From: a virus
Strand: one strand, 5' to 3'
DNA length: 44,752 nucleotides
IMG/VR virus record: IMGVR_UViG_3300050821_009885
Location: 1 to 44,752 of that record
The notes under the pieces are model-generated. The model was not told where the DNA came from. It searched no databases and saw only the letters and a program-made list of their open reading frames with translations. Every line of letters starts with the position of its first letter. The first letter of the stretch is position 1. Positions 1-44,752 of this stretch are shown here, in pieces. The position numbers and the translations under genes were made by a program.

Positions 1-1
1 G

Positions 2-226
2 GCCCGGTGGTTGGGATCGGTGGCTCTATTGGGCTACGGCGACGGCTACGGCGACGGCTACGGCGACGGATACGGCGACGGCAACGGCTACGGCGACGGC
101 TCCGGCTACGGCGACGGCTACGGCTACGGCTTCGGCAACGGCTACGGCGACGGCAACGGCTCCGGCGACGGATACGGCGACGGATACGGCTACGGCTACG
201 GCGACGGCGACGGAGGCTCAACATGA
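2..226 (+). CDS. C-terminus of a Gly-X repeat protein (5' end off window)
   Basis: The frame is open from the first bases. It reads a short hydrophobic stretch (about residues 4-10) and then nearly 60 residues in which Gly alternates with Tyr, Asp, Asn, Ser or Phe, ending GGST. It stops at 224-226, and that stop overlaps the ATG of the next gene in the ATGA arrangement used throughout this genome. This supports the frame over the Arg-rich frame on the same strand. Gly codons vary only at the third base, mostly GGC with some GGA. The start and the rest of the protein lie outside the window. The function is unknown. Low-complexity Gly/Tyr/Asp tails are flexible and can mediate assembly, but nothing here shows a role. 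Confidence 0.5.
   Translation, partial: ARWLGSVALLGYGDGYGDGYGDGYGDGNGYGDGSGYGDGYGYGFGNGYGDGNGSGDGYGDGYGYGYGDGDGGST
32..216 (+). repeat. Imperfect hexanucleotide tandem repeat (GGC + NAC/TCC/TTC)
   Basis: About thirty units of six bases follow each other: GGC or GGA, then TAC, GAC, AAC, TCC or TTC. A 12-base subunit GGCTACGGCGAC recurs several times. The repeat codes for the Gly-X tail of the partial gene. Its position at the edge of the window suggests that assembly stopped in or near it. Confidence 0.8.
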
Positions 227-390
227 ACGATCAAGAAGAAGGCTGGGTCTCCGTGACGCTCAGGCTGCGGCCCTCGCAGGCTGCAGCCCTGGACGCCATC
301 GTGGACCAGAAGAAGCAGGACGGGCGCGCGTCGCGTCAGAGCGTGCTCGAGACGTGGGTGGAGCAGGGCATCCGGAGGCACAAGCGATGA
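223..390 (+). CDS. Small ribbon-helix-helix-like protein
   Basis: A 55-residue protein starting MNDQEEGWVS. It has a short beta-strand-like segment (VSVTLRLRP, about residues 9-17) followed by two helices with an RxSR turn between them, the pattern of MetJ/Arc/CopG DNA-binding proteins. The start at 223 is preceded by GGAGG (212-216). A longer reading in the same frame would run back into the tandem repeat as an unlikely Arg-rich tail. The ATG overlaps the stop of the Gly-X gene, and the gene's own stop overlaps the next ATG. It resembles the truncated RHH reading at 8603-8800. Likely a DNA-binding regulator; target unknown. Confidence 0.6.
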   Translation: MNDQEEGWVSVTLRLRPSQAAALDAIVDQKKQDGRASRQSVLETWVEQGIRRHKR

Positions 391-536
391 CCTCACACCC
401 CCACATCAAGCTCGCCTGGCGTCACATCATCCAGGCGCAGATCGATCACATCATCGACCCACGGGTCAACATCGTGGCTCGCTCCCTGGCCTACCAAGAG
501 GCGGACCAAAAGCAGGAGAACGCACGTGGCAAGTAA
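387..536 (+). CDS. Small hypothetical protein (49 aa)
   Basis: Starts at 387 with an ATGA overlap to the RHH gene and overlaps the following GTG start by 11 bases. The sequence is basic at the N-terminus (THPHIKLAWRHII type) with many His and Gln and no recognisable motif. Its tight coupling on both sides is the main evidence that it is real. Function unknown. Confidence 0.45.
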   Translation: MTSHPHIKLAWRHIIQAQIDHIIDPRVNIVARSLAYQEADQKQENARGK

Positions 537-729
537 TCACCACTGGGCCTTCGTGGGCACCCATCGCCAGCGCTGTACCGAGTGCAAGACCATCCGCAGC
601 GAGGATGGCGACGGCTCGGAAGCGTGGTCCTACTGCGCTCCGGGCGAGCCGCCCGCCACGCGCGATCCGGGATGCTACCAGAGACTTCCGGATGCCCCTG
701 GCGCAGCGTTCGTGGATGGTGAGCGATGA
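526..729 (+). CDS. Small protein with possible zinc knuckle (67 aa)
   Basis: GTG start at 526 inside the end of the previous gene. The N-terminal half has HHWAFVGTHRQRCTEC followed later by Cys residues in SYCAPG and GCYQ, which could form a small metal-binding site. The rest is Pro/Ala/Gly-rich. The stop overlaps the next ATG (726-729). No family recognised. Confidence 0.45.
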   Translation: MASNHHWAFVGTHRQRCTECKTIRSEDGDGSEAWSYCAPGEPPATRDPGCYQRLPDAPGAAFVDGER

Positions 730-998
730 AGCGCGAGGCGCCCGAAGAGGCGAACGAGCGCGGGTACGTCTCGGGCCACCGTGCCGCGACGATGTACATG
801 ATCCGTCACCTACTCCGAGAGATTCTACCGGAGCCGCATGCGAGCCCGGAAGTCACTCTTGCGCGCCTGGTGACCGAGCGAGAGCAAACCGTCTTGACCC
901 TCCGGTCAATCTGCGAGGAGTTCGGCGACAACGATTGGCCCGAGAACCTCCACATGCCAGACATCATCGAGAAGCACCTAGCGAGGCACCTGCGATGA
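726..998 (+). CDS. Hypothetical protein (90 aa)
   Basis: Starts with an ATGA overlap. The product is mainly helical and charged, with no signal peptide or membrane segment. It sits in the chain of small coupled early genes between 223 and 1531. Not recognised. Its balanced composition and overlaps on both sides support it as a true gene. Confidence 0.55.
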   Translation: MKREAPEEANERGYVSGHRAATMYMIRHLLREILPEPHASPEVTLARLVTEREQTVLTLRSICEEFGDNDWPENLHMPDIIEKHLARHLR

Positions 999-1180
999 GC
1001 ACCTCGAGCCGCACCATCAAGCTCGCCCGCGAGCGCCTGTGCCTGGCCGCCCTGGCGTACGCGCACCACTCGAGCGGCGGCACTGCGCCCCTGGAGGCCG
1101 GGAGCTTGCTGCGCATCAGGGCCAAGGAGTACGCCCAGGCCATCACGGAGTCCGTCCACGAGCTGGAGAAGGTGACCTAG
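995..1180 (+). CDS. Hypothetical protein (61 aa)
   Basis: ATG at 995 overlaps the preceding stop. A longer reading starting at 605 is only a shadow of upstream genes. The protein begins MSTSSRTIKLARERLCLAAL and is predicted mostly helical (LLRIRAKEYAQAITESVHELEKV). No motif recognised. Confidence 0.5.
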   Translation: MSTSSRTIKLARERLCLAALAYAHHSSGGTAPLEAGSLLRIRAKEYAQAITESVHELEKVT

Positions 1181-1181
1181 G

Positions 1182-1385
1182 GTGAAACTCCCCGACGCCA
1201 CGCTGGCCGATCTCCCCTTTGCCGAGGACCCACCGCTCGATGCTGCTCCCATCGTCCACAAGCGCAAGCTCGTGCGCCCGTGGAAGGAAGCCCACCAGCC
1301 CGCATCGCAGCCGAAGCGACCGAGCTGGATGAACCTTCGAGCTGGGCAGCACCCGAAGCTGCCGCTGCGACCACCGGGGAAGTGA
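1182..1385 (+). CDS. Hypothetical protein (67 aa), basic, Pro-rich
   Basis: GTG start one base after the previous stop. The N-terminal third is acidic (LADLPFAEDPPLDAAP) and the C-terminal two thirds are Lys/Arg/Pro-rich. No domain recognised. The stop overlaps the next ATG (TGATG at 1383-1387). Confidence 0.45.
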   Translation: MKLPDATLADLPFAEDPPLDAAPIVHKRKLVRPWKEAHQPASQPKRPSWMNLRAGQHPKLPLRPPGK

Positions 1386-1531
1386 TGAAACTCCTAGCCC
1401 TCGAGATCGCGCGCCTCGACATCTACCACGGGTGGCGCGATGGCCTATGCTACAGGCGATGGCCCGGGAGGCTCGTGGTGCTGCTGGAGATCGAGCCGCT
1501 CCTCTTCGGGCAGGTGGGGATGGTCTCGTGA
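1385..1531 (+). CDS. Hypothetical protein (48 aa)
   Basis: ATG at 1385 shares its A with the previous stop. The short product MKLLALEIARLDIYHGW... has a hydrophobic strand near the end (LVVLLEIEPLLFG). Function unknown. The stop overlaps a GTG in the GTGA pattern at 1528. Confidence 0.4.
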   Translation: MKLLALEIARLDIYHGWRDGLCYRRWPGRLVVLLEIEPLLFGQVGMVS

Positions 1532-1716
1532 GGTGCGAGCGGTGCGGCGCTACCTTGCCGCGCCACTACCCGCCGTGCAACCCAACCAGGCGCTCAGGAT
1601 TCCCATCCAGCGCGCGATGGTCTCGGGTGGTGTCTCCGTCCGCTGCACCTCGAGCAAGAGCCACGGCACCCCCCAGGCGTGGCACCACGAGCGCCAGTGC
1701 TCCTGCGCCTCGGTGA
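1528..1716 (+). CDS. Doubtful CxxC protein truncated at a module boundary
   Basis: GTG at 1528 overlaps the preceding stop as GTGA, and the product begins VRCERCGATLPRHYPPC, a believable zinc-binding start. From about 1590 onward the reading is Ser/Ala/Pro/Arg-rich and looks like the shadow of the opposite-strand nuclease gene (1550-1990), which it overlaps by more than 160 bases. Either it is a small gene whose end was lost where the two operons meet, or it is not a gene. Confidence 0.25.
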   Translation: MRCERCGATLPRHYPPCNPTRRSGFPSSARWSRVVSPSAAPRARATAPPRRGTTSASAPAPR

Positions 1717-1990
1717 GCTTGGTGAAGCGCTTCAACTCGATCTCCCCGTGCCATCCGCCTCGGCCGATCACGTAGATGTCCGCCTGGCCCTTGATGGCCG
1801 CACGGAACACTCTGTCTTCGACCTTGATGACGCCCGTTGACCTCTTGAAGAGACGATGGTCTCGCAGCTCGAGCGATGTGCGAGCCATCAGGGCCGAGCC
1901 GTAGTCGGCCTCTAGGGTGCGCTTCACGTGAAGCCGCACCGCTGCGAACGTGTGAACGGCTTGGGCTTCCGACGGCTGCCACCGCGCCAT
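1550..1990 (-). CDS. VRR-NUC family nuclease
   Basis: The 146-residue reading from the ATG at 1990 carries the signature of the VRR-NUC branch of PD-(D/E)XK enzymes: GQADIYVI with D71, then HGEIELK with E83/E85 and K87, then a helix with Q96 and W99. These nucleases cut or trim branched or free DNA ends, and stand-alone versions are common in phage replication modules. A start at 2077 is possible but adds an atypical His/Arg-rich tail and overlaps the next gene more. Last gene of the minus-strand replication operon; its C-terminus meets the plus-strand genes head-on. Confident on family, less so on start. Confidence 0.8.
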   Translation of the reverse strand: MARWQPSEAQAVHTFAAVRLHVKRTLEADYGSALMARTSLELRDHRLFKRSTGVIKVEDRVFRAAIKGQADIYVIGRGGWHGEIELKRFTKLTEAQEHWRSWCHAWGVPWLLLEVQRTETPPETIARWMGILSAWLGCTAGSGAAR

Positions 1991-2148
1991 GGACACCCGC
2001 GACACGCGATGCAGTGCGTGTTGCGCTCGATCTTCGCTCGGGTCTGCGAGGTGGCGAACAGGCGCCCGCATCGGCACCGAACCCTGTAGACGCGAGCGAT
2101 TCCGCTGGCTCCCGATCCTCTGCGGATCACTTCGACTATTTCACTCAT
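1924..2148 (-). CDS. Small zinc-ribbon-like protein (74 aa)
   Basis: Begins MSEIVEVIRRG and contains CRCGRLF followed 17 residues on by HCIACRG, a four-Cys ribbon arrangement. The C-terminal part is Arg/Lys-rich. The ATG at 2148 overlaps the stop of the upstream gene (2145) and the 3' end overlaps the nuclease start by about 67 bases. Probably a small nucleic-acid or metal-binding protein; not recognised further. Confidence 0.5.
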   Translation of the reverse strand: MSEIVEVIRRGSGASGIARVYRVRCRCGRLFATSQTRAKIERNTHCIACRGCPWRGGSRRKPKPFTRSQRCGFT

Positions 2149-2435
2149 CGCACGGTCGCTCTCTGCCGACTGGCCTCAATGCGGCACTGCTGGCACGTGC
2201 CCATGTTCTTGGACTCCTCATAGTCCACCTTGAACTTGCGTCCGCACAGTGCCGCCCACACACCCGGAAGCCTGTAGTGGTACGCGGGCATCCCGTCTCC
2301 GAAGTCCAGCCCGATGACGCGCACCACGGGACCATCGAGCTCCACGATCTTCGGAGCGTGATTCTCCTGCGGCATCAGGACTTCGGGCCAGATCGCGCAG
2401 GTTCGATCGGCCGCGCTGCTGTTGGGTTTCTTCAT
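2145..2435 (-). CDS. Hypothetical protein (96 aa)
   Basis: Coupled by ATGA overlap to the helicase gene upstream (2432) and to the zinc-ribbon gene downstream. Contains CQQCR near the C-terminus and an upstream LCGRKF, so a Cys4-type metal site is possible. The middle (VRVIGLDFGDGMPAYHYRLPG) is not recognised. Operon position suggests an accessory role in phage DNA metabolism. Confidence 0.55.
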   Translation of the reverse strand: MKKPNSSAADRTCAIWPEVLMPQENHAPKIVELDGPVVRVIGLDFGDGMPAYHYRLPGVWAALCGRKFKVDYEESKNMGTCQQCRIEASRQRATVR

Positions 2436-3988
2436 AGGTCACTCACGTCGAAGTACATGGGGTCATCCGGTTCTTCCGGTGCGGGATGCTCCGGTGCTGA
2501 CTTACGCTCGTTCCAAAACGCCTTCTCGCGCTCGTGCTTGCTGATCCGAGCCTTCCACTCTTCATCCTTGAAGTGGTCCGCCTTCACGCTCTGGCTCCAT
2601 GCCCAGCTCGGCCAGTCGCCGTACTTCTCCTTGTACTTGGCCGAGGCGTAGCCTGGCTTGAAACCGCGCTTGCGGGCGATATCCACCTGCGAGTCAAAGT
2701 AGGCGCGCTTGGGGTCCGCGCTCTTCTCCTTCTGGATCGCCTGGTCGATGCGCTCGAGCACGCCGTCGCTCTTCTTCACCTCGCGATGGGCGACCGGCGC
2801 CACGTGGCCGCACACGGGGCACGGGCTGCCCGTCACGTACGCGTAGCACGCGGGGCACGTACGGTAGCGCGTCTCCGTCTTGCGCTTCGCGGTGCCGTCC
2901 AGAGACCACTCGCGGTCCTCGTGGGGGAGACCATGGCGGTCGACGTTGCCCGCATGGTCGAGGATGACCGGCACGTCGCTCGGGTGCTCGGCGCATGGGA
3001 ACCGGCAGATCGAGCAGTACGGCCGCAAGATACGTCCCGCGCACTGCATCCAGAGCGTGAGAGACTTGGTGGGACGAGCCATCACGCAGCACTTCACGGG
3101 TGGGCAATCCCATCCTTCTGTGCACACGCCCACGTTGCATAGGACGGTGATGGCTCCAGTAGCCAGGTCTAGGAGCAACTGGTCTCGCTCCACGTCGGGT
3201 GTGCTGCCATCGAGATGCGCCGCTCGCACGCCGGCTTCCTTGAACCGAGCCACCAGTTCTCGGCTGTGATCAATACCGACCGCGAAGACGACCGTTTGCC
3301 TTCCCCCTGCGTGCTTCTGCCATTCCGTGACGACATCGCCCACCACCTCCATCATCGCGCTCTCGAGCTGTCCTTCGTGATAGTCGCCCGCCACCGTGCG
3401 CACCTTCGACAGGTCGGGCGCCTTCTTCGGGGCGTACACGATGGGCGCCACAATGGCTCCGGCATCGATCAGCTCCGAGTAGCCGGCGCTGTGCACCATC
3501 GCGTCGAAGTGCTCTTTCAGCGGCTTGCCGTCGAGGCGACAGGGTGTGGCGGTGAGACCGAGAACGGTGGCCTTCGCGTAGCGACCCAGTACTTGCTCAT
3601 AAGAGGCCCCAGGTACCCGGTGAGCCTCGTCGACCACAACCAGGTCGGCCCGCGGCAAGTCGCGACGTACCAGTGTCTGCACCGTCCCCACTTGAACAGG
3701 ACTCGATGGGTCGGTTCGCTCATCGTCGCCTCTCATGATGCCAGGTGTAATGCCCACCCGCTGCAGGTGGACGTAAAACTGCGAGATGAGCTCCTTGCGG
3801 TGCCCGATGACGAGCACACGGTCTCCGAGCTCCACGGCCCGAGCGATCATCGCAGAGGCCATCACGCTCTTGCCGCTGCCCGTGGGAGCCGTGAGGATGA
3901 TGCGCCGGTGACCGGACCTGCGCGCCTGGCGAGCGTCGTCTATCGCGCGGTGCTGATAGCTACGAAGAACGGGCGGCACGTCTCTCAC
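2432..3988 (-). CDS. SF2 DEAH-box helicase with C-terminal zinc ribbon
   Basis: A 518-residue superfamily 2 helicase. Motif I is APTGSGKS (34-41), motif II DEAH (120-123), motif III TATP (146-149), and motif VI QCAGRILRP (315-323). After the RecA-like domains come CSICRFPC (about 325-332) and a ribbon CPAC...CPVC (378-393), followed by a charged tail that could contact DNA. It resembles the type III restriction/XPB-like helicases of phage replication modules, which unwind or translocate on duplex DNA. No linked methylase or nuclease domain is seen, so a restriction role is unlikely. The ATG at 3988 lies inside the end of the HNH gene (29-base overlap), and the stop overlaps the next ATG. Confidence 0.9.
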   Translation of the reverse strand: MRDVPPVLRSYQHRAIDDARQARRSGHRRIILTAPTGSGKSVMASAMIARAVELGDRVLVIGHRKELISQFYVHLQRVGITPGIMRGDDERTDPSSPVQVGTVQTLVRRDLPRADLVVVDEAHRVPGASYEQVLGRYAKATVLGLTATPCRLDGKPLKEHFDAMVHSAGYSELIDAGAIVAPIVYAPKKAPDLSKVRTVAGDYHEGQLESAMMEVVGDVVTEWQKHAGGRQTVVFAVGIDHSRELVARFKEAGVRAAHLDGSTPDVERDQLLLDLATGAITVLCNVGVCTEGWDCPPVKCCVMARPTKSLTLWMQCAGRILRPYCSICRFPCAEHPSDVPVILDHAGNVDRHGLPHEDREWSLDGTAKRKTETRYRTCPACYAYVTGSPCPVCGHVAPVAHREVKKSDGVLERIDQAIQKEKSADPKRAYFDSQVDIARKRGFKPGYASAKYKEKYGDWPSWAWSQSVKADHFKDEEWKARISKHEREKAFWNERKSAPEHPAPEEPDDPMYFDVSDL

Positions 3989-4415
3989 ACGTCCAGTTCT
4001 TGTACCGCCAGATGCGGGAGATCATCACTTGGCTCACCCCGAACCTATCGGCAACAAACTGTTGCGACGTACCGAAAACTCGCATGGCCCGTATCGCGTC
4101 CACGTCGTCAGCCGTGAGCTTGATCGGACCTCCGCGAAGGCATCGGCCTTTGCGATCCATGTCGCGCATGTTGTCCAAGTGAGACCCTAGCCACAGATGG
4201 TCAGGGTTCACGCACCTGGGAACGTCGCACGAGTGGCAAACATCCACGCCTTGCGGGATGGGCCCACGGTGAATCATCCACGAGACTCGGTGCGCGAGCC
4301 ATTGGCCCATGGACCTGATGGTCCCGTATCCGCACGCGTTCACGTGCAACCGCCAGAGCCAGCACCCGGACACCGGGTCTACATCGTACTTCTTCGCGAA
4401 GGCGTCCGGGTGCAT
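3960..4415 (-). CDS. HNH homing endonuclease with C-terminal helix-turn-helix
   Basis: 151 residues. The N-terminal part has DPVSGCWLW and GYGTI, then the HNH core: H42 in AHRVSW, CHSCD (60-64), CVNPDHLWLG (68-77) and DNMRDMDRKGR. This is the layout of free-standing phage HNH enzymes. The C-terminus (KLTADDVDAIRAM...FGVSQVMISRIW, from 99) is a DNA-binding helix-turn-helix that would give site choice. It cuts DNA at a specific site and usually spreads its own gene. It lies between the SSB-like and helicase genes and overlaps the helicase start, as expected for a later insertion. A GGAGAA ribosome site precedes the ATG at 4415. Confidence 0.88.
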   Translation of the reverse strand: MHPDAFAKKYDVDPVSGCWLWRLHVNACGYGTIRSMGQWLAHRVSWMIHRGPIPQGVDVCHSCDVPRCVNPDHLWLGSHLDNMRDMDRKGRCLRGGPIKLTADDVDAIRAMRVFGTSQQFVADRFGVSQVMISRIWRYKNWTCERRAARSS

Positions 4416-4426
4416 GGCTTCTCCAG

Positions 4427-4879
4427 CTAAAAGCGCGGTTCCAAGTCAGGGTCCACCGGAGCCGCGGCCTTGGCCTTCGCCGCGAGCATGGCGGCTTTGA
4501 TGCGCTCCTTGGCGCCGCTCATCTCCGCCACGTTCATGGGCACCATACGGCTGGCGCCATTGATCCACTTCAGGCGCGGGCGGGTTCCCTTGCTGCCGTC
4601 GGCCTTGTCGTACTCTTCCTCTTCGGTCACGCCCTGAAACGGCTGCTTGGTGACGCTGGCGGGATCGTCTCCGTCGTAGCCCATGATGCCCAGGCTCTCG
4701 GAGGTGCGCGCCGCGGTCTTATCCGACAGCCACCCGATCCACTCGATGGTCTGCCCCACGTTGGGGCCATCGACGTACGAGCAGATGACCTTGACGCCGG
4801 GAGTCTCCTTCTCCGGGCTCTTGACGAACTCCAGGGGCCCTGCGGCCTTCATCGTGAACGTTCCTGATGCGATGCTCAT
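4427..4879 (-). CDS. Probable single-stranded-DNA-binding-like protein
   Basis: The gene begins MSIASGTFT at 4879, overlapping the stop of the Sak4-like gene as ATGA. A longer in-frame reading back to 5233 is a Gly/Arg-rich shadow. The 150-residue product has a predicted beta-rich N-terminal half (VKVICSYVDGPNVGQTIEWIGWLS), the kind of fold used by OB-type phage ssDNA-binding proteins, then an acidic segment, an Ala/Lys helix and an acidic/Pro end (PVDPDLEPRF). Its position right after a Sak4-like ATPase matches phage modules where an SSB partners the recombinase. Family assignment is by context and fold impression, not a clear motif. Confidence 0.55.
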   Translation of the reverse strand: MSIASGTFTMKAAGPLEFVKSPEKETPGVKVICSYVDGPNVGQTIEWIGWLSDKTAARTSESLGIMGYDGDDPASVTKQPFQGVTEEEEYDKADGSKGTRPRLKWINGASRMVPMNVAEMSGAKERIKAAMLAAKAKAAAPVDPDLEPRF

Positions 4880-5727
4880 GCAGACACCTTCTTCAGCAAT
4901 GCACTCTCCACTGCGACGAGGCGAGGGACATCCCCGCTCGCCTTCTCGATGAACTCTTGGGCCTTCTTCCTGTCCTCGTCGGTCTTGGCGAGCGAGAGGA
5001 TGCTCTTGACCACCGCCTCCGCCGGGCGCCTGTAGCTCGCCACAGCCGATGAGAAGTCCTCCCACCGCAGCGGCAACGCCTTGGGCAGACCCCACCGATT
5101 CTTGGCGTCGTAGCCCGTCCCCGCCTGCGTGTAGAGGAACCGCTCGCCCGTCATCACCGCGCGCCCCTCGTACATCCCCGCCTCGTAGTTGGCGAACAAG
5201 ACCGCATCCGCCCACTGCGCCGTGGCCGCCCAAGGCTTGGCGTTCATGGCGGGGATGAACTTGGCGTAGCTTCCGAGCGTGGGGTCTTTCACTTCCTTGC
5301 TCTGCACGTGCGCGACCAGGATGACCGCGCGCCCCTTGTCGCTAGCCCCCTCGAGGATGAACAGCAGCTCGCGCCACTTGACCTCCAGCGCCGCGTGCCC
5401 CTGGCCCCAGTCGAAGTCCGCCAGCGTCTTCTTCTTGCCCTCCTGGCAGACGAGGGCCGCGGCCTGCACCTCGAGCTTGTCGGCGGTGTCGATGACCACC
5501 GCCTGGTGGTCTCCGGGACCCGAGCAGGCTTCGCGAATGAGCTCCAGGCTCGCCTTCCAGTTGTCCGGCGCGCGCACGCGGTCGACGCCGATCTCCTCTA
5601 GGCCACGCTCGTAGTCGAGCGCCAGCGCGCGAGGGTGAGCGCACGCGAAGGTGGACTTGCCGATGCCGTGCACGCCGTAGATGCACGCGCGGATCGCCGG
5701 CGAGGTGCGGCCTTTGATGATGTTCAT
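4876..5727 (-). CDS. Sak4-like RecA-fold ATPase (AAA_24 type)
   Basis: A 283-residue P-loop ATPase. Walker A is GVHGIGKST (from residue 18) and Walker B is VVIDT (77-81), followed by a conserved region ending VILVAHVQSKE that matches the phage AAA_24/Sak4 group. These proteins are reduced RecA-like recombinases that anneal or pair single-stranded DNA during phage recombination, often with a partner SSB. Here the SSB-like gene is directly downstream and a PD-(D/E)XK nuclease upstream, the expected partners. Coupled by ATGA overlaps on both sides. Confidence in the family is high; strand-pairing activity is inferred. Confidence 0.82.
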   Translation of the reverse strand: MNIIKGRTSPAIRACIYGVHGIGKSTFACAHPRALALDYERGLEEIGVDRVRAPDNWKASLELIREACSGPGDHQAVVIDTADKLEVQAAALVCQEGKKKTLADFDWGQGHAALEVKWRELLFILEGASDKGRAVILVAHVQSKEVKDPTLGSYAKFIPAMNAKPWAATAQWADAVLFANYEAGMYEGRAVMTGERFLYTQAGTGYDAKNRWGLPKALPLRWEDFSSAVASYRRPAEAVVKSILSLAKTDEDRKKAQEFIEKASGDVPRLVAVESALLKKVSA

Positions 5728-5906
5728 ATCTTCATATCCGTCCGCAGCTCTTGCCCGCAGTCCACGCAGTAGAAGACGCGACAGTTCGCGTACTCTCTAT
5801 GCGTCTCGGTCTCGTGAGGACAACCGGACTGGATCATGCTCTCCAGGTTCTCCACCGCAAGCTTTAGCTCTCGCATCGCTTGGCCAATCTCCTCCCACCT
5901 ACTCAT
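5724..5906 (-). CDS. Small zinc-binding protein (60 aa)
   Basis: The N-terminal half is an amphipathic helix (WEEIGQAMRELKLAVENLESMIQ). The C-terminal half has CPHETETH and then FYCVDCG, a Cys/His set for one zinc ion. ATGA overlap to the Sak4-like gene downstream and an 8-base overlap with the nuclease gene upstream show it belongs to the operon. Function unknown. Confidence 0.6.
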   Translation of the reverse strand: MSRWEEIGQAMRELKLAVENLESMIQSGCPHETETHREYANCRVFYCVDCGQELRTDMKI

Positions 5907-6861
5907 CTACAGTCCCAGCTTCATCGCTGGCCTCCAATCCATGCAGGTTCGGTCCGAAGGCCGCATCGTTGTCCAGTCGCTCCATGCCCCAGCACACCTC
6001 GAAATAGCCGCACTGCCGGCCAAACGAGTGGCACGAGGCGGGGTTGCGGGGAGCGTGAACGGAGTGAGCGGCTCTCCACGAGGAGATGCCCGTAGCTCCG
6101 TAGATGAGCCGTAAGGCATCCAGCGACTGCACGTCTTGGGCAAACGCCGCGTGCTCGTGCTCAAGGCGCACCACGTACGCGCGCGCGAAATACTTGTCCG
6201 GCTCCGCGGACATCGCTGCGAGGCAGCGAGCTACGAGCTCGTCGTCGGTCTCCTCGTTGAGCTTCCCAGCGCGGAGTTTGCGGAAGGAGGGCTTGCGGAT
6301 GACGTCGTAGAGCACCTTGGCTCCCGGAAACGCAGCGGCGTACATGCTGACCTGCAGGTTCGTTTGAGAGACCTGCCGCCAGTAGAGCGAGCCCGGCGAG
6401 ATGTCACTGCTGGTCGTTTTGTGTTCGCAGATCGTCAGCCCGTCGAATATGTCTCCCACGCGACGCTCCCAGCCGAGGACGTCCACGTTCCCGGCGCACT
6501 CGACGCCACCCACGTTGGTAAGGAACGGCTCCTCCACCAGGCAGTCGAGCAGGTGCGGCCTCTCCCACCTCGCCGCGTACCCAAGGCAGCAAGCGCGCGC
6601 GATGGGGTCGTACGGAAGGATGTTGTGCCCCTGAGCCGCCATAAACTCTGGCGACATGGACCACCACGCGTTGAGCCACCGATGCACGCTCGTCCCGCGC
6701 GTCAGCGCCTCAGGACGCACGAGAGGCACGCGGCGGTCGATGTAGGCGTGCAACCATTCTCGAGGGCAACGCTGCAGGCAGGTAGCTTCGCTCGCATGCA
6801 AAGGAGGCATGGGGCGTCTGGGGCCACCGCCGGGCCCAGGGGCCGGAGGGGAGGGGGGCAT
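5899..6861 (-). CDS. PD-(D/E)XK exonuclease (RecB/Cas4-like)
   Basis: 320 residues. The nuclease core shows GTSVHRWLN (H60), GNVDVLG (D127) and ICEHKTTSS (E146, K148), the D...ExK order of the RecB/Cas4 family. Cys residues at 28 and 32 and a C-terminal set CHSFGRQCGYFEVC could hold an iron-sulfur cluster, as in AddB and Cas4 proteins. It probably resects DNA ends to supply single strands for the Sak4-like ATPase. The ATG at 6861 is preceded by GAGAAAGG. A second Met at 6810 would drop a Pro/Gly-rich tail but has no visible ribosome site. First gene of the leftward operon. Confidence 0.82.
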   Translation of the reverse strand: MPPSPPAPGPGGGPRRPMPPLHASEATCLQRCPREWLHAYIDRRVPLVRPEALTRGTSVHRWLNAWWSMSPEFMAAQGHNILPYDPIARACCLGYAARWERPHLLDCLVEEPFLTNVGGVECAGNVDVLGWERRVGDIFDGLTICEHKTTSSDISPGSLYWRQVSQTNLQVSMYAAAFPGAKVLYDVIRKPSFRKLRAGKLNEETDDELVARCLAAMSAEPDKYFARAYVVRLEHEHAAFAQDVQSLDALRLIYGATGISSWRAAHSVHAPRNPASCHSFGRQCGYFEVCWGMERLDNDAAFGPNLHGLEASDEAGTVDE

Positions 6862-6896
6862 CGAGGGGACCTTTCTCAGTCAGACAGGAAAACAGG

Positions 6897-6947
6897 GCCT
6901 CAGCTCGCCGGAATCGTGGGGGACGATGGCACCCGACGAGCTGAGGC
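6897..6947. repeat. 11-bp inverted repeat, possible operator
   Basis: GCCTCAGCTCG (6897-6907) is matched by its exact reverse complement CGAGCTGAGGC (6937-6947), with 29 bases between. It lies just upstream of the leftward nuclease start. It may be a protein-binding site or an RNA hairpin in the leader of the leftward transcript. Confidence 0.6.
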
Positions 6948-6953
6948 GAAAAG

Positions 6954-7004
6954 ACGGTACAACGGTCCCAGGATGGGTGCAACCTTTTTGTTGCTACTTG
7001 TTGC
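6954..7004. repeat. Short direct repeats, possible RHH operator
   Basis: ACGGT occurs at 6954-6958 and 6962-6966 (period 8), and TTGTTGC at 6988-6994 and 6998-7004 (period 10). RHH repressors commonly bind closely spaced direct or inverted short repeats. These lie 38 to 88 bases before the RHH start at 7042. Binding is inferred only. Confidence 0.35.
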
Positions 7005-7041
7005 GAATTGTCCCAACCCATGAGACAGTAGCTAACTCATC

Positions 7042-7200
7042 ATGGGCAGACCTAGAAAAAAGCTCTTCTTGACCACAGTGGTGGACAGGGACCTGTACGA
7101 GAAGGCCAAGCGGGTGGCCAAGTTCGAGGACCGCACTGTGGCCGCGATGCTCAGGCGGATGATCGCCGAGCTGCCGGAGCCCGAGCTCAAGGCGTCTTAG
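7042..7200 (+). CDS. Ribbon-helix-helix regulator (52 aa)
   Basis: The protein reads MGRPRKKLFLTTVVDRDLYEK and onward. It has a basic arm, a strand (LFLTTVVD) and two helices separated by the turn FEDRTVAA, ending in LRRMIAELP, a typical CopG/Arc-type fold. Such proteins bind DNA as dimers through the strand. It opens the rightward unit and stops two bases before the GTG of the RepA-like ATPase, so it probably controls that gene and perhaps the divergent operon. No clear Shine-Dalgarno site is visible before the ATG. Confidence 0.72.
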   Translation: MGRPRKKLFLTTVVDRDLYEKAKRVAKFEDRTVAAMLRRMIAELPEPELKAS

Positions 7201-7202
7201 CG

Positions 7203-8264
7203 GTGGCCATCCCCACCCCGTCGGAGGGGACACCCTCGCCGGTCACGCTCGTCAAGCAGAGGCCCGAGCGCCCTACGGGCCTGAACATCGTCGGAGCCGA
7301 CGATCTCTTCGCACCACTGCCTCCGGTCGAGTGGATGTGCCGGTCTCTGCTGCTGGCCCCTGGCGCTCCCACGATGTTCGCCGGCTACGGCTACAGCGGC
7401 AAGAGCATCGCGCTGCAGTCGCTGGCGATGTCAGTCGCTGGAGGCATCGTGCTCTGGGGAACGTTTGGGGTCCGGCGAGGTCGAGTCCTGCACCTCGACT
7501 ACGAGCAAGGCAGGCGTATCACAGCCGAACGCTACCAGCGGATGGCCTTCGCGGCGGGTCTAGACCCTGCGGGCCTCTCCGGGCAGCTCGATGTGGGCAT
7601 CCTGCCTAGCGTTGGACTCACAGCGGACCTGCTCTCGAGAGTGGCCGACGGGAGGGTGCTCGTGGTGGTCGATTCCTGGCGCGCAGCGCACCCTGGAATC
7701 GACGAGAATAGCAGCGACGTCCGTAAGACCCTGGACGCGATGGGAGTCGCCAGCGAGCGAACTGGAGCGATGTTCGTGGTGCTGCACCATACCCGCAAGC
7801 CGTCCAAGGACGCCGCCGGTGGAAGCAAGATGGCCATCCGGGGGAGCAGCGGGTTCTACGACGGGTGCCAGACGATCTACCTGTTCGACGGAGAGACCGT
7901 AGGTCGACCCACCGTCACCCTCGAGAAGGACCGCATCAGCGGCCAGTCGATGGAGCCGTTTGTTCTGGTGGTCGAGGACACCGACGACGGTGCGGGACTG
8001 AGAGTACGCCATGAAAGTATGGAGGAACCGGTGAAAGAACATCCCGCCGAGACGTTTGCCAAAACGAGTGCCCTGGTCGTGGAGCTTCTCAAGAGGTCGC
8101 CAGGCATGAGCGCCAGCAAGCTCGCCGAGGTCACCGAGAAGCGAAAGGCCCACGTGCTCGCCGTCATCCAGTCGCTCATCGCGGAAGGCGAACTCGTCCA
8201 GGTGGGCAAAGGACCCATGACCCGCCTCTACACCAAGGGCGCGCAGCCGGAGGCTCCGTTTTGA
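7203..8264 (+). CDS. RepA-like AAA ATPase/helicase with C-terminal winged helix
   Basis: 353 residues. The N-terminal ATPase domain has Walker A GYGYSGKS (61-68), VLHLDYEQG (about 95), a Walker B strand VLVVVDSW (about 150) and LHHTRKP with a sensor His (about 194), as in RepA/DnaB-related hexameric helicases of plasmids and phages. The last 80 residues (SALVVELLKRSPGMSASKLAEVTEKRKAHVLAVIQSLIAEGELV) form a winged helix that could read DNA. The GTG start lies 2 bases after the RHH stop. The gene ends four bases before a set of GGAACC-type repeats, so it is the likely initiator helicase for that origin. Confidence 0.82.
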   Translation: MAIPTPSEGTPSPVTLVKQRPERPTGLNIVGADDLFAPLPPVEWMCRSLLLAPGAPTMFAGYGYSGKSIALQSLAMSVAGGIVLWGTFGVRRGRVLHLDYEQGRRITAERYQRMAFAAGLDPAGLSGQLDVGILPSVGLTADLLSRVADGRVLVVVDSWRAAHPGIDENSSDVRKTLDAMGVASERTGAMFVVLHHTRKPSKDAAGGSKMAIRGSSGFYDGCQTIYLFDGETVGRPTVTLEKDRISGQSMEPFVLVVEDTDDGAGLRVRHESMEEPVKEHPAETFAKTSALVVELLKRSPGMSASKLAEVTEKRKAHVLAVIQSLIAEGELVQVGKGPMTRLYTKGAQPEAPF

Positions 8265-8267
8265 ATC

Positions 8268-8450
8268 GGAACGGTTCCACCGGTTCCCTTATGACGCACC
8301 GGAACCTTCGGAACCGGAGTGCCAATCGGTTCCTCGGTTCCGGGCCCCCCATAGGGGGCCGGAGGAACTGATGGGCACCGGCGGACCGATAACACGGTGC
8401 GTTATGTTTTATAATACTTTTCACTACATATATATACATGAAAATAGGGC
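8268..8450. other. Probable replication origin: iteron-like repeats plus AT-rich unwinding stretch
   Basis: Between 8268 and 8343 the motif GGTTCC or its complement GGAACC occurs repeatedly: GGAACGGTTCC (8268-8278), CCGGTTCC (8280-8287), CCGGAACC (8299-8306), CGGAACCGG (8309-8317), CGGTTCC (8327-8333) and CGGTTCCGG (8335-8343). A hairpin with arms GGCCCCC/GGGGGCC follows (8343-8360). Then 8401-8447 is about 80% A+T in an otherwise GC-rich window and contains a perfect TATAAT (8410-8415). Iterons next to an AT-rich stretch, directly after a RepA-like helicase gene, is the classic layout of an initiator-dependent origin. No DnaA box was recognised. Confidence 0.7.
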
Positions 8451-8507
8451 CGTGCCATCCATCCCCCTCCCCGCAACTCGAGCCGCAAAAACGATGGCAC
8501 GCGTGTC

Positions 8508-8536
8508 TTGACCAAAAGGGGCAGCAATGGTATCTA
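8508..8536 (+). promoter_or_regulatory. Candidate sigma-70-type promoter into the 98-bp repeat
   Basis: TTGACC (8508-8513) matches the -35 box in five of six positions. After a 17-base spacer comes TATCTA (8531-8536), a weak -10 box inside the repeated segment. Transcription would begin near 8543, almost on the ATG of the RHH reading at 8544, so that message could be nearly leaderless. Prediction only. Confidence 0.35.
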
Positions 8537-8624
8537 CGAGCTCATGAGCCATCGAGAGGACCGAGTGCAGCTCAACGTATGGGTGAGTAGGGGTATGTGT
8601 GAGGAATTGAGGAGAGAGGGGGAG
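8527..8624 (+). repeat. 98-bp perfect inverted repeat, copy 1
   Basis: Bases 8527-8624 are identical to the reverse complement of 44655-44752, the last 98 bases of the window, and the two diverge immediately after. The segment carries the start and first 27 codons of an RHH gene. At the other copy that gene is intact. At this copy it runs into unrelated sequence. Confidence 0.95.
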
Positions 8625-8687
8625 AGACCCGCCCCTTCTCCAGCACCGTCCGCCTCCGCGGCCCATCCAAGCGCCTCGACGCGATGA
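8544..8687 (+). pseudogene. RHH protein start fused to unrelated sequence
   Basis: The first 27 codons (MSHREDRVQLNVWVSRGM...) are identical to the intact RHH gene at 44565-44735. After the repeat ends at 8624 the frame continues for 20 codons rich in Pro, Ala and Ser and stops at 8685-8687. The second helix of the RHH fold is lost, so the product should not work. It is a chimera from recombination, or an assembly join. Confidence 0.6.
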
Positions 8688-8800
8688 TCGACACGCTGCG
8701 AGCGGCCAAGGGGCTTCCGAGGTCGAGCGATACGCTGATGGCGAAGGTGGGCGAGGTGATGCAGCAGGGGCGGGAGAGGAAGGAGCGGGAAGGAAGATGA
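8603..8800 (+). pseudogene. RHH gene lacking its start
   Basis: In another frame from the chimera, 8603-8800 is open. From about 8640 it encodes STVRLRGPSKRLDAMIDTL and onward, a strand plus two helices like the RHH protein at 223-390. There is no ATG, GTG or TTG before the strand. The first usable Met is at 8684, inside helix one. The true 5' end appears to have been replaced by the 98-bp repeat. Its stop overlaps the next ATG (8797), so it was once, or elsewhere is, the first gene of the rightward accessory run. Confidence 0.55.
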
Positions 8801-9018
8801 CGCGAGAAGAGCTGATTGCGACGTTCGCGGTTCAGATGACCGTGGCGCAGATGGCCGACGATGACGGTGCCACGATGATGGCCGTAATCAACAAGCTGAT
8901 CGATGACGCGGAGAGGCGAGGTCGAGACGAGGCAGCGAAAGAACCTCGTCATGGGTGCCTCGGCTGCGCAATGGTCGACGGTAAGTGCCCGCACTGCGGG
9001 AATCAGGCGATGCCATGA
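8797..9018 (+). CDS. Small protein with C-terminal zinc ribbon (73 aa)
   Basis: The N-terminal two thirds are helical and acidic (MTREELIATFAVQMTVAQMADDDGA...). The end has CLGCAMVDGKCPHCG, two CxxC pairs that fit a small zinc site. ATGA overlaps on both sides place it firmly in the coupled run. No known family recognised. Confidence 0.6.
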   Translation: MTREELIATFAVQMTVAQMADDDGATMMAVINKLIDDAERRGRDEAAKEPRHGCLGCAMVDGKCPHCGNQAMP

Positions 9019-9338
9019 CCCCGGTAGAGGTTCTCAGGAAGGCGCGGGAGCTGATCTCGACGCCGGATAGGTGGACGAAAGGGTACTTCGCGCACGACCT
9101 GGTCGGGACCGATGTGGAGCCCCATGAGGATGGCGCCGTTTGCTTCTGCGCTCTTGGCGCATTGGGCGTCAGTTCCTACTACGAGCCAGTGTCGTGGATA
9201 GACGGGGCCATTGAGCTTCTGGAGACGACCATCGGATGCCACGACCTGGGAGAGTGGAACGACGCCCCCGAACGCACCCACGTCGATATTTTGGCCGCAT
9301 TCGACGAGGCCATCCGACGCGCCGAGGCATCGCTATGA
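9015..9338 (+). CDS. DUF6197-like protein (107 aa)
   Basis: Begins MTPVEVLRKARELISTPDRWTKG, followed by FAHDLVGTDVEP, AVCFCALGALG and a C-terminal WNDAPERTHVDILAAFDEAI. This order, a starting helix, WTKG, a [CW]CALGAL-type core and a late ND followed by a helix, matches the DUF6197 family common in phages and actinobacteria. Its function is unknown. The ATG at 9015 overlaps the previous stop; an upstream in-frame ATG at 8985 would overlap more. Confidence 0.65.
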   Translation: MTPVEVLRKARELISTPDRWTKGYFAHDLVGTDVEPHEDGAVCFCALGALGVSSYYEPVSWIDGAIELLETTIGCHDLGEWNDAPERTHVDILAAFDEAIRRAEASL

Positions 9339-9376
9339 CCGATCCCACGAAGCGGCTGGAGGCGAGGGCGCCATGA
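9335..9376 (+). CDS. Very short coupled reading (13 aa)
   Basis: ATG at 9335 overlaps the preceding stop and its own stop at 9374-9376 overlaps the next ATG. It may be a remnant of a deleted gene, or a short reading that carries ribosomes to the next start. No functional claim. Confidence 0.25.
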   Translation: MTDPTKRLEARAP

Positions 9377-9606
9377 AGGTCAAAGGCGTAAAGGCGACGG
9401 GGTTCTCTCGCGGACAGAGCCGACAGGCTCCGGAAATTGAGATGCATTCTGGATGCGAGTGCGTCACCCGTCGAGGATCCGGTCTCGAATACACCGTAAG
9501 CCTGTCTGGCAATCTCGGCTCAATCCGCCTGACGTTGGACGAAGCCGAGGTGCGCGATTGGCACATGCGGCTCTCGCGCGCACTGGCCGCATTGGAGCCG
9601 CGATGA
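9373..9606 (+). CDS. Hypothetical protein (77 aa)
   Basis: Begins MKVKGVKATGFSRGQS. A beta-rich middle (LEYTVSLSGNLGSIRLTLDEAEV) is followed by a helix (RDWHMRLSRALAAL). Small alpha/beta protein, not recognised. ATGA overlaps on both sides. Confidence 0.5.
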   Translation: MKVKGVKATGFSRGQSRQAPEIEMHSGCECVTRRGSGLEYTVSLSGNLGSIRLTLDEAEVRDWHMRLSRALAALEPR

Positions 9607-9695
9607 CCCTCGCGCAGACCGGGTCGACGCGTTGGCCTCCGCAAGAGACCGACCCTGACAAGCTCCCCACCCCCGACTCCGGAGGTGCGAAGTGA
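9603..9695 (+). CDS. Short protein ending GGAK (30 aa)
   Basis: ATG overlaps the previous stop. The 30-residue product is Pro/Thr-rich without a fold signal and ends SGGAK. Its last five codons carry the conserved junction GGAGGTGCGAAGTGA, which supplies the ribosome site and GTG start of the next gene. It may exist mainly as a coupling element. Confidence 0.4.
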   Translation: MTLAQTGSTRWPPQETDPDKLPTPDSGGAK

Positions 9696-9883
9696 CGAAC
9701 GTCACAGTCCAATGCCCTCAATGCGGCTTCACGGCTCGACGCGAGAAGGTCGGCACGTCATGGCGAGACACCGCACCGGCAACATGCCCGCACGACGGGA
9801 CGACGATGGTCAATCCGGAATACCGAACCGGCGACCGAGTAGGCATCAAGGGAACCGGTCGACAGGTCGGAGGCGCGAAGTGA
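9692..9883 (+). CDS. Small zinc-ribbon protein ending GGAK (63 aa)
   Basis: GTG start at 9692 in the GTGA junction. CPQCGFTARR near the N-terminus and TCPHDGTTM later form a plausible zinc ribbon. The middle (PEYRTGDRVGIKGTGRQ) looks like a small beta domain. It ends GGAK through the shared junction sequence. Function unknown. Confidence 0.5.
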   Translation: MTNVTVQCPQCGFTARREKVGTSWRDTAPATCPHDGTTMVNPEYRTGDRVGIKGTGRQVGGAK

Positions 9884-10059
9884 CTCCCACCGGCTATTGC
9901 CACTCTTGCCAAGGCGTCAACTGGCACGCCCCCGCCTGCCCGGAGTACCTCGCAGCGGAGCGGATGCGGATGGCGGGCCGCAAGAGGCCGCACGGCTCGA
10001 GCTCGTGCCGATGCGCTGGATGCGTGGCGTTTGATGAGAAGCTGGGAGGCGCGAAGTGA
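9880..10059 (+). CDS. Small Cys-rich protein ending GGAK (59 aa)
   Basis: GTG start at 9880. Two Cys groups, CHSCQGVNWHAPAC near the start and CRCAGC near the end, flank a basic middle, so a zinc-binding fold is likely. The end LGGAK is encoded by the junction repeat that starts the next gene. Not recognised. Confidence 0.5.
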   Translation: MTPTGYCHSCQGVNWHAPACPEYLAAERMRMAGRKRPHGSSSCRCAGCVAFDEKLGGAK

Positions 10060-10262
10060 AGCTCGCCGTTCTGCTCCTCCTCGCCGGCTGCGCATCGCCC
10101 CGGCCCGCGCCCGCCGATCACCCGTGGCCCATCCCGGTCGACTCCGACCCGTGCGTCACGGACTTCGACGACTGCGATTACGGGTACGCGTGGGAGGACG
10201 AGAAGCGAACGGACTGCGAGGCGCGGGTGTTGGTGCGATGCAAGGATGGAGGCGCGAAGTGA
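10056..10262 (+). CDS. Putative small lipoprotein ending GGAK (68 aa)
   Basis: GTG start at 10056. The N-terminus MKLAVLLLLAGCASPR is a short lipoprotein signal with lipobox LAGC, so the mature protein would be lipid-anchored at the Cys. The mature part is short and acidic with four further Cys residues that may pair as disulfides. Phage lipoproteins include spanins and superinfection-exclusion proteins. This one is far from the lysis genes, so exclusion is a reasonable guess only. Confidence 0.6.
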   Translation: MKLAVLLLLAGCASPRPAPADHPWPIPVDSDPCVTDFDDCDYGYAWEDEKRTDCEARVLVRCKDGGAK

Positions 10263-10474
10263 CCGCCGGAGGCTTCACCGTCTGGTCCCTCTGGCAGGGC
10301 AAGGTCGAGGTTCCGCCCGTCGTCCGTCACCAGGGCTGGCACGACGTCTCGCGAGACCTGGCGCGGGATTTCGCCAAGTACCTGAATCGCCACTACGGCC
10401 GCGAGGCGGGCGGCACCGGCCGGTACCTCGCGGGGCCTGTTGACCGGCCGCCGCCGGTGGATGCGTTTGAGTAG
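10259..10474 (+). CDS. Hypothetical protein (71 aa)
   Basis: GTG start at 10259 in the junction repeat. Begins VTAGGFTVWSLWQGKVEVPP, then a helix DVSRDLARDFAKYLNRHYG. Unlike its neighbours it ends PVDAFE rather than GGAK and is followed by a variant junction GGAGGAGCGAAG (10476-10487) before the next ATG. Confidence 0.5.
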   Translation: MTAGGFTVWSLWQGKVEVPPVVRHQGWHDVSRDLARDFAKYLNRHYGREAGGTGRYLAGPVDRPPPVDAFE

Positions 10475-10490
10475 AGGAGGAGCGAAGGTC

Positions 10491-10883
10491 ATGACACCGG
10501 TAGATCAGACAACGTTTGGGCATCCGGGCGGCAACTGCTTTTCAGCGTGCGTGGCGTCCTTGCTCGATCTATCCATCTCTGATGTTCCGTACTTTATGGG
10601 TAGTGACGACGATCCGAAAGGGGCATGGGCTGAGCGTTTGGACAACTGGCTTCGCCCGAGAGGTCTGTATGCCCTGCACTTCGAGGGCGACCCGACGATA
10701 GAGGATTACCCAACAATGCCAGGGTATTACATCCTCAATGTGAAGTCGCCGCGCGGCGATCATGCTGTGGTGGCACGGGGAAAACAGATGGTTCACGACC
10801 CCCATCCTGCACGGGATGCGATCGTGACCAAGGTTGACGGATTCGTTCTTCTCATCCCGCTCTTTGACGGAGGCGCGAAGTAG
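10491..10883 (+). CDS. Papain-like/C39-like cysteine peptidase fold protein ending GGAK
   Basis: 130 residues. GGNCFSACVASLLD puts a candidate catalytic Cys at 16 before a helix, RGDHAVV gives His 91, and VHDPHP gives Asp 103. This Cys-His-Asp order matches papain-like/C39-type peptidases, and small phage proteins of this kind are widespread. Substrate and role are unknown. Defence against host systems or processing of a peptide are possibilities. Ends DGGAK by the shared junction. The base composition is a little less GC-rich than its neighbours. Confidence 0.55.
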   Translation: MTPVDQTTFGHPGGNCFSACVASLLDLSISDVPYFMGSDDDPKGAWAERLDNWLRPRGLYALHFEGDPTIEDYPTMPGYYILNVKSPRGDHAVVARGKQMVHDPHPARDAIVTKVDGFVLLIPLFDGGAK

Positions 10884-10885
10884 CC

Positions 10886-12223
10886 ATGGCTGACAAGCAT
10901 TACGACTCGTTTCCGGCAGAGATAGTTGCGCTCAAGCGAGACCTCGCCGCAGCCCGCGAGCAGGCGCGGACGGCGGAGGAAAACAGCGATGTCTGCGAAG
11001 GCGCACTCGACATCGCGATGCAGCGCGAAGAGGCCATGCTTCGTCTGTTCGACCCGGACGAGAAGAGAGTCGAAGAGGTGCTCGCCATTCGGGGCAAGTG
11101 CGTGTCCTCGTCTCCGCTGCGTGAGCAGCTCGCCGAACGCGACGCGCGCATCGAAAAGCTCGCCGAGATGTTCGACGAGTCCAGCCCGTGCAATGACGAT
11201 TGCGCATTTGCGGCGATCGCGTCCTGGGTCTTGCCGGAGGACCGGAAGCGGGTGCACGAGATGCGGGACCTGCTTCGCGAACAGCTCGCCGCAGCCCGCG
11301 AGCAGGCGCGGACGGCGGAGCGCAAGTGGCAAGAGTATGAGCGCGACTACATCCTCCCGTGCTTTCGATGGGCCAAGGAGATGGGCTTCGACCTCGAGAA
11401 GCTTGTGCACGAGCGCGCTGGGAAGAACTGCGTCGTGCTGTTCGTAGAGGAGATACGCTCGCAGCTCGCCGCCCGAGACGCGGAGGTTGGATCGTACCGC
11501 ATAGCTTTGGCCGACATCGCGGAGGACTGTGGACCGCTAAAGCCGTACGTGGCGAACGAGGCGCAGGGCGCATTGGCCGGCGTCCTGGCCGTAGCTGAGA
11601 ACGCGTTGCGGGCCTATTCGGACAGGCATCCAGCCTCCCCTCCCACTCCTACGCAGGACCGGAGCGGGAGGGAGGAGGCGGACACCTGTTGCGGGCGCCC
11701 CATGACGACGAATCAGGAGCGCCCTGGATACATGGTCTGCGCGGTGTGCGGAACGCACTGGCCGTTGGCAAAACAGACTGCCCAGCCCGAGCCCGCACCG
11801 GGCGTCAACTCGCCCATCCTCGGTGGCCCCGTCCACATCTCGCCCCCGCCCGATGCCAAGGCCGCGCCGGAGCGAATGACCGTGGCGCGCTACCTGGATG
11901 GCAGCACGTCGCTCTGGGCGGACACCATCGGCTCGGGCTGGAAGGAGCATTACGTCCGCTCCGATCTGCACGCCGCGGCCATCGCCCGCGCTGAGGCGCT
12001 CGAGAAGGCGCTGCGGTCGCTCGTAGACACGCTACCCCGCTGCGACCAGCACCCGGATCGACCGGCGACTCGCGCATGGGTGCGCGGCGCTGGCCGGTAC
12101 TGCGACGAGTGCGGCTTGAAGCATGAGCCGAATCCGGTGCACGAGTACCCACGCGCGCAGCCTCTCCGCAACGCCATCGCCCTCCTCGACCCTGCCCGTA
12201 CCGGCCCGGAGAAATCGACATGA
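10886..12223 (+). CDS. Large coiled-coil protein with Cys motifs (445 aa)
   Basis: Begins MADKHYDSFPAEIVALKRDLAAAREQARTAEE. The first 230 residues are rich in heptad-like Ala/Glu/Arg helices typical of coiled coils and include a duplicated block LAAAREQARTAE. CCGRPMTTN...CAVCG (about 265-290) suggests a zinc ribbon, and CDQHPDR...YCDECG (about 395-415) a second. The region between is Pro-rich. A composite accessory protein with no known family. ATG follows the last GGAK junction by three bases and the stop overlaps the next ATG. Confidence 0.6.
   Translation: MADKHYDSFPAEIVALKRDLAAAREQARTAEENSDVCEGALDIAMQREEAMLRLFDPDEKRVEEVLAIRGKCVSSSPLREQLAERDARIEKLAEMFDESSPCNDDCAFAAIASWVLPEDRKRVHEMRDLLREQLAAAREQARTAERKWQEYERDYILPCFRWAKEMGFDLEKLVHERAGKNCVVLFVEEIRSQLAARDAEVGSYRIALADIAEDCGPLKPYVANEAQGALAGVLAVAENALRAYSDRHPASPPTPTQDRSGREEADTCCGRPMTTNQERPGYMVCAVCGTHWPLAKQTAQPEPAPGVNSPILGGPVHISPPPDAKAAPERMTVARYLDGSTSLWADTIGSGWKEHYVRSDLHAAAIARAEALEKALRSLVDTLPRCDQHPDRPATRAWVRGAGRYCDECGLKHEPNPVHEYPRAQPLRNAIALLDPARTGPEKST
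10943..10978 (+). repeat. 36-bp direct repeat, copy 1
   Basis: Identical to 11285-11320. Both lie in the coiled-coil gene and encode the same LAAAREQARTAE segment in frame, indicating an internal duplication or gene conversion. Confidence 0.9.
11285..11320 (+). repeat. 36-bp direct repeat, copy 2
   Basis: Second exact copy of 10943-10978, 342 bases downstream. Because 342 is a multiple of three, both copies are read in the same frame. Recombination between them would delete 114 codons cleanly. Confidence 0.9.
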
Positions 12224-12417
12224 CCGTCGCCTGCGTACTCCTTGGCATCGCTGCGTTATTCATGACCGGCAGGTGGCTAGGCGCGCGTGAGCTCTATGAA
12301 GACGCCCGCATCGATCGAGACTTCTGGCGGCAGATGTACCGAAACGAAAGGTCGCACACGGAAGAGCTGCTGCAGATTGAGGTGGAGAGCCGTACCGGCC
12401 CGGAGGTGGGGAGGTGA
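12220..12417 (+). CDS. Small membrane-anchored protein (65 aa)
   Basis: ATG overlaps the previous stop. Residues 3-17 (VACVLLGIAALFMTG) are hydrophobic and fit one membrane segment. The rest (ARELYEDARIDRDFWRQMYRNERSHTEELLQ) is a charged helix likely on the inner face. Function unknown. Confidence 0.55.
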   Translation: MTVACVLLGIAALFMTGRWLGARELYEDARIDRDFWRQMYRNERSHTEELLQIEVESRTGPEVGR

Positions 12418-12617
12418 GCAAGCCGGCGCAGCTTGTCATCAAATTCTCAAGCGCCGCGCTACGAGACGAGTTCCGCGGATGGCTCAGCGACGGAGGGGGC
12501 GAGTACGGGTTCATGGGCGCACTGGAGATTCGCGGCGAGCCTCCCGTGGACATCGATTACGACGGCAACACGGTCACGGTCCGCTCTCGCGACGCGGCAC
12601 GGGGCGGAAGGGAGTGA
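12414..12617 (+). CDS. Hypothetical protein (67 aa)
   Basis: GTG start at 12414 overlapping the preceding stop. A short alpha/beta sequence (LVIKFSSAALRDEFRGWLSDGGGEYGFM...VDIDYDGNTVTVRSR) that could fold as a small single domain. No family recognised. Confidence 0.5.
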   Translation: MSKPAQLVIKFSSAALRDEFRGWLSDGGGEYGFMGALEIRGEPPVDIDYDGNTVTVRSRDAARGGRE

Positions 12618-12621
12618 AGAC

Positions 12622-12834
12622 GTGAAGACGCTTGGCGACGTGGAGAGCCTTGTGTTGGAGGCGTGGGGCGTAGGTATTCGGATCGATCGGGACTTGCCCA
12701 AGCTACAGGCGGCGTTGGTCGACTTGATCGACCGAGCGCGAGCTATGGACGGCGAGACCAAGCGCCTGCGCAACATTGTCGCCCTACAGGAGCGAGCCCT
12801 CGCCGGCTCAAGCGACGGAAGGCGGAGCGAATGA
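12622..12834 (+). CDS. Hypothetical helical protein (70 aa)
   Basis: GTG at 12622 is preceded by GGAAGGGAG. The product VKTLGDVESLVLEAWGVGI... then forms a long charged helix (LQAALVDLIDRARAMDGETKRLRNIVALQERALAG). Reading further upstream would overlap the previous gene out of phase. Unknown function. Confidence 0.5.
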   Translation: MKTLGDVESLVLEAWGVGIRIDRDLPKLQAALVDLIDRARAMDGETKRLRNIVALQERALAGSSDGRRSE

Positions 12835-13052
12835 AGCGTGAGGACGTGATCCGCGAGGTGCAGTCGATGATCACGTTCGGCGGCTACCAGGTTGCCAAGT
12901 CGATCGTGAAACTCGCAGATCAGCCGGCAGACACGTTCAAGCGGATCGGCTCGGCTCGGGCCTGTTTCAAGCGACCCATGAGTCAGCAGGAGGCCGCGCG
13001 TATTGTCGCGAAGGCGAAGGCCCGGATCGAGCTTGTCGATTCGACGGACTAA
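12831..13052 (+). CDS. Hypothetical protein (73 aa)
   Basis: ATG overlaps the stop of the previous gene. Begins MKREDVIREVQSMITFGGYQVAKSIV, then SQQEAARIVAKAKARIEL. All helical and basic, possibly nucleic-acid binding, but no motif proves it. It is the last gene of the rightward accessory run and its end overlaps the end of the endolysin gene by four bases, tail to tail. Confidence 0.5.
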   Translation: MKREDVIREVQSMITFGGYQVAKSIVKLADQPADTFKRIGSARACFKRPMSQQEAARIVAKAKARIELVDSTD

Positions 13053-13507
13053 GCGTCCGGCTCAGGCGGCAACTCGCTGAGGAACATCACCCTCTCCGCC
13101 TGCCTCCGCGCCAGCAGCACCGGAAGCACCACCTTCTCGCCGTTGACGATGCCGTGGCACCAATCAAGGAACCCGTCGCCGGCCTCCTGGTAGTTGCCGG
13201 CGTTGAGGTTGCGTCCTAGGTCGGAGTTTACCAGTGCGCCCGGGCCGCAGTTGAAGATTAGGCTACAGAGCGCATCGACCATCGGCTGCGTGATCGGCAC
13301 CATCACGCGCTGGTCGATGCACGCAAGGCACGGGCGCAGGTCATCCTGCAACAAAGCCTCGGCCTGCGCCTCCGTGATGTCTCCGCCGGTCCAGCGCGCA
13401 TGCCCGTAACCGATCGTCCTGATACCGACTTGGTCCAGGTACGGCGACAAGCGCAGGCCCTCTTGCGCGCGGATGAAGGCCAGGCCCTTGTCGCTGATGC
13501 TAGCCAT
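13049..13507 (-). CDS. Endolysin, phage lysozyme of GH24 (T4 type)
   Basis: Read from MASISDKGLAFIRAQEG at 13507, 152 residues. The catalytic triad E-8-D-5-T is exact: E16, D25 and T31 in EGLRLSPYLDQVGIRTIGYGH. It cleaves the N-acetylmuramic acid to N-acetylglucosamine bond of peptidoglycan to release progeny. No signal-arrest sequence is seen at the N-terminus, so it should need a holin, and a candidate lies upstream. A start at 13576 would add an Arg-rich tail and is unlikely. Last gene of the leftward lysis cassette. Confidence 0.9.
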   Translation of the reverse strand: MASISDKGLAFIRAQEGLRLSPYLDQVGIRTIGYGHARWTGGDITEAQAEALLQDDLRPCLACIDQRVMVPITQPMVDALCSLIFNCGPGALVNSDLGRNLNAGNYQEAGDGFLDWCHGIVNGEKVVLPVLLARRQAERVMFLSELPPEPDA

Positions 13508-13739
13508 GGGGAAACTTCGCCACGAGCGCCGCATACGCCGCCGCATCGGCCGCCTTGAGCGTCCCGGCCAGGTCAAAGCCCCGGGTGGCCAGCTCGCTCT
13601 CGACGAGCTGCAGCGTGAACATCAGGGCCGATGCAAACACGGCGAGTTCGGGCTGCTGGGCGGCCACGAGCATGCCCTCCGCGGCCGGCAGCGCCTTGAT
13701 GACGAAGTTCAGGCTCGGGATGCTGGTCGGGTTACTCAC
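13500..13739 (-). CDS. Hypothetical lysis-cassette protein (79 aa)
   Basis: GTG start at 13739 in a GTGA overlap with the upstream gene, ending 8 bases inside the lysozyme start. Mostly helical and hydrophobic (LPAAEGMLVAAQQPELAVFASALMFTLQLVESELA), with no clear membrane span or signal. It may act with the lysis proteins by position. The long in-frame extension to 13928 is an Arg-rich shadow. Confidence 0.5.
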   Translation of the reverse strand: MSNPTSIPSLNFVIKALPAAEGMLVAAQQPELAVFASALMFTLQLVESELATRGFDLAGTLKAADAAAYAALVAKFPHG

Positions 13740-13978
13740 GGCGCGCCTCCGTCCGGGCACGCGCCCGAGTCGTAGAAGACGCCGCCCGGACCGCAGAACA
13801 CGGATTTGATGGCGTCGATACAGTAGATGCCGGCGTCTCGGCTCGTGGCCTGCTTGACGCACACGAGCTCCGCGGCGGCGTACATGGTGGCCTGGGTCTC
13901 TTGGACCTGAGCGCCACCGCACGCCCACTGGCAGCTCGACGTGATGGCCAGCAGGGCCAGCGCGAGGCGGGGGCTCAT
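13736..13978 (-). CDS. Secreted or lipid-anchored Cys-rich protein in lysis cassette (80 aa)
   Basis: Begins MSPRLALALLAITSSCQWACGG, a signal-like hydrophobic stretch followed by two Cys residues that could be an imperfect lipobox. Four more Cys in the mature part may form disulfides in the periplasm. By place and form it could be a small outer-membrane spanin-like lipoprotein, but it lacks the usual Pro-rich sequence. ATGA overlap with the holin candidate upstream. Confidence 0.5.
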   Translation of the reverse strand: MSPRLALALLAITSSCQWACGGAQVQETQATMYAAAELVCVKQATSRDAGIYCIDAIKSVFCGPGGVFYDSGACPDGGAP

Positions 13979-14160
13979 GACTTAGGCGCCGGCACGTAGA
14001 GGTGGTAAACGCTTGCTGCGCCCCCCAGGACGGCCGCCACGATGAACGGCTTGGCGCTGGGCCATGAGAGGAGCTGAGCGGGCGGGACGGTGGCTAGCGA
14101 GGCGCCGAACCCGGTCAGGAACGCGGTACCGGCGACAGTGAGGATGTTTTTCAGGTTCAT
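13975..14160 (-). CDS. Holin candidate with two membrane segments (61 aa)
   Basis: Read from MNLKNILTVAG at 14160, after an AGAGAG ribosome site. Two hydrophobic spans (about residues 6-25 and 38-57) are joined by a short PPAQLLSWPSAK loop, and the C-terminus is short (YVPAPKS). Size, topology and position two genes before a GH24 lysozyme fit a class II holin, which would let the lysozyme cross the inner membrane. A start at 14244 overlaps the upstream gene and is less likely. Confidence 0.65.
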   Translation of the reverse strand: MNLKNILTVAGTAFLTGFGASLATVPPAQLLSWPSAKPFIVAAVLGGAASVYHLYVPAPKS

Positions 14161-14219
14161 GGCTCTCTTCTGCAATAGTAGCAGCCTCTTCGCGGTGGGC
14201 GATTCAGAGGGGGTATCGT

Positions 14220-14729
14220 TCAGTGATGTAGGGTTGCCAGCCACTTAGCCAACTCGACGGCGCCTGTCAGCCCGAGCCCTCCGGTAATGGTCTTCACGAC
14301 ACCGACCCAGAACTTGCGCCTATCGGCTTGGCGCTGGAGGGCCTCCGCCTCGAGCTCTGCGAGCCGGCGCGCCTGGCGGATTGCCTCACGCTTGGACTCC
14401 TCTTCCTCGAAGAGCCGGCGCACCTCCGTGGCTGCATCGGTGCCGGGCTTGCGCTCCCCCTCGGCTGCCGCGGCTTCCGCCCGCACCTTGAGAGACTCGA
14501 AGTCGTGAACGCTATCCGCAGGTGGCCTCATCGACGGGAGCGGAACGGACGAAGAGATACCGAGCTTGGCCATGATGCGGCTCACCTTGCTGTCGATGAC
14601 AATCACGGCCGCATGCAAGTCGGCTTCGCGGTTGGCAATGCTCATGACGGCACGCCATGTGTTGACTACGCGCTCTTCGGTGTTCGCACCGGGCGGGTAG
14701 GATTCGGGTAGCGCTCCGTTCATGCTCAT
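14220..14729 (-). CDS. Coiled-coil protein with C-terminal membrane segment (169 aa)
   Basis: Starts at 14729 after GAGG. The N-terminal half has helices around VVNTWRAVMSIANREADLHAAVIVIDSKVSRIMAKLG. The middle (EVRRLFEEEESKREAIRQARRLAELEAEALQRQADRR) is a strong coiled coil. The last 25 residues (FWVGVVKTITGGLGLTGAVELAKWL) form one membrane span. First gene of the lysis cassette. It could be a second holin, an antiholin or an inner-membrane spanin with reversed order; none is proven. Confidence 0.6.
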   Translation of the reverse strand: MSMNGALPESYPPGANTEERVVNTWRAVMSIANREADLHAAVIVIDSKVSRIMAKLGISSSVPLPSMRPPADSVHDFESLKVRAEAAAAEGERKPGTDAATEVRRLFEEEESKREAIRQARRLAELEAEALQRQADRRKFWVGVVKTITGGLGLTGAVELAKWLATLHH

Positions 14730-14743
14730 GGTACCGCCTCGGG

Positions 14744-14965
14744 ATGATGAACTACATGGCCAAGGCCATCGTGGACCAAGTCGAAGACCCTGCGCGCTTG
14801 CGTCGCATCGCGGAGGGGCGCGTTCGCATCACCACCACCGGCTACGACCCGCACGAGATGAGCGAGGTGATCCAGCGCGAGGCGGCCAAGCGAATGCGCG
14901 AGCTCGCGAGCCAGCCAGAGCGGCCAGGGTTCTGGCGATCGGTAGCGACCTTCCTGACGCATTAG
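14744..14965 (+). CDS. Small hypothetical protein between leftward cassettes (73 aa)
   Basis: A plus-strand reading in a gap between the lysis and tail-spike operons, with no gene on the other strand. MAKAIVDQVEDPARLRRIAEGRVRITTTGYDPHEMSEVIQREAAKRM has the composition of a real soluble protein. The ribosome site is poor and only 14 bases separate it from the divergent start at 14729. The stop overlaps the stop of the lectin-like gene by four bases. Not recognised. Confidence 0.5.
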   Translation: MMNYMAKAIVDQVEDPARLRRIAEGRVRITTTGYDPHEMSEVIQREAAKRMRELASQPERPGFWRSVATFLTH

Positions 14966-15711
14966 GCCGCCAATCCGTATAGGCTCGTGGTGTACGCGGA
15001 CCACTGTGCCCACTCTTGTGTCGAGAGCGCGTGATTGATGATGGCCCACTCGCACGCGTCGAGTGTGGTCTCGAATGCCGCCGTTCCGTTGAGCGTCCAG
15101 TTGTCCACGCTGAGCGCGGTGGAGAATGCCCCACCGCCTCCGTCAACCCCGGACAATCGCAAGCGCGCGGTCGCTCCGTCGAGTCTCACCGAGTAGACGC
15201 CAGGGGCGCCCGATGCGGTGGTGGGGATGGTGGAGGAGCCGACTACGCCGTTCGAGTAGAACGTCTCGGTAGTGGCCGCGGCCTGGAACACAGTGAACGC
15301 GCCGGACTGCGTGTCGTTGCCACCGGTCGGGAACATCGAGAAGATGCGACCCGACGCGGCGAAGGTAGGGTTGCACACGCAGATGAACGTGATGGTCGAC
15401 AGCGAGTAGTGACTCGCGAGCGTCCCGAGGAGCAGCTTCGAACCCGTAGCGCTCGTGCGCATGCCCGGCTTGCCGTTGATCGCCGAGGCCACGAAGAGTG
15501 GCTGATTGCCGGCCGTGTTCTGCTGGAAGGTGTTGCTGGCGTTCGCGCGGTCCGGGACGGAGACGACGTTGCCGCCGTTCAGGACCACGCCCGCGTCCGA
15601 GAGCTTTCCCCACGAGATGAGGCCGGATTGCGATGCCGGGGTCCACGCTCCGCTTCCACCTCCGTTGCCTCCAGCGGTTACGGCCAACCCAAGTGAGAGA
15701 GCGAGGCTCAT
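14962..15711 (-). CDS. Lectin-like (concanavalin/LamG fold) tail protein
   Basis: 249 residues. After a Gly-rich start comes WTPASQSGLISWGKLSDAGVVLNGGNVVSVPDRA and a run of beta strands ending LDACEWAIINHALSTQEW. This is the pattern of LamG/concanavalin-like domains in phage fibres, with the typical late ...EWAIINHALS element. It probably binds surface glycans or assists the spike encoded just upstream, to which it is coupled by an ATGA overlap (15708-15711). Host receptor role is inferred. Confidence 0.65.
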   Translation of the reverse strand: MSLALSLGLAVTAGGNGGGSGAWTPASQSGLISWGKLSDAGVVLNGGNVVSVPDRANASNTFQQNTAGNQPLFVASAINGKPGMRTSATGSKLLLGTLASHYSLSTITFICVCNPTFAASGRIFSMFPTGGNDTQSGAFTVFQAAATTETFYSNGVVGSSTIPTTASGAPGVYSVRLDGATARLRLSGVDGGGGAFSTALSVDNWTLNGTAAFETTLDACEWAIINHALSTQEWAQWSAYTTSLYGLAA

Positions 15712-18329
15712 ACGTCCGCCGTGACCCTTTCCCAGCCTGCGCCGTTGCTCTGCACCCAGGCCCTCTTGCCGGCTGCAATCGTGACCGTCGCTCCCGACGA
15801 GGCGCCGAACGTGATGGCGTCAGTAGGCGGGGCCACCACAACCCTCTCGTATCCGGCCGCGAAGGTTGGGGCGACGACGGGCGTCGTCCCGGTCAGGTGG
15901 CTATTGGTGTCGGTGATGACGATGGTGCGGCACGAGAAGTCTGGGCCCGTCGGAGAGGCCGCAGCGTACCACTGGCACGTGATGTTCCCGGAGCCGGTGG
16001 CATTCCAGGTCGTACGCCCGTTGGTCTCGAGCGGCAGCACCATGACTGGTGCCGTCCCATCGCTCCACGGCACCGGGTTCTCGAGGCCCTGGCCCTGGTA
16101 AGGCTGCTCGAGCACGATGGTGGCCGACGGGGCCTGCGGGCAGCTCACGAGCGCCGTCACCCCGGTGGGAATGCTGGCCATGTCGAAATTGAAGCGGTGG
16201 CCTAGCCCGGAGTCGATGAGCAGCGCGCATCCGCTCGCAGCCGTGCCAGCGGCCACGAACAGGCCGCCACCGGTCCACGAGATGTTGTTGCAGTTGTTGA
16301 ACACTGCGAGCGTATCGAGGCCGCCACCGCCGCTTTCCGTTCCGATCCCGCAGTTGAGAAACTGGCTGCCCTGCGCGTCATTGCTGTCGACGATCCCGAA
16401 GGGCCCGTTGACCGTGTTGATGAGCAGGTCGCGGACCATGCATGCGCCCGAGCCATTGAGGATGATGGCCGCCGTGCCCTGGACAGGACCTGCGAATAGC
16501 GGGTTGTCCGTAACGCCTGCCCCGCTTGTAATCGTCCGGCAGGAGCCCCACGAATGCGAACAGTTGCCCGCCTGGTACTTCTGCGTCACGAACGTCGGGC
16601 GGATGTCCTTGCCGTAATAGCTATTGTTGGTCCGCGTAATTCCCTTGCGGGTCGTAAACGTACAGTCGAATGTGTTCGTATTCTGCGAGCACTCTGCGCG
16701 GATGCCTGCGAATGGCGTGAAATTGAGATTCTTGAAGGTGCAGACCGGTCCGTTTTCCTTGGTGGTGATAAAGACGTTTTGGAACATCAGCAGGCTGTTG
16801 CACGGAGCGCCCAGCGTCACGTTGAAGTCTGTCGGGTGCCCGCACGCGCCAACAACGCCGGTAGCCCCCGTCAGGTAAGCCGGGTTGAAGGAGACGAGCA
16901 GATCCGTATTCGAGTCGCAGTCGCCGACGAGGAACTCCGTCGAAGGCAGGTTGCCCGTGCGGGCGGTGTTGCTCTTGCGGAAGTTGCCCCATGCCATCGG
17001 GGGGCCTTCGTCGGTGGACCCGTACGGCCATAGGCCCAGGGCGCGCGAGCTGGCCCCCATGATGAAGTCTTCCCACGGGTGCTGGACAATCGCCCCCGTT
17101 CCCCCCGTGCCGGATACACTGATCGTGGGCGATCCGCCCCCCGCAGCCGCGGCAAACCGTAGCGTCGTGCCGTCCCAGGTGAGCCGGGCTGAGTAGATCG
17201 TGTTTTGGGCAAAAGCCCCGCTGCTGCCCGTGGTGCACATGACCGTGCCGGAGCCGCCCGCAACCGAAAGGACAGCCGTAATATCGAATGAGCCGGAACT
17301 TGCCGAAAAGAGCACGCTGAGCGCCTCGTGCAGCGGCGAATTGTTGGTCTTGCGTCCTCCGCACCAAGGGAATTGGCTGTCGGTTCCGATCGTGCCCGTG
17401 ACCTCGAACGTCCACTCGAGCGTGAGCGCGGTCATGCCGTTCAGGCTCGCGAACGGCGATTCGCTGAGGAATAGAAACGGGAACCCTCCGCTCGCCGCAG
17501 AGCCGCCGATCTTCACCAGGTAGAAGCCGCTCGTGTGCACGTACTGCATGGCAAAGAAGGCCGTGGCCGGGCAGATGACGAAGGCCTCGCCCACGAACCC
17601 GCCGCCCCAGAACGCCCCCAGGAAAGAGGAGTTGATCGTGGGCGCAAGGTCGTCGCCCTGCACCGTCACTGGGCCGGGCATGTAGATGTGCCGCGTCAGC
17701 AGGTACGTCCCATAGGGCACGTAGAGCGTGAGATTGTTTGCGGACGCGAAGGTGAGAGCCGCGAGGAAGCCGGCGTACGAGTCCGTGTTGCCGGTTGGAT
17801 CGACTCCGGGGAAGGACAGGACGTTGCAGTATTGCCGATGTCCTACGGGTGTATATACGCCATTGGTCAGGACCAGTGTTTGGCCGTTGGCCGGAGCCTG
17901 CCCAGCGAGCGATGCCCCTTGGCCTGCTACCGTGACCACGTCTCCGGCCAGAATGGTCGCGGCTGACGCCGCGTTGACCGCGGCCCCCGTGTTGAGAAGG
18001 AGCAAGTGCGTCGCATCGACCGTGGACGTGTTGATGTAGTACCCGCCGCCTCCGATCGCGATGCTCTGTCCTCCGAGGATGCCCGCGGTGGTACCGACCG
18101 AGACGTTGACCGTCGAGTTGACGGCCGGCTGCGTGAAGTTGAACGTGACCGAGGTTGCGCCGCCGCTGCTGCCGCTGCCTCCGACGATCGTCAGGTTCGT
18201 GGCATCGTTGGCCGGATCGTCCGTGGCCGTGGCGCCCACCACGTTTAGCGCGCTGCGGCGCGGGAGGATGACGCCGTTGTTGATGATCCGGTTGTACTTC
18301 GTCAGCAGGTCCGAGAGAAAGCCAGCCAT
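15708..18329 (-). CDS. Tail spike with pectate-lyase-like beta-helix (873 aa)
   Basis: The N-terminal 60 residues (MAGFLSDLLTKYNRI...RRSALNVVGATATDDPAN) resemble virion-attachment ends of phage fibres. After a Thr/Ser/Gly-rich connector, CNVLSFPGVDPTGNTDSYAGFLAAL...LYVPYGTYLL (about 170-215) is the start of a pectate-lyase-3 type beta-helix. A lectin-like insert follows (EWTFEVTGTIG..., about 305-400), then more helix rungs with many N/T/G and Cys residues, and a small C-terminal domain. Such spikes bind and often cleave host polysaccharide, so this is a candidate depolymerase. No catalytic residues can be named. Transcribed leftward, opposite to the main structural genes. Confidence 0.75.
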   Translation of the reverse strand: MAGFLSDLLTKYNRIINNGVILPRRSALNVVGATATDDPANDATNLTIVGGSGSSGGATSVTFNFTQPAVNSTVNVSVGTTAGILGGQSIAIGGGGYYINTSTVDATHLLLLNTGAAVNAASAATILAGDVVTVAGQGASLAGQAPANGQTLVLTNGVYTPVGHRQYCNVLSFPGVDPTGNTDSYAGFLAALTFASANNLTLYVPYGTYLLTRHIYMPGPVTVQGDDLAPTINSSFLGAFWGGGFVGEAFVICPATAFFAMQYVHTSGFYLVKIGGSAASGGFPFLFLSESPFASLNGMTALTLEWTFEVTGTIGTDSQFPWCGGRKTNNSPLHEALSVLFSASSGSFDITAVLSVAGGSGTVMCTTGSSGAFAQNTIYSARLTWDGTTLRFAAAAGGGSPTISVSGTGGTGAIVQHPWEDFIMGASSRALGLWPYGSTDEGPPMAWGNFRKSNTARTGNLPSTEFLVGDCDSNTDLLVSFNPAYLTGATGVVGACGHPTDFNVTLGAPCNSLLMFQNVFITTKENGPVCTFKNLNFTPFAGIRAECSQNTNTFDCTFTTRKGITRTNNSYYGKDIRPTFVTQKYQAGNCSHSWGSCRTITSGAGVTDNPLFAGPVQGTAAIILNGSGACMVRDLLINTVNGPFGIVDSNDAQGSQFLNCGIGTESGGGGLDTLAVFNNCNNISWTGGGLFVAAGTAASGCALLIDSGLGHRFNFDMASIPTGVTALVSCPQAPSATIVLEQPYQGQGLENPVPWSDGTAPVMVLPLETNGRTTWNATGSGNITCQWYAAASPTGPDFSCRTIVITDTNSHLTGTTPVVAPTFAAGYERVVVAPPTDAITFGASSGATVTIAAGKRAWVQSNGAGWERVTADV

Positions 18330-18330
18330 C

Positions 18331-18801
18331 TCACACTCCCTGCACGTAGACGGGACCCTGGATCAGCGGCGTCACGGTCCCATCGGGCCAGGTCATCTCG
18401 AGCGACCACTGGCAGTAGTTGACCGCGGCGATGGCGGAGATGCCGGACGACGTGATGTTCATCTGGAACGGGTACAAGGTGATCGGCGTCGGTGCGTTGC
18501 CCGAGTTCGCGAGCTGGGGCGGCAGCCACGGAAAGTTAGGGTACGCGGCTTGGTAGACTACCGAGCCGAGCGCCGTGGACGTTGTGCCGAACGCAGCCAG
18601 CGGCACGTCACTCGGCACCTGTCGGAAGACGACGTTGGTGGTAGCGCTCGCGACGTTCACGCCGCTGTTGTTGTCGATCCACGCCCACGAACCCGCGAAG
18701 CTCGCTCCCTGATACAGCCACAGGGGAATATAGGCCGCGGTAGGTCCGCGCGCAGCCGGGGTCACGATCAGGTTGTTCGCGATGGCCAGGGGCGCGGTCA
18801 T
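18331..18801 (-). CDS. Structural protein, probable spike partner (156 aa)
   Basis: Read from MTAPLAIANN at 18801. Beta-rich with hydrophobic strands (AAYIPLWLYQGASFAGSWAWIDN..., YCQWSLEMTWPDGTVTPLIQGPVYV), resembling small phage tail or baseplate proteins placed before fibre genes. It lies one base before the spike gene in the same operon. The exact role is unknown. Only 25 bases separate its start from the divergent terminase start, so promoters for both directions must overlap coding sequence or be absent here. Confidence 0.55.
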   Translation of the reverse strand: MTAPLAIANNLIVTPAARGPTAAYIPLWLYQGASFAGSWAWIDNNSGVNVASATTNVVFRQVPSDVPLAAFGTTSTALGSVVYQAAYPNFPWLPPQLANSGNAPTPITLYPFQMNITSSGISAIAAVNYCQWSLEMTWPDGTVTPLIQGPVYVQGV

Positions 18802-18826
18802 GAGTTCGGCTGTATGCTGGCACAAA

Positions 18827-20230
18827 ATGGCTCAGTCGCCTACCGCAGAGGCGTTGCTCGAGATTCCGCCGCTCCTCGAGTTCATCCCGCTCGTCTCGCC
18901 GCAGTTCACCTCCCCTTGGCACCTGGAGGAGTGGTGCAAGATTCTGCAGCGATGCCTTGTTGGGGGCGTGCGCGCTTGCTGCAGCGTGCCAATTCGGCAC
19001 CAGAAGACCGAGACTTCCATCCACGGCATCGCGTGGCTGCTCTGCAAGGACCCGACGATCCAGGTCATCTACATGGTCGCGGACGAACGAATGGCCAACG
19101 ACCGAGCCAACCGAATCCGCCTCGTGTGCGAGGCCGCTGCTGCACGTTTCGGTATCGACATCGGCCCGGAGCGCGGACAGAACGTCAAGACGAGCTGGAA
19201 AAACTCGCGTGGGGGTGGCGTCCAGGTCATGAGCGCGAAGCAGTCGCGCCAGGGCGCGGACGTGGACGTGCTCCTGTTCGACGATCCCATCTCCGAGCTC
19301 GATGTCTTCGACCCTGCCATCCGCGAGCGGGTCGACATGGCCATCGCTATCTACACCGCGCGCGCTGGGCGCCCGAGCCGACGGGGCTCAGTCGCGGGAG
19401 TCATGAGCCGTTGGCACCCGGATGACCCCATCGGTCGGCGCAAAGATCGCGTCGCGGAGGTGTGGGAGAAGATCGAGCGTCCCGCCATCGCGGTCAACGA
19501 CAACGGCGACGAAATCGCGTTCGCGCCCGATGTGATGGACCTGGAGGAGCTGCACAAGCGCCGCGCCGAGCTCCGAGAGCAGGACCCCACAGAGCGCATG
19601 TGGTGGGCGAACTTCCAGAACAACCCGCTGCCGGACACGATCGGCCTGTTCAAATCGCCCAAGCGGTTCGATGTGCTGCCGGTGGGGGGCTTCCGGACCG
19701 TCATCGGCCTGGACATGGCCTACTCGTCCAGCGCGCATGCCGACAGCTTCGCCCTCGTGGTCCTGAAGATCTACGCCGAGACATTCATCGAGAACGGTAC
19801 GCAGGTCTACGGCGAACGCGCGTACGTGGTCAACGTGTGGCGTGAGCGCTGGGACCCCAGCGTGGTGCACCAGACCATCCTGATGGCCCGTGGGATGTAC
19901 CCGGGTGCGGTCATGTACTCGTACATGGCTGGTCCTGAGGTGGGCATCGCGCACTACCTCGCAGAGAAGGGTATCCCGATCCAAGTGATGCCCGCCAGGT
20001 ACAGCAAGCGCCAGCGCGCGCAGGCGGCCATCGACAAGAACAACGCGGGGCGCATCCTCGTTCCCGAGCAAGCGCCTTGGGTTTCCGGGTTCGTCTCGCG
20101 GCTGATTCTCTTCTCGGGTCTCGAGAAGGCAGGCAACGACGACGAGGTGGACGCGCTTGTGTCGGCTGTTGACGGCGGCATGGCAGTGAGCCAAAGTGTG
20201 CCAAGAACCGTCGGGAGACGAAGAATATGA
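18827..20230 (+). CDS. Terminase large subunit (DNA packaging ATPase/nuclease)
   Basis: Read from MAQSPTAEALLEIPP at 18827, 467 residues. The motor domain has the P-loop region SVPIRHQKTETS (about 55-66), a degenerate form of the usual PPRHGKS, an adenine or Walker B region VDVLLFDDPIS, and coupling-motif-like SRWHPDDP. The nuclease domain begins VIGLDMAYSS (first Asp) and ends DDEVDALVSAVDGG (last acidic pair). It cuts concatemers and drives DNA into the head through the portal. No small terminase was recognised nearby. The stop overlaps the next ATG. Confidence 0.88.
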   Translation: MAQSPTAEALLEIPPLLEFIPLVSPQFTSPWHLEEWCKILQRCLVGGVRACCSVPIRHQKTETSIHGIAWLLCKDPTIQVIYMVADERMANDRANRIRLVCEAAAARFGIDIGPERGQNVKTSWKNSRGGGVQVMSAKQSRQGADVDVLLFDDPISELDVFDPAIRERVDMAIAIYTARAGRPSRRGSVAGVMSRWHPDDPIGRRKDRVAEVWEKIERPAIAVNDNGDEIAFAPDVMDLEELHKRRAELREQDPTERMWWANFQNNPLPDTIGLFKSPKRFDVLPVGGFRTVIGLDMAYSSSAHADSFALVVLKIYAETFIENGTQVYGERAYVVNVWRERWDPSVVHQTILMARGMYPGAVMYSYMAGPEVGIAHYLAEKGIPIQVMPARYSKRQRAQAAIDKNNAGRILVPEQAPWVSGFVSRLILFSGLEKAGNDDEVDALVSAVDGGMAVSQSVPRTVGRRRI

Positions 20231-20763
20231 GCGAGAAGCACGAAACGAAGGCGCCGCAGACTGTGGCGATGCCCGTGGATGCCGTGGCCGCGCTGGTGGG
20301 CAAGCTGATGGATCGACTCGATCGCTACGAGTCAGGCGATCCGGCAGACATGCAGCTCGAAAGGATGCGAGCCAACCGAACACCAGCCGGCTGGGACAAG
20401 CCTATCATCAAGGACTGTCTCTTCCCGGATACCGGCGTGATGTTCGATGCGGTTCTGACGGGTCGCAAGGATGCCCTCGTCTTCGACATCGTTAACGTCC
20501 GCATGCCAGAAGGCGCAGAGACGTGGGTCAAGTACGGCGGCCTTGTTCCCGACGGCATGGCGATCCATCCGGTGGGTGCCGAGAAAATGCCGAAGGTCAA
20601 GGAAGATGGCACATCCGACGACGTGCGGTTCTCGTCCTTCGACGGTCCGTACACGCAGGAGTACAAGACCTGGCGATACTCGGCCCTCATTCAGCCGACG
20701 CGCACGCGCATCATCGGCAAGGTGCTCCCCGACTACGTGCGACCCAAGCCGAAGGCGGCTTGA
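20227..20763 (+). CDS. Conserved-looking head-module protein of unknown role (178 aa)
   Basis: Lies between terminase and portal and is coupled to the terminase by ATGA. The N-terminal 60 residues are helical (MPVDAVAALVGKLMDRLDRYESG). The rest is a beta-rich domain (DTGVMFDAVLTGRKDALVFDIVNVRMPEGAETWVKYGGLVPDG...). No motif recognised. Position suggests a packaging or portal-associated part. Confidence 0.55.
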   Translation: MSEKHETKAPQTVAMPVDAVAALVGKLMDRLDRYESGDPADMQLERMRANRTPAGWDKPIIKDCLFPDTGVMFDAVLTGRKDALVFDIVNVRMPEGAETWVKYGGLVPDGMAIHPVGAEKMPKVKEDGTSDDVRFSSFDGPYTQEYKTWRYSALIQPTRTRIIGKVLPDYVRPKPKAA

Positions 20764-20771
20764 GATAGCCC

Positions 20772-22118
20772 GTGCCCAGTGAGATCGAACGCCAGGGCGG
20801 ACAGCCGCCCCCTGGTCAACTGGGCACGGATGCGCCTCAGTTTCAAGCGGTCGATCCGCTCAAAAAGCCCAACGCGCAGGGCAGCGCGAAGATCGTCTAT
20901 CGCGATCTGCCGCTGGTCGACACGATCCATTCGTGGACGGTCGACGGCGTTCGCGGCGCACTTCACTCGCATGTTTTCGGCATCTTCTACCTGAGCGGGC
21001 AGCTCGCGGACTCGATCCTCGGAGACGATCGCGTTCAAGCCACCATCGGAAGCCGCATCTCGGGCTTGTTCGGTCGCGAGGTCATCTTCGAGCCTGCCGA
21101 CGATTCCGCGGCAGCCAAGGAAGTCTCCGACGCGTGGGTGAAGTGCTGGCCCAAGCTGGCCACTACGGCGGCCACCAACGAGATGCAGGCTTACACGATC
21201 CTCGAGGGCTTCGAGGCTGCACAGCTCGTTTGGGACACATCCGGCCCCATCTGGCAGCCGTACATGCGGCCGTGGCATCCGCGGTTCATTTACTACCACT
21301 GGGATTTGCGGCGCTACATCGCCATCAGCCAGCACGGGCAGATTGTGGTGGAGCCCGGCAACGGCAAGTGGGTCCTGCACGCTCCGTACGGCGCCTATCG
21401 TGGCTGGATTCGCGGAGCGATTCGAGCCTGCGCTGAGCCATGGCTGATGCGCCACTGGGCCATGCGCGACTGGGCTCGGTACAGCGAAAAGCATGGCATC
21501 CCGATCGTGAAGGCTCTTGTGCCTGCGGCAGCCGATCAGCCACAGAGAGACCTCTTCGAGGCGGCCATCTCCGCGCTCGGCACCGAGAGCACGATCATGC
21601 TCCCTCAGGGCGTCGACAAGCCCTACTCGTACGACATCGAATACGCCGAGCCTACCGATGATTCGTGGCAGTCGTTCCCGGGCCTCATCGACCGCTGCGA
21701 TATGAACATCGTGCTCAGTATCATGTTCCAGAACCTTACCACCGAGGTCAAAGGCGGGTCATTCGCAGCGACCAGCGCGCACATGGATATCCGCGAGGGG
21801 GGCATCCAGTTCGACAACGAGGCATGGGCCTACACGATGCGTGAGCAAGTGGCTCGCCCATTCGCTCAGTTCAACTTCGGCGACCCGGAGCTTGCGCCCA
21901 AGACGCGATGGGATGTGCCGAAGCTATCCGAGCACACGGCCGCTGCCGACCAGTTCCAGAAGTTCGGAACCGCGGTGGAGGTCATGGCGCGCGGGGGTAT
22001 CAAGTTCAAGGATGCCAACAAGGTTCGCGCGTTTGCCGCTGAACGGTTCGGGCTAAAAGACCTGCCGGACTTCACGATCGGCGATCCGGTCGCCAGCAGT
22101 GGAGGCATGGGCAAATGA
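20772..22118 (+). CDS. Portal protein, Mu gp29-like (DUF935 type)
   Basis: GTG start at 20772; 448 residues. The sequence WLMRHWAMRDWARYSEKHGIPIVKALVP (about 218-245) and the later LSIMFQNLTTEVKGGSFAATSAHMDIRE region match the DUF935 portals typified by Mu gp29. Twelve copies form the ring through which DNA enters and leaves the head and to which the tail docks. Length is slightly below Mu gp29 (about 510). No MuF domain or separate gp30-like gene follows. The stop overlaps the protease start. Confidence 0.85.
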   Translation: MPSEIERQGGQPPPGQLGTDAPQFQAVDPLKKPNAQGSAKIVYRDLPLVDTIHSWTVDGVRGALHSHVFGIFYLSGQLADSILGDDRVQATIGSRISGLFGREVIFEPADDSAAAKEVSDAWVKCWPKLATTAATNEMQAYTILEGFEAAQLVWDTSGPIWQPYMRPWHPRFIYYHWDLRRYIAISQHGQIVVEPGNGKWVLHAPYGAYRGWIRGAIRACAEPWLMRHWAMRDWARYSEKHGIPIVKALVPAAADQPQRDLFEAAISALGTESTIMLPQGVDKPYSYDIEYAEPTDDSWQSFPGLIDRCDMNIVLSIMFQNLTTEVKGGSFAATSAHMDIREGGIQFDNEAWAYTMREQVARPFAQFNFGDPELAPKTRWDVPKLSEHTAAADQFQKFGTAVEVMARGGIKFKDANKVRAFAAERFGLKDLPDFTIGDPVASSGGMGK

Positions 22119-23821
22119 CCGCACGACGCATTCTGCCGGGAGAACTGCTCGCCATCGATTCGGGCGCCATCCACCGCGGCGCGGATGGGTTCTTTTTCAT
22201 GCTCGGGCCGTCGGCCCCAAAAAGCGCACGACACGCGACCTACAGCGACGTGGCCATCGTGCACGTGCGCGGCTCGCTCGAGCATCACGAGACGATGGGG
22301 TGCGATAGCTACGAGTCGATCCTCTGCCGCGTGACCGACGCGATGACAGGCGCCGATTGCTGCGAGGAGGGCGCGGAGCCTGCCCCTCCGTCAGCCGTGA
22401 TCATGTGCATCGACTCCAAGGGAGGCGTGGTCGCGGGTCTAAATGAAACGGTCGCAGCCCTCCAGAAGGCGCGCAAGGAGACGGGCGTGCGCCTTGTGGC
22501 GTACGTCAACGAGCTGGCAGCGAGCGCCGCATTCGCCCTTACATGTGCGTGCGATGAGACTTACTGCCCTCCGTCGGCCATCCTGGGGAGCATCGGCACC
22601 ATTTCGACGATGATGTCGATTGCCGAGGCAGACGCCAAAGCGGGCCTGGACGTGCGGCTCATCACAAGCGGCGTACGCAAGGCAGACGGGCACCCGCACG
22701 CTCCCATCTCGGATGCTGCCGAGGAGGCGGAGCGCGAGCGTGTCGACATGGCTGCTGCTGCGTTTTTCAAGCTCGCGAGCAAGGCGCGCGGAGTCTCGGC
22801 AGAAAAGCTCGAAGGCTATCAGGCAGCGCTCTTCGTGGGGCCGCAAGCCGTCAAGGCGGGTCTGGCCGATGACGTCCTGTCCCTGGACGATCTGGCCCTT
22901 GCTCTCAGCTCAAATGCCGCCCCCCGTGGGATGTCGGCCAAGGGGAACGAAACGGATAGGCGTGCCATGTTGGCACGGAATGGCACAGCCGCTCTTGACA
23001 ACTGTGCCACTCTCAAGTCAACCTTAGTCACCCATGAGGCAGGCATGAACGCCAAGCTCGAAGCGCTGATCAAGAAAACGCAGGCCAAGATCGAGCTTGT
23101 CAGCGATCCCCTCAAGAAGGCTCGATTAGCGGCCGATCTGGCAGCCTACCAGCTCACGGCCATGCGCGCCGAATCCGACTCGGACGATGATTCCGATGAG
23201 GATGACGACGACGAGGACGATAGCAAGGCCAAGAAGGCTGCCGCCGCTGCCGAGAAGGCGAAGCGAGCGGCCGAAGCGGGCAAGCACAAGGCGCGCGCGG
23301 CCGAGTTCCGCAAGAAGGCGGCGGAAGCCGACGAGGAAGCCAAGAAGGCCGAAGCCGAGGATGACGAGGAGGCCGAGGAATCGGCTCACTCTCCGGCTTT
23401 GGGCGCCGCGCTTCCTGAGGGGGCGATGGCAGCTCTGACCTCGGAGGCCGGAAAGGCCAGCGAGGCCATCGCGCGCATCGCAGCCCTCGAAGAGCAGATC
23501 GCGGACGGCAAGCGCAAGGCGACCATCGAGGAAGCTTTCGCGTCCAAGCGCATCACGCCGGCTGAGCGCAAAACGCTCTTGGGCAAGTCGCTCGCCTTCG
23601 TGACGGACTTCCTGTCGATGCGGCCGAAGGCCATCGTGCAGACGGAGGAGACCGATCAGGTCCCGCCGCTGTCCGAGGGAGCCTTCCCCAACGATATGAA
23701 GGCCATCATCGAGAAGGGCCTTGCGGACGCGAAGTCCGCAGGGCTGAAGGGCGTCACGGCGGAAAAGCTCGAAGCCGAGTACCGCAAGAACGGCATCGCA
23801 GGAAAGGCGAAGGTGGTCTGA
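22115..23821 (+). CDS. S49 (SppA-like) prohead protease with C-terminal scaffold region
   Basis: 568 residues. The N-terminal domain is an S49 serine protease: VIMCIDSKGGVVAG, NELAASAAFALTCACD with nucleophile Ser137, GSIGTISTMMS, and SGVRKADGHPHAP with general base Lys189. From about 311 the protein becomes highly charged, with an Asp/Glu tract (356-372), Lys/Ala/Glu coiled coil (373-425) and a helical end, as in scaffolding proteins. The protease matures the prohead and removes the scaffold. An internal start gives the scaffold alone (23045-23821), the arrangement of lambda C/Nu3. Confidence 0.85.
   Translation: MTARRILPGELLAIDSGAIHRGADGFFFMLGPSAPKSARHATYSDVAIVHVRGSLEHHETMGCDSYESILCRVTDAMTGADCCEEGAEPAPPSAVIMCIDSKGGVVAGLNETVAALQKARKETGVRLVAYVNELAASAAFALTCACDETYCPPSAILGSIGTISTMMSIAEADAKAGLDVRLITSGVRKADGHPHAPISDAAEEAERERVDMAAAAFFKLASKARGVSAEKLEGYQAALFVGPQAVKAGLADDVLSLDDLALALSSNAAPRGMSAKGNETDRRAMLARNGTAALDNCATLKSTLVTHEAGMNAKLEALIKKTQAKIELVSDPLKKARLAADLAAYQLTAMRAESDSDDDSDEDDDDEDDSKAKKAAAAAEKAKRAAEAGKHKARAAEFRKKAAEADEEAKKAEAEDDEEAEESAHSPALGAALPEGAMAALTSEAGKASEAIARIAALEEQIADGKRKATIEEAFASKRITPAERKTLLGKSLAFVTDFLSMRPKAIVQTEETDQVPPLSEGAFPNDMKAIIEKGLADAKSAGLKGVTAEKLEAEYRKNGIAGKAKVV
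23045..23821 (+). CDS. Nested scaffolding protein from internal start
   Basis: In frame with the protease gene, ATG at 23045 (Met311) is preceded by GAGG with a 5-base gap. Translation from it gives a 258-residue acidic and coiled-coil protein without the protease domain. Lambda Nu3 and related phages make their scaffold this way from within the protease gene. The internal start is inferred from the ribosome site and the domain border. Confidence 0.6.
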   Translation: MNAKLEALIKKTQAKIELVSDPLKKARLAADLAAYQLTAMRAESDSDDDSDEDDDDEDDSKAKKAAAAAEKAKRAAEAGKHKARAAEFRKKAAEADEEAKKAEAEDDEEAEESAHSPALGAALPEGAMAALTSEAGKASEAIARIAALEEQIADGKRKATIEEAFASKRITPAERKTLLGKSLAFVTDFLSMRPKAIVQTEETDQVPPLSEGAFPNDMKAIIEKGLADAKSAGLKGVTAEKLEAEYRKNGIAGKAKVV

Positions 23822-23822
23822 G

Positions 23823-24314
23823 ATGGCTGCTCTCACGGGTGACATTCACTACGAGCGATACGGGACGGGGGACACTCAGTCTCCGCTCGTTCAGCCTCTC
23901 GGAGGCAGCGTCACGGTCTACCGCGGCTCCATCGCGCTGACTGACTCGACGGGCAACGTCAAAAACGCCTCGGCCCCACTGTCCACGGACACGTGCTGGG
24001 GCATCATCGGCGGGTACGGGCCCGGGGTGGCCGACACCGCGCCGGGAGTCATCAACACCAGCTCCGTCGCCAGTGCGGTGACCGCGATGATCTACCAGGG
24101 GACGTTCTTCCTGGCATCGGGCACCGGGTCCGATCAGCTCTCGCAGAGTACGGTGGGCAAGACAGTGTACGTCATCAACGAGTACACGGTCGGTCAGACG
24201 AGCGGTGGCGGCAACCGGCCGAGCGCAGGCGTGCACATCGCGGTCTCTGGAGAGACGCGCGTTCAGGCGCCGGGGAGCTTCGCGATCAAACTCGGCAACA
24301 CGCAGGCAGGCTGA
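23823..24314 (+). CDS. Probable head decoration protein (163 aa)
   Basis: Sits between scaffold and major capsid genes. Beta-rich and Gly/Ser/Thr-rich (GGSVTVYRGSIALTDSTGNVKNAS...TFFLASGTGSDQLSQSTVGKTVYVINEYTV), as expected for a capsid-stabilising decoration protein. The ATG lies 1 base after the protease stop. Family not firmly recognised; the call rests on position and composition. Confidence 0.55.
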   Translation: MAALTGDIHYERYGTGDTQSPLVQPLGGSVTVYRGSIALTDSTGNVKNASAPLSTDTCWGIIGGYGPGVADTAPGVINTSSVASAVTAMIYQGTFFLASGTGSDQLSQSTVGKTVYVINEYTVGQTSGGGNRPSAGVHIAVSGETRVQAPGSFAIKLGNTQAG

Positions 24315-24317
24315 CAG

Positions 24318-25349
24318 ATGGCTACCACGCCCACCAATTTCAGCATCTTCGTCTCGAACGCCAACACGTACATCGGCGAAGTGTACGAGGAAACGAATGC
24401 CGACATCGGCATCCTGTACGAAGAGTTCATGACGACGATGCCCTCCTCGTCGTCTCAGAACATCTACGCCTGGACGCAGATGATCCCCAAGCCGCGCCTC
24501 TGGGCGGGACCCCGCGTGGTGGTCGAGCCCTCGGCTCTCACGTACACGCTGGTCAACCGGCCCTGGGAGCTCACGGTCGGCATCGACCGCTTCATGCTCG
24601 ATGACGACCAGTTTGGCGTCTACTACCGGATGCTCATCGACCAGGCGCGCCAGCTCCGCCGTTTGCCGGACTACTGGGGCCGTGACCTTCTCGAGGCCAC
24701 CGGGGTTTACGCCTCTGGCCAGCCGGGTTCTCCCCAGAACGGCCTGGATGGCACCCCGTTCTTCGGAACGGCGCACGTGGTCGACCCGTACAACCCGAAT
24801 ACCACGACCTACTGCAACGACTTCACCGGCGGTGGCCAATCGATTGCCGGCGGAGTACCGGGTGGCTCGGGTAGCAACATCACGGTCGGCGGCACGTTTG
24901 GCGTGACGGCGTTCGCGACACTCTACGAGTACATGCTCCGAGAGCTTGGCGAAGACCTGGAGCCGCTGGGCGTTGTCCCGAATAAGCTCATGGTCCCGGT
25001 CACGCTCAAGACCGAAGCGGAGCTCGTGCTCAAAAGCTCGTTCTTCGCGCCTCCGGCGTTTGCGACCATCAACAATCAGGTGGGTGCGGCAGACAATCCC
25101 TTCCTGCGCTTCGGTGTGCAGCTCATGGTCAACCCGTACCTGACCAGCGGCACCAAGTGGTACCTGATGGACACGCAGCGGACGATCAAGCCGATGATCT
25201 GGCAGCTCCGCGAGGCGTCCACCATCATCCCGCGCGTTAACATGCAGGATCCTGTCTCGTTCGACACGCACCGCTACCTCTGGGGTGGTGAGGGGCGCGG
25301 CACTCCGGGCTGGGGTTACTCGTTCCTGATGAGCCGCAGCGGGTCGTGA
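24318..25349 (+). CDS. Major capsid protein, Mu gpT-like
   Basis: 343 residues. The run MTTMPSSSSQNIYAWTQMIPKPRLWAGPRVV...LTYTLVNRPWELTVGIDRFMLDDDQFGVYYRML is characteristic of the Mu major head subunit gpT family, including VNR.WE.TV.IDR...DDD..G.Y. A later LDGTPFFGTAHVV segment also fits. Hundreds of copies form the icosahedral shell in the HK97 fold. Length is close to Mu gpT (about 305). Preceded by the decoration gene and followed by a gp36-like gene, as in Mu-type heads. Confidence 0.85.
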   Translation: MATTPTNFSIFVSNANTYIGEVYEETNADIGILYEEFMTTMPSSSSQNIYAWTQMIPKPRLWAGPRVVVEPSALTYTLVNRPWELTVGIDRFMLDDDQFGVYYRMLIDQARQLRRLPDYWGRDLLEATGVYASGQPGSPQNGLDGTPFFGTAHVVDPYNPNTTTYCNDFTGGGQSIAGGVPGGSGSNITVGGTFGVTAFATLYEYMLRELGEDLEPLGVVPNKLMVPVTLKTEAELVLKSSFFAPPAFATINNQVGAADNPFLRFGVQLMVNPYLTSGTKWYLMDTQRTIKPMIWQLREASTIIPRVNMQDPVSFDTHRYLWGGEGRGTPGWGYSFLMSRSGS

Positions 25350-25350
25350 T

Positions 25351-25776
25351 GTGGGTACGCTGTACGTCACCCCTGCGCAACTGACGACGTACGGCGTCAA
25401 CCCGTTCGCTCTTCAGAAGGTATCGCAGGACGAGCAGACGGCAGCGTGTGTGGCGTGCAGCGCCAAGGCCGACGACTACATGAACAGTCGGTACAAGCTG
25501 CCGCTTCTGAGCTGGCCACCGAGCATCACGATGGCTGTCGCTCACATGGCGATCTGGGTCGTTCTGAGCAACCGTGGACGCAATCCAGAGGCCGGGTACG
25601 ACGACGAAATCAGCATGCGATACCGCGAGGCCATCGCCTACTTCGAAGGCATCCAGCAGCAGCGAATCAACCCGGCAGGCATCGTGGACAGCGGGACCAG
25701 CAACCCCCCTAGCTTTCCGTTTCCCAAGGTTACGACCGGCCCCACGCGCGGCTGGACCCGCGCAGGAAGGTGGTAG
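25351..25776 (+). CDS. Head-tail connector, Mu gp36-like (DUF1320 type)
   Basis: GTG start at 25351; 141 residues. MGTLYVTPAQLTTYG...QDEQTAACVACSAKADDYMNSRYKLPLLSWPPSITMAVAHMAIWVVL matches the DUF1320/gp36 adaptor pattern of an all-helical protein with YxxSRY and a following helix, docking onto the portal ring. Directly follows the capsid gene as in Mu. The C-terminal 30 residues are Pro/Gly-rich and variable. Confidence 0.72.
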   Translation: MGTLYVTPAQLTTYGVNPFALQKVSQDEQTAACVACSAKADDYMNSRYKLPLLSWPPSITMAVAHMAIWVVLSNRGRNPEAGYDDEISMRYREAIAYFEGIQQQRINPAGIVDSGTSNPPSFPFPKVTTGPTRGWTRAGRW

Positions 25777-25779
25777 GCC

Positions 25780-26052
25780 GTGGCGGACATTCGCAGCATC
25801 GTCTTTGAGTCTGTCAGGCTCGCTACCTTGAGCGACGCGACCAACGATCCGGCTGGACCGTTCGCAGGCTTCTACTGCAACACGGCCGGGAACATCTACT
25901 ACCAGACGATCCAGAACGATACGGCGTGGGTCAACGCTCTCGCTGGGGTCATCTATCCGATCGCTGTCCTTCGCGTCCGCAACACGTCCACCACCGCGAG
26001 CACGATCTACGGCGTGCTGGCTCAGCCATACCGCACAAGGCCCAGCACATGA
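25780..26052 (+). CDS. Small structural protein (90 aa)
   Basis: GTG start at 25780. Beta-rich product with IYYQTIQNDTAWVNALAGVIYPIAVLRVRNTSTTASTIYGVLAQPYR. It lies within the head-to-tail joining genes and may be a connector or a spike-base-type protein. No firm family. The stop overlaps the next ATG. Confidence 0.5.
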   Translation: MADIRSIVFESVRLATLSDATNDPAGPFAGFYCNTAGNIYYQTIQNDTAWVNALAGVIYPIAVLRVRNTSTTASTIYGVLAQPYRTRPST

Positions 26053-26495
26053 GGCGCGGCGGAGCCAACCTCGCCATCGCGGAACTCGGGCGCCTGGTAC
26101 AGACCATCCAGCGTCTCAGCGAAGTCCCGCGCAAGATGGCCGTGATCGCGGCTCCGAAACTATCCGCGCTCCTGCAGGACCAGTTCGATCGCGGGGCAGA
26201 CCCGTACGGGCGCGCGTGGGCACCGCTGAAGCCATCCACCATCGCCAAGGGTCGTCGTCCGCCGCCACTGACCGATACGCGCAAGCTGCGCGAGAAGACC
26301 GTTGTAAAGGTGGCGCAGTACGGCCTGCGGATGATCGTCGGCATGCCCTACGGGTTCTTCCACCAGGTGGGCTTCAAGGTGAGCAAGACCCGCGTTCCGC
26401 CTCGTCGCATCCTGCCGCAGTACGGCTTGCCAGCTTCGTGGAAACGCGTGCTCGACGAATCCGCGCGCCAGGCCGCGAGAGAGGCACTGTACTGA
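26049..26495 (+). CDS. Virion morphogenesis protein, gpG-like tail completion type
   Basis: Read from MRRGGANLAIAELGRL at 26049, 148 residues. RLSEVPRKMAVIAAPKLSALLQDQFDRGADPYGRAWAPLKPSTIAKG...LTDTRKLREKTVVKV and the FFHQVGFK...PPRRILP end match the phage virion morphogenesis (Mu gpG-like) family: an N-terminal helix, the [DG]P.G..W..L motif, L.DTG.L-type motif and P.R..LP near the C-terminus. It acts in head-tail joining or tail completion. Confidence 0.78.
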   Translation: MRRGGANLAIAELGRLVQTIQRLSEVPRKMAVIAAPKLSALLQDQFDRGADPYGRAWAPLKPSTIAKGRRPPPLTDTRKLREKTVVKVAQYGLRMIVGMPYGFFHQVGFKVSKTRVPPRRILPQYGLPASWKRVLDESARQAAREALY

Positions 26496-26779
26496 TGGGC
26501 ATTGTCGATCTCTCCGTCCGCATGCGACCCGTATCGCACGTTGGCCTTGGGCACTACGGGTCACCCGCGATTCGGCTGCAGCCGATCAAGCCCGGCAGCA
26601 TCCCGGACATTCCGGTTTCGCACACGTGGGTGTGGGCCATCGTGCAGCTCCGTGCGGGAGAGCCGGATGCCCTGCTTGTGGGTGGGTCCGCCGATTCGCA
26701 GACGGCCGCAACAGACCAGGCGCGCGATGCGTTCAAGCGCTTCGAGCTTCGTTGGGCTGAGAGTTCCGGGAGGGCCTGA
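26495..26779 (+). CDS. Hypothetical head-tail protein (94 aa)
   Basis: ATG at 26495 shares one base with the preceding stop. The product has beta strands (HTWVWAIVQLRAGEPDALLVGGSADS) and a C-terminal helix (TAATDQARDAFKRFELRW). Unknown, but in the middle of coupled virion genes. The stop overlaps the next ATG by one base. Confidence 0.5.
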   Translation: MGIVDLSVRMRPVSHVGLGHYGSPAIRLQPIKPGSIPDIPVSHTWVWAIVQLRAGEPDALLVGGSADSQTAATDQARDAFKRFELRWAESSGRA

Positions 26780-27207
26780 TGGCAAGCGGCAAGCACGAGT
26801 ACCTCTCGCAGACCCAGCTCAATTTCATCTTCAACGGCGGTACGTGGTCTGCTCCCGGAACGCTTTACATCGCGCTGCTGACTGTCGAGGCATCCGTCTC
26901 TTCCAAGGGTACCGAGGCGACGGGCAGTGGGTACGCTCGCATCACGACCACGAGCAACACGACCAACTGGCCCACCATCAGCGGTAGCACCACCACGATC
27001 ACCAACAATGTGGCGCAGTCGTTCGCAACCGCCACAGGCACATGGTCATCCGGCTCCAACATGGTGGGAGCGGGCATCTTCGACTCGCTCACCAGCGGCG
27101 GCAGCAACAACCTGTACTACTGGGGCGACCTGACCGTGGCCAAGCCGGTCATAAACGGCGATACCGCGAGCTTTGCGATCGGGGCCATCACGGTCCAGGA
27201 GCTCTAA
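26779..27207 (+). CDS. Structural beta-rich protein (142 aa)
   Basis: Begins MASGKHEYLSQTQLNFIFNGGTW, then YIALLTVEASVSSKGTEATGSGYARITTT, NWPTISG and a C-terminal GAGIFDSLTSGGSNNLYYWGDLTVAKPV. This resembles small phage tail-fibre or virion surface proteins with the tTGxGYaR-type motif found in many tailed phages. Precise role unknown. Confidence 0.6.
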   Translation: MASGKHEYLSQTQLNFIFNGGTWSAPGTLYIALLTVEASVSSKGTEATGSGYARITTTSNTTNWPTISGSTTTITNNVAQSFATATGTWSSGSNMVGAGIFDSLTSGGSNNLYYWGDLTVAKPVINGDTASFAIGAITVQEL

Positions 27208-27210
27208 CCC

Positions 27211-27705
27211 GTGGCGACTGTTAAGCCGGCGTACGCGGGCTCTACCAGCACCATCTCCGTCACGCTGGCATCGCTGGCCAACTCAACAACGCTATCCACT
27301 GGCTACCGGCAGTCGGCCGCTGTCGACAACTCGACGAACCTGTATCTAGACGCGCTGGTCACTGGCAAGTTCACCACGGCATCCGGCGCGGGCGCCACGG
27401 GGTACGTCGGCGTATTTCTCTACGCGTGGGATGGGACTCAGTATACCAACAACGCGACCGGCTCGGACGCTGCGTACACGGCGGACGCGACGGCGAACCT
27501 CTTGCCCATCTGCCCGCCCATTGCGGCTAACGTGGCTTCGTCGTCTTTCTACCTGCCGCCCACATACGTTGCTGCCGGAGCGGGCTTGCCGTTCCTTCCC
27601 CAGAAGTGGGGACTCATCATACAAAACGTGAGCGGCGCAACATTTTCCTCGGTGGCCGGCAGTCATTTGCTCGAGTACCAGGGTGTTAATGCCACGGTAG
27701 CGTGA
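27211..27705 (+). CDS. Structural beta-rich protein (164 aa)
   Basis: GTG start at 27211. Almost entirely Ser/Thr/Ala/Gly beta sequence with no charged helices (TSTISVTLASLANSTTLSTGYRQS...GYVGVFLYAWDGTQYTNNATG). Low charge and repeated aromatic strands suggest a virion surface or fibre part. It precedes the lectin/repeat protein and may act with it. Not recognised. Confidence 0.5.
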   Translation: MATVKPAYAGSTSTISVTLASLANSTTLSTGYRQSAAVDNSTNLYLDALVTGKFTTASGAGATGYVGVFLYAWDGTQYTNNATGSDAAYTADATANLLPICPPIAANVASSSFYLPPTYVAAGAGLPFLPQKWGLIIQNVSGATFSSVAGSHLLEYQGVNATVA

Positions 27706-27709
27706 CGGC

Positions 27710-29215
27710 ATGCGCCAGTTCTACGGTCATCGGCTCAAGCCGTTCTATGGCGTTAGCTTCACGACGACAGCAACGAAGATCTCGCTCGCGAGCCCCGTCT
27801 CGCCTACGAGCTTCACTGCGTGCCTCTGGGTCTACCCGACTACGCTGAGCAGCAGCAAGGCGCTGTTTTCGATCGACGATGGCACAACCCATCAGGTGTC
27901 CATTGCCACCGGTACCAGCCCAGCCGTTATGGTGGGTGTGGACTCAGGGGCTCACGATAGCGGAACGCTACTCAACCTCACGGCCAACGTGTGGTCATTC
28001 CTCGCGGTCACTAGTAGCAGCTCGGGACTCGTGGGCTACGGTAAGGCAACTCCGCAGAGCGCGATGGTCAACGTGTCCCTGGCGTTCGCCACGGGCGCTA
28101 CCACCGGAACGACCGTGTACATCAACGGAGACGGGCTTGGCGATACGGGCATCATCGCGGAGTACGCTGGGTTCAAGCTCTGGCCCTTCGTGATGAGCCA
28201 GTCGCAAATCGTGCAGGAGGCTACGCAACTTGCGCCCGTCACGGGCGGATGGTCGTACGTGCCGATTCGCCGACTGGCTACGGTTTCGCAGGACGAGAAG
28301 TCCTCCGCGCTCTGGACTCAAGCAGGAACGTTCGCGGTGGGCCTCCCGACCAAGCCCGCTCCAGTTCCCGAGGAACGCACAATCCGCGGGCGTTCGTGGC
28401 TGTATGTCAACACCTCTGGCAACACGAACGCTTTCGCGGTCGCCATCTCGGCAGCGGCTACCGCAACTGACGCGATCATCGTGGCGCGCGGACTGGCCGA
28501 TGCCGTTGTGGGCCAAGCTACGCTCGCCGATACGCTCAAGGTGGCCAGACCTATGACGGACGCCATCGCGGGCGCCGCCACGATGTTGGACGCGATGGGC
28601 GTAGCGCGGCACATAGTCGACGCCGTGTCCGGGCAAGCGAGCGTCACCGACGCGGTGAACGTCGCCAGGCACATAGTGGATGCCACGGTAGGCCAAGCTA
28701 CGGTGACGGATGCCGCCAAGGTAGCTCGAGCGATGGCCGATACCATCGGCGGCCATGCGTCGGCCGCGTTCGCGGAGGCAGTGGCCCGGCACATGGCCGA
28801 TGCTATCGCTGGCCAAGCGTCGGTTACCGACGCGCTGTCCGTTAATCGCGCCTTGTCCGAGGTCATCGCCGGACAAGCCATCGCCATTTTCAACAACTCC
28901 GGCGGCTCTACCGTCGCTTTCGTGGTCAGCATCGGTGGCCACGTGACCCTGGTCGACGCACTGAGCATGGCGCGCGCCATGGCCGAAGCGATCCACGGCG
29001 CTGCGACCATGTCCGATGCCTTGAGTCTCGCTCGGGGCATGGGGCTCGTTGTCGATGGGGCTTCGAGCCTGAGTGCGCAAATCGCCATAGCGCGCACATT
29101 CGGGCTACCCATCTCCGCCCATGCCATCGTATCGGCTACACTTCCCAGCAGTGGCGGCGGGCTGCCCTGGCCCTTCCCCTTCCCCATGCCCGTACCCCCG
29201 AGGTTTGGACCTTGA
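27710..29215 (+). CDS. LamG-like domain fused to 20-residue repeats (501 aa)
   Basis: Residues 15-175 form a concanavalin/LamG-like domain (FTACLWVYPTTLSSSKALFSIDDGTTHQVSI...GFKLWPFVMSQSQIV). After a linker, about ten 20-residue repeats run from 253 to 477, with VAR recurring every 20 residues (258, 278, 298, 318, 338, 358), DA at the unit start and GQA in the middle. A break of about 22 residues near 391-412 interrupts them. The C-terminus is Pro/Phe-rich (LPWPFPFPMPVPP). Likely a virion surface protein binding glycans, with the repeats as a spacer or fibre. I know no family with this pairing. Confidence 0.6.
   Translation: MRQFYGHRLKPFYGVSFTTTATKISLASPVSPTSFTACLWVYPTTLSSSKALFSIDDGTTHQVSIATGTSPAVMVGVDSGAHDSGTLLNLTANVWSFLAVTSSSSGLVGYGKATPQSAMVNVSLAFATGATTGTTVYINGDGLGDTGIIAEYAGFKLWPFVMSQSQIVQEATQLAPVTGGWSYVPIRRLATVSQDEKSSALWTQAGTFAVGLPTKPAPVPEERTIRGRSWLYVNTSGNTNAFAVAISAAATATDAIIVARGLADAVVGQATLADTLKVARPMTDAIAGAATMLDAMGVARHIVDAVSGQASVTDAVNVARHIVDATVGQATVTDAAKVARAMADTIGGHASAAFAEAVARHMADAIAGQASVTDALSVNRALSEVIAGQAIAIFNNSGGSTVAFVVSIGGHVTLVDALSMARAMAEAIHGAATMSDALSLARGMGLVVDGASSLSAQIAIARTFGLPISAHAIVSATLPSSGGGLPWPFPFPMPVPPRFGP
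28466..29140 (+). repeat. 60-bp tandem repeat units coding for a 20-residue motif
   Basis: Protein-level consensus is DAxxVARxxxDAIxGQAS with period 20. Units 1-7 are nearly regular, then after a break of about 22 residues the same period resumes (ARAMAEAIHGAATMSDALSL). DNA identity between units is only partial, so the array is old or under selection at the protein level. Confidence 0.85.
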
Positions 29216-29261
29216 TCCCCTGGCCCTACCCGTTCCCTCGGCCTGCCCCACGGAGGTTTGA
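29165..29261 (+). repeat. Tandem duplication across a gene border (Pro-rich segment plus ribosome site)
   Basis: 29165-29209 and 29218-29261 (offset 53) are related. The first encodes PWPFPFPMPVPPRF at the end of the repeat-protein gene. The second encodes PWPYPFPRPAPRRF at the start of the next gene, in another frame. Many differences are silent Pro third-base changes. Both copies contain GAGGTTTG, so the ribosome site of the downstream gene is duplicated too. Confidence 0.75.
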
Positions 29262-29850
29262 CGTGGACCTAGAACAGTTCTTTCTCACGGTCCAGGACCA
29301 CATCCAGCAGTCCCGCACCATTCTTGGTCAGTCTCCACTCGTGCCGCGCGGAGAGATTCTCGTGGGTCAGGAGCAACTCTCTCAGCAGTGGGACGCGCCC
29401 AACATCATCGTGGTCCCCAAGGGGTTCCGATACGCACCTCCCCGCCACTTCGGCAAGGGGTTCAATCCCAAGCCCCTGTGGTCCTGGTGGCAAGACCTGG
29501 AAATCCACTGCTGGGGGGACGCGGACCCCTCTGGATCGAGCGACATCTTTTCCTTTTCGACCGCTACGGAGCTCTCGCGTCAATTCCTGGTGGCCCTGGC
29601 CTCGGCTGCAGGTGGACCCGCGCGCGTGCAGCCCGGAGGGGCCGAGTGGGGCCAGAAAACCGACGTGAATCGGCAAGGTCGGGTGCTCATCCTGCGCGCG
29701 TCCTTTGAGCGGCACGTCAATCTAGACCCGCCGATCGAGGTCCCGGTCGCAGGTTCGACCACCACGGGCATCGTGATGAGCGTCATCGGGGAGCTGACTT
29801 CTCCGGACGACTCCAGCACCGTCACGGAGGCGACTTTCACTGTTCCTTGA
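29212..29850 (+). CDS. Probable tail terminator/completion protein (212 aa)
   Basis: TTG start at 29212 overlaps the preceding stop (TTGA) after GAGG. A second candidate is GTG at 29263 after GGAGG, which would remove the Pro-rich start. The body LEQFFLTVQDHIQQSRTILGQ...NIIVVPKGFRYAPPRHFGKG...PLWSWWQDLEIHCWGDAD fits proteins placed between connector and sheath genes that cap the tail tube. The role is inferred from position. Since the Pro-rich segment is conserved with mostly silent changes, I favour the TTG start. Confidence 0.6.
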   Translation: MIPWPYPFPRPAPRRFDVDLEQFFLTVQDHIQQSRTILGQSPLVPRGEILVGQEQLSQQWDAPNIIVVPKGFRYAPPRHFGKGFNPKPLWSWWQDLEIHCWGDADPSGSSDIFSFSTATELSRQFLVALASAAGGPARVQPGGAEWGQKTDVNRQGRVLILRASFERHVNLDPPIEVPVAGSTTTGIVMSVIGELTSPDDSSTVTEATFTVP

Positions 29851-29892
29851 GTGTGCCAGGATACTGTGCCAAACTGAGCCGCGAGGTCCGAA

Positions 29893-31401
29893 ATGAGCGC
29901 ACAGGGCGTCAATCTCACCATCCTTGATGACCAGCTCGGCCAGAGCGTCCCTGGAGCCGGACCCACCATCGTCGTCATCGGCTGTAGCTCCGGCAGTACG
30001 GTGGCCAGTTTCGTCCCCTACACCTCGAACAATCCCAGCACCTTCAGCACGAACAGCGGCTACGGACCCGGACCTCGGCTCGCGGCGTTCATGGCGAATC
30101 TGACGGGCAACCCCGTGGAGTTCGTCAAGGTTCCTACCGTTACCACTGGGGTGGCTGGCACGGTCTACGCGGCGACGGGCAACACGTCCGCCACTGTGAT
30201 GACCATCACGGGCAACCCGAATGACGATTACTACCTCGTCGCCAAGTGCACCTTGGCCGGCACCATCGGCACGGGTCCCGTTCAGGTCTCGGTCAGCATC
30301 GATGGGGGCGCCACGTTCCCATACATCACCAACATGGGGACGGCGACGACGATCACCACGGGCAGCGCGCTCACTACGTACACGGGCCTGACGCTCAGCT
30401 TCACGGCTGCATCGATGGTGCTCAACGACTCGTTCTACAGCGTGTGCGCGGCGCCGCTCTGGAATGATGCCGGGGTGCAGTCGGCCCTGACGGCGTGCGC
30501 GGCGCTCAAGTTCCAGGCGTTTCAGGATGTCATGGTCTCGGGCTTGTCGACCGCTTCGGATGCCACGGCTTTCGATGGGTACATGACGACGCTGGCGAAC
30601 ACCAACAAGCGCTTTGCTCGGCTCTTGTGCGCCACGCGCGACATCACGTGGGGCGGATGCTCGACGGAGACCGAAGCGGCGTGGATGACGTCGATTGAGA
30701 ACGCTTACGCGAACGTGTCGAGCCTACGTGTCGGCGTGTGCGCGGGGCACTACCGGTTCATCGACCCCTTCACCCAGTCGCAGCTTCGTAGCTCGCTCCT
30801 CTACGGTGCGGCGAGCCGCGATGCGGACGTGGCGATTCAGATCGACTTGGGGCAGGTCTCGAGCGGTGCGCTCCAAAATCTCGTGCTCCCCACGAGCGCG
30901 GACACCTTTGCCAACGGTCAGTTCGTCTACCACGACGAGGACGCGAATCCGGGCCTGAACGCCGCGCGGTTCCTGGCGGCTTGGCAGATCGTGGGGCTGC
31001 CGGGCGTCTACATCATGAACCCGAACTTGATGTGTCCCCCTGGTTCGGACTTCAACTGGCTGCAGCATGGGCACGTGATCGACAGCGCGTGCACCATCGC
31101 GTACGCGTACTTCATCAACCTGCTGTCTTCGGCTGTCCGGGTAAGCGCAAAGACCGGATACATACTCCCGCAGGACCGAGCGCGCATCCAGGGCGGCTGT
31201 CAGATTCAGCTCAACAACAACCTCGTGGACCCTGGCGCCGTGAGTGCGGCTACCGTCATCGTCTCGGGTACGGACAACATCCTGAGCACGGCGACGCTTA
31301 CCGTGAGCATCCAGGTGGTGCCTCTCGGGTACCTCAAGAGCATCAACGTCACGATCGCGTTTCTCAACCCGGCGCTCGTCGCCGTTCAACAGGCGGCCTA
31401 A
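29893..31401 (+). CDS. Tail sheath protein (502 aa)
   Basis: Preceded by GAGGTCCGAA. The N-terminus GVNLTILDDQLGQSVPGAGPTIVVIGCSS is the usual opening strand. After a variable beta-rich insert (about 80-190), the C-terminal half has LPGVYIMNPNLMCPPGSDFNWLQHGHVIDSACTIAYAYFINLLSSAV...LSIQVVPLGYLKSINVTIAFLNP-type features: a helix exposing the contractile core and a final strand exchanged between subunits. It contracts to drive the tube through the cell envelope. The tube gene follows 3 bases later. Sheath presence fixes the phage as a myovirus. Confidence 0.75.
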   Translation: MSAQGVNLTILDDQLGQSVPGAGPTIVVIGCSSGSTVASFVPYTSNNPSTFSTNSGYGPGPRLAAFMANLTGNPVEFVKVPTVTTGVAGTVYAATGNTSATVMTITGNPNDDYYLVAKCTLAGTIGTGPVQVSVSIDGGATFPYITNMGTATTITTGSALTTYTGLTLSFTAASMVLNDSFYSVCAAPLWNDAGVQSALTACAALKFQAFQDVMVSGLSTASDATAFDGYMTTLANTNKRFARLLCATRDITWGGCSTETEAAWMTSIENAYANVSSLRVGVCAGHYRFIDPFTQSQLRSSLLYGAASRDADVAIQIDLGQVSSGALQNLVLPTSADTFANGQFVYHDEDANPGLNAARFLAAWQIVGLPGVYIMNPNLMCPPGSDFNWLQHGHVIDSACTIAYAYFINLLSSAVRVSAKTGYILPQDRARIQGGCQIQLNNNLVDPGAVSAATVIVSGTDNILSTATLTVSIQVVPLGYLKSINVTIAFLNPALVAVQQAA

Positions 31402-31404
31402 CCG

Positions 31405-31869
31405 ATGCCCGTGACCGAGCTCATTCCGGGTCAGTCCTTCGCGTTCTCGCAGATCGAGACCTACCAGCCGCTCCCCATCGCGGGCATCAAGCGGCTTGCG
31501 TACAAGGACAACCTGACCCGCAAGCCGGTGCGCGGAACGCAGTCGGTGCAGATTGGGTTGACGCGAGGCCAGTACGAAGCGAGCGGCGAAATCGAGGTCT
31601 ACCTGCGAACGGCAGTGCTGACGTTCTTCCTGAACCCCGCACTTCGGATGATTCCATTCCCGCTCACCGTGACCTACGGCCCCAATGGCGACGGGCTTGT
31701 CACGGTGGACATCATCCCGCAGGTTTTGATCGGCGACATCGATGCCGACCAGCCGGAAGGAGACGAGGCCCTCACGCGCAAGTTTGAGCTCATCATCCCG
31801 AATCAGATTCTCTGGAACGGGATTCCGAGCATCGTCGACAGCGGATTCGGACTGATTGCCATTGCGTAA
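31405..31869 (+). CDS. Tail tube protein (154 aa)
   Basis: Directly after the sheath gene. Predicted beta-barrel with one internal helix (LTFFLNPALRMIPFPLTVTYGPNGDGLVTVDIIPQVLIGD). Length and position fit tail tube proteins of contractile-tail phages, which stack as hexameric rings inside the sheath. Assignment by context and general pattern. Confidence 0.65.
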   Translation: MPVTELIPGQSFAFSQIETYQPLPIAGIKRLAYKDNLTRKPVRGTQSVQIGLTRGQYEASGEIEVYLRTAVLTFFLNPALRMIPFPLTVTYGPNGDGLVTVDIIPQVLIGDIDADQPEGDEALTRKFELIIPNQILWNGIPSIVDSGFGLIAIA

Positions 31870-31928
31870 AGTGACCCGGCGGTGTGACGAGCACCCCGGG
31901 TCCGGACCGCACAAGGAGGAATGCGATC

Positions 31929-32258
31929 GTGGATGAGATTAGCAAGAGACTCGAAGCCGCGCAGGCTGCAAATCCAGGCAAACGACTGTACGTGGTCGAT
32001 AGCCCCGCGGGAGTGCTGATCCTCGGCCGTCCGAGCCGAGCGAACTACCTGCTATACCTCGCGATGGCCATGAGCGATGACGCCACCGAAAAGGTCAACG
32101 CGCGCGAGACCATCCTGAAGGCATGCGCCGTGGACCCTCCCGTCGAGGCGTACGGTGCGCTGCTGGAAGAGTACCCTGGTCTGCCGGGTAACCCGGACGT
32201 GCTGGCAGCCATCAGCAAGGCTGCGGGGGTCGCGAAAGACACGCTCGCAAAAAAATAA
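31929..32258 (+). CDS. Tail assembly chaperone, short form (109 aa)
   Basis: The GTG at 31929 follows AAGGAGG (31913-31919) with a 9-base gap and is preferred over an upstream GTG at 31884. The product MDEISKRLEAAQAANPGKRLYVVDSP... is helical and ends DTLAKK at a slippery run of seven A residues. Its place between tube and tape measure, and the frameshift at the end, mark it as the gpG-type chaperone that holds the tape measure during tail assembly. Confidence 0.75.
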   Translation: MDEISKRLEAAQAANPGKRLYVVDSPAGVLILGRPSRANYLLYLAMAMSDDATEKVNARETILKACAVDPPVEAYGALLEEYPGLPGNPDVLAAISKAAGVAKDTLAKK

Positions 32259-32440
32259 AGGGCGCTCGGAAGCGTTTCCGGGCCGATAGCTGGTACGCGT
32301 CGAGGTGCTACGTGGCCATGTTCCGCGGCGATGACTCGGTGGAGGCCGAGGTAGCGGCTGAACAGCTGCACGAATACCTGCTAAACTCCGTGGCGTGGAT
32401 GAAGGCAGACGTCAAGGCCCGCAGCCGTAGGAGCAAGTAG
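31929..32440 (+). CDS. Tail assembly chaperone, -1 frameshift product (about 170 aa)
   Basis: After a -1 slip at the A-run, reading continues ATA AAG GGC and gives KGARKRFRADSWYASRCYVAMFRG...LLNSVAWMKADVKARSRRSK, stopping at 32438-32440. This extension has good composition and fills the whole space up to the tape measure start (32442). It has no start codon of its own near its beginning. It matches the gpGT-type long form that binds the tape measure and recruits tube subunits. Confidence 0.75.
32249..32277 (+). promoter_or_regulatory. Programmed -1 frameshift signal: A_AAA_AAA and hairpin
   Basis: Seven A residues (32249-32255) are in the correct phase for tandem -1 slippage of two Lys tRNAs (GCA AAA AAA TAA). 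Seven bases on, CGCT (32263-32266) pairs with AGCG (32271-32274) around CGGA, extended by three G.U pairs. This is the standard slippery site plus hairpin, placed one codon before the zero-frame stop. Confidence 0.75.
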
Positions 32441-32441
32441 C

Positions 32442-34088
32442 GTGGAAGGCTTCGAGTACGAGACCAAGCTCGAAGACGGGATGAGCGGGCCCGCGCGCGA
32501 AGAGGTGCGCGCTCTCAAAGAGCTCGCGGGCGCTGTGGGCGTGACGGCCAAGGAGCTGAAGAAGCTCCAGGACGCCAATAAGCGAGAGTCAGGAGAGTCG
32601 CTGGGGCTCGAGACGGCCAAGCACCTCGGACTAGCCTTCACGGGTGCGCAGCTCCTGGCGCGAGGGCTGGAGTCCGTGGGAGAGGCGGCCATTGGGGCCG
32701 CGGAGAAGATCGGCGACATCGGTCTCGAGGCCACCAAGTTCGCCATCGAAGCGGCCGAGTTTCGAGACAACACCATCCTGGCTTATGCCGCGGTGCAGGG
32801 AACCGCTGAGGAAGGCGAGGCCACATTCAAGCAGCTCGATCGCATCGCGGGCCAGTTCCACATGCCGGCCAAGCAGGCGCACCAACTTGCGCGCGATCTG
32901 ATGCTTCAGGGGCTCGACGATACGAAGCTCATCGGAGCCAGCATCGAGGCCACCGCGGCCCTGATGCGCACGGGCCAAGTCCAAGGAGCGCAGAAACTCC
33001 AGAGCATCATCGAAAAGTCCCTTGCGTCTGGACACTTCGACGCGGGCAAGGGGCTCGCTGGGAGCAAGAAGGGGGCAGCATCGGGTCGAGCGCTCGCTGG
33101 ACTCGGCGTGCACCTGCCGGAGCTACTGCAGGACTTGGCCAAGCGCACGGGTCAATCCGTGGCGCAAGTACAGGCCCAGCTCAAGGCTGGGAAGATCTCG
33201 ACCGAAGTAGGCGTGGCCGCGCTGGTCGATGCCATCAACACGGGCATCATTGGTAAAACCGCGGCAGCCAAGTACGACATCCGGGACTTTACGACGGATG
33301 CGAGCAATTTCTTCACGCGGATGGTGCAGGAGATCAACCTCAAGCCGCTCGAAGCGTCCTTCAAAGACATCGCCACCGTGCTCGGGTTCGTGGCGAACCG
33401 CAAGGACGGCGTGCAGGGCGTGTTTCAGACCATCGTGGACTGGACGGGGAAGGCCATCGAAAGCGCTCTGCTCCTGGGTTTGGACTTTGAGATTGCATTC
33501 TTGAAGGTGGAGATCGCCCTCATCCCGGTCGAGAAGGCTTTCGAAAGCATCGAGGATGCGATCAAGGGCGTCATCGACTGGCTCGGGCTGGCTGGTCAGT
33601 CGATGATCGAGTTCAGCAAGACCATCCCCGGCGTTGGATCGCTGGTGAAGTCCGGCGAAGCTGCTGCGCCCACGCGGCATCAAATATCATGGGATGAAGC
33701 GCTCCTTGCTCCTATCGGTCTCGGGGGCATCATCGAGGGTGCGCGCATCTCGACGGAAAACAGCGCTCGCGACATGGGCCTAGACATGGGCAAGCAGGCC
33801 GTTGCGGGTGCTCGAGATGGCGCGGATGCGCACTCGCCGTCCGACGAGATGAAGACGCTAGGCAAGGACATGTCCGATGGCCTGGGGATTGGCTTCTCCG
33901 CATCGAGCGTGACGCAATCGATGCGCGGTGGCATCTCCGGAGCGGAAGGCAGCGGAGGCGGGCACTCGTTCTCTTTCAGCATGGGTGACATCCACGCTCC
34001 GCACGCCAATAGCCAGGAGGTCGCTTCGCTGGTCGCCTCGCAGGTGGAGGACGCCTTCGAGCGCTTCGCGCTGGAGCTCGGACGATGA
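32442..34088 (+). CDS. Tape measure protein (548 aa)
   Basis: GTG start one base after the frameshift product stops. Long alternating helices (VRALKELAGAVGVTAKELKKLQDANKRES) and hydrophobic helical segments (about 325-385), then the HSPSDEMKTLGKDMSDGLGIGF motif (about 470), which is typical of tape measure C-termini. It sets tail length and is ejected with the DNA. At 548 residues the tail should be short, by the rule of about 0.15 nm per residue (roughly 80 nm). Ends in ATGA overlap with the next gene. Confidence 0.82.
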   Translation: MEGFEYETKLEDGMSGPAREEVRALKELAGAVGVTAKELKKLQDANKRESGESLGLETAKHLGLAFTGAQLLARGLESVGEAAIGAAEKIGDIGLEATKFAIEAAEFRDNTILAYAAVQGTAEEGEATFKQLDRIAGQFHMPAKQAHQLARDLMLQGLDDTKLIGASIEATAALMRTGQVQGAQKLQSIIEKSLASGHFDAGKGLAGSKKGAASGRALAGLGVHLPELLQDLAKRTGQSVAQVQAQLKAGKISTEVGVAALVDAINTGIIGKTAAAKYDIRDFTTDASNFFTRMVQEINLKPLEASFKDIATVLGFVANRKDGVQGVFQTIVDWTGKAIESALLLGLDFEIAFLKVEIALIPVEKAFESIEDAIKGVIDWLGLAGQSMIEFSKTIPGVGSLVKSGEAAAPTRHQISWDEALLAPIGLGGIIEGARISTENSARDMGLDMGKQAVAGARDGADAHSPSDEMKTLGKDMSDGLGIGFSASSVTQSMRGGISGAEGSGGGHSFSFSMGDIHAPHANSQEVASLVASQVEDAFERFALELGR

Positions 34089-34786
34089 CACTCTTCGGTG
34101 GCAGCTCGAGCCCGTGGAACGTTCCGAGCGCGTGGGACTCGATTCAGATTGGGGGCGTGGTCTACGGCACCGCGGACCCGCCTACGACCACGCTGCAGAC
34201 GCAAGAAGTGGCCGCTGGCCTCACGATCCAAAACGTGCCGACGACGCAGTTTCTCCCGGTGGGTGGCAAGGTGCGTATCCGTGGAGCCGAGCGATTCTAC
34301 AAGATCGACATCAAGAACCCGCCCGGGAGCGACGGGTGGGTGATGACCTACCGCGGCATTGAGCCGAAACGGTTTGAGATCGACTTCTTTATCTGGACTC
34401 GGGCTCAGTACGACTACTTCACAGGCAGCGTCATCCCGGCCATCTACTACTCGGGTACCAAGAAACAGGTTCAAGCGTTGCAGGTGTTTCACCCGGCGCT
34501 ATCGGCCGTGAACATCACACAAATCTTCATCAACAGCATCGGGGCCATCGAGCAGATCAGCGATGACCTGATGTTCCGTTGCACCGTCAAGTGCAGCGAG
34601 TACCTGAACCCGCCGCCTCTGAACACGACGACGACCCCCCTCGGTGCGAAGGTCACGGCACCTGCGGTCAACCCGGGCGCGCAGCCTCCGAGTGCGGTCA
34701 ATCAGCGGCTCAACATCATCGCGCGGCTCAAGTTTCAGGCGGCTGCCGGGGGAGCTATTCCGCCGAACTTCTCTGGGCCCATCTGA
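34085..34786 (+). CDS. Baseplate or tail hub-associated protein (233 aa)
   Basis: Follows the tape measure with ATGA overlap. The central part (RIRGAERFYKIDIKNPPGSDGWVMTYRGIEPKRFEIDFFIWTRAQYDYF) resembles proteins that link tape measure and hub in contractile tails. The C-terminus is Pro/Thr/Asn-rich. Function by position only. Confidence 0.55.
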   Translation: MTLFGGSSSPWNVPSAWDSIQIGGVVYGTADPPTTTLQTQEVAAGLTIQNVPTTQFLPVGGKVRIRGAERFYKIDIKNPPGSDGWVMTYRGIEPKRFEIDFFIWTRAQYDYFTGSVIPAIYYSGTKKQVQALQVFHPALSAVNITQIFINSIGAIEQISDDLMFRCTVKCSEYLNPPPLNTTTTPLGAKVTAPAVNPGAQPPSAVNQRLNIIARLKFQAAAGGAIPPNFSGPI

Positions 34787-35922
34787 TGGCATTCGCCACG
34801 CTTTCCGGCATCGACGTCTACAAGGGCCGCATCACGTGGCCCTATGCGGGCATCTGGCACGCGGACCTCGTGCTCGCGACGGCCACGGACATCGCCGGGC
34901 CTCAGGTATTGCTCTTCGCTGGGCAGCCGTGGGTCTGCGCCGTGGTGCGTGCCGTGGACTTCGCCGGGGAGCGCGGAGTGCGTGTGGTGGGTGGTGCGGG
35001 AGGGTGGCGCAAAACGATTCCGGCCAAACAATATGGCCAAGGAGTGGTGACGACGCTGCATGTACTGACGGACGCGGCGCTTGCGGCGAAAGAAATCCCG
35101 CCCGTGCTGGGGCCACTGGTCCCGCTGACGGTGGGATCGGGCTACTGCCGGCCGAGCGATGCTGCCTCGTACGTGCTCCAAGAGTTTCTTGGCGACGGGT
35201 GGTGGGTGGACAGCACCGGGACCGTACAGACGATTCCCAGGCCGCCTACGCCCATCGTGAGCCCGTTCTCCGCGCTCGCCGTCAAGGGCGCCGAGGGTCG
35301 CTACGAGATCGGGACCGAAAGCCCGAACGATTGGCTCCCGGGTGCCATGTTCGCGGGCCCCACGGTGAGCGGAACTGTGAACCGGGCGGAACACACCTTG
35401 ACCCAAAACACACTCCGCACTGAGGTGCTGGTCGGGACTACTGCCACGGACCGATTCCGCGCTTCTCAGGAGGCCATCCTGGCGGGATTCCTGACGTCGC
35501 AGGCAGCGTACGCCCGGTGGGAGTATCGCGTCGCTGGCGTGACGCCAGGGCCCCCTGTGACGGTTTCCGGGACGCCCGTCGATCCGGTTCGATGTCCGTT
35601 TGGCCCACTGGCCAACATCACGCTCTGGCCGGGCCCTGACGGCGGGTACTCCATTCCCGCACCCGGCAGCTTGGTCCTGGTTGAGTTCCACGATGGGAAT
35701 GTGGCCAAGCCGGCGGTGTGCGGACTCGATCCCAGCGTACCGGCCACGCTGACCACTTTGGGAGGTGGAACGATTCCGCTGGCTCGTGTGGGAGATACGG
35801 TCACCATCAGCATCACCCAGTTTGGAGCCGCGGGCGCTGCCAACGGAGCCGGAGCCGTAACGACCACCGCGCCAATGCAGGGGACCATTACGAGCGGTAG
35901 CGCTACAGTGGTGACGTCATGA
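34786..35922 (+). CDS. Baseplate hub/spike protein with OB-like domain (378 aa)
   Basis: ATG at 34786 shares one base with the preceding stop. Residues 1-260 are a mixed alpha/beta hub-like part. From about 265, VTVSGTPVDPVRCPFGPLANITLWPGPDGGYSIPAPGSLVLVEFHDGNVAKPAVCGLDP matches the OB-fold of gpV/gp45-type spikes (PxxGxxVLVEFxDGxxxxPxVxG). The tail end has Ser/Thr/Gly repeats. It likely forms the central hub and membrane-piercing spike at the tail tip. Confidence 0.65.
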   Translation: MAFATLSGIDVYKGRITWPYAGIWHADLVLATATDIAGPQVLLFAGQPWVCAVVRAVDFAGERGVRVVGGAGGWRKTIPAKQYGQGVVTTLHVLTDAALAAKEIPPVLGPLVPLTVGSGYCRPSDAASYVLQEFLGDGWWVDSTGTVQTIPRPPTPIVSPFSALAVKGAEGRYEIGTESPNDWLPGAMFAGPTVSGTVNRAEHTLTQNTLRTEVLVGTTATDRFRASQEAILAGFLTSQAAYARWEYRVAGVTPGPPVTVSGTPVDPVRCPFGPLANITLWPGPDGGYSIPAPGSLVLVEFHDGNVAKPAVCGLDPSVPATLTTLGGGTIPLARVGDTVTISITQFGAAGAANGAGAVTTTAPMQGTITSGSATVVTS

Positions 35923-36353
35923 CTCAGCCCAGTAACCCGTGGGGTACGGACCTGTGGATCGGCCCAAACGCGCAAGGCGTGCTGGACCTCGATCCGTCCG
36001 GTCGCACGGTTTCGGGACTCGCTGTGCTCGTGCAATCCGTCCTGATGCGTCAGACGACACCCACCGGGAGCCTCATTGGAGCTCCGGACGAGTGCTTCGA
36101 CATCCGTGGATTTGTGTCATCCGGTATGACGGCCACACAGATTCAGAGCCTCCAGAGCTTAATCCAGAGCCAGCTCCTGCGAGACCAGCGCATCACGTCG
36201 GCCAGTGTGCAGGCGTCTTTCAACTTCGCCACGTCCACATTGACCGTTCAGGAGCAGGTCCAATCAGGCCTTGGGCCCTTCACGCTGACGCTCTCGGTCG
36301 GTCAGGCCAGTGCGCTTAGCGTCAACGTCCTTTATGCGGGAGGCAGCACGTGA
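35919..36353 (+). CDS. Baseplate wedge protein, gp25-like
   Basis: 144 residues. LDLDPSGRTVSGLAVLVQSVLMRQTTPTGSLIGAPDECFDIRGFVSSGMTATQIQSLQSLIQSQLLRDQRITSASVQASFNFATSTLTVQEQV fits the gp25/W family: a helix, an Lxxxxx.G...F...DYG-like segment, and a final beta sheet. In contractile tails gp25 starts sheath assembly. ATGA overlaps to the spike gene and to baseplate J support the identity. Confidence 0.72.
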   Translation: MTQPSNPWGTDLWIGPNAQGVLDLDPSGRTVSGLAVLVQSVLMRQTTPTGSLIGAPDECFDIRGFVSSGMTATQIQSLQSLIQSQLLRDQRITSASVQASFNFATSTLTVQEQVQSGLGPFTLTLSVGQASALSVNVLYAGGST

Positions 36354-37564
36354 CCACGGACCTAAGCACCCTGGTCGTAGCCTCCACGCCGGAGGAGATT
36401 CTCACCCTCGAACTGGCGATCTGCACCACCCTGGGCCTGCCCACCACCGCTTGGCAGCCGGTGCAGGCGGTGCCGGCCCTGCTGAACGTCAACGCCACGA
36501 TTGCCGCGGACTACTCGAGCACGGTCGCCTTCCTAGCCCAGGGTGGATACGCGTCGCTGGCTGCCCTGATGGTGGACGGCAACGGAAATCCCATCACGAC
36601 ATGGATGGATCTGCGCGGCCAAGACCAGTACGGCCTCGTCCGCGTCGCAGCATCATTCGCGGCGGGAGGCGTGCCTCTATCCAACTCCACGGGCAACACG
36701 TACCCGTACGCGCCCAACAACCCGCTGCACTTTCAGAATCCCATCAGCGGAGCCACGTACACCAGCACGGGCAGTGGGAACGTGACGCCAGGTCCCAGCA
36801 CGGTGCAGGTGCAAGCCGACGTCGCGGGCTCGACCAGCACCACGGGTGCGGGCATCACGCTGGTCATGACCACACCGCTCAATGGTGTGACGGTCAATCC
36901 GCTGACGTCTTCTCTCGTGGGCACCGACGCCGAGAGCAATGCGGCTTACCTGTCCCGATGCCAGGGGAAACTAGCAAACATCAGTCCGAACGGGGCTGCG
37001 CAGGCGTACGCGTATCTCGCGGGCAGCATCCCACAGGGGACTCCCAGCACGGTCTACCCGTACGCTGTTAGTGCGCCCATCACCCGCGTGGGCATCTCGA
37101 CCGGTGTCGGCACCGGATACGTGCTCGTGACCTGTGCCAATGCGACGGGTGCGCCACCGGCTGGCGATGTGTCCGTGGTCAACGCCGTGATTCAGTCGCA
37201 GTGCGTCCCTTTGGGCGTGCTCGCGCAGGTCCAGGGCGCCACGAATTTCACGGTCAACGTGGCGTACACCGTGTTTGTCAAGACTTCGGCAGGGCTCACC
37301 ACAGCGCAGGTCACGACGAACATCGCGGACGCTCTGGCTAACCTGTTTGCGAGCTTCCCGATCGGCGGATACAACAGCGGCCTGCCGGGAGGTGCGAACT
37401 ACGTACCGTTGGCCCTGGTGAGCGATGCCATCATGAACGCCAACGCGGGCACCATCGACTGTCTCGTGTCTCTGAACGGAGCGTTGCTCGATCTCGCCCT
37501 GTCTCCCATCAACGTGGCCATCCTGAACATCAGCGGCGCTGCGGTGGTGTCGGTGCCTGGATGA
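36350..37564 (+). CDS. Baseplate protein J-like (wedge)
   Basis: GTG start at 36350; 404 residues. Helical N-terminus, then beta-rich sequence including ANNPLHFQNPISGATYTSTGSGNVTPGPSTVQVQADVAGSTSTTGAGITLVMTTPLNGVTVNP and LVGTDAESNAAYLSRCQGKLANISPNGAAQAYAYLAGS. This is the characteristic G.D.Es...yR.R......P.G...dY motif of J-type wedges. The C-terminal half closes the ring around the hub. Confidence 0.82.
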   Translation: MTTDLSTLVVASTPEEILTLELAICTTLGLPTTAWQPVQAVPALLNVNATIAADYSSTVAFLAQGGYASLAALMVDGNGNPITTWMDLRGQDQYGLVRVAASFAAGGVPLSNSTGNTYPYAPNNPLHFQNPISGATYTSTGSGNVTPGPSTVQVQADVAGSTSTTGAGITLVMTTPLNGVTVNPLTSSLVGTDAESNAAYLSRCQGKLANISPNGAAQAYAYLAGSIPQGTPSTVYPYAVSAPITRVGISTGVGTGYVLVTCANATGAPPAGDVSVVNAVIQSQCVPLGVLAQVQGATNFTVNVAYTVFVKTSAGLTTAQVTTNIADALANLFASFPIGGYNSGLPGGANYVPLALVSDAIMNANAGTIDCLVSLNGALLDLALSPINVAILNISGAAVVSVPG

Positions 37565-38550
37565 GTAGCTCTGGCGCTCCGTGGCCGTTCGTTGACGAGA
37601 GCGATGCCATCTCTCCGACGTGGCTCAATGGGCCTGTGGGCAAGGCAATCCGCTTCTCGATGTCGGTACAGTACGATACGCTGGCATCGGCCGCCGAAGC
37701 GGCCATCTACGCGGGACTCCCTGGCATAGCTCCTGCCGATGCGCTGCCGTGGGCCTGTGCGGATAGGCAGATCGACCCCGGGCCCAACGAGTCACAACAA
37801 CACCTCGAGGGGCGCCTAGGACAGTGGCTCACCCGGAGCCAGTTCTACGGCACACCGACGGGAGTTCTGCTCGCGTTGCTGGGCTACACGGACCCAAACT
37901 ATCCTGTCATCCGAACGGTCAGTTCCTCGTCCGCTGCTGCCTCTACCGTCAGCACCAGCATCTGGAACACGTACTCGAGCGGTACAGACCCGTTCTCTAC
38001 GGGCCTGTTTCTGCCCACGCCCCCGGTACGTACGCTCGTTTCGCCGGCTAACTGGAATTGGGACGGTAACGGAGACCCGTGGATCGGCGTACCGGGATGG
38101 TGGCGCGCGTGGGTCATCATCCAATCTCTCGGGGGCGTGCCGTGGTCCAGCTACACGGCGACCTTTGCCGGTGGCATCCACTTTGGCGACGGGACGGCCA
38201 TTGGCTGGGCAGGATCGCAGAACGATCGCCAGTCGCTACAGAACCTTACCCACAAGTGGCGGGCCGCGCACAACACGGTGCCCAGCATCATCGTGTCTTA
38301 CGCTTCCACGCTCTTTGGTCTGTCGTCGTCCTACGGCTCGTCCACCCTGCCCGATGGCCACTACGGGCACTGGAGCAAGATTTCCACGCTGACCGCTCAC
38401 GTGGGCTACACCTACAGCACCGGGAGCGCGGGCGGTTATCCGAGTGTCTACCTGCCCGCGACATCGACCGTGACCACGACCAGCACCTACAGCGCCTATG
38501 TAGCGGCGCGCACCATTGGTCCTGCTAGCTACATCGACGGAGTCCCATGA
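37561..38550 (+). CDS. Baseplate/tail protein I-like (329 aa)
   Basis: Follows J with an ATGA overlap, where gpI or gp48-like wedge proteins sit. The first 120 residues include ALPWACADRQIDPGPNESQQHLEGRLGQWL with acidic and aromatic residues. The middle has many Trp/Gly (WNWDGNGDPWIGVPGWWRAWVIIQSLGG). The end is Ser/Thr/Tyr-rich. Probably the last wedge part and fibre attachment point. Family uncertain. Confidence 0.6.
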   Translation: MSSSGAPWPFVDESDAISPTWLNGPVGKAIRFSMSVQYDTLASAAEAAIYAGLPGIAPADALPWACADRQIDPGPNESQQHLEGRLGQWLTRSQFYGTPTGVLLALLGYTDPNYPVIRTVSSSSAAASTVSTSIWNTYSSGTDPFSTGLFLPTPPVRTLVSPANWNWDGNGDPWIGVPGWWRAWVIIQSLGGVPWSSYTATFAGGIHFGDGTAIGWAGSQNDRQSLQNLTHKWRAAHNTVPSIIVSYASTLFGLSSSYGSSTLPDGHYGHWSKISTLTAHVGYTYSTGSAGGYPSVYLPATSTVTTTSTYSAYVAARTIGPASYIDGVP

Positions 38551-39407
38551 GCTCGATCTACAATCCCAATGGTGCCGCTCCGACGTACTCGGTGGCTGGA
38601 CAACAGCTATTCCCGATCGCCTCGAGCACCAACGCCACGCCCATCAAGGTCACGCTGCAAACGCCGACCACGTTTGGCGACCAGGACACTGTCGAGATTC
38701 AGGGACACCAGACCAACACCGCAGCCAACGGCGTATGGACCGTCTCGAAGATCGACTCGTCCAACTTCTTTCTCAACGGGTCGATCGGCAACGGCGTGGG
38801 CGGCGCAACAGGAACCGCGCAGGACTTCTCGATCTACCCCGTACTGTCGGTTCCTGGAGACGGAGACCTCGTCAACGCGGCGAACGTCAACACGCCCATC
38901 GAGGGCAGCGCGAACGCCATCCCGTTTCTGTATCGCCTGACGGGCGCGTACCGGATGATCAACAGCTACTCGGTGCAGTTCGGCAATCAGGCCGTGAGCG
39001 TAAACCCGAGCTACGGAGCCATCACGACCGCATCCACCACGTTCGTCAATGCCACGGGCCAGACGGCGCTCCTCTTCGGCGCCGGCTTCAAACCGTGCCT
39101 CCAGGTTAACGATCTCCTCCAGTACACGGGCTACTGGCAGTGGGAATCGGGCGCGTCTCACCAGTCGTACACCACGTTGGGATTTCAGAAAAACGGCGGG
39201 TCCTACTCTCAGGTGACCAACTGCGCGAGCGCGTTCGGCAACGCGAACTCCGTTTCGACGGCCACCATCGACGGATCGTTTCAGCCCGGATCCGCGAACA
39301 GTTTCGACTTCTCGATCATGATCCTCAATATCCCAGGGACCAGCGACACCTTCACATTCTTCGGCGGTGCGTCGCTGCGAGTGAATCACTACCGCCTGAA
39401 TGGCTAG
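38547..39407 (+). CDS. Tail fibre or receptor-binding protein (286 aa)
   Basis: Last gene of the rightward structural run. Beta-rich and low in charge throughout (SSTNATPIKVTLQTPTTFGDQDTVEIQGHQTNTAANGVWTVSKIDSSNFFLNGS), with a C-terminal jelly-roll-like part (SFDFSIMILNIPGTSDTFTFFGG). DTVEIQGH.TN.AANG-type sequences are common in phage fibre proteins. Its stop shares the palindrome CTAG with the stop of the convergent lipoprotein gene. Confidence 0.62.
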   Translation: MSSIYNPNGAAPTYSVAGQQLFPIASSTNATPIKVTLQTPTTFGDQDTVEIQGHQTNTAANGVWTVSKIDSSNFFLNGSIGNGVGGATGTAQDFSIYPVLSVPGDGDLVNAANVNTPIEGSANAIPFLYRLTGAYRMINSYSVQFGNQAVSVNPSYGAITTASTTFVNATGQTALLFGAGFKPCLQVNDLLQYTGYWQWESGASHQSYTTLGFQKNGGSYSQVTNCASAFGNANSVSTATIDGSFQPGSANSFDFSIMILNIPGTSDTFTFFGGASLRVNHYRLNG

Positions 39408-39586
39408 TCAATCCCCGCGTCCTGCAACTCGGCCACCAGCCTGTCCGCTGCGTTGACAGCATCCTGTACAGCTGCAGCCGCCTGCTTCTGAGCTGGCGTA
39501 GGCGAAGGCTCTACCTCTCCCGCGCAGCTACAGAGAACCGCCGTAAGCGTAATGACCGATGTGACGAGCCGGATCGATAATGACAT
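39404..39586 (-). CDS. Putative small lipoprotein (60 aa)
   Basis: Read from MSLSIRLVTS at 39586, eight bases after GGAGG. The signal (SLSIRLVTSVITLTAVLCSC) ends in a lipobox-like CSC, so the mature protein would start at Cys. The remainder is an Ala/Gln/Asp helix (AQKQAAAAVQDAVNAADRLVAELQDAG). Last gene of the leftward operon, overlapping the glycosyltransferase by 59 bases. Membrane-anchored role, perhaps exclusion or envelope modification; unknown. Confidence 0.6.
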   Translation of the reverse strand: MSLSIRLVTSVITLTAVLCSCAGEVEPSPTPAQKQAAAAVQDAVNAADRLVAELQDAGID

Positions 39587-40256
39587 GGACGTCTCCTCCA
39601 ATTTCGCGCCAGCGACGACAGAACGAGTAATCCTCGCTCAGTAGGTCGCCATCCTTCATGTAGAGCTGAAACAGAGCAACCGTAGGAAAGCCGCGGCCCT
39701 CGATGCGGTCAATGAAACCGAGTTCGTTGCGGTAGTGCTCGCACATCTTCTCGAGCACGTGCCGGCGGATGAGCGTGAAGCCGAGGCCCACCTCGCTCAC
39801 CTTGGCGATGCCGTTATCGTGCTTCTGGTCGAGGATACGCAGGGGCCAGTCCAGGCCATAGCCCTCGAGCTCCGAACCAGTTTGTCGGCCGTGGACGGCC
39901 TGCTCTTGCTCGTCGCGCACGTTGTCCGCGATGACATCCCAGTGGATCATCTTGCGCGGGTAAGGGAGCGCGACGACATCCTTTTCGCAGGAGATCATGG
40001 CGTGGATCACGTTCATGTCCCGCGGCACGACATCGCTGTCCCACATCAGAAGGTCCGTTGCGTCGGTCTCAAGAAACATGCGCACGATGCGGCTGCGCGC
40101 GCGCACCAGGTCCAGGTTCAGCGTGAGATGCCCGCCGATGAGCTGCACATCCGGATGCCGCATGAAACCGCAGAGCGCGTTGTGGTAGCCCCAAGAAACG
40201 GTTGCAGAAGACGGCGCTCCATAAACCGGGGTCGCGATGCAAATCTTTCGCGTCAC
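39528..40256 (-). CDS. Glycosyltransferase, GT-A type (242 aa)
   Basis: Begins MTRKICIATPVYGAPS, the usual first strand, and has LLMWDSDVVPRD with a DSD metal-binding motif at 73-75. The GT-A fold uses this to hold Mn2+ and nucleotide-sugar. Later EVGLGFTLIRRHVLEKM and EDYSFCRRWREIGG (an ED pair for acceptor activation) complete the pattern. It transfers a sugar from an NDP donor to an unknown acceptor. Coupled upstream to a 62-residue gene by ATGA. Confidence 0.78.
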   Translation of the reverse strand: MTRKICIATPVYGAPSSATVSWGYHNALCGFMRHPDVQLIGGHLTLNLDLVRARSRIVRMFLETDATDLLMWDSDVVPRDMNVIHAMISCEKDVVALPYPRKMIHWDVIADNVRDEQEQAVHGRQTGSELEGYGLDWPLRILDQKHDNGIAKVSEVGLGFTLIRRHVLEKMCEHYRNELGFIDRIEGRGFPTVALFQLYMKDGDLLSEDYSFCRRWREIGGDVHVIIDPARHIGHYAYGGSL

Positions 40257-40441
40257 TTGCTCCTCACATTCGCGATGAAGTGCTCGTGAACTCCGGGACC
40301 AGGCTGCGGGCGTACGCCGTGCTTAGCCAGTTCGAGGATGAGCTCGTTACGCATCTTGACGGACTCTCCGTCCGTCTTGCCCGCCAGCTCCGCGAGCTTG
40401 GCCTGAAGTGCTTCAATCAGTGCTTCAATCAAGGACGGCAT
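40253..40441 (-). CDS. Hypothetical protein (62 aa)
   Basis: Short product MPSLIEALIEALQAKLAELAGKTDGESVK..., one amphipathic helix and a Pro/Gly-rich end. It overlaps the GroES-like gene by 17 bases and the glycosyltransferase by ATGA. Possibly an accessory peptide; not recognised. Confidence 0.45.
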   Translation of the reverse strand: MPSLIEALIEALQAKLAELAGKTDGESVKMRNELILELAKHGVRPQPGPGVHEHFIANVRSK

Positions 40442-40763
40442 TCACGTGCTCCTGTGCGATGAAAATGCATGGCTCCCCATCTTCCCAGACTTGGTCTTCG
40501 CAAGCCTTCTCGTTGATGTGCATCGCGTAGTTGATGGTGTCTCCAGGCTCGAAGCCGTGCGGCACCTCGTGCCCGTGGGGACCGATAGCCGGCGGCCCCA
40601 TCCCCAGCACCTTGCCGAAGTGGCTGGCCTTCGCTCGGATGCCTTGCGAGTGGTCATCCTTGTGTTGGTAGTCGGCACGGTTCGGCATGATGATGCCACC
40701 CTTGGATTCCGTCTCGATGATGGGGCGCACGGCTACACGGCCACGCAGGAGGTGGATCTTCAC
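40425..40763 (-). CDS. GroES-like co-chaperonin (Cpn10 fold)
   Basis: 112 residues. LLRGRVAVRPIIETESKGGIIMP is the first strand and loop of the Cpn10 family. GKVLGMGPPA...EVPHGFEPGDTINYAMHI matches the G.V...G.G......G...p..vk.GD.V.y strands, and EPCIFIAQEHVNAVLD the end. The segment NRADYQHKDDHSQGIRAKASH corresponds to the mobile loop that docks on GroEL, longer and more polar than in bacterial GroES. Phages such as T4 (gp31) encode their own co-chaperonin so that GroEL can fold the capsid protein. Lies within the glycan operon, not the head module. Confidence 0.8.
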   Translation of the reverse strand: MKIHLLRGRVAVRPIIETESKGGIIMPNRADYQHKDDHSQGIRAKASHFGKVLGMGPPAIGPHGHEVPHGFEPGDTINYAMHINEKACEDQVWEDGEPCIFIAQEHVNAVLD

Positions 40764-41542
40764 TGGCTTCCCCTGTCTTCGAGCGCGCGGATCATGTCAT
40801 CCGCATGAAACCCAAGCACATGACGACGGCACGCACGCGCCGTGAGCTCGTAGAATCTGCCTAGGTGCGGAATCATGGTGCTACTCCAGTCGGCAGGACC
40901 ATCGCCTCGCACGGTCGACAGCGCGGGCCTGCGGTGCGTGTGGTCATCATTCCCGTACGTGCTGGACAGCCCTGTATCGTGGTCGATGATGGTCACCACC
41001 GGGTGGTAAACGCGCCGGTGTGTCGACAGGCAGAACATGTCGATCAGCGTATCCTCGCTCACCTGCGTGTACGCGTTGGGCCTCAGACACGTCGCGCGCC
41101 ACTCGAGGAACTCTTTCAGTACGGCGTGAGGCAGCACGTACCCAACCCCGATGAGGCCATCGCTCGTGGTGTACCAGTGGTGTCCCGCATCACGCAGCAT
41201 GGCGCACGCATTGTGCACGGACTCGAGGCCGATGACTTGGTCCGGCACCACCTCGAGCATGCGCTTCAGGTGCGACCAGAAGTCACCATCCACGATGACG
41301 TCGTCCTGAAGTTGCAGCAAATGCGCGGCCCCGGTCTCGTAGCCCCAGCGCCATAGACGCTCGCTCCAGGACCAATTAGGCTCTCGGTCGGTAAATGGCC
41401 TGAATGCGTGGATGTTTTTCTGTTCGTAATATACACCAGATTCGCCCCACCCAAAACCTAGCGCGTGGGCCAGTCGATTCACCGACTTCACTCGCTCCGG
41501 TACCCAAGGCGTGTGCGGGATTCCAAGTGCTATCGTCATCAC
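40760..41542 (-). CDS. Glycosyltransferase-like protein, paralogue 1 (260 aa)
   Basis: Starts MMTIALGIPHTPWVPERV and has LLQLQDDVIVDG with a DD(V) metal motif at 80-81. Later HHWYTTSDGLIGVGYVLPHAVLKEFLEW and SEDTLIDMFCL (acidic pair) fit a GT-A enzyme. It shares the HTPW[VI]PxRV start, the HxWYxT[NS] segment and the general layout with the next gene upstream, so the two are paralogues. Acceptor unknown. ATGA overlaps on both sides. Confidence 0.68.
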   Translation of the reverse strand: MMTIALGIPHTPWVPERVKSVNRLAHALGFGWGESGVYYEQKNIHAFRPFTDREPNWSWSERLWRWGYETGAAHLLQLQDDVIVDGDFWSHLKRMLEVVPDQVIGLESVHNACAMLRDAGHHWYTTSDGLIGVGYVLPHAVLKEFLEWRATCLRPNAYTQVSEDTLIDMFCLSTHRRVYHPVVTIIDHDTGLSSTYGNDDHTHRRPALSTVRGDGPADWSSTMIPHLGRFYELTARACRRHVLGFHADDMIRALEDRGSQ

Positions 41543-42309
41543 ACCACCGCCATCATCGGGGCCTCGTCAGCTCCAAACCAGTACGCCGGTTCGACCATTG
41601 CCTCTCCTACACTCCTCGGCAGCTCGCTGTACGTATCCGGATTCCGGTGCCACACGCGACGCCACGAGATGCTCTCCGCGGCGTAGCGAGGGAAGGGCGC
41701 CGCATCATGGCTGCGACCGAGCGTGATGCGGTGCTCGATGGGCGCAGGGATGGGGTGCAGGCTGTAGAGACCATGACGCGTGACGAATTCATTGAGGCTA
41801 GAATCGTCGTGCATAAAGTCCCTATACCCGTACTCGTCTTTGCCCGTGGGCAGCTTCTGGTACCAGTCCTCGTACCAGGCGACGGCTTTGCGCAATAGGT
41901 CCCGCGGCATCACGATACCCGGACCCACGAGCCACGAGTTGGTCTTGTACCAACGGTGGCCATCGTCGAAGAGCTGCGGCGCAGCCGGGTGATTGCTCAT
42001 CAAACCGATCGGATGGTACGGAGCCGAGTGCACCATGCTCTCGAGCACCGTGAAGAACTGCGGCACGACGGCTAAGTCATCGGACAGTAGCACGCAGTGC
42101 GTAACGTCCTGCTCGAGATGCCAGCGCCAAGCCTTCAGAGCCCATAAATGCTTGATGTCCTTCCACGGCTGCCCGCGATAGTCGGTGCTGTGCTCAAAGT
42201 ACGGGATGCCTTTGCTCAGAGGCGTGAGCGACATCAACATCTCGCGCAGGTTGTCGACGCGCGCTGGAATCCAAGGCGTGTGCGCCACGCTCAAAGAAAA
42301 CCGAATCAC
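41539..42309 (-). CDS. Glycosyltransferase-like protein, paralogue 2 (256 aa)
   Basis: Starts MIRFSLSVAHTPWIPARVDNLREML. LLSDDLAVVPQF (DD at 77-78) is the metal-binding site, and HRWYKTNSWLVGPGIVMPRDLLRKAV plus MHDDSSLNEFV mirror its neighbour. Same fold and probably same donor class as paralogue 1, with different acceptor residues. Two adjacent paralogues suggest sequential sugar addition. Coupled by ATGA overlaps. Confidence 0.68.
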   Translation of the reverse strand: MIRFSLSVAHTPWIPARVDNLREMLMSLTPLSKGIPYFEHSTDYRGQPWKDIKHLWALKAWRWHLEQDVTHCVLLSDDLAVVPQFFTVLESMVHSAPYHPIGLMSNHPAAPQLFDDGHRWYKTNSWLVGPGIVMPRDLLRKAVAWYEDWYQKLPTGKDEYGYRDFMHDDSSLNEFVTRHGLYSLHPIPAPIEHRITLGRSHDAAPFPRYAAESISWRRVWHRNPDTYSELPRSVGEAMVEPAYWFGADEAPMMAVV

Positions 42310-42896
42310 TTAGCCCTCACCAGCGCCCGCACGTTGTCCACGTAGCATCGCATCCGGGTGAGCGGCTGCCACGACTCCCTCAGCGCAGCCGTCAACACCT
42401 CGTCCACGTCGAAGTGAAACGCGGCGAACCTATCGAGCCAGTAGTGCATCGGCTGTTCATTGACGTGGTCATGTCCGCCCTGTCCTGGCCTTGCGGCAGT
42501 TAGGACGATCGCCTCCGTAGCCCATTGGCAAAGGTTCTGCACAAGCCGATCGGCCATGTACTCGGGCACATGCTCGGCCACCTCGGTGCAGATGACGAGC
42601 TCCTTCTTGTGGATGACGTGCACCGGTCGCGTCAAGTCATCCTGCCAGATGTACCGGCGCACGCTGGGATCACTGGCCGCGATCGCGTGCTCGCTCCCAT
42701 CGAACCCCCACGCGTGCACCTCACGCTCCCGAAGTCGACGGACCATCATGCCAGGCCCGCAGCCCACATCGAGCGCAGAGCGTGGTCGCAGGACGTCCAC
42801 AATGCCATCGGCAGCGAGCCGGATGTCCTTCTCCTGCTCGGCGTTGTAGGACTCGTAGAAGATCGGATCGTAGATGGCGGATAGATCGCGGCTCAC
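42306..42896 (-). CDS. SAM-dependent class I methyltransferase (196 aa)
   Basis: GTG at 42896 overlaps the previous stop (GTGA), giving VSRDLSAIYDPIFYESYN. Motif I is ALDVGCGPG (41-49), which binds SAM, followed by GFDGSEHAI and VICTEVAEHVPEYM. This is the Methyltransf_23/UbiE-like arrangement often found with sugar-modifying genes. It methylates an unknown small molecule or sugar. A start at 42920 adds eight residues and is less likely. Confidence 0.82.
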   Translation of the reverse strand: MSRDLSAIYDPIFYESYNAEQEKDIRLAADGIVDVLRPRSALDVGCGPGMMVRRLREREVHAWGFDGSEHAIAASDPSVRRYIWQDDLTRPVHVIHKKELVICTEVAEHVPEYMADRLVQNLCQWATEAIVLTAARPGQGGHDHVNEQPMHYWLDRFAAFHFDVDEVLTAALRESWQPLTRMRCYVDNVRALVRAK

Positions 42897-43453
42897 AGGC
42901 GCACCGCCCAGCACGGCCAATATCCGTTCTCCTGCATCTGCTTATCCCCACCGCCCAACATCCCGCGCCACACCTCGACACGCTCGAAGCGCTCGGTAAC
43001 GGCATCTATTACTCCGAAGTCACGCCAAGCCTTGTAGTCGTGCCCGCTGATGATGCCGCCGGGCTTCACCTTGGGGAGCCACGCCGTGATGTCTCGGCTG
43101 ATGTTCGCGTAGTCGTGCGCGGCATCGAGGAACAGAAAGTCGATCGACTTGTCCTCGTAGCGCGAGGCGGCCACGAGCGAATCGCACTCGTGTACCTTGC
43201 CCACGTGCTCGATGACGCGATCGAGATTCTGTAGCGTGCGATGCTTGGTCATCTCGATGTCCACGAGGTCAAGACGGAAGGTATCGAGGCCCGCGTTGAT
43301 CGCTTCGACGATGAGATACGCCGCACTCTGGCCAGTGTACGCGCCCATTTCCACTGCGAGGTCTCCCGGCTTGAGTTGCGTGGCGATCCACGAGTAGAAG
43401 TCGGGAAAAGTAAAATAACCGTCGATTTCTTGCCAGAAATGCTGGAGCGTCAT
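42893..43453 (-). CDS. SAM-dependent methyltransferase, paralogue A (186 aa)
   Basis: ATG at 43453 overlaps the previous stop. VEMGAYTGQSAAYL (about 34-47) is motif I of the Methyltransf_24 group, FLFLDAAHDYANISRDITAWLPKVKPGGIISGHDY the later motifs II-III. These enzymes often O-methylate sugars or related groups. It is about the same length as and clearly related to the next gene upstream. Substrate unknown. Confidence 0.82.
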   Translation of the reverse strand: MTLQHFWQEIDGYFTFPDFYSWIATQLKPGDLAVEMGAYTGQSAAYLIVEAINAGLDTFRLDLVDIEMTKHRTLQNLDRVIEHVGKVHECDSLVAASRYEDKSIDFLFLDAAHDYANISRDITAWLPKVKPGGIISGHDYKAWRDFGVIDAVTERFERVEVWRGMLGGGDKQMQENGYWPCWAVRL

Positions 43454-44055
43454 TTTCTCACCCACCAAGTCGGCATGTAGTCCACCTTTTCATGCGTTGC
43501 GCTTCGGTTTGCGATGTCATTCTCCGCGTCGATCCGCCGCTGACCATGCACGCTGTCGTCAGGCCACAGCGATCCAGCCCACACATTGAGCCGCGGGAAC
43601 GCCTCGAGCGCGGCACGCATCACGCCGGGGAAATAGTGGCTGAAGTCGTGCCCAGCGAGGATGCCTCCGGGTTTCACTTTCGGCCACCAGTGCGCGATGT
43701 CCTCTCGCACATCGGCTAGCTCGTGCCCTGCATCGAGCATGACGAAGTCGAGCGATTCATCGGCGTACGCCTTGGATGCTTCCACGCTCGAGCATGGCGA
43801 GTGGATCATCCCGATCGCATGGGACACAGGCGACAGGTTCGCGCGCAACTGAGCTCGGTTGTCCGAGAGCTCGACGAGGTCGAGTCGCACGCGCTTCGGC
43901 CCGTTGGTCAGTAGCTCTGTAGCCAAGTGCGCGGCGCTCTGGCCGTACAGTGCGCCGACCTCCACGCCGTGAAACTCGTGGAAGTTGACCGCGACGTACT
44001 CGTAGAAGTGCGCGAACGTAAAGCATCCGTGGATGCCGGCGTAGAAGTGCTCCAT
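43450..44055 (-). CDS. SAM-dependent methyltransferase, paralogue B (201 aa)
   Basis: Read from MEHFYAGIHGCFTF at 44055; a longer frame to 44253 runs through the membrane-peptide gene. VEVGALYGQSAAHL (31-44) and FVMLDAGHELADVREDIAHWWPKVKPGGILAGHDF match paralogue A position by position, so the pair arose by duplication. The N-terminal FTFAHFYEYVAVN aligns with FTFPDFYSWIATQ in A. Likely methylates a second position or related sugar. Confidence 0.82.
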   Translation of the reverse strand: MEHFYAGIHGCFTFAHFYEYVAVNFHEFHGVEVGALYGQSAAHLATELLTNGPKRVRLDLVELSDNRAQLRANLSPVSHAIGMIHSPCSSVEASKAYADESLDFVMLDAGHELADVREDIAHWWPKVKPGGILAGHDFSHYFPGVMRAALEAFPRLNVWAGSLWPDDSVHGQRRIDAENDIANRSATHEKVDYMPTWWVRK

Positions 44056-44144
44056 CACGTCACCATCCAAGTGACCCAAGCCACCAGCGCCATCGACACG
44101 AAGAGGCCGATCGCCCACAGGAGCGTCTGTTGGGGGTGGCTCAT
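44055..44144 (-). CDS. Tiny membrane peptide (29 aa)
   Basis: ATG at 44144 overlaps the previous stop (ATGA) and the stop (44055-44057) overlaps the methyltransferase ATG (TGATG). The product is MSHPQQTLLWAIGLF followed by VSMALVAWVTWMVT: six polar residues and then one hydrophobic membrane span to the end. Exact coupling on both sides and a clean membrane profile argue it is real. It may anchor or regulate a neighbouring enzyme. Unknown. Confidence 0.6.
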   Translation of the reverse strand: MSHPQQTLLWAIGLFVSMALVAWVTWMVT

Positions 44145-44563
44145 CGAACCGAATCTCGGTGATAGTCGCAGTCCCGGGCCATGATGCCGCACGGGCACTC
44201 GTTCGGGTACTTGGCGAACTTGACGGACACCTCGAACGTAGGCGCGTAGCCAACTGCCCGCGCCGTGATCAGACCATCATCGGGCACGCTTACGACTTTC
44301 AGCTGCACCGATTCGCTTCCAAGGTTGTCCAGTTGCTCTTCCAGCAACCGAAGCGCCTCTGCGGTCGCCTCTTCCAGCGTCCGAGATCTTGCAGCCGCAA
44401 CCGACATCGGGAGCTCGATAGTCGTTTCCGGCGTGGTGGCCACGTACATGACGCCACGCTCAACGGAGCCGCCGTTGAAATAGCCGATCATTGGCCTTGT
44501 ACCGGCCGAATCGTCGAACGAGACAGTTCCGTCATCCACTAGATACACGGGGATACGAGTCAT
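44141..44563 (-). CDS. Hypothetical protein (140 aa)
   Basis: Read from MTRIPVYLVDDGTVSF at 44563. Beta-rich first half (GTRPMIGYFNGGSVERGVMYVATTPETTIELP), a helix (RSRTLEEATAEALRLLEEQLDNL), more strands, then CPCGIMARDCDYH at the end, which could bind a metal. Starts one base after the RHH stop, so the two are co-transcribed. No family recognised. Confidence 0.6.
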   Translation of the reverse strand: MTRIPVYLVDDGTVSFDDSAGTRPMIGYFNGGSVERGVMYVATTPETTIELPMSVAAARSRTLEEATAEALRLLEEQLDNLGSESVQLKVVSVPDDGLITARAVGYAPTFEVSVKFAKYPNECPCGIMARDCDYHRDSVR

Positions 44564-44564
44564 C

Positions 44565-44735
44565 TCACGCCTCCCTCTTGGTGCCTTCCGGCTTGTTGCG
44601 CAGGTACGTGTTGAGCACGCGCCGAACAACATCACTGCGGCTAATCCCCTCCAACTCCCCCTCTCTCCTCAATTCCTCACACATACCCCTACTCACCCAT
44701 ACGTTGAGCTGCACTCGGTCCTCTCGATGGCTCAT
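44565..44735 (-). CDS. Ribbon-helix-helix regulator, intact copy (56 aa)
   Basis: MSHREDRVQLNVWVSRGM opens with a basic arm and the DNA-contact strand RVQLNVWVS, then helix one (CEELRREGELEG), the turn ISRSD and helix two (VVRRVLNTYLRN), a complete RHH fold. Its first 27 codons lie in the 98-bp inverted repeat, and the start is 18 bases from the window's end. It heads the leftward glycan operon and could control it. The other copy of the repeat (8527-8624) carries only the first half of this gene. Confidence 0.75.
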   Translation of the reverse strand: MSHREDRVQLNVWVSRGMCEELRREGELEGISRSDVVRRVLNTYLRNKPEGTKREA

Positions 44736-44752
44736 GAGCTCGTAGATACCAT
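44655..44752 (-). repeat. 98-bp perfect inverted repeat, copy 2 at window end
   Basis: Reverse complement identical to 8527-8624. It ends exactly at the last base of the window, so whether identity continues upstream of the RHH start cannot be seen. On the other side it diverges at the same codon where the chimera at 8624/8625 begins. Confidence 0.95.

What the first reader, a model, noticed from the sequence alone, without database searches (positions are those of the whole stretch)
8527..8624. 98-bp inverted repeat links the origin to a broken RHH gene here and to an intact one at the window end
8527-8624 equals the reverse complement of 44655-44752. The intact RHH gene reads through the repeat into 44654 and beyond. 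At 8624/8625 the same gene is cut and joined to a different RHH gene that lacks its own start. So the natural order may be origin, repeat, intact RHH, glycan operon. Either the 36-kb segment is invertible, or two related phages were joined, or the assembler misjoined. The repeat length is k-1 for a k-mer of 99 and one copy ends exactly at the contig end, which makes an assembly cause serious.
Basis: partly seen in the sequence, partly recalled or inferred. Interest (0 to 1): 0.8.

Follow-up and report, generated by a model that had tools for sequence, protein, structure and literature searches.

The report
Contig-end assembly overlap, not invertible DNA
The 98-base inverted repeat is most likely the overlap a short-read assembler leaves where a phage genome graph forks, so the origin really runs into the intact regulator gene at the contig's far end and the broken gene at 8624/8625 is probably a false or minority join: an ordinary artefact.

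Summary
8527-8624 equals the reverse complement of 44655-44752 over exactly 98 bases. The second copy ends at the last base of the record (the window is a whole linear IMG/VR contig), and homology stops abruptly at 8625 versus 44654. The intact 56-aa gene at the right end scores as one small RHH-like domain only when its repeat half and its right-end half are read together (PHROG 25 bits joined, 15 for one half, none for the other); the 8624/8625 fusion matches nothing. Its likely translation signal lies just outside the repeat, on the origin side. So origin-repeat-RHH1 is probably native. The 8624/8625 junction breaks RHH1 and leaves the next ORF without a start. A toy de Bruijn graph at k=99 leaves exactly 98 bases at such a fork. 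No integrase or resolvase was found, no right flank beyond the second copy is visible, and composition gives no sign of two phages. Most likely a misjoin or library chimera; a real minority recombinant is not excluded, because some reads probably support 8624/8625. Synteny in distant relatives is only mildly supportive (7 to 2, with the relative most alike in module order against). Raw reads would decide; none were available.

The parts
8527..8624 (+). repeat copy 1 (X), internal
   Evidence: 98/98 identical to the reverse complement of 44655-44752
44655..44752 (-). repeat copy 2 (X'), ends at the last base of the contig; best read as a graph overlap continuing natively into 8526 and leftwards
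44565..44735 (-). intact RHH1 gene, 56 aa, RHH/Arc-like; codons 1-27 in the repeat, the rest in B
   Evidence: PHROG_25971 E 3e-5 over residues 10-50; Arc-like repressor 0.0056; Pfam RHH_1 0.0034, sub-threshold
8544..8624 (+). 5' part of RHH1 (27 codons), cut at 8624
   Evidence: the fused 47-aa product matches no family
8624..8625 (.). suspect junction between X and A
   Evidence: breaks RHH1 and leaves the following ORF without a start; codon score of the RHH1 frame continued into A is -17.6 over 21 codons
8627..8800 (+). ORF without a start ('RHH2'), 57 codons; its stop overlaps the next start (ATGA at 8797)
   Evidence: codon log-odds +10.3; the next gene 8797-9018 is +18.2; no family match
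8516..8547 (+). SD-like AAGGGG (8516-8521) and 6-codon leader ORF (8527-8547) overlapping the RHH1 start (8544); the SD lies outside the repeat, on the origin side
   Evidence: sequence; function inferred
8265..8526 (.). origin-like intergenic region (L) with GGTTCC/GGAACC repeats and an AT-rich stretch
   Evidence: sequence and repeats; origin role inferred
1..226 (+). left contig end inside a tandem-repeat ORF (GYGDG repeats) cut at its 5' end; a plausible assembly break

Best explanation
The 98-bp inverted repeat is not a genetic element. It is the overlap left at a fork in a de Bruijn assembly graph. The native sequence is origin (8265-8526), then 8527-8624, then the reverse complement of 44654 downwards: the intact RHH1 gene and the glycan/methyltransferase operon. 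The join at 8624/8625 is non-native, made by the assembler or by a chimeric library molecule (template switching gives mostly inverted joins). The path through the fork was used for 8624/8625, so the other arm ended after its overlap into the shared sequence. The start of the second ORF and the 5' end of the repeat-rich gene at base 1 are both missing, and may face each other across one unassembled gap. Shown: exact repeat, its position at the contig end, one domain across the right-end join, broken ORFs at 8624/8625, and the fork behaviour in a toy graph. Inferred: the cause of the false join, k=99, the gap, and the leader/SD role.
For: Copy 2 ends at the last base of the record. A toy k=99 graph with a fork leaves exactly 98 bases of the shared sequence on the other arm. 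COBRA reports that assemblers break at multiple paths and leave end sequences of maxK, or maxK-1 for IDBA_UD (PMC10914622); CheckV reports terminal repeats at k-mer lengths including 99 (PMC8116208). Among IMG/VR contigs fetched here, several pairs overlap by exactly 127 bases at ends. RHH1 is one domain across the right-end join: 25.3 bits whole, 15.3 for the right half, nothing for the repeat half; the 8624/8625 product matches nothing. The RHH1 SD lies outside the repeat in the origin region. The second ORF is coding-like but has no start. No Phage_integrase or Resolvase match. MDA chimeras are 85% inverted (PMC1855051). In relatives, replication genes (helicase or Sak4) run with the portal in 7 records and against it in 2; running together is what the alternative order gives.
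Against: 98 is even, while SPAdes and MEGAHIT leave an odd k; the assembler used is not known. The assembler extended through 8624/8625, which suggests reads support that join. The relative with helicase and Sak4 in the window's order (G035) has them opposed to the portal, as in the contig as assembled. The RHH1 half inside the repeat scores poorly on codon usage (-5.9 over 27 codons). The family matches to RHH1 are weak, most of them sub-threshold.
Confidence: 0.65

Rival explanations
1. Both junctions exist in the sample: the main phage has origin-RHH1, and a related strain or recombinant subpopulation has the origin joined to the second ORF. The assembler followed one and left the other as a contig end.
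For: The contig passes through 8624/8625, so some reads probably support it. Gene-module orientation varies between relatives (7 co-oriented, 2 opposed).
Against: The junction ruins two ORFs, with no similar sequence at the breakpoint on the A side.
Confidence: 0.25
2. The contig is right as it stands: a natural 98-bp inverted duplication, fixed, with an unknown right flank beyond 44752 and an assembler k below 99, so the contig ends at the repeat boundary.
For: A repeat of exactly 98 bp with k=77 forms its own 98-base node, so a contig could also end at its boundary. G035 has the as-assembled orientation.
Against: If paired reads resolved copy 1, copy 2 should have been resolved into its right flank too. 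100% identity with cut genes would need a very recent event. The RHH1 SD is outside the repeat in the origin region.
Confidence: 0.06
3. A reversible 36-kb inversion switch: the repeat pair recombines, so either the RHH1/glycan operon or the second ORF and structural genes lie behind the origin.
For: Geometry only: an exact inverted repeat bounding a 36,030-bp segment.
Against: No integrase or resolvase family; repeat inside a coding gene; the second ORF has no start behind either copy of the repeat; no right flank seen.
Confidence: 0.04

Closest known systems
Contig-end overlaps of de Bruijn assemblers (COBRA, PMC10914622; CheckV Extended Data, PMC8116208)
   Same: Exact repeat at a contig end, fixed length near a k-mer size, with divergence exactly at the branch base
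   Different: Here the partner is internal and inverted, and the length is 98, not an odd k
Inverted chimeras from multiple displacement amplification (PMC1855051)
   Same: Two distant pieces joined in opposite orientation
   Different: Whether this sample was amplified is unknown, and only one junction is seen
Phage invertible segments such as Mu G and P1 C (own knowledge)
   Same: Inverted repeats bounding a segment and touching coding sequence
   Different: Those are a few kb, lie in tail-fibre genes, keep frames and encode a serine invertase; none was found here
Myxococcus phage Mx4 and IMG/VR myoviruses (kin of the phage itself)
   Same: Portal 35% identical to Mx4 and up to 55% in IMG/VR records
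   Different: No close relative carrying either junction was found

Membership tests
De Bruijn contig-end overlap | one copy ends exactly at the contig end | tested here: met
   copy 2 is 44655-44752 of a 44,752-base record
De Bruijn contig-end overlap | exact identity with an abrupt break at the branch base | tested here: met
   98/98, no homology beyond
De Bruijn contig-end overlap | length equals k or k-1 of the assembler used | tested here: inconclusive
   98 fits k=99 with the k-1 convention; assembler unknown; 127 seen among other contigs
De Bruijn contig-end overlap | read coverage and pairs place the end in the shared node | not testable with these tools
   no reads held
Invertible DNA segment | site-specific recombinase encoded by the element | tested here: not met
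   no PF00589 or PF00239 match in the record; control genomes ring; a host enzyme is not excluded
Invertible DNA segment | both copies flanked by distinct outside sequence | tested here: inconclusive
   no sequence beyond copy 2
Invertible DNA segment | both orientations present | not testable with these tools
   needs reads or PCR
Invertible DNA segment | both orientations leave usable genes | tested here: not met
   second ORF has no start behind the repeat, and the repeat precedes it in both orientations
Inverted terminal repeats | repeat at both termini of the molecule | tested here: not met
   one copy is internal; the left end has no match to it
RHH/Arc-like regulator (RHH1) | profile match over strand and both helices | tested here: inconclusive
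   weak matches spanning the join: PHROG_25971 3e-5 (unnamed), Arc-like 0.0056, Pfam RHH_1 17.7 bits against a 20.5 cut-off

The most novel reading that the evidence does not exclude
A 36-kb segment of a myovirus genome flips between two orientations through a 98-bp repeat inside a regulator gene, changing which operon sits behind the replication origin, using a host recombinase.
Probability: 0.03. Interest if true: 0.6.

Novelty: not a real feature. Interest (0 to 1): 0.12.

Why it matters
It matters mainly as a warning: the gene order, the 'broken' regulator and the orientation of replication against structural genes in this record should not be used as biology until reads confirm 8624/8625. 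Checking contig ends for internal inverted matches is a cheap screen for the same error; a second contig fetched here (L017) shows such a match.

Tried and rejected
Close relatives across the junction: exact patterns from both flanks gave nothing in viral contigs, nor did RHH1 and RHH2 peptides, primase or terminase alone, nor DNA against phages and plasmids. The single-helicase scan gave only generic relatives. A portal alignment found real kin, used for orientation counts only; a look at the gene layout of five of them did not identify orthologues of the junction genes. Strand skew at four-fold sites gave no usable orientation signal. Tetranucleotide distances do not separate 1-8624 from the rest, so two joined phages gained no support. 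Codon scoring favoured the second ORF and its neighbour over a minus-strand ORF across the junction but was inconclusive for the RHH1 half in the repeat. Solved-structure searches found nothing useful. Inverted terminal repeats rejected: one copy is internal.

Full report
Observation. 8527-8624 is identical to the reverse complement of 44655-44752 over exactly 98 bases, the only long inverted repeat in the window. There is no third copy and no weaker homology beyond either edge. The window is an entire linear virus record of 44,752 bases, so copy 2 ends at the contig end. The phage is a myovirus-type caudovirus: terminase, portal, head protease, major head protein, sheath, baseplate J, lysozyme, helicase, Sak4, exonuclease and an AAA primase/helicase-like protein. 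Its portal is 35% identical to that of Myxococcus phage Mx4.

Let L be the origin-like region left of 8527, X the repeat, A the sequence from 8625, and B the reverse complement of 44654 downwards. The contig as assembled reads L-X-A...B'-X'. The question is which of X-A and X-B is native.

Gene evidence favours X-B. The X-B reading gives a 56-aa protein (44735-44565, minus). Joined, it scores 25.3 bits (E 3e-5) against PHROG_25971 over residues 10-50, with weaker hits to Arc-like repressors and Pfam RHH_1 (0.0034, below cut-off). The B half alone falls to 15.3 bits and the X half alone matches nothing; NCBIfam agrees in kind, with only weak matches. The X-A product, 47 aa, matches nothing. An SD-like AAGGGG at 8516-8521, a six-codon leader ORF at 8527-8547 and the overlapping RHH1 start at 8544 put the likely translation signal of RHH1 in L, outside the repeat (sequence; function inferred). 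On the A side, the ORF at 8627-8800 has no in-frame start, though its codon score is positive and its stop overlaps the start of a well-scoring gene, as expected of a real gene that has lost its start at the join. That it is an RHH gene is not supported by any family library.

Graph evidence. In a toy de Bruijn graph built from local pieces and random flanks, a fork at X leaves the B arm ending with exactly k-1 bases: 76, 98 and 126 for k = 77, 99 and 127. A true 98-bp inverted repeat would break symmetrically, and if copy 1 is resolved copy 2 should be resolved into its own right flank; none is seen. Published work describes the same behaviour: COBRA finds maxK (metaSPAdes, MEGAHIT) or maxK-1 (IDBA_UD) end sequences at breaks (PMC10914622), and CheckV finds direct terminal repeats piling up at 55, 77 and 99 bp (PMC8116208). 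In contigs fetched here, end overlaps of exactly 127 recur. The number 98 itself fits only a k=99 assembler with the k-1 convention, and the assembler is not known, so this is consistent rather than proven.

Synteny. In relatives found with a portal alignment, the helicase or Sak4 gene runs with the portal in G004, G009, G013, G018, G034, G042 and G044 and against it in G003 and G035 (portal strands of G042 and G044 taken). In the window as assembled they are opposed; with X-B they run together. This leans towards X-B, but G035, the relative with helicase and Sak4 in the window's order, is on the other side, and all are distant. I count it as weak.

Inversion. No Phage_integrase or Resolvase domain was found in the record, with controls ringing. 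The repeat lies inside a gene, and the second ORF has no start behind the repeat, which precedes it in both orientations. A programmed switch is therefore unlikely. Two joined phages get no support from tetranucleotide composition.

What remains open. The assembler did continue through X-A, so some reads or pairs probably support it: a chimeric library molecule (MDA chimeras are 85% inverted, PMC1855051), a small-k misjoin, or a real minority recombinant. The missing start of the second ORF and the cut 5' end of the repeat-rich gene at base 1 may face each other across one unassembled gap; this is inference. Only reads can separate artefact from a mixed population.

Verdict. The repeat is real in the file but most likely not a feature of the phage. 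Artefact 0.65, real mixed population 0.25, fixed natural repeat 0.06, inversion switch 0.04.

Noticed in passing
L017 (IMGVR_UViG_3300047546_001600), 3' end of the locus: 63-base exact inverted match between the contig end and a place about 470 bases inside it, a similar contig-end pattern.
   Followed up: no
1-226 +: Left contig end lies in a tandem-repeat ORF encoding GYGDG-type repeats, cut at its 5' end; its stop overlaps the start of a small RHH-like-sized ORF at 223-390.
   Followed up: partly
40425-40763 -: Protein matching the PHROG family co-chaperonin GroES (1.6e-7) inside the glycosyltransferase/methyltransferase operon.
   Followed up: no
15708-18329 -: 873-aa protein with a weak pectate-lyase-like match (just under Pfam's cut-off), in a minus-strand block with a lysozyme: a likely tail spike on the strand opposite to the structural genes.
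   Followed up: no
10943-10978 and 11285-11320: Direct repeat of 36 bases inside one ORF (10886-12223) without any PHROG or Pfam match.
   Followed up: no
8272-8405: GGTTCC/GGAACC-rich inverted repeats after the AAA primase-like gene, possibly iterons of an origin.
   Followed up: partly
3960-4415 -: HNH endonuclease with a weak helix-turn-helix match, overlapping the start of the helicase gene.
   Followed up: no
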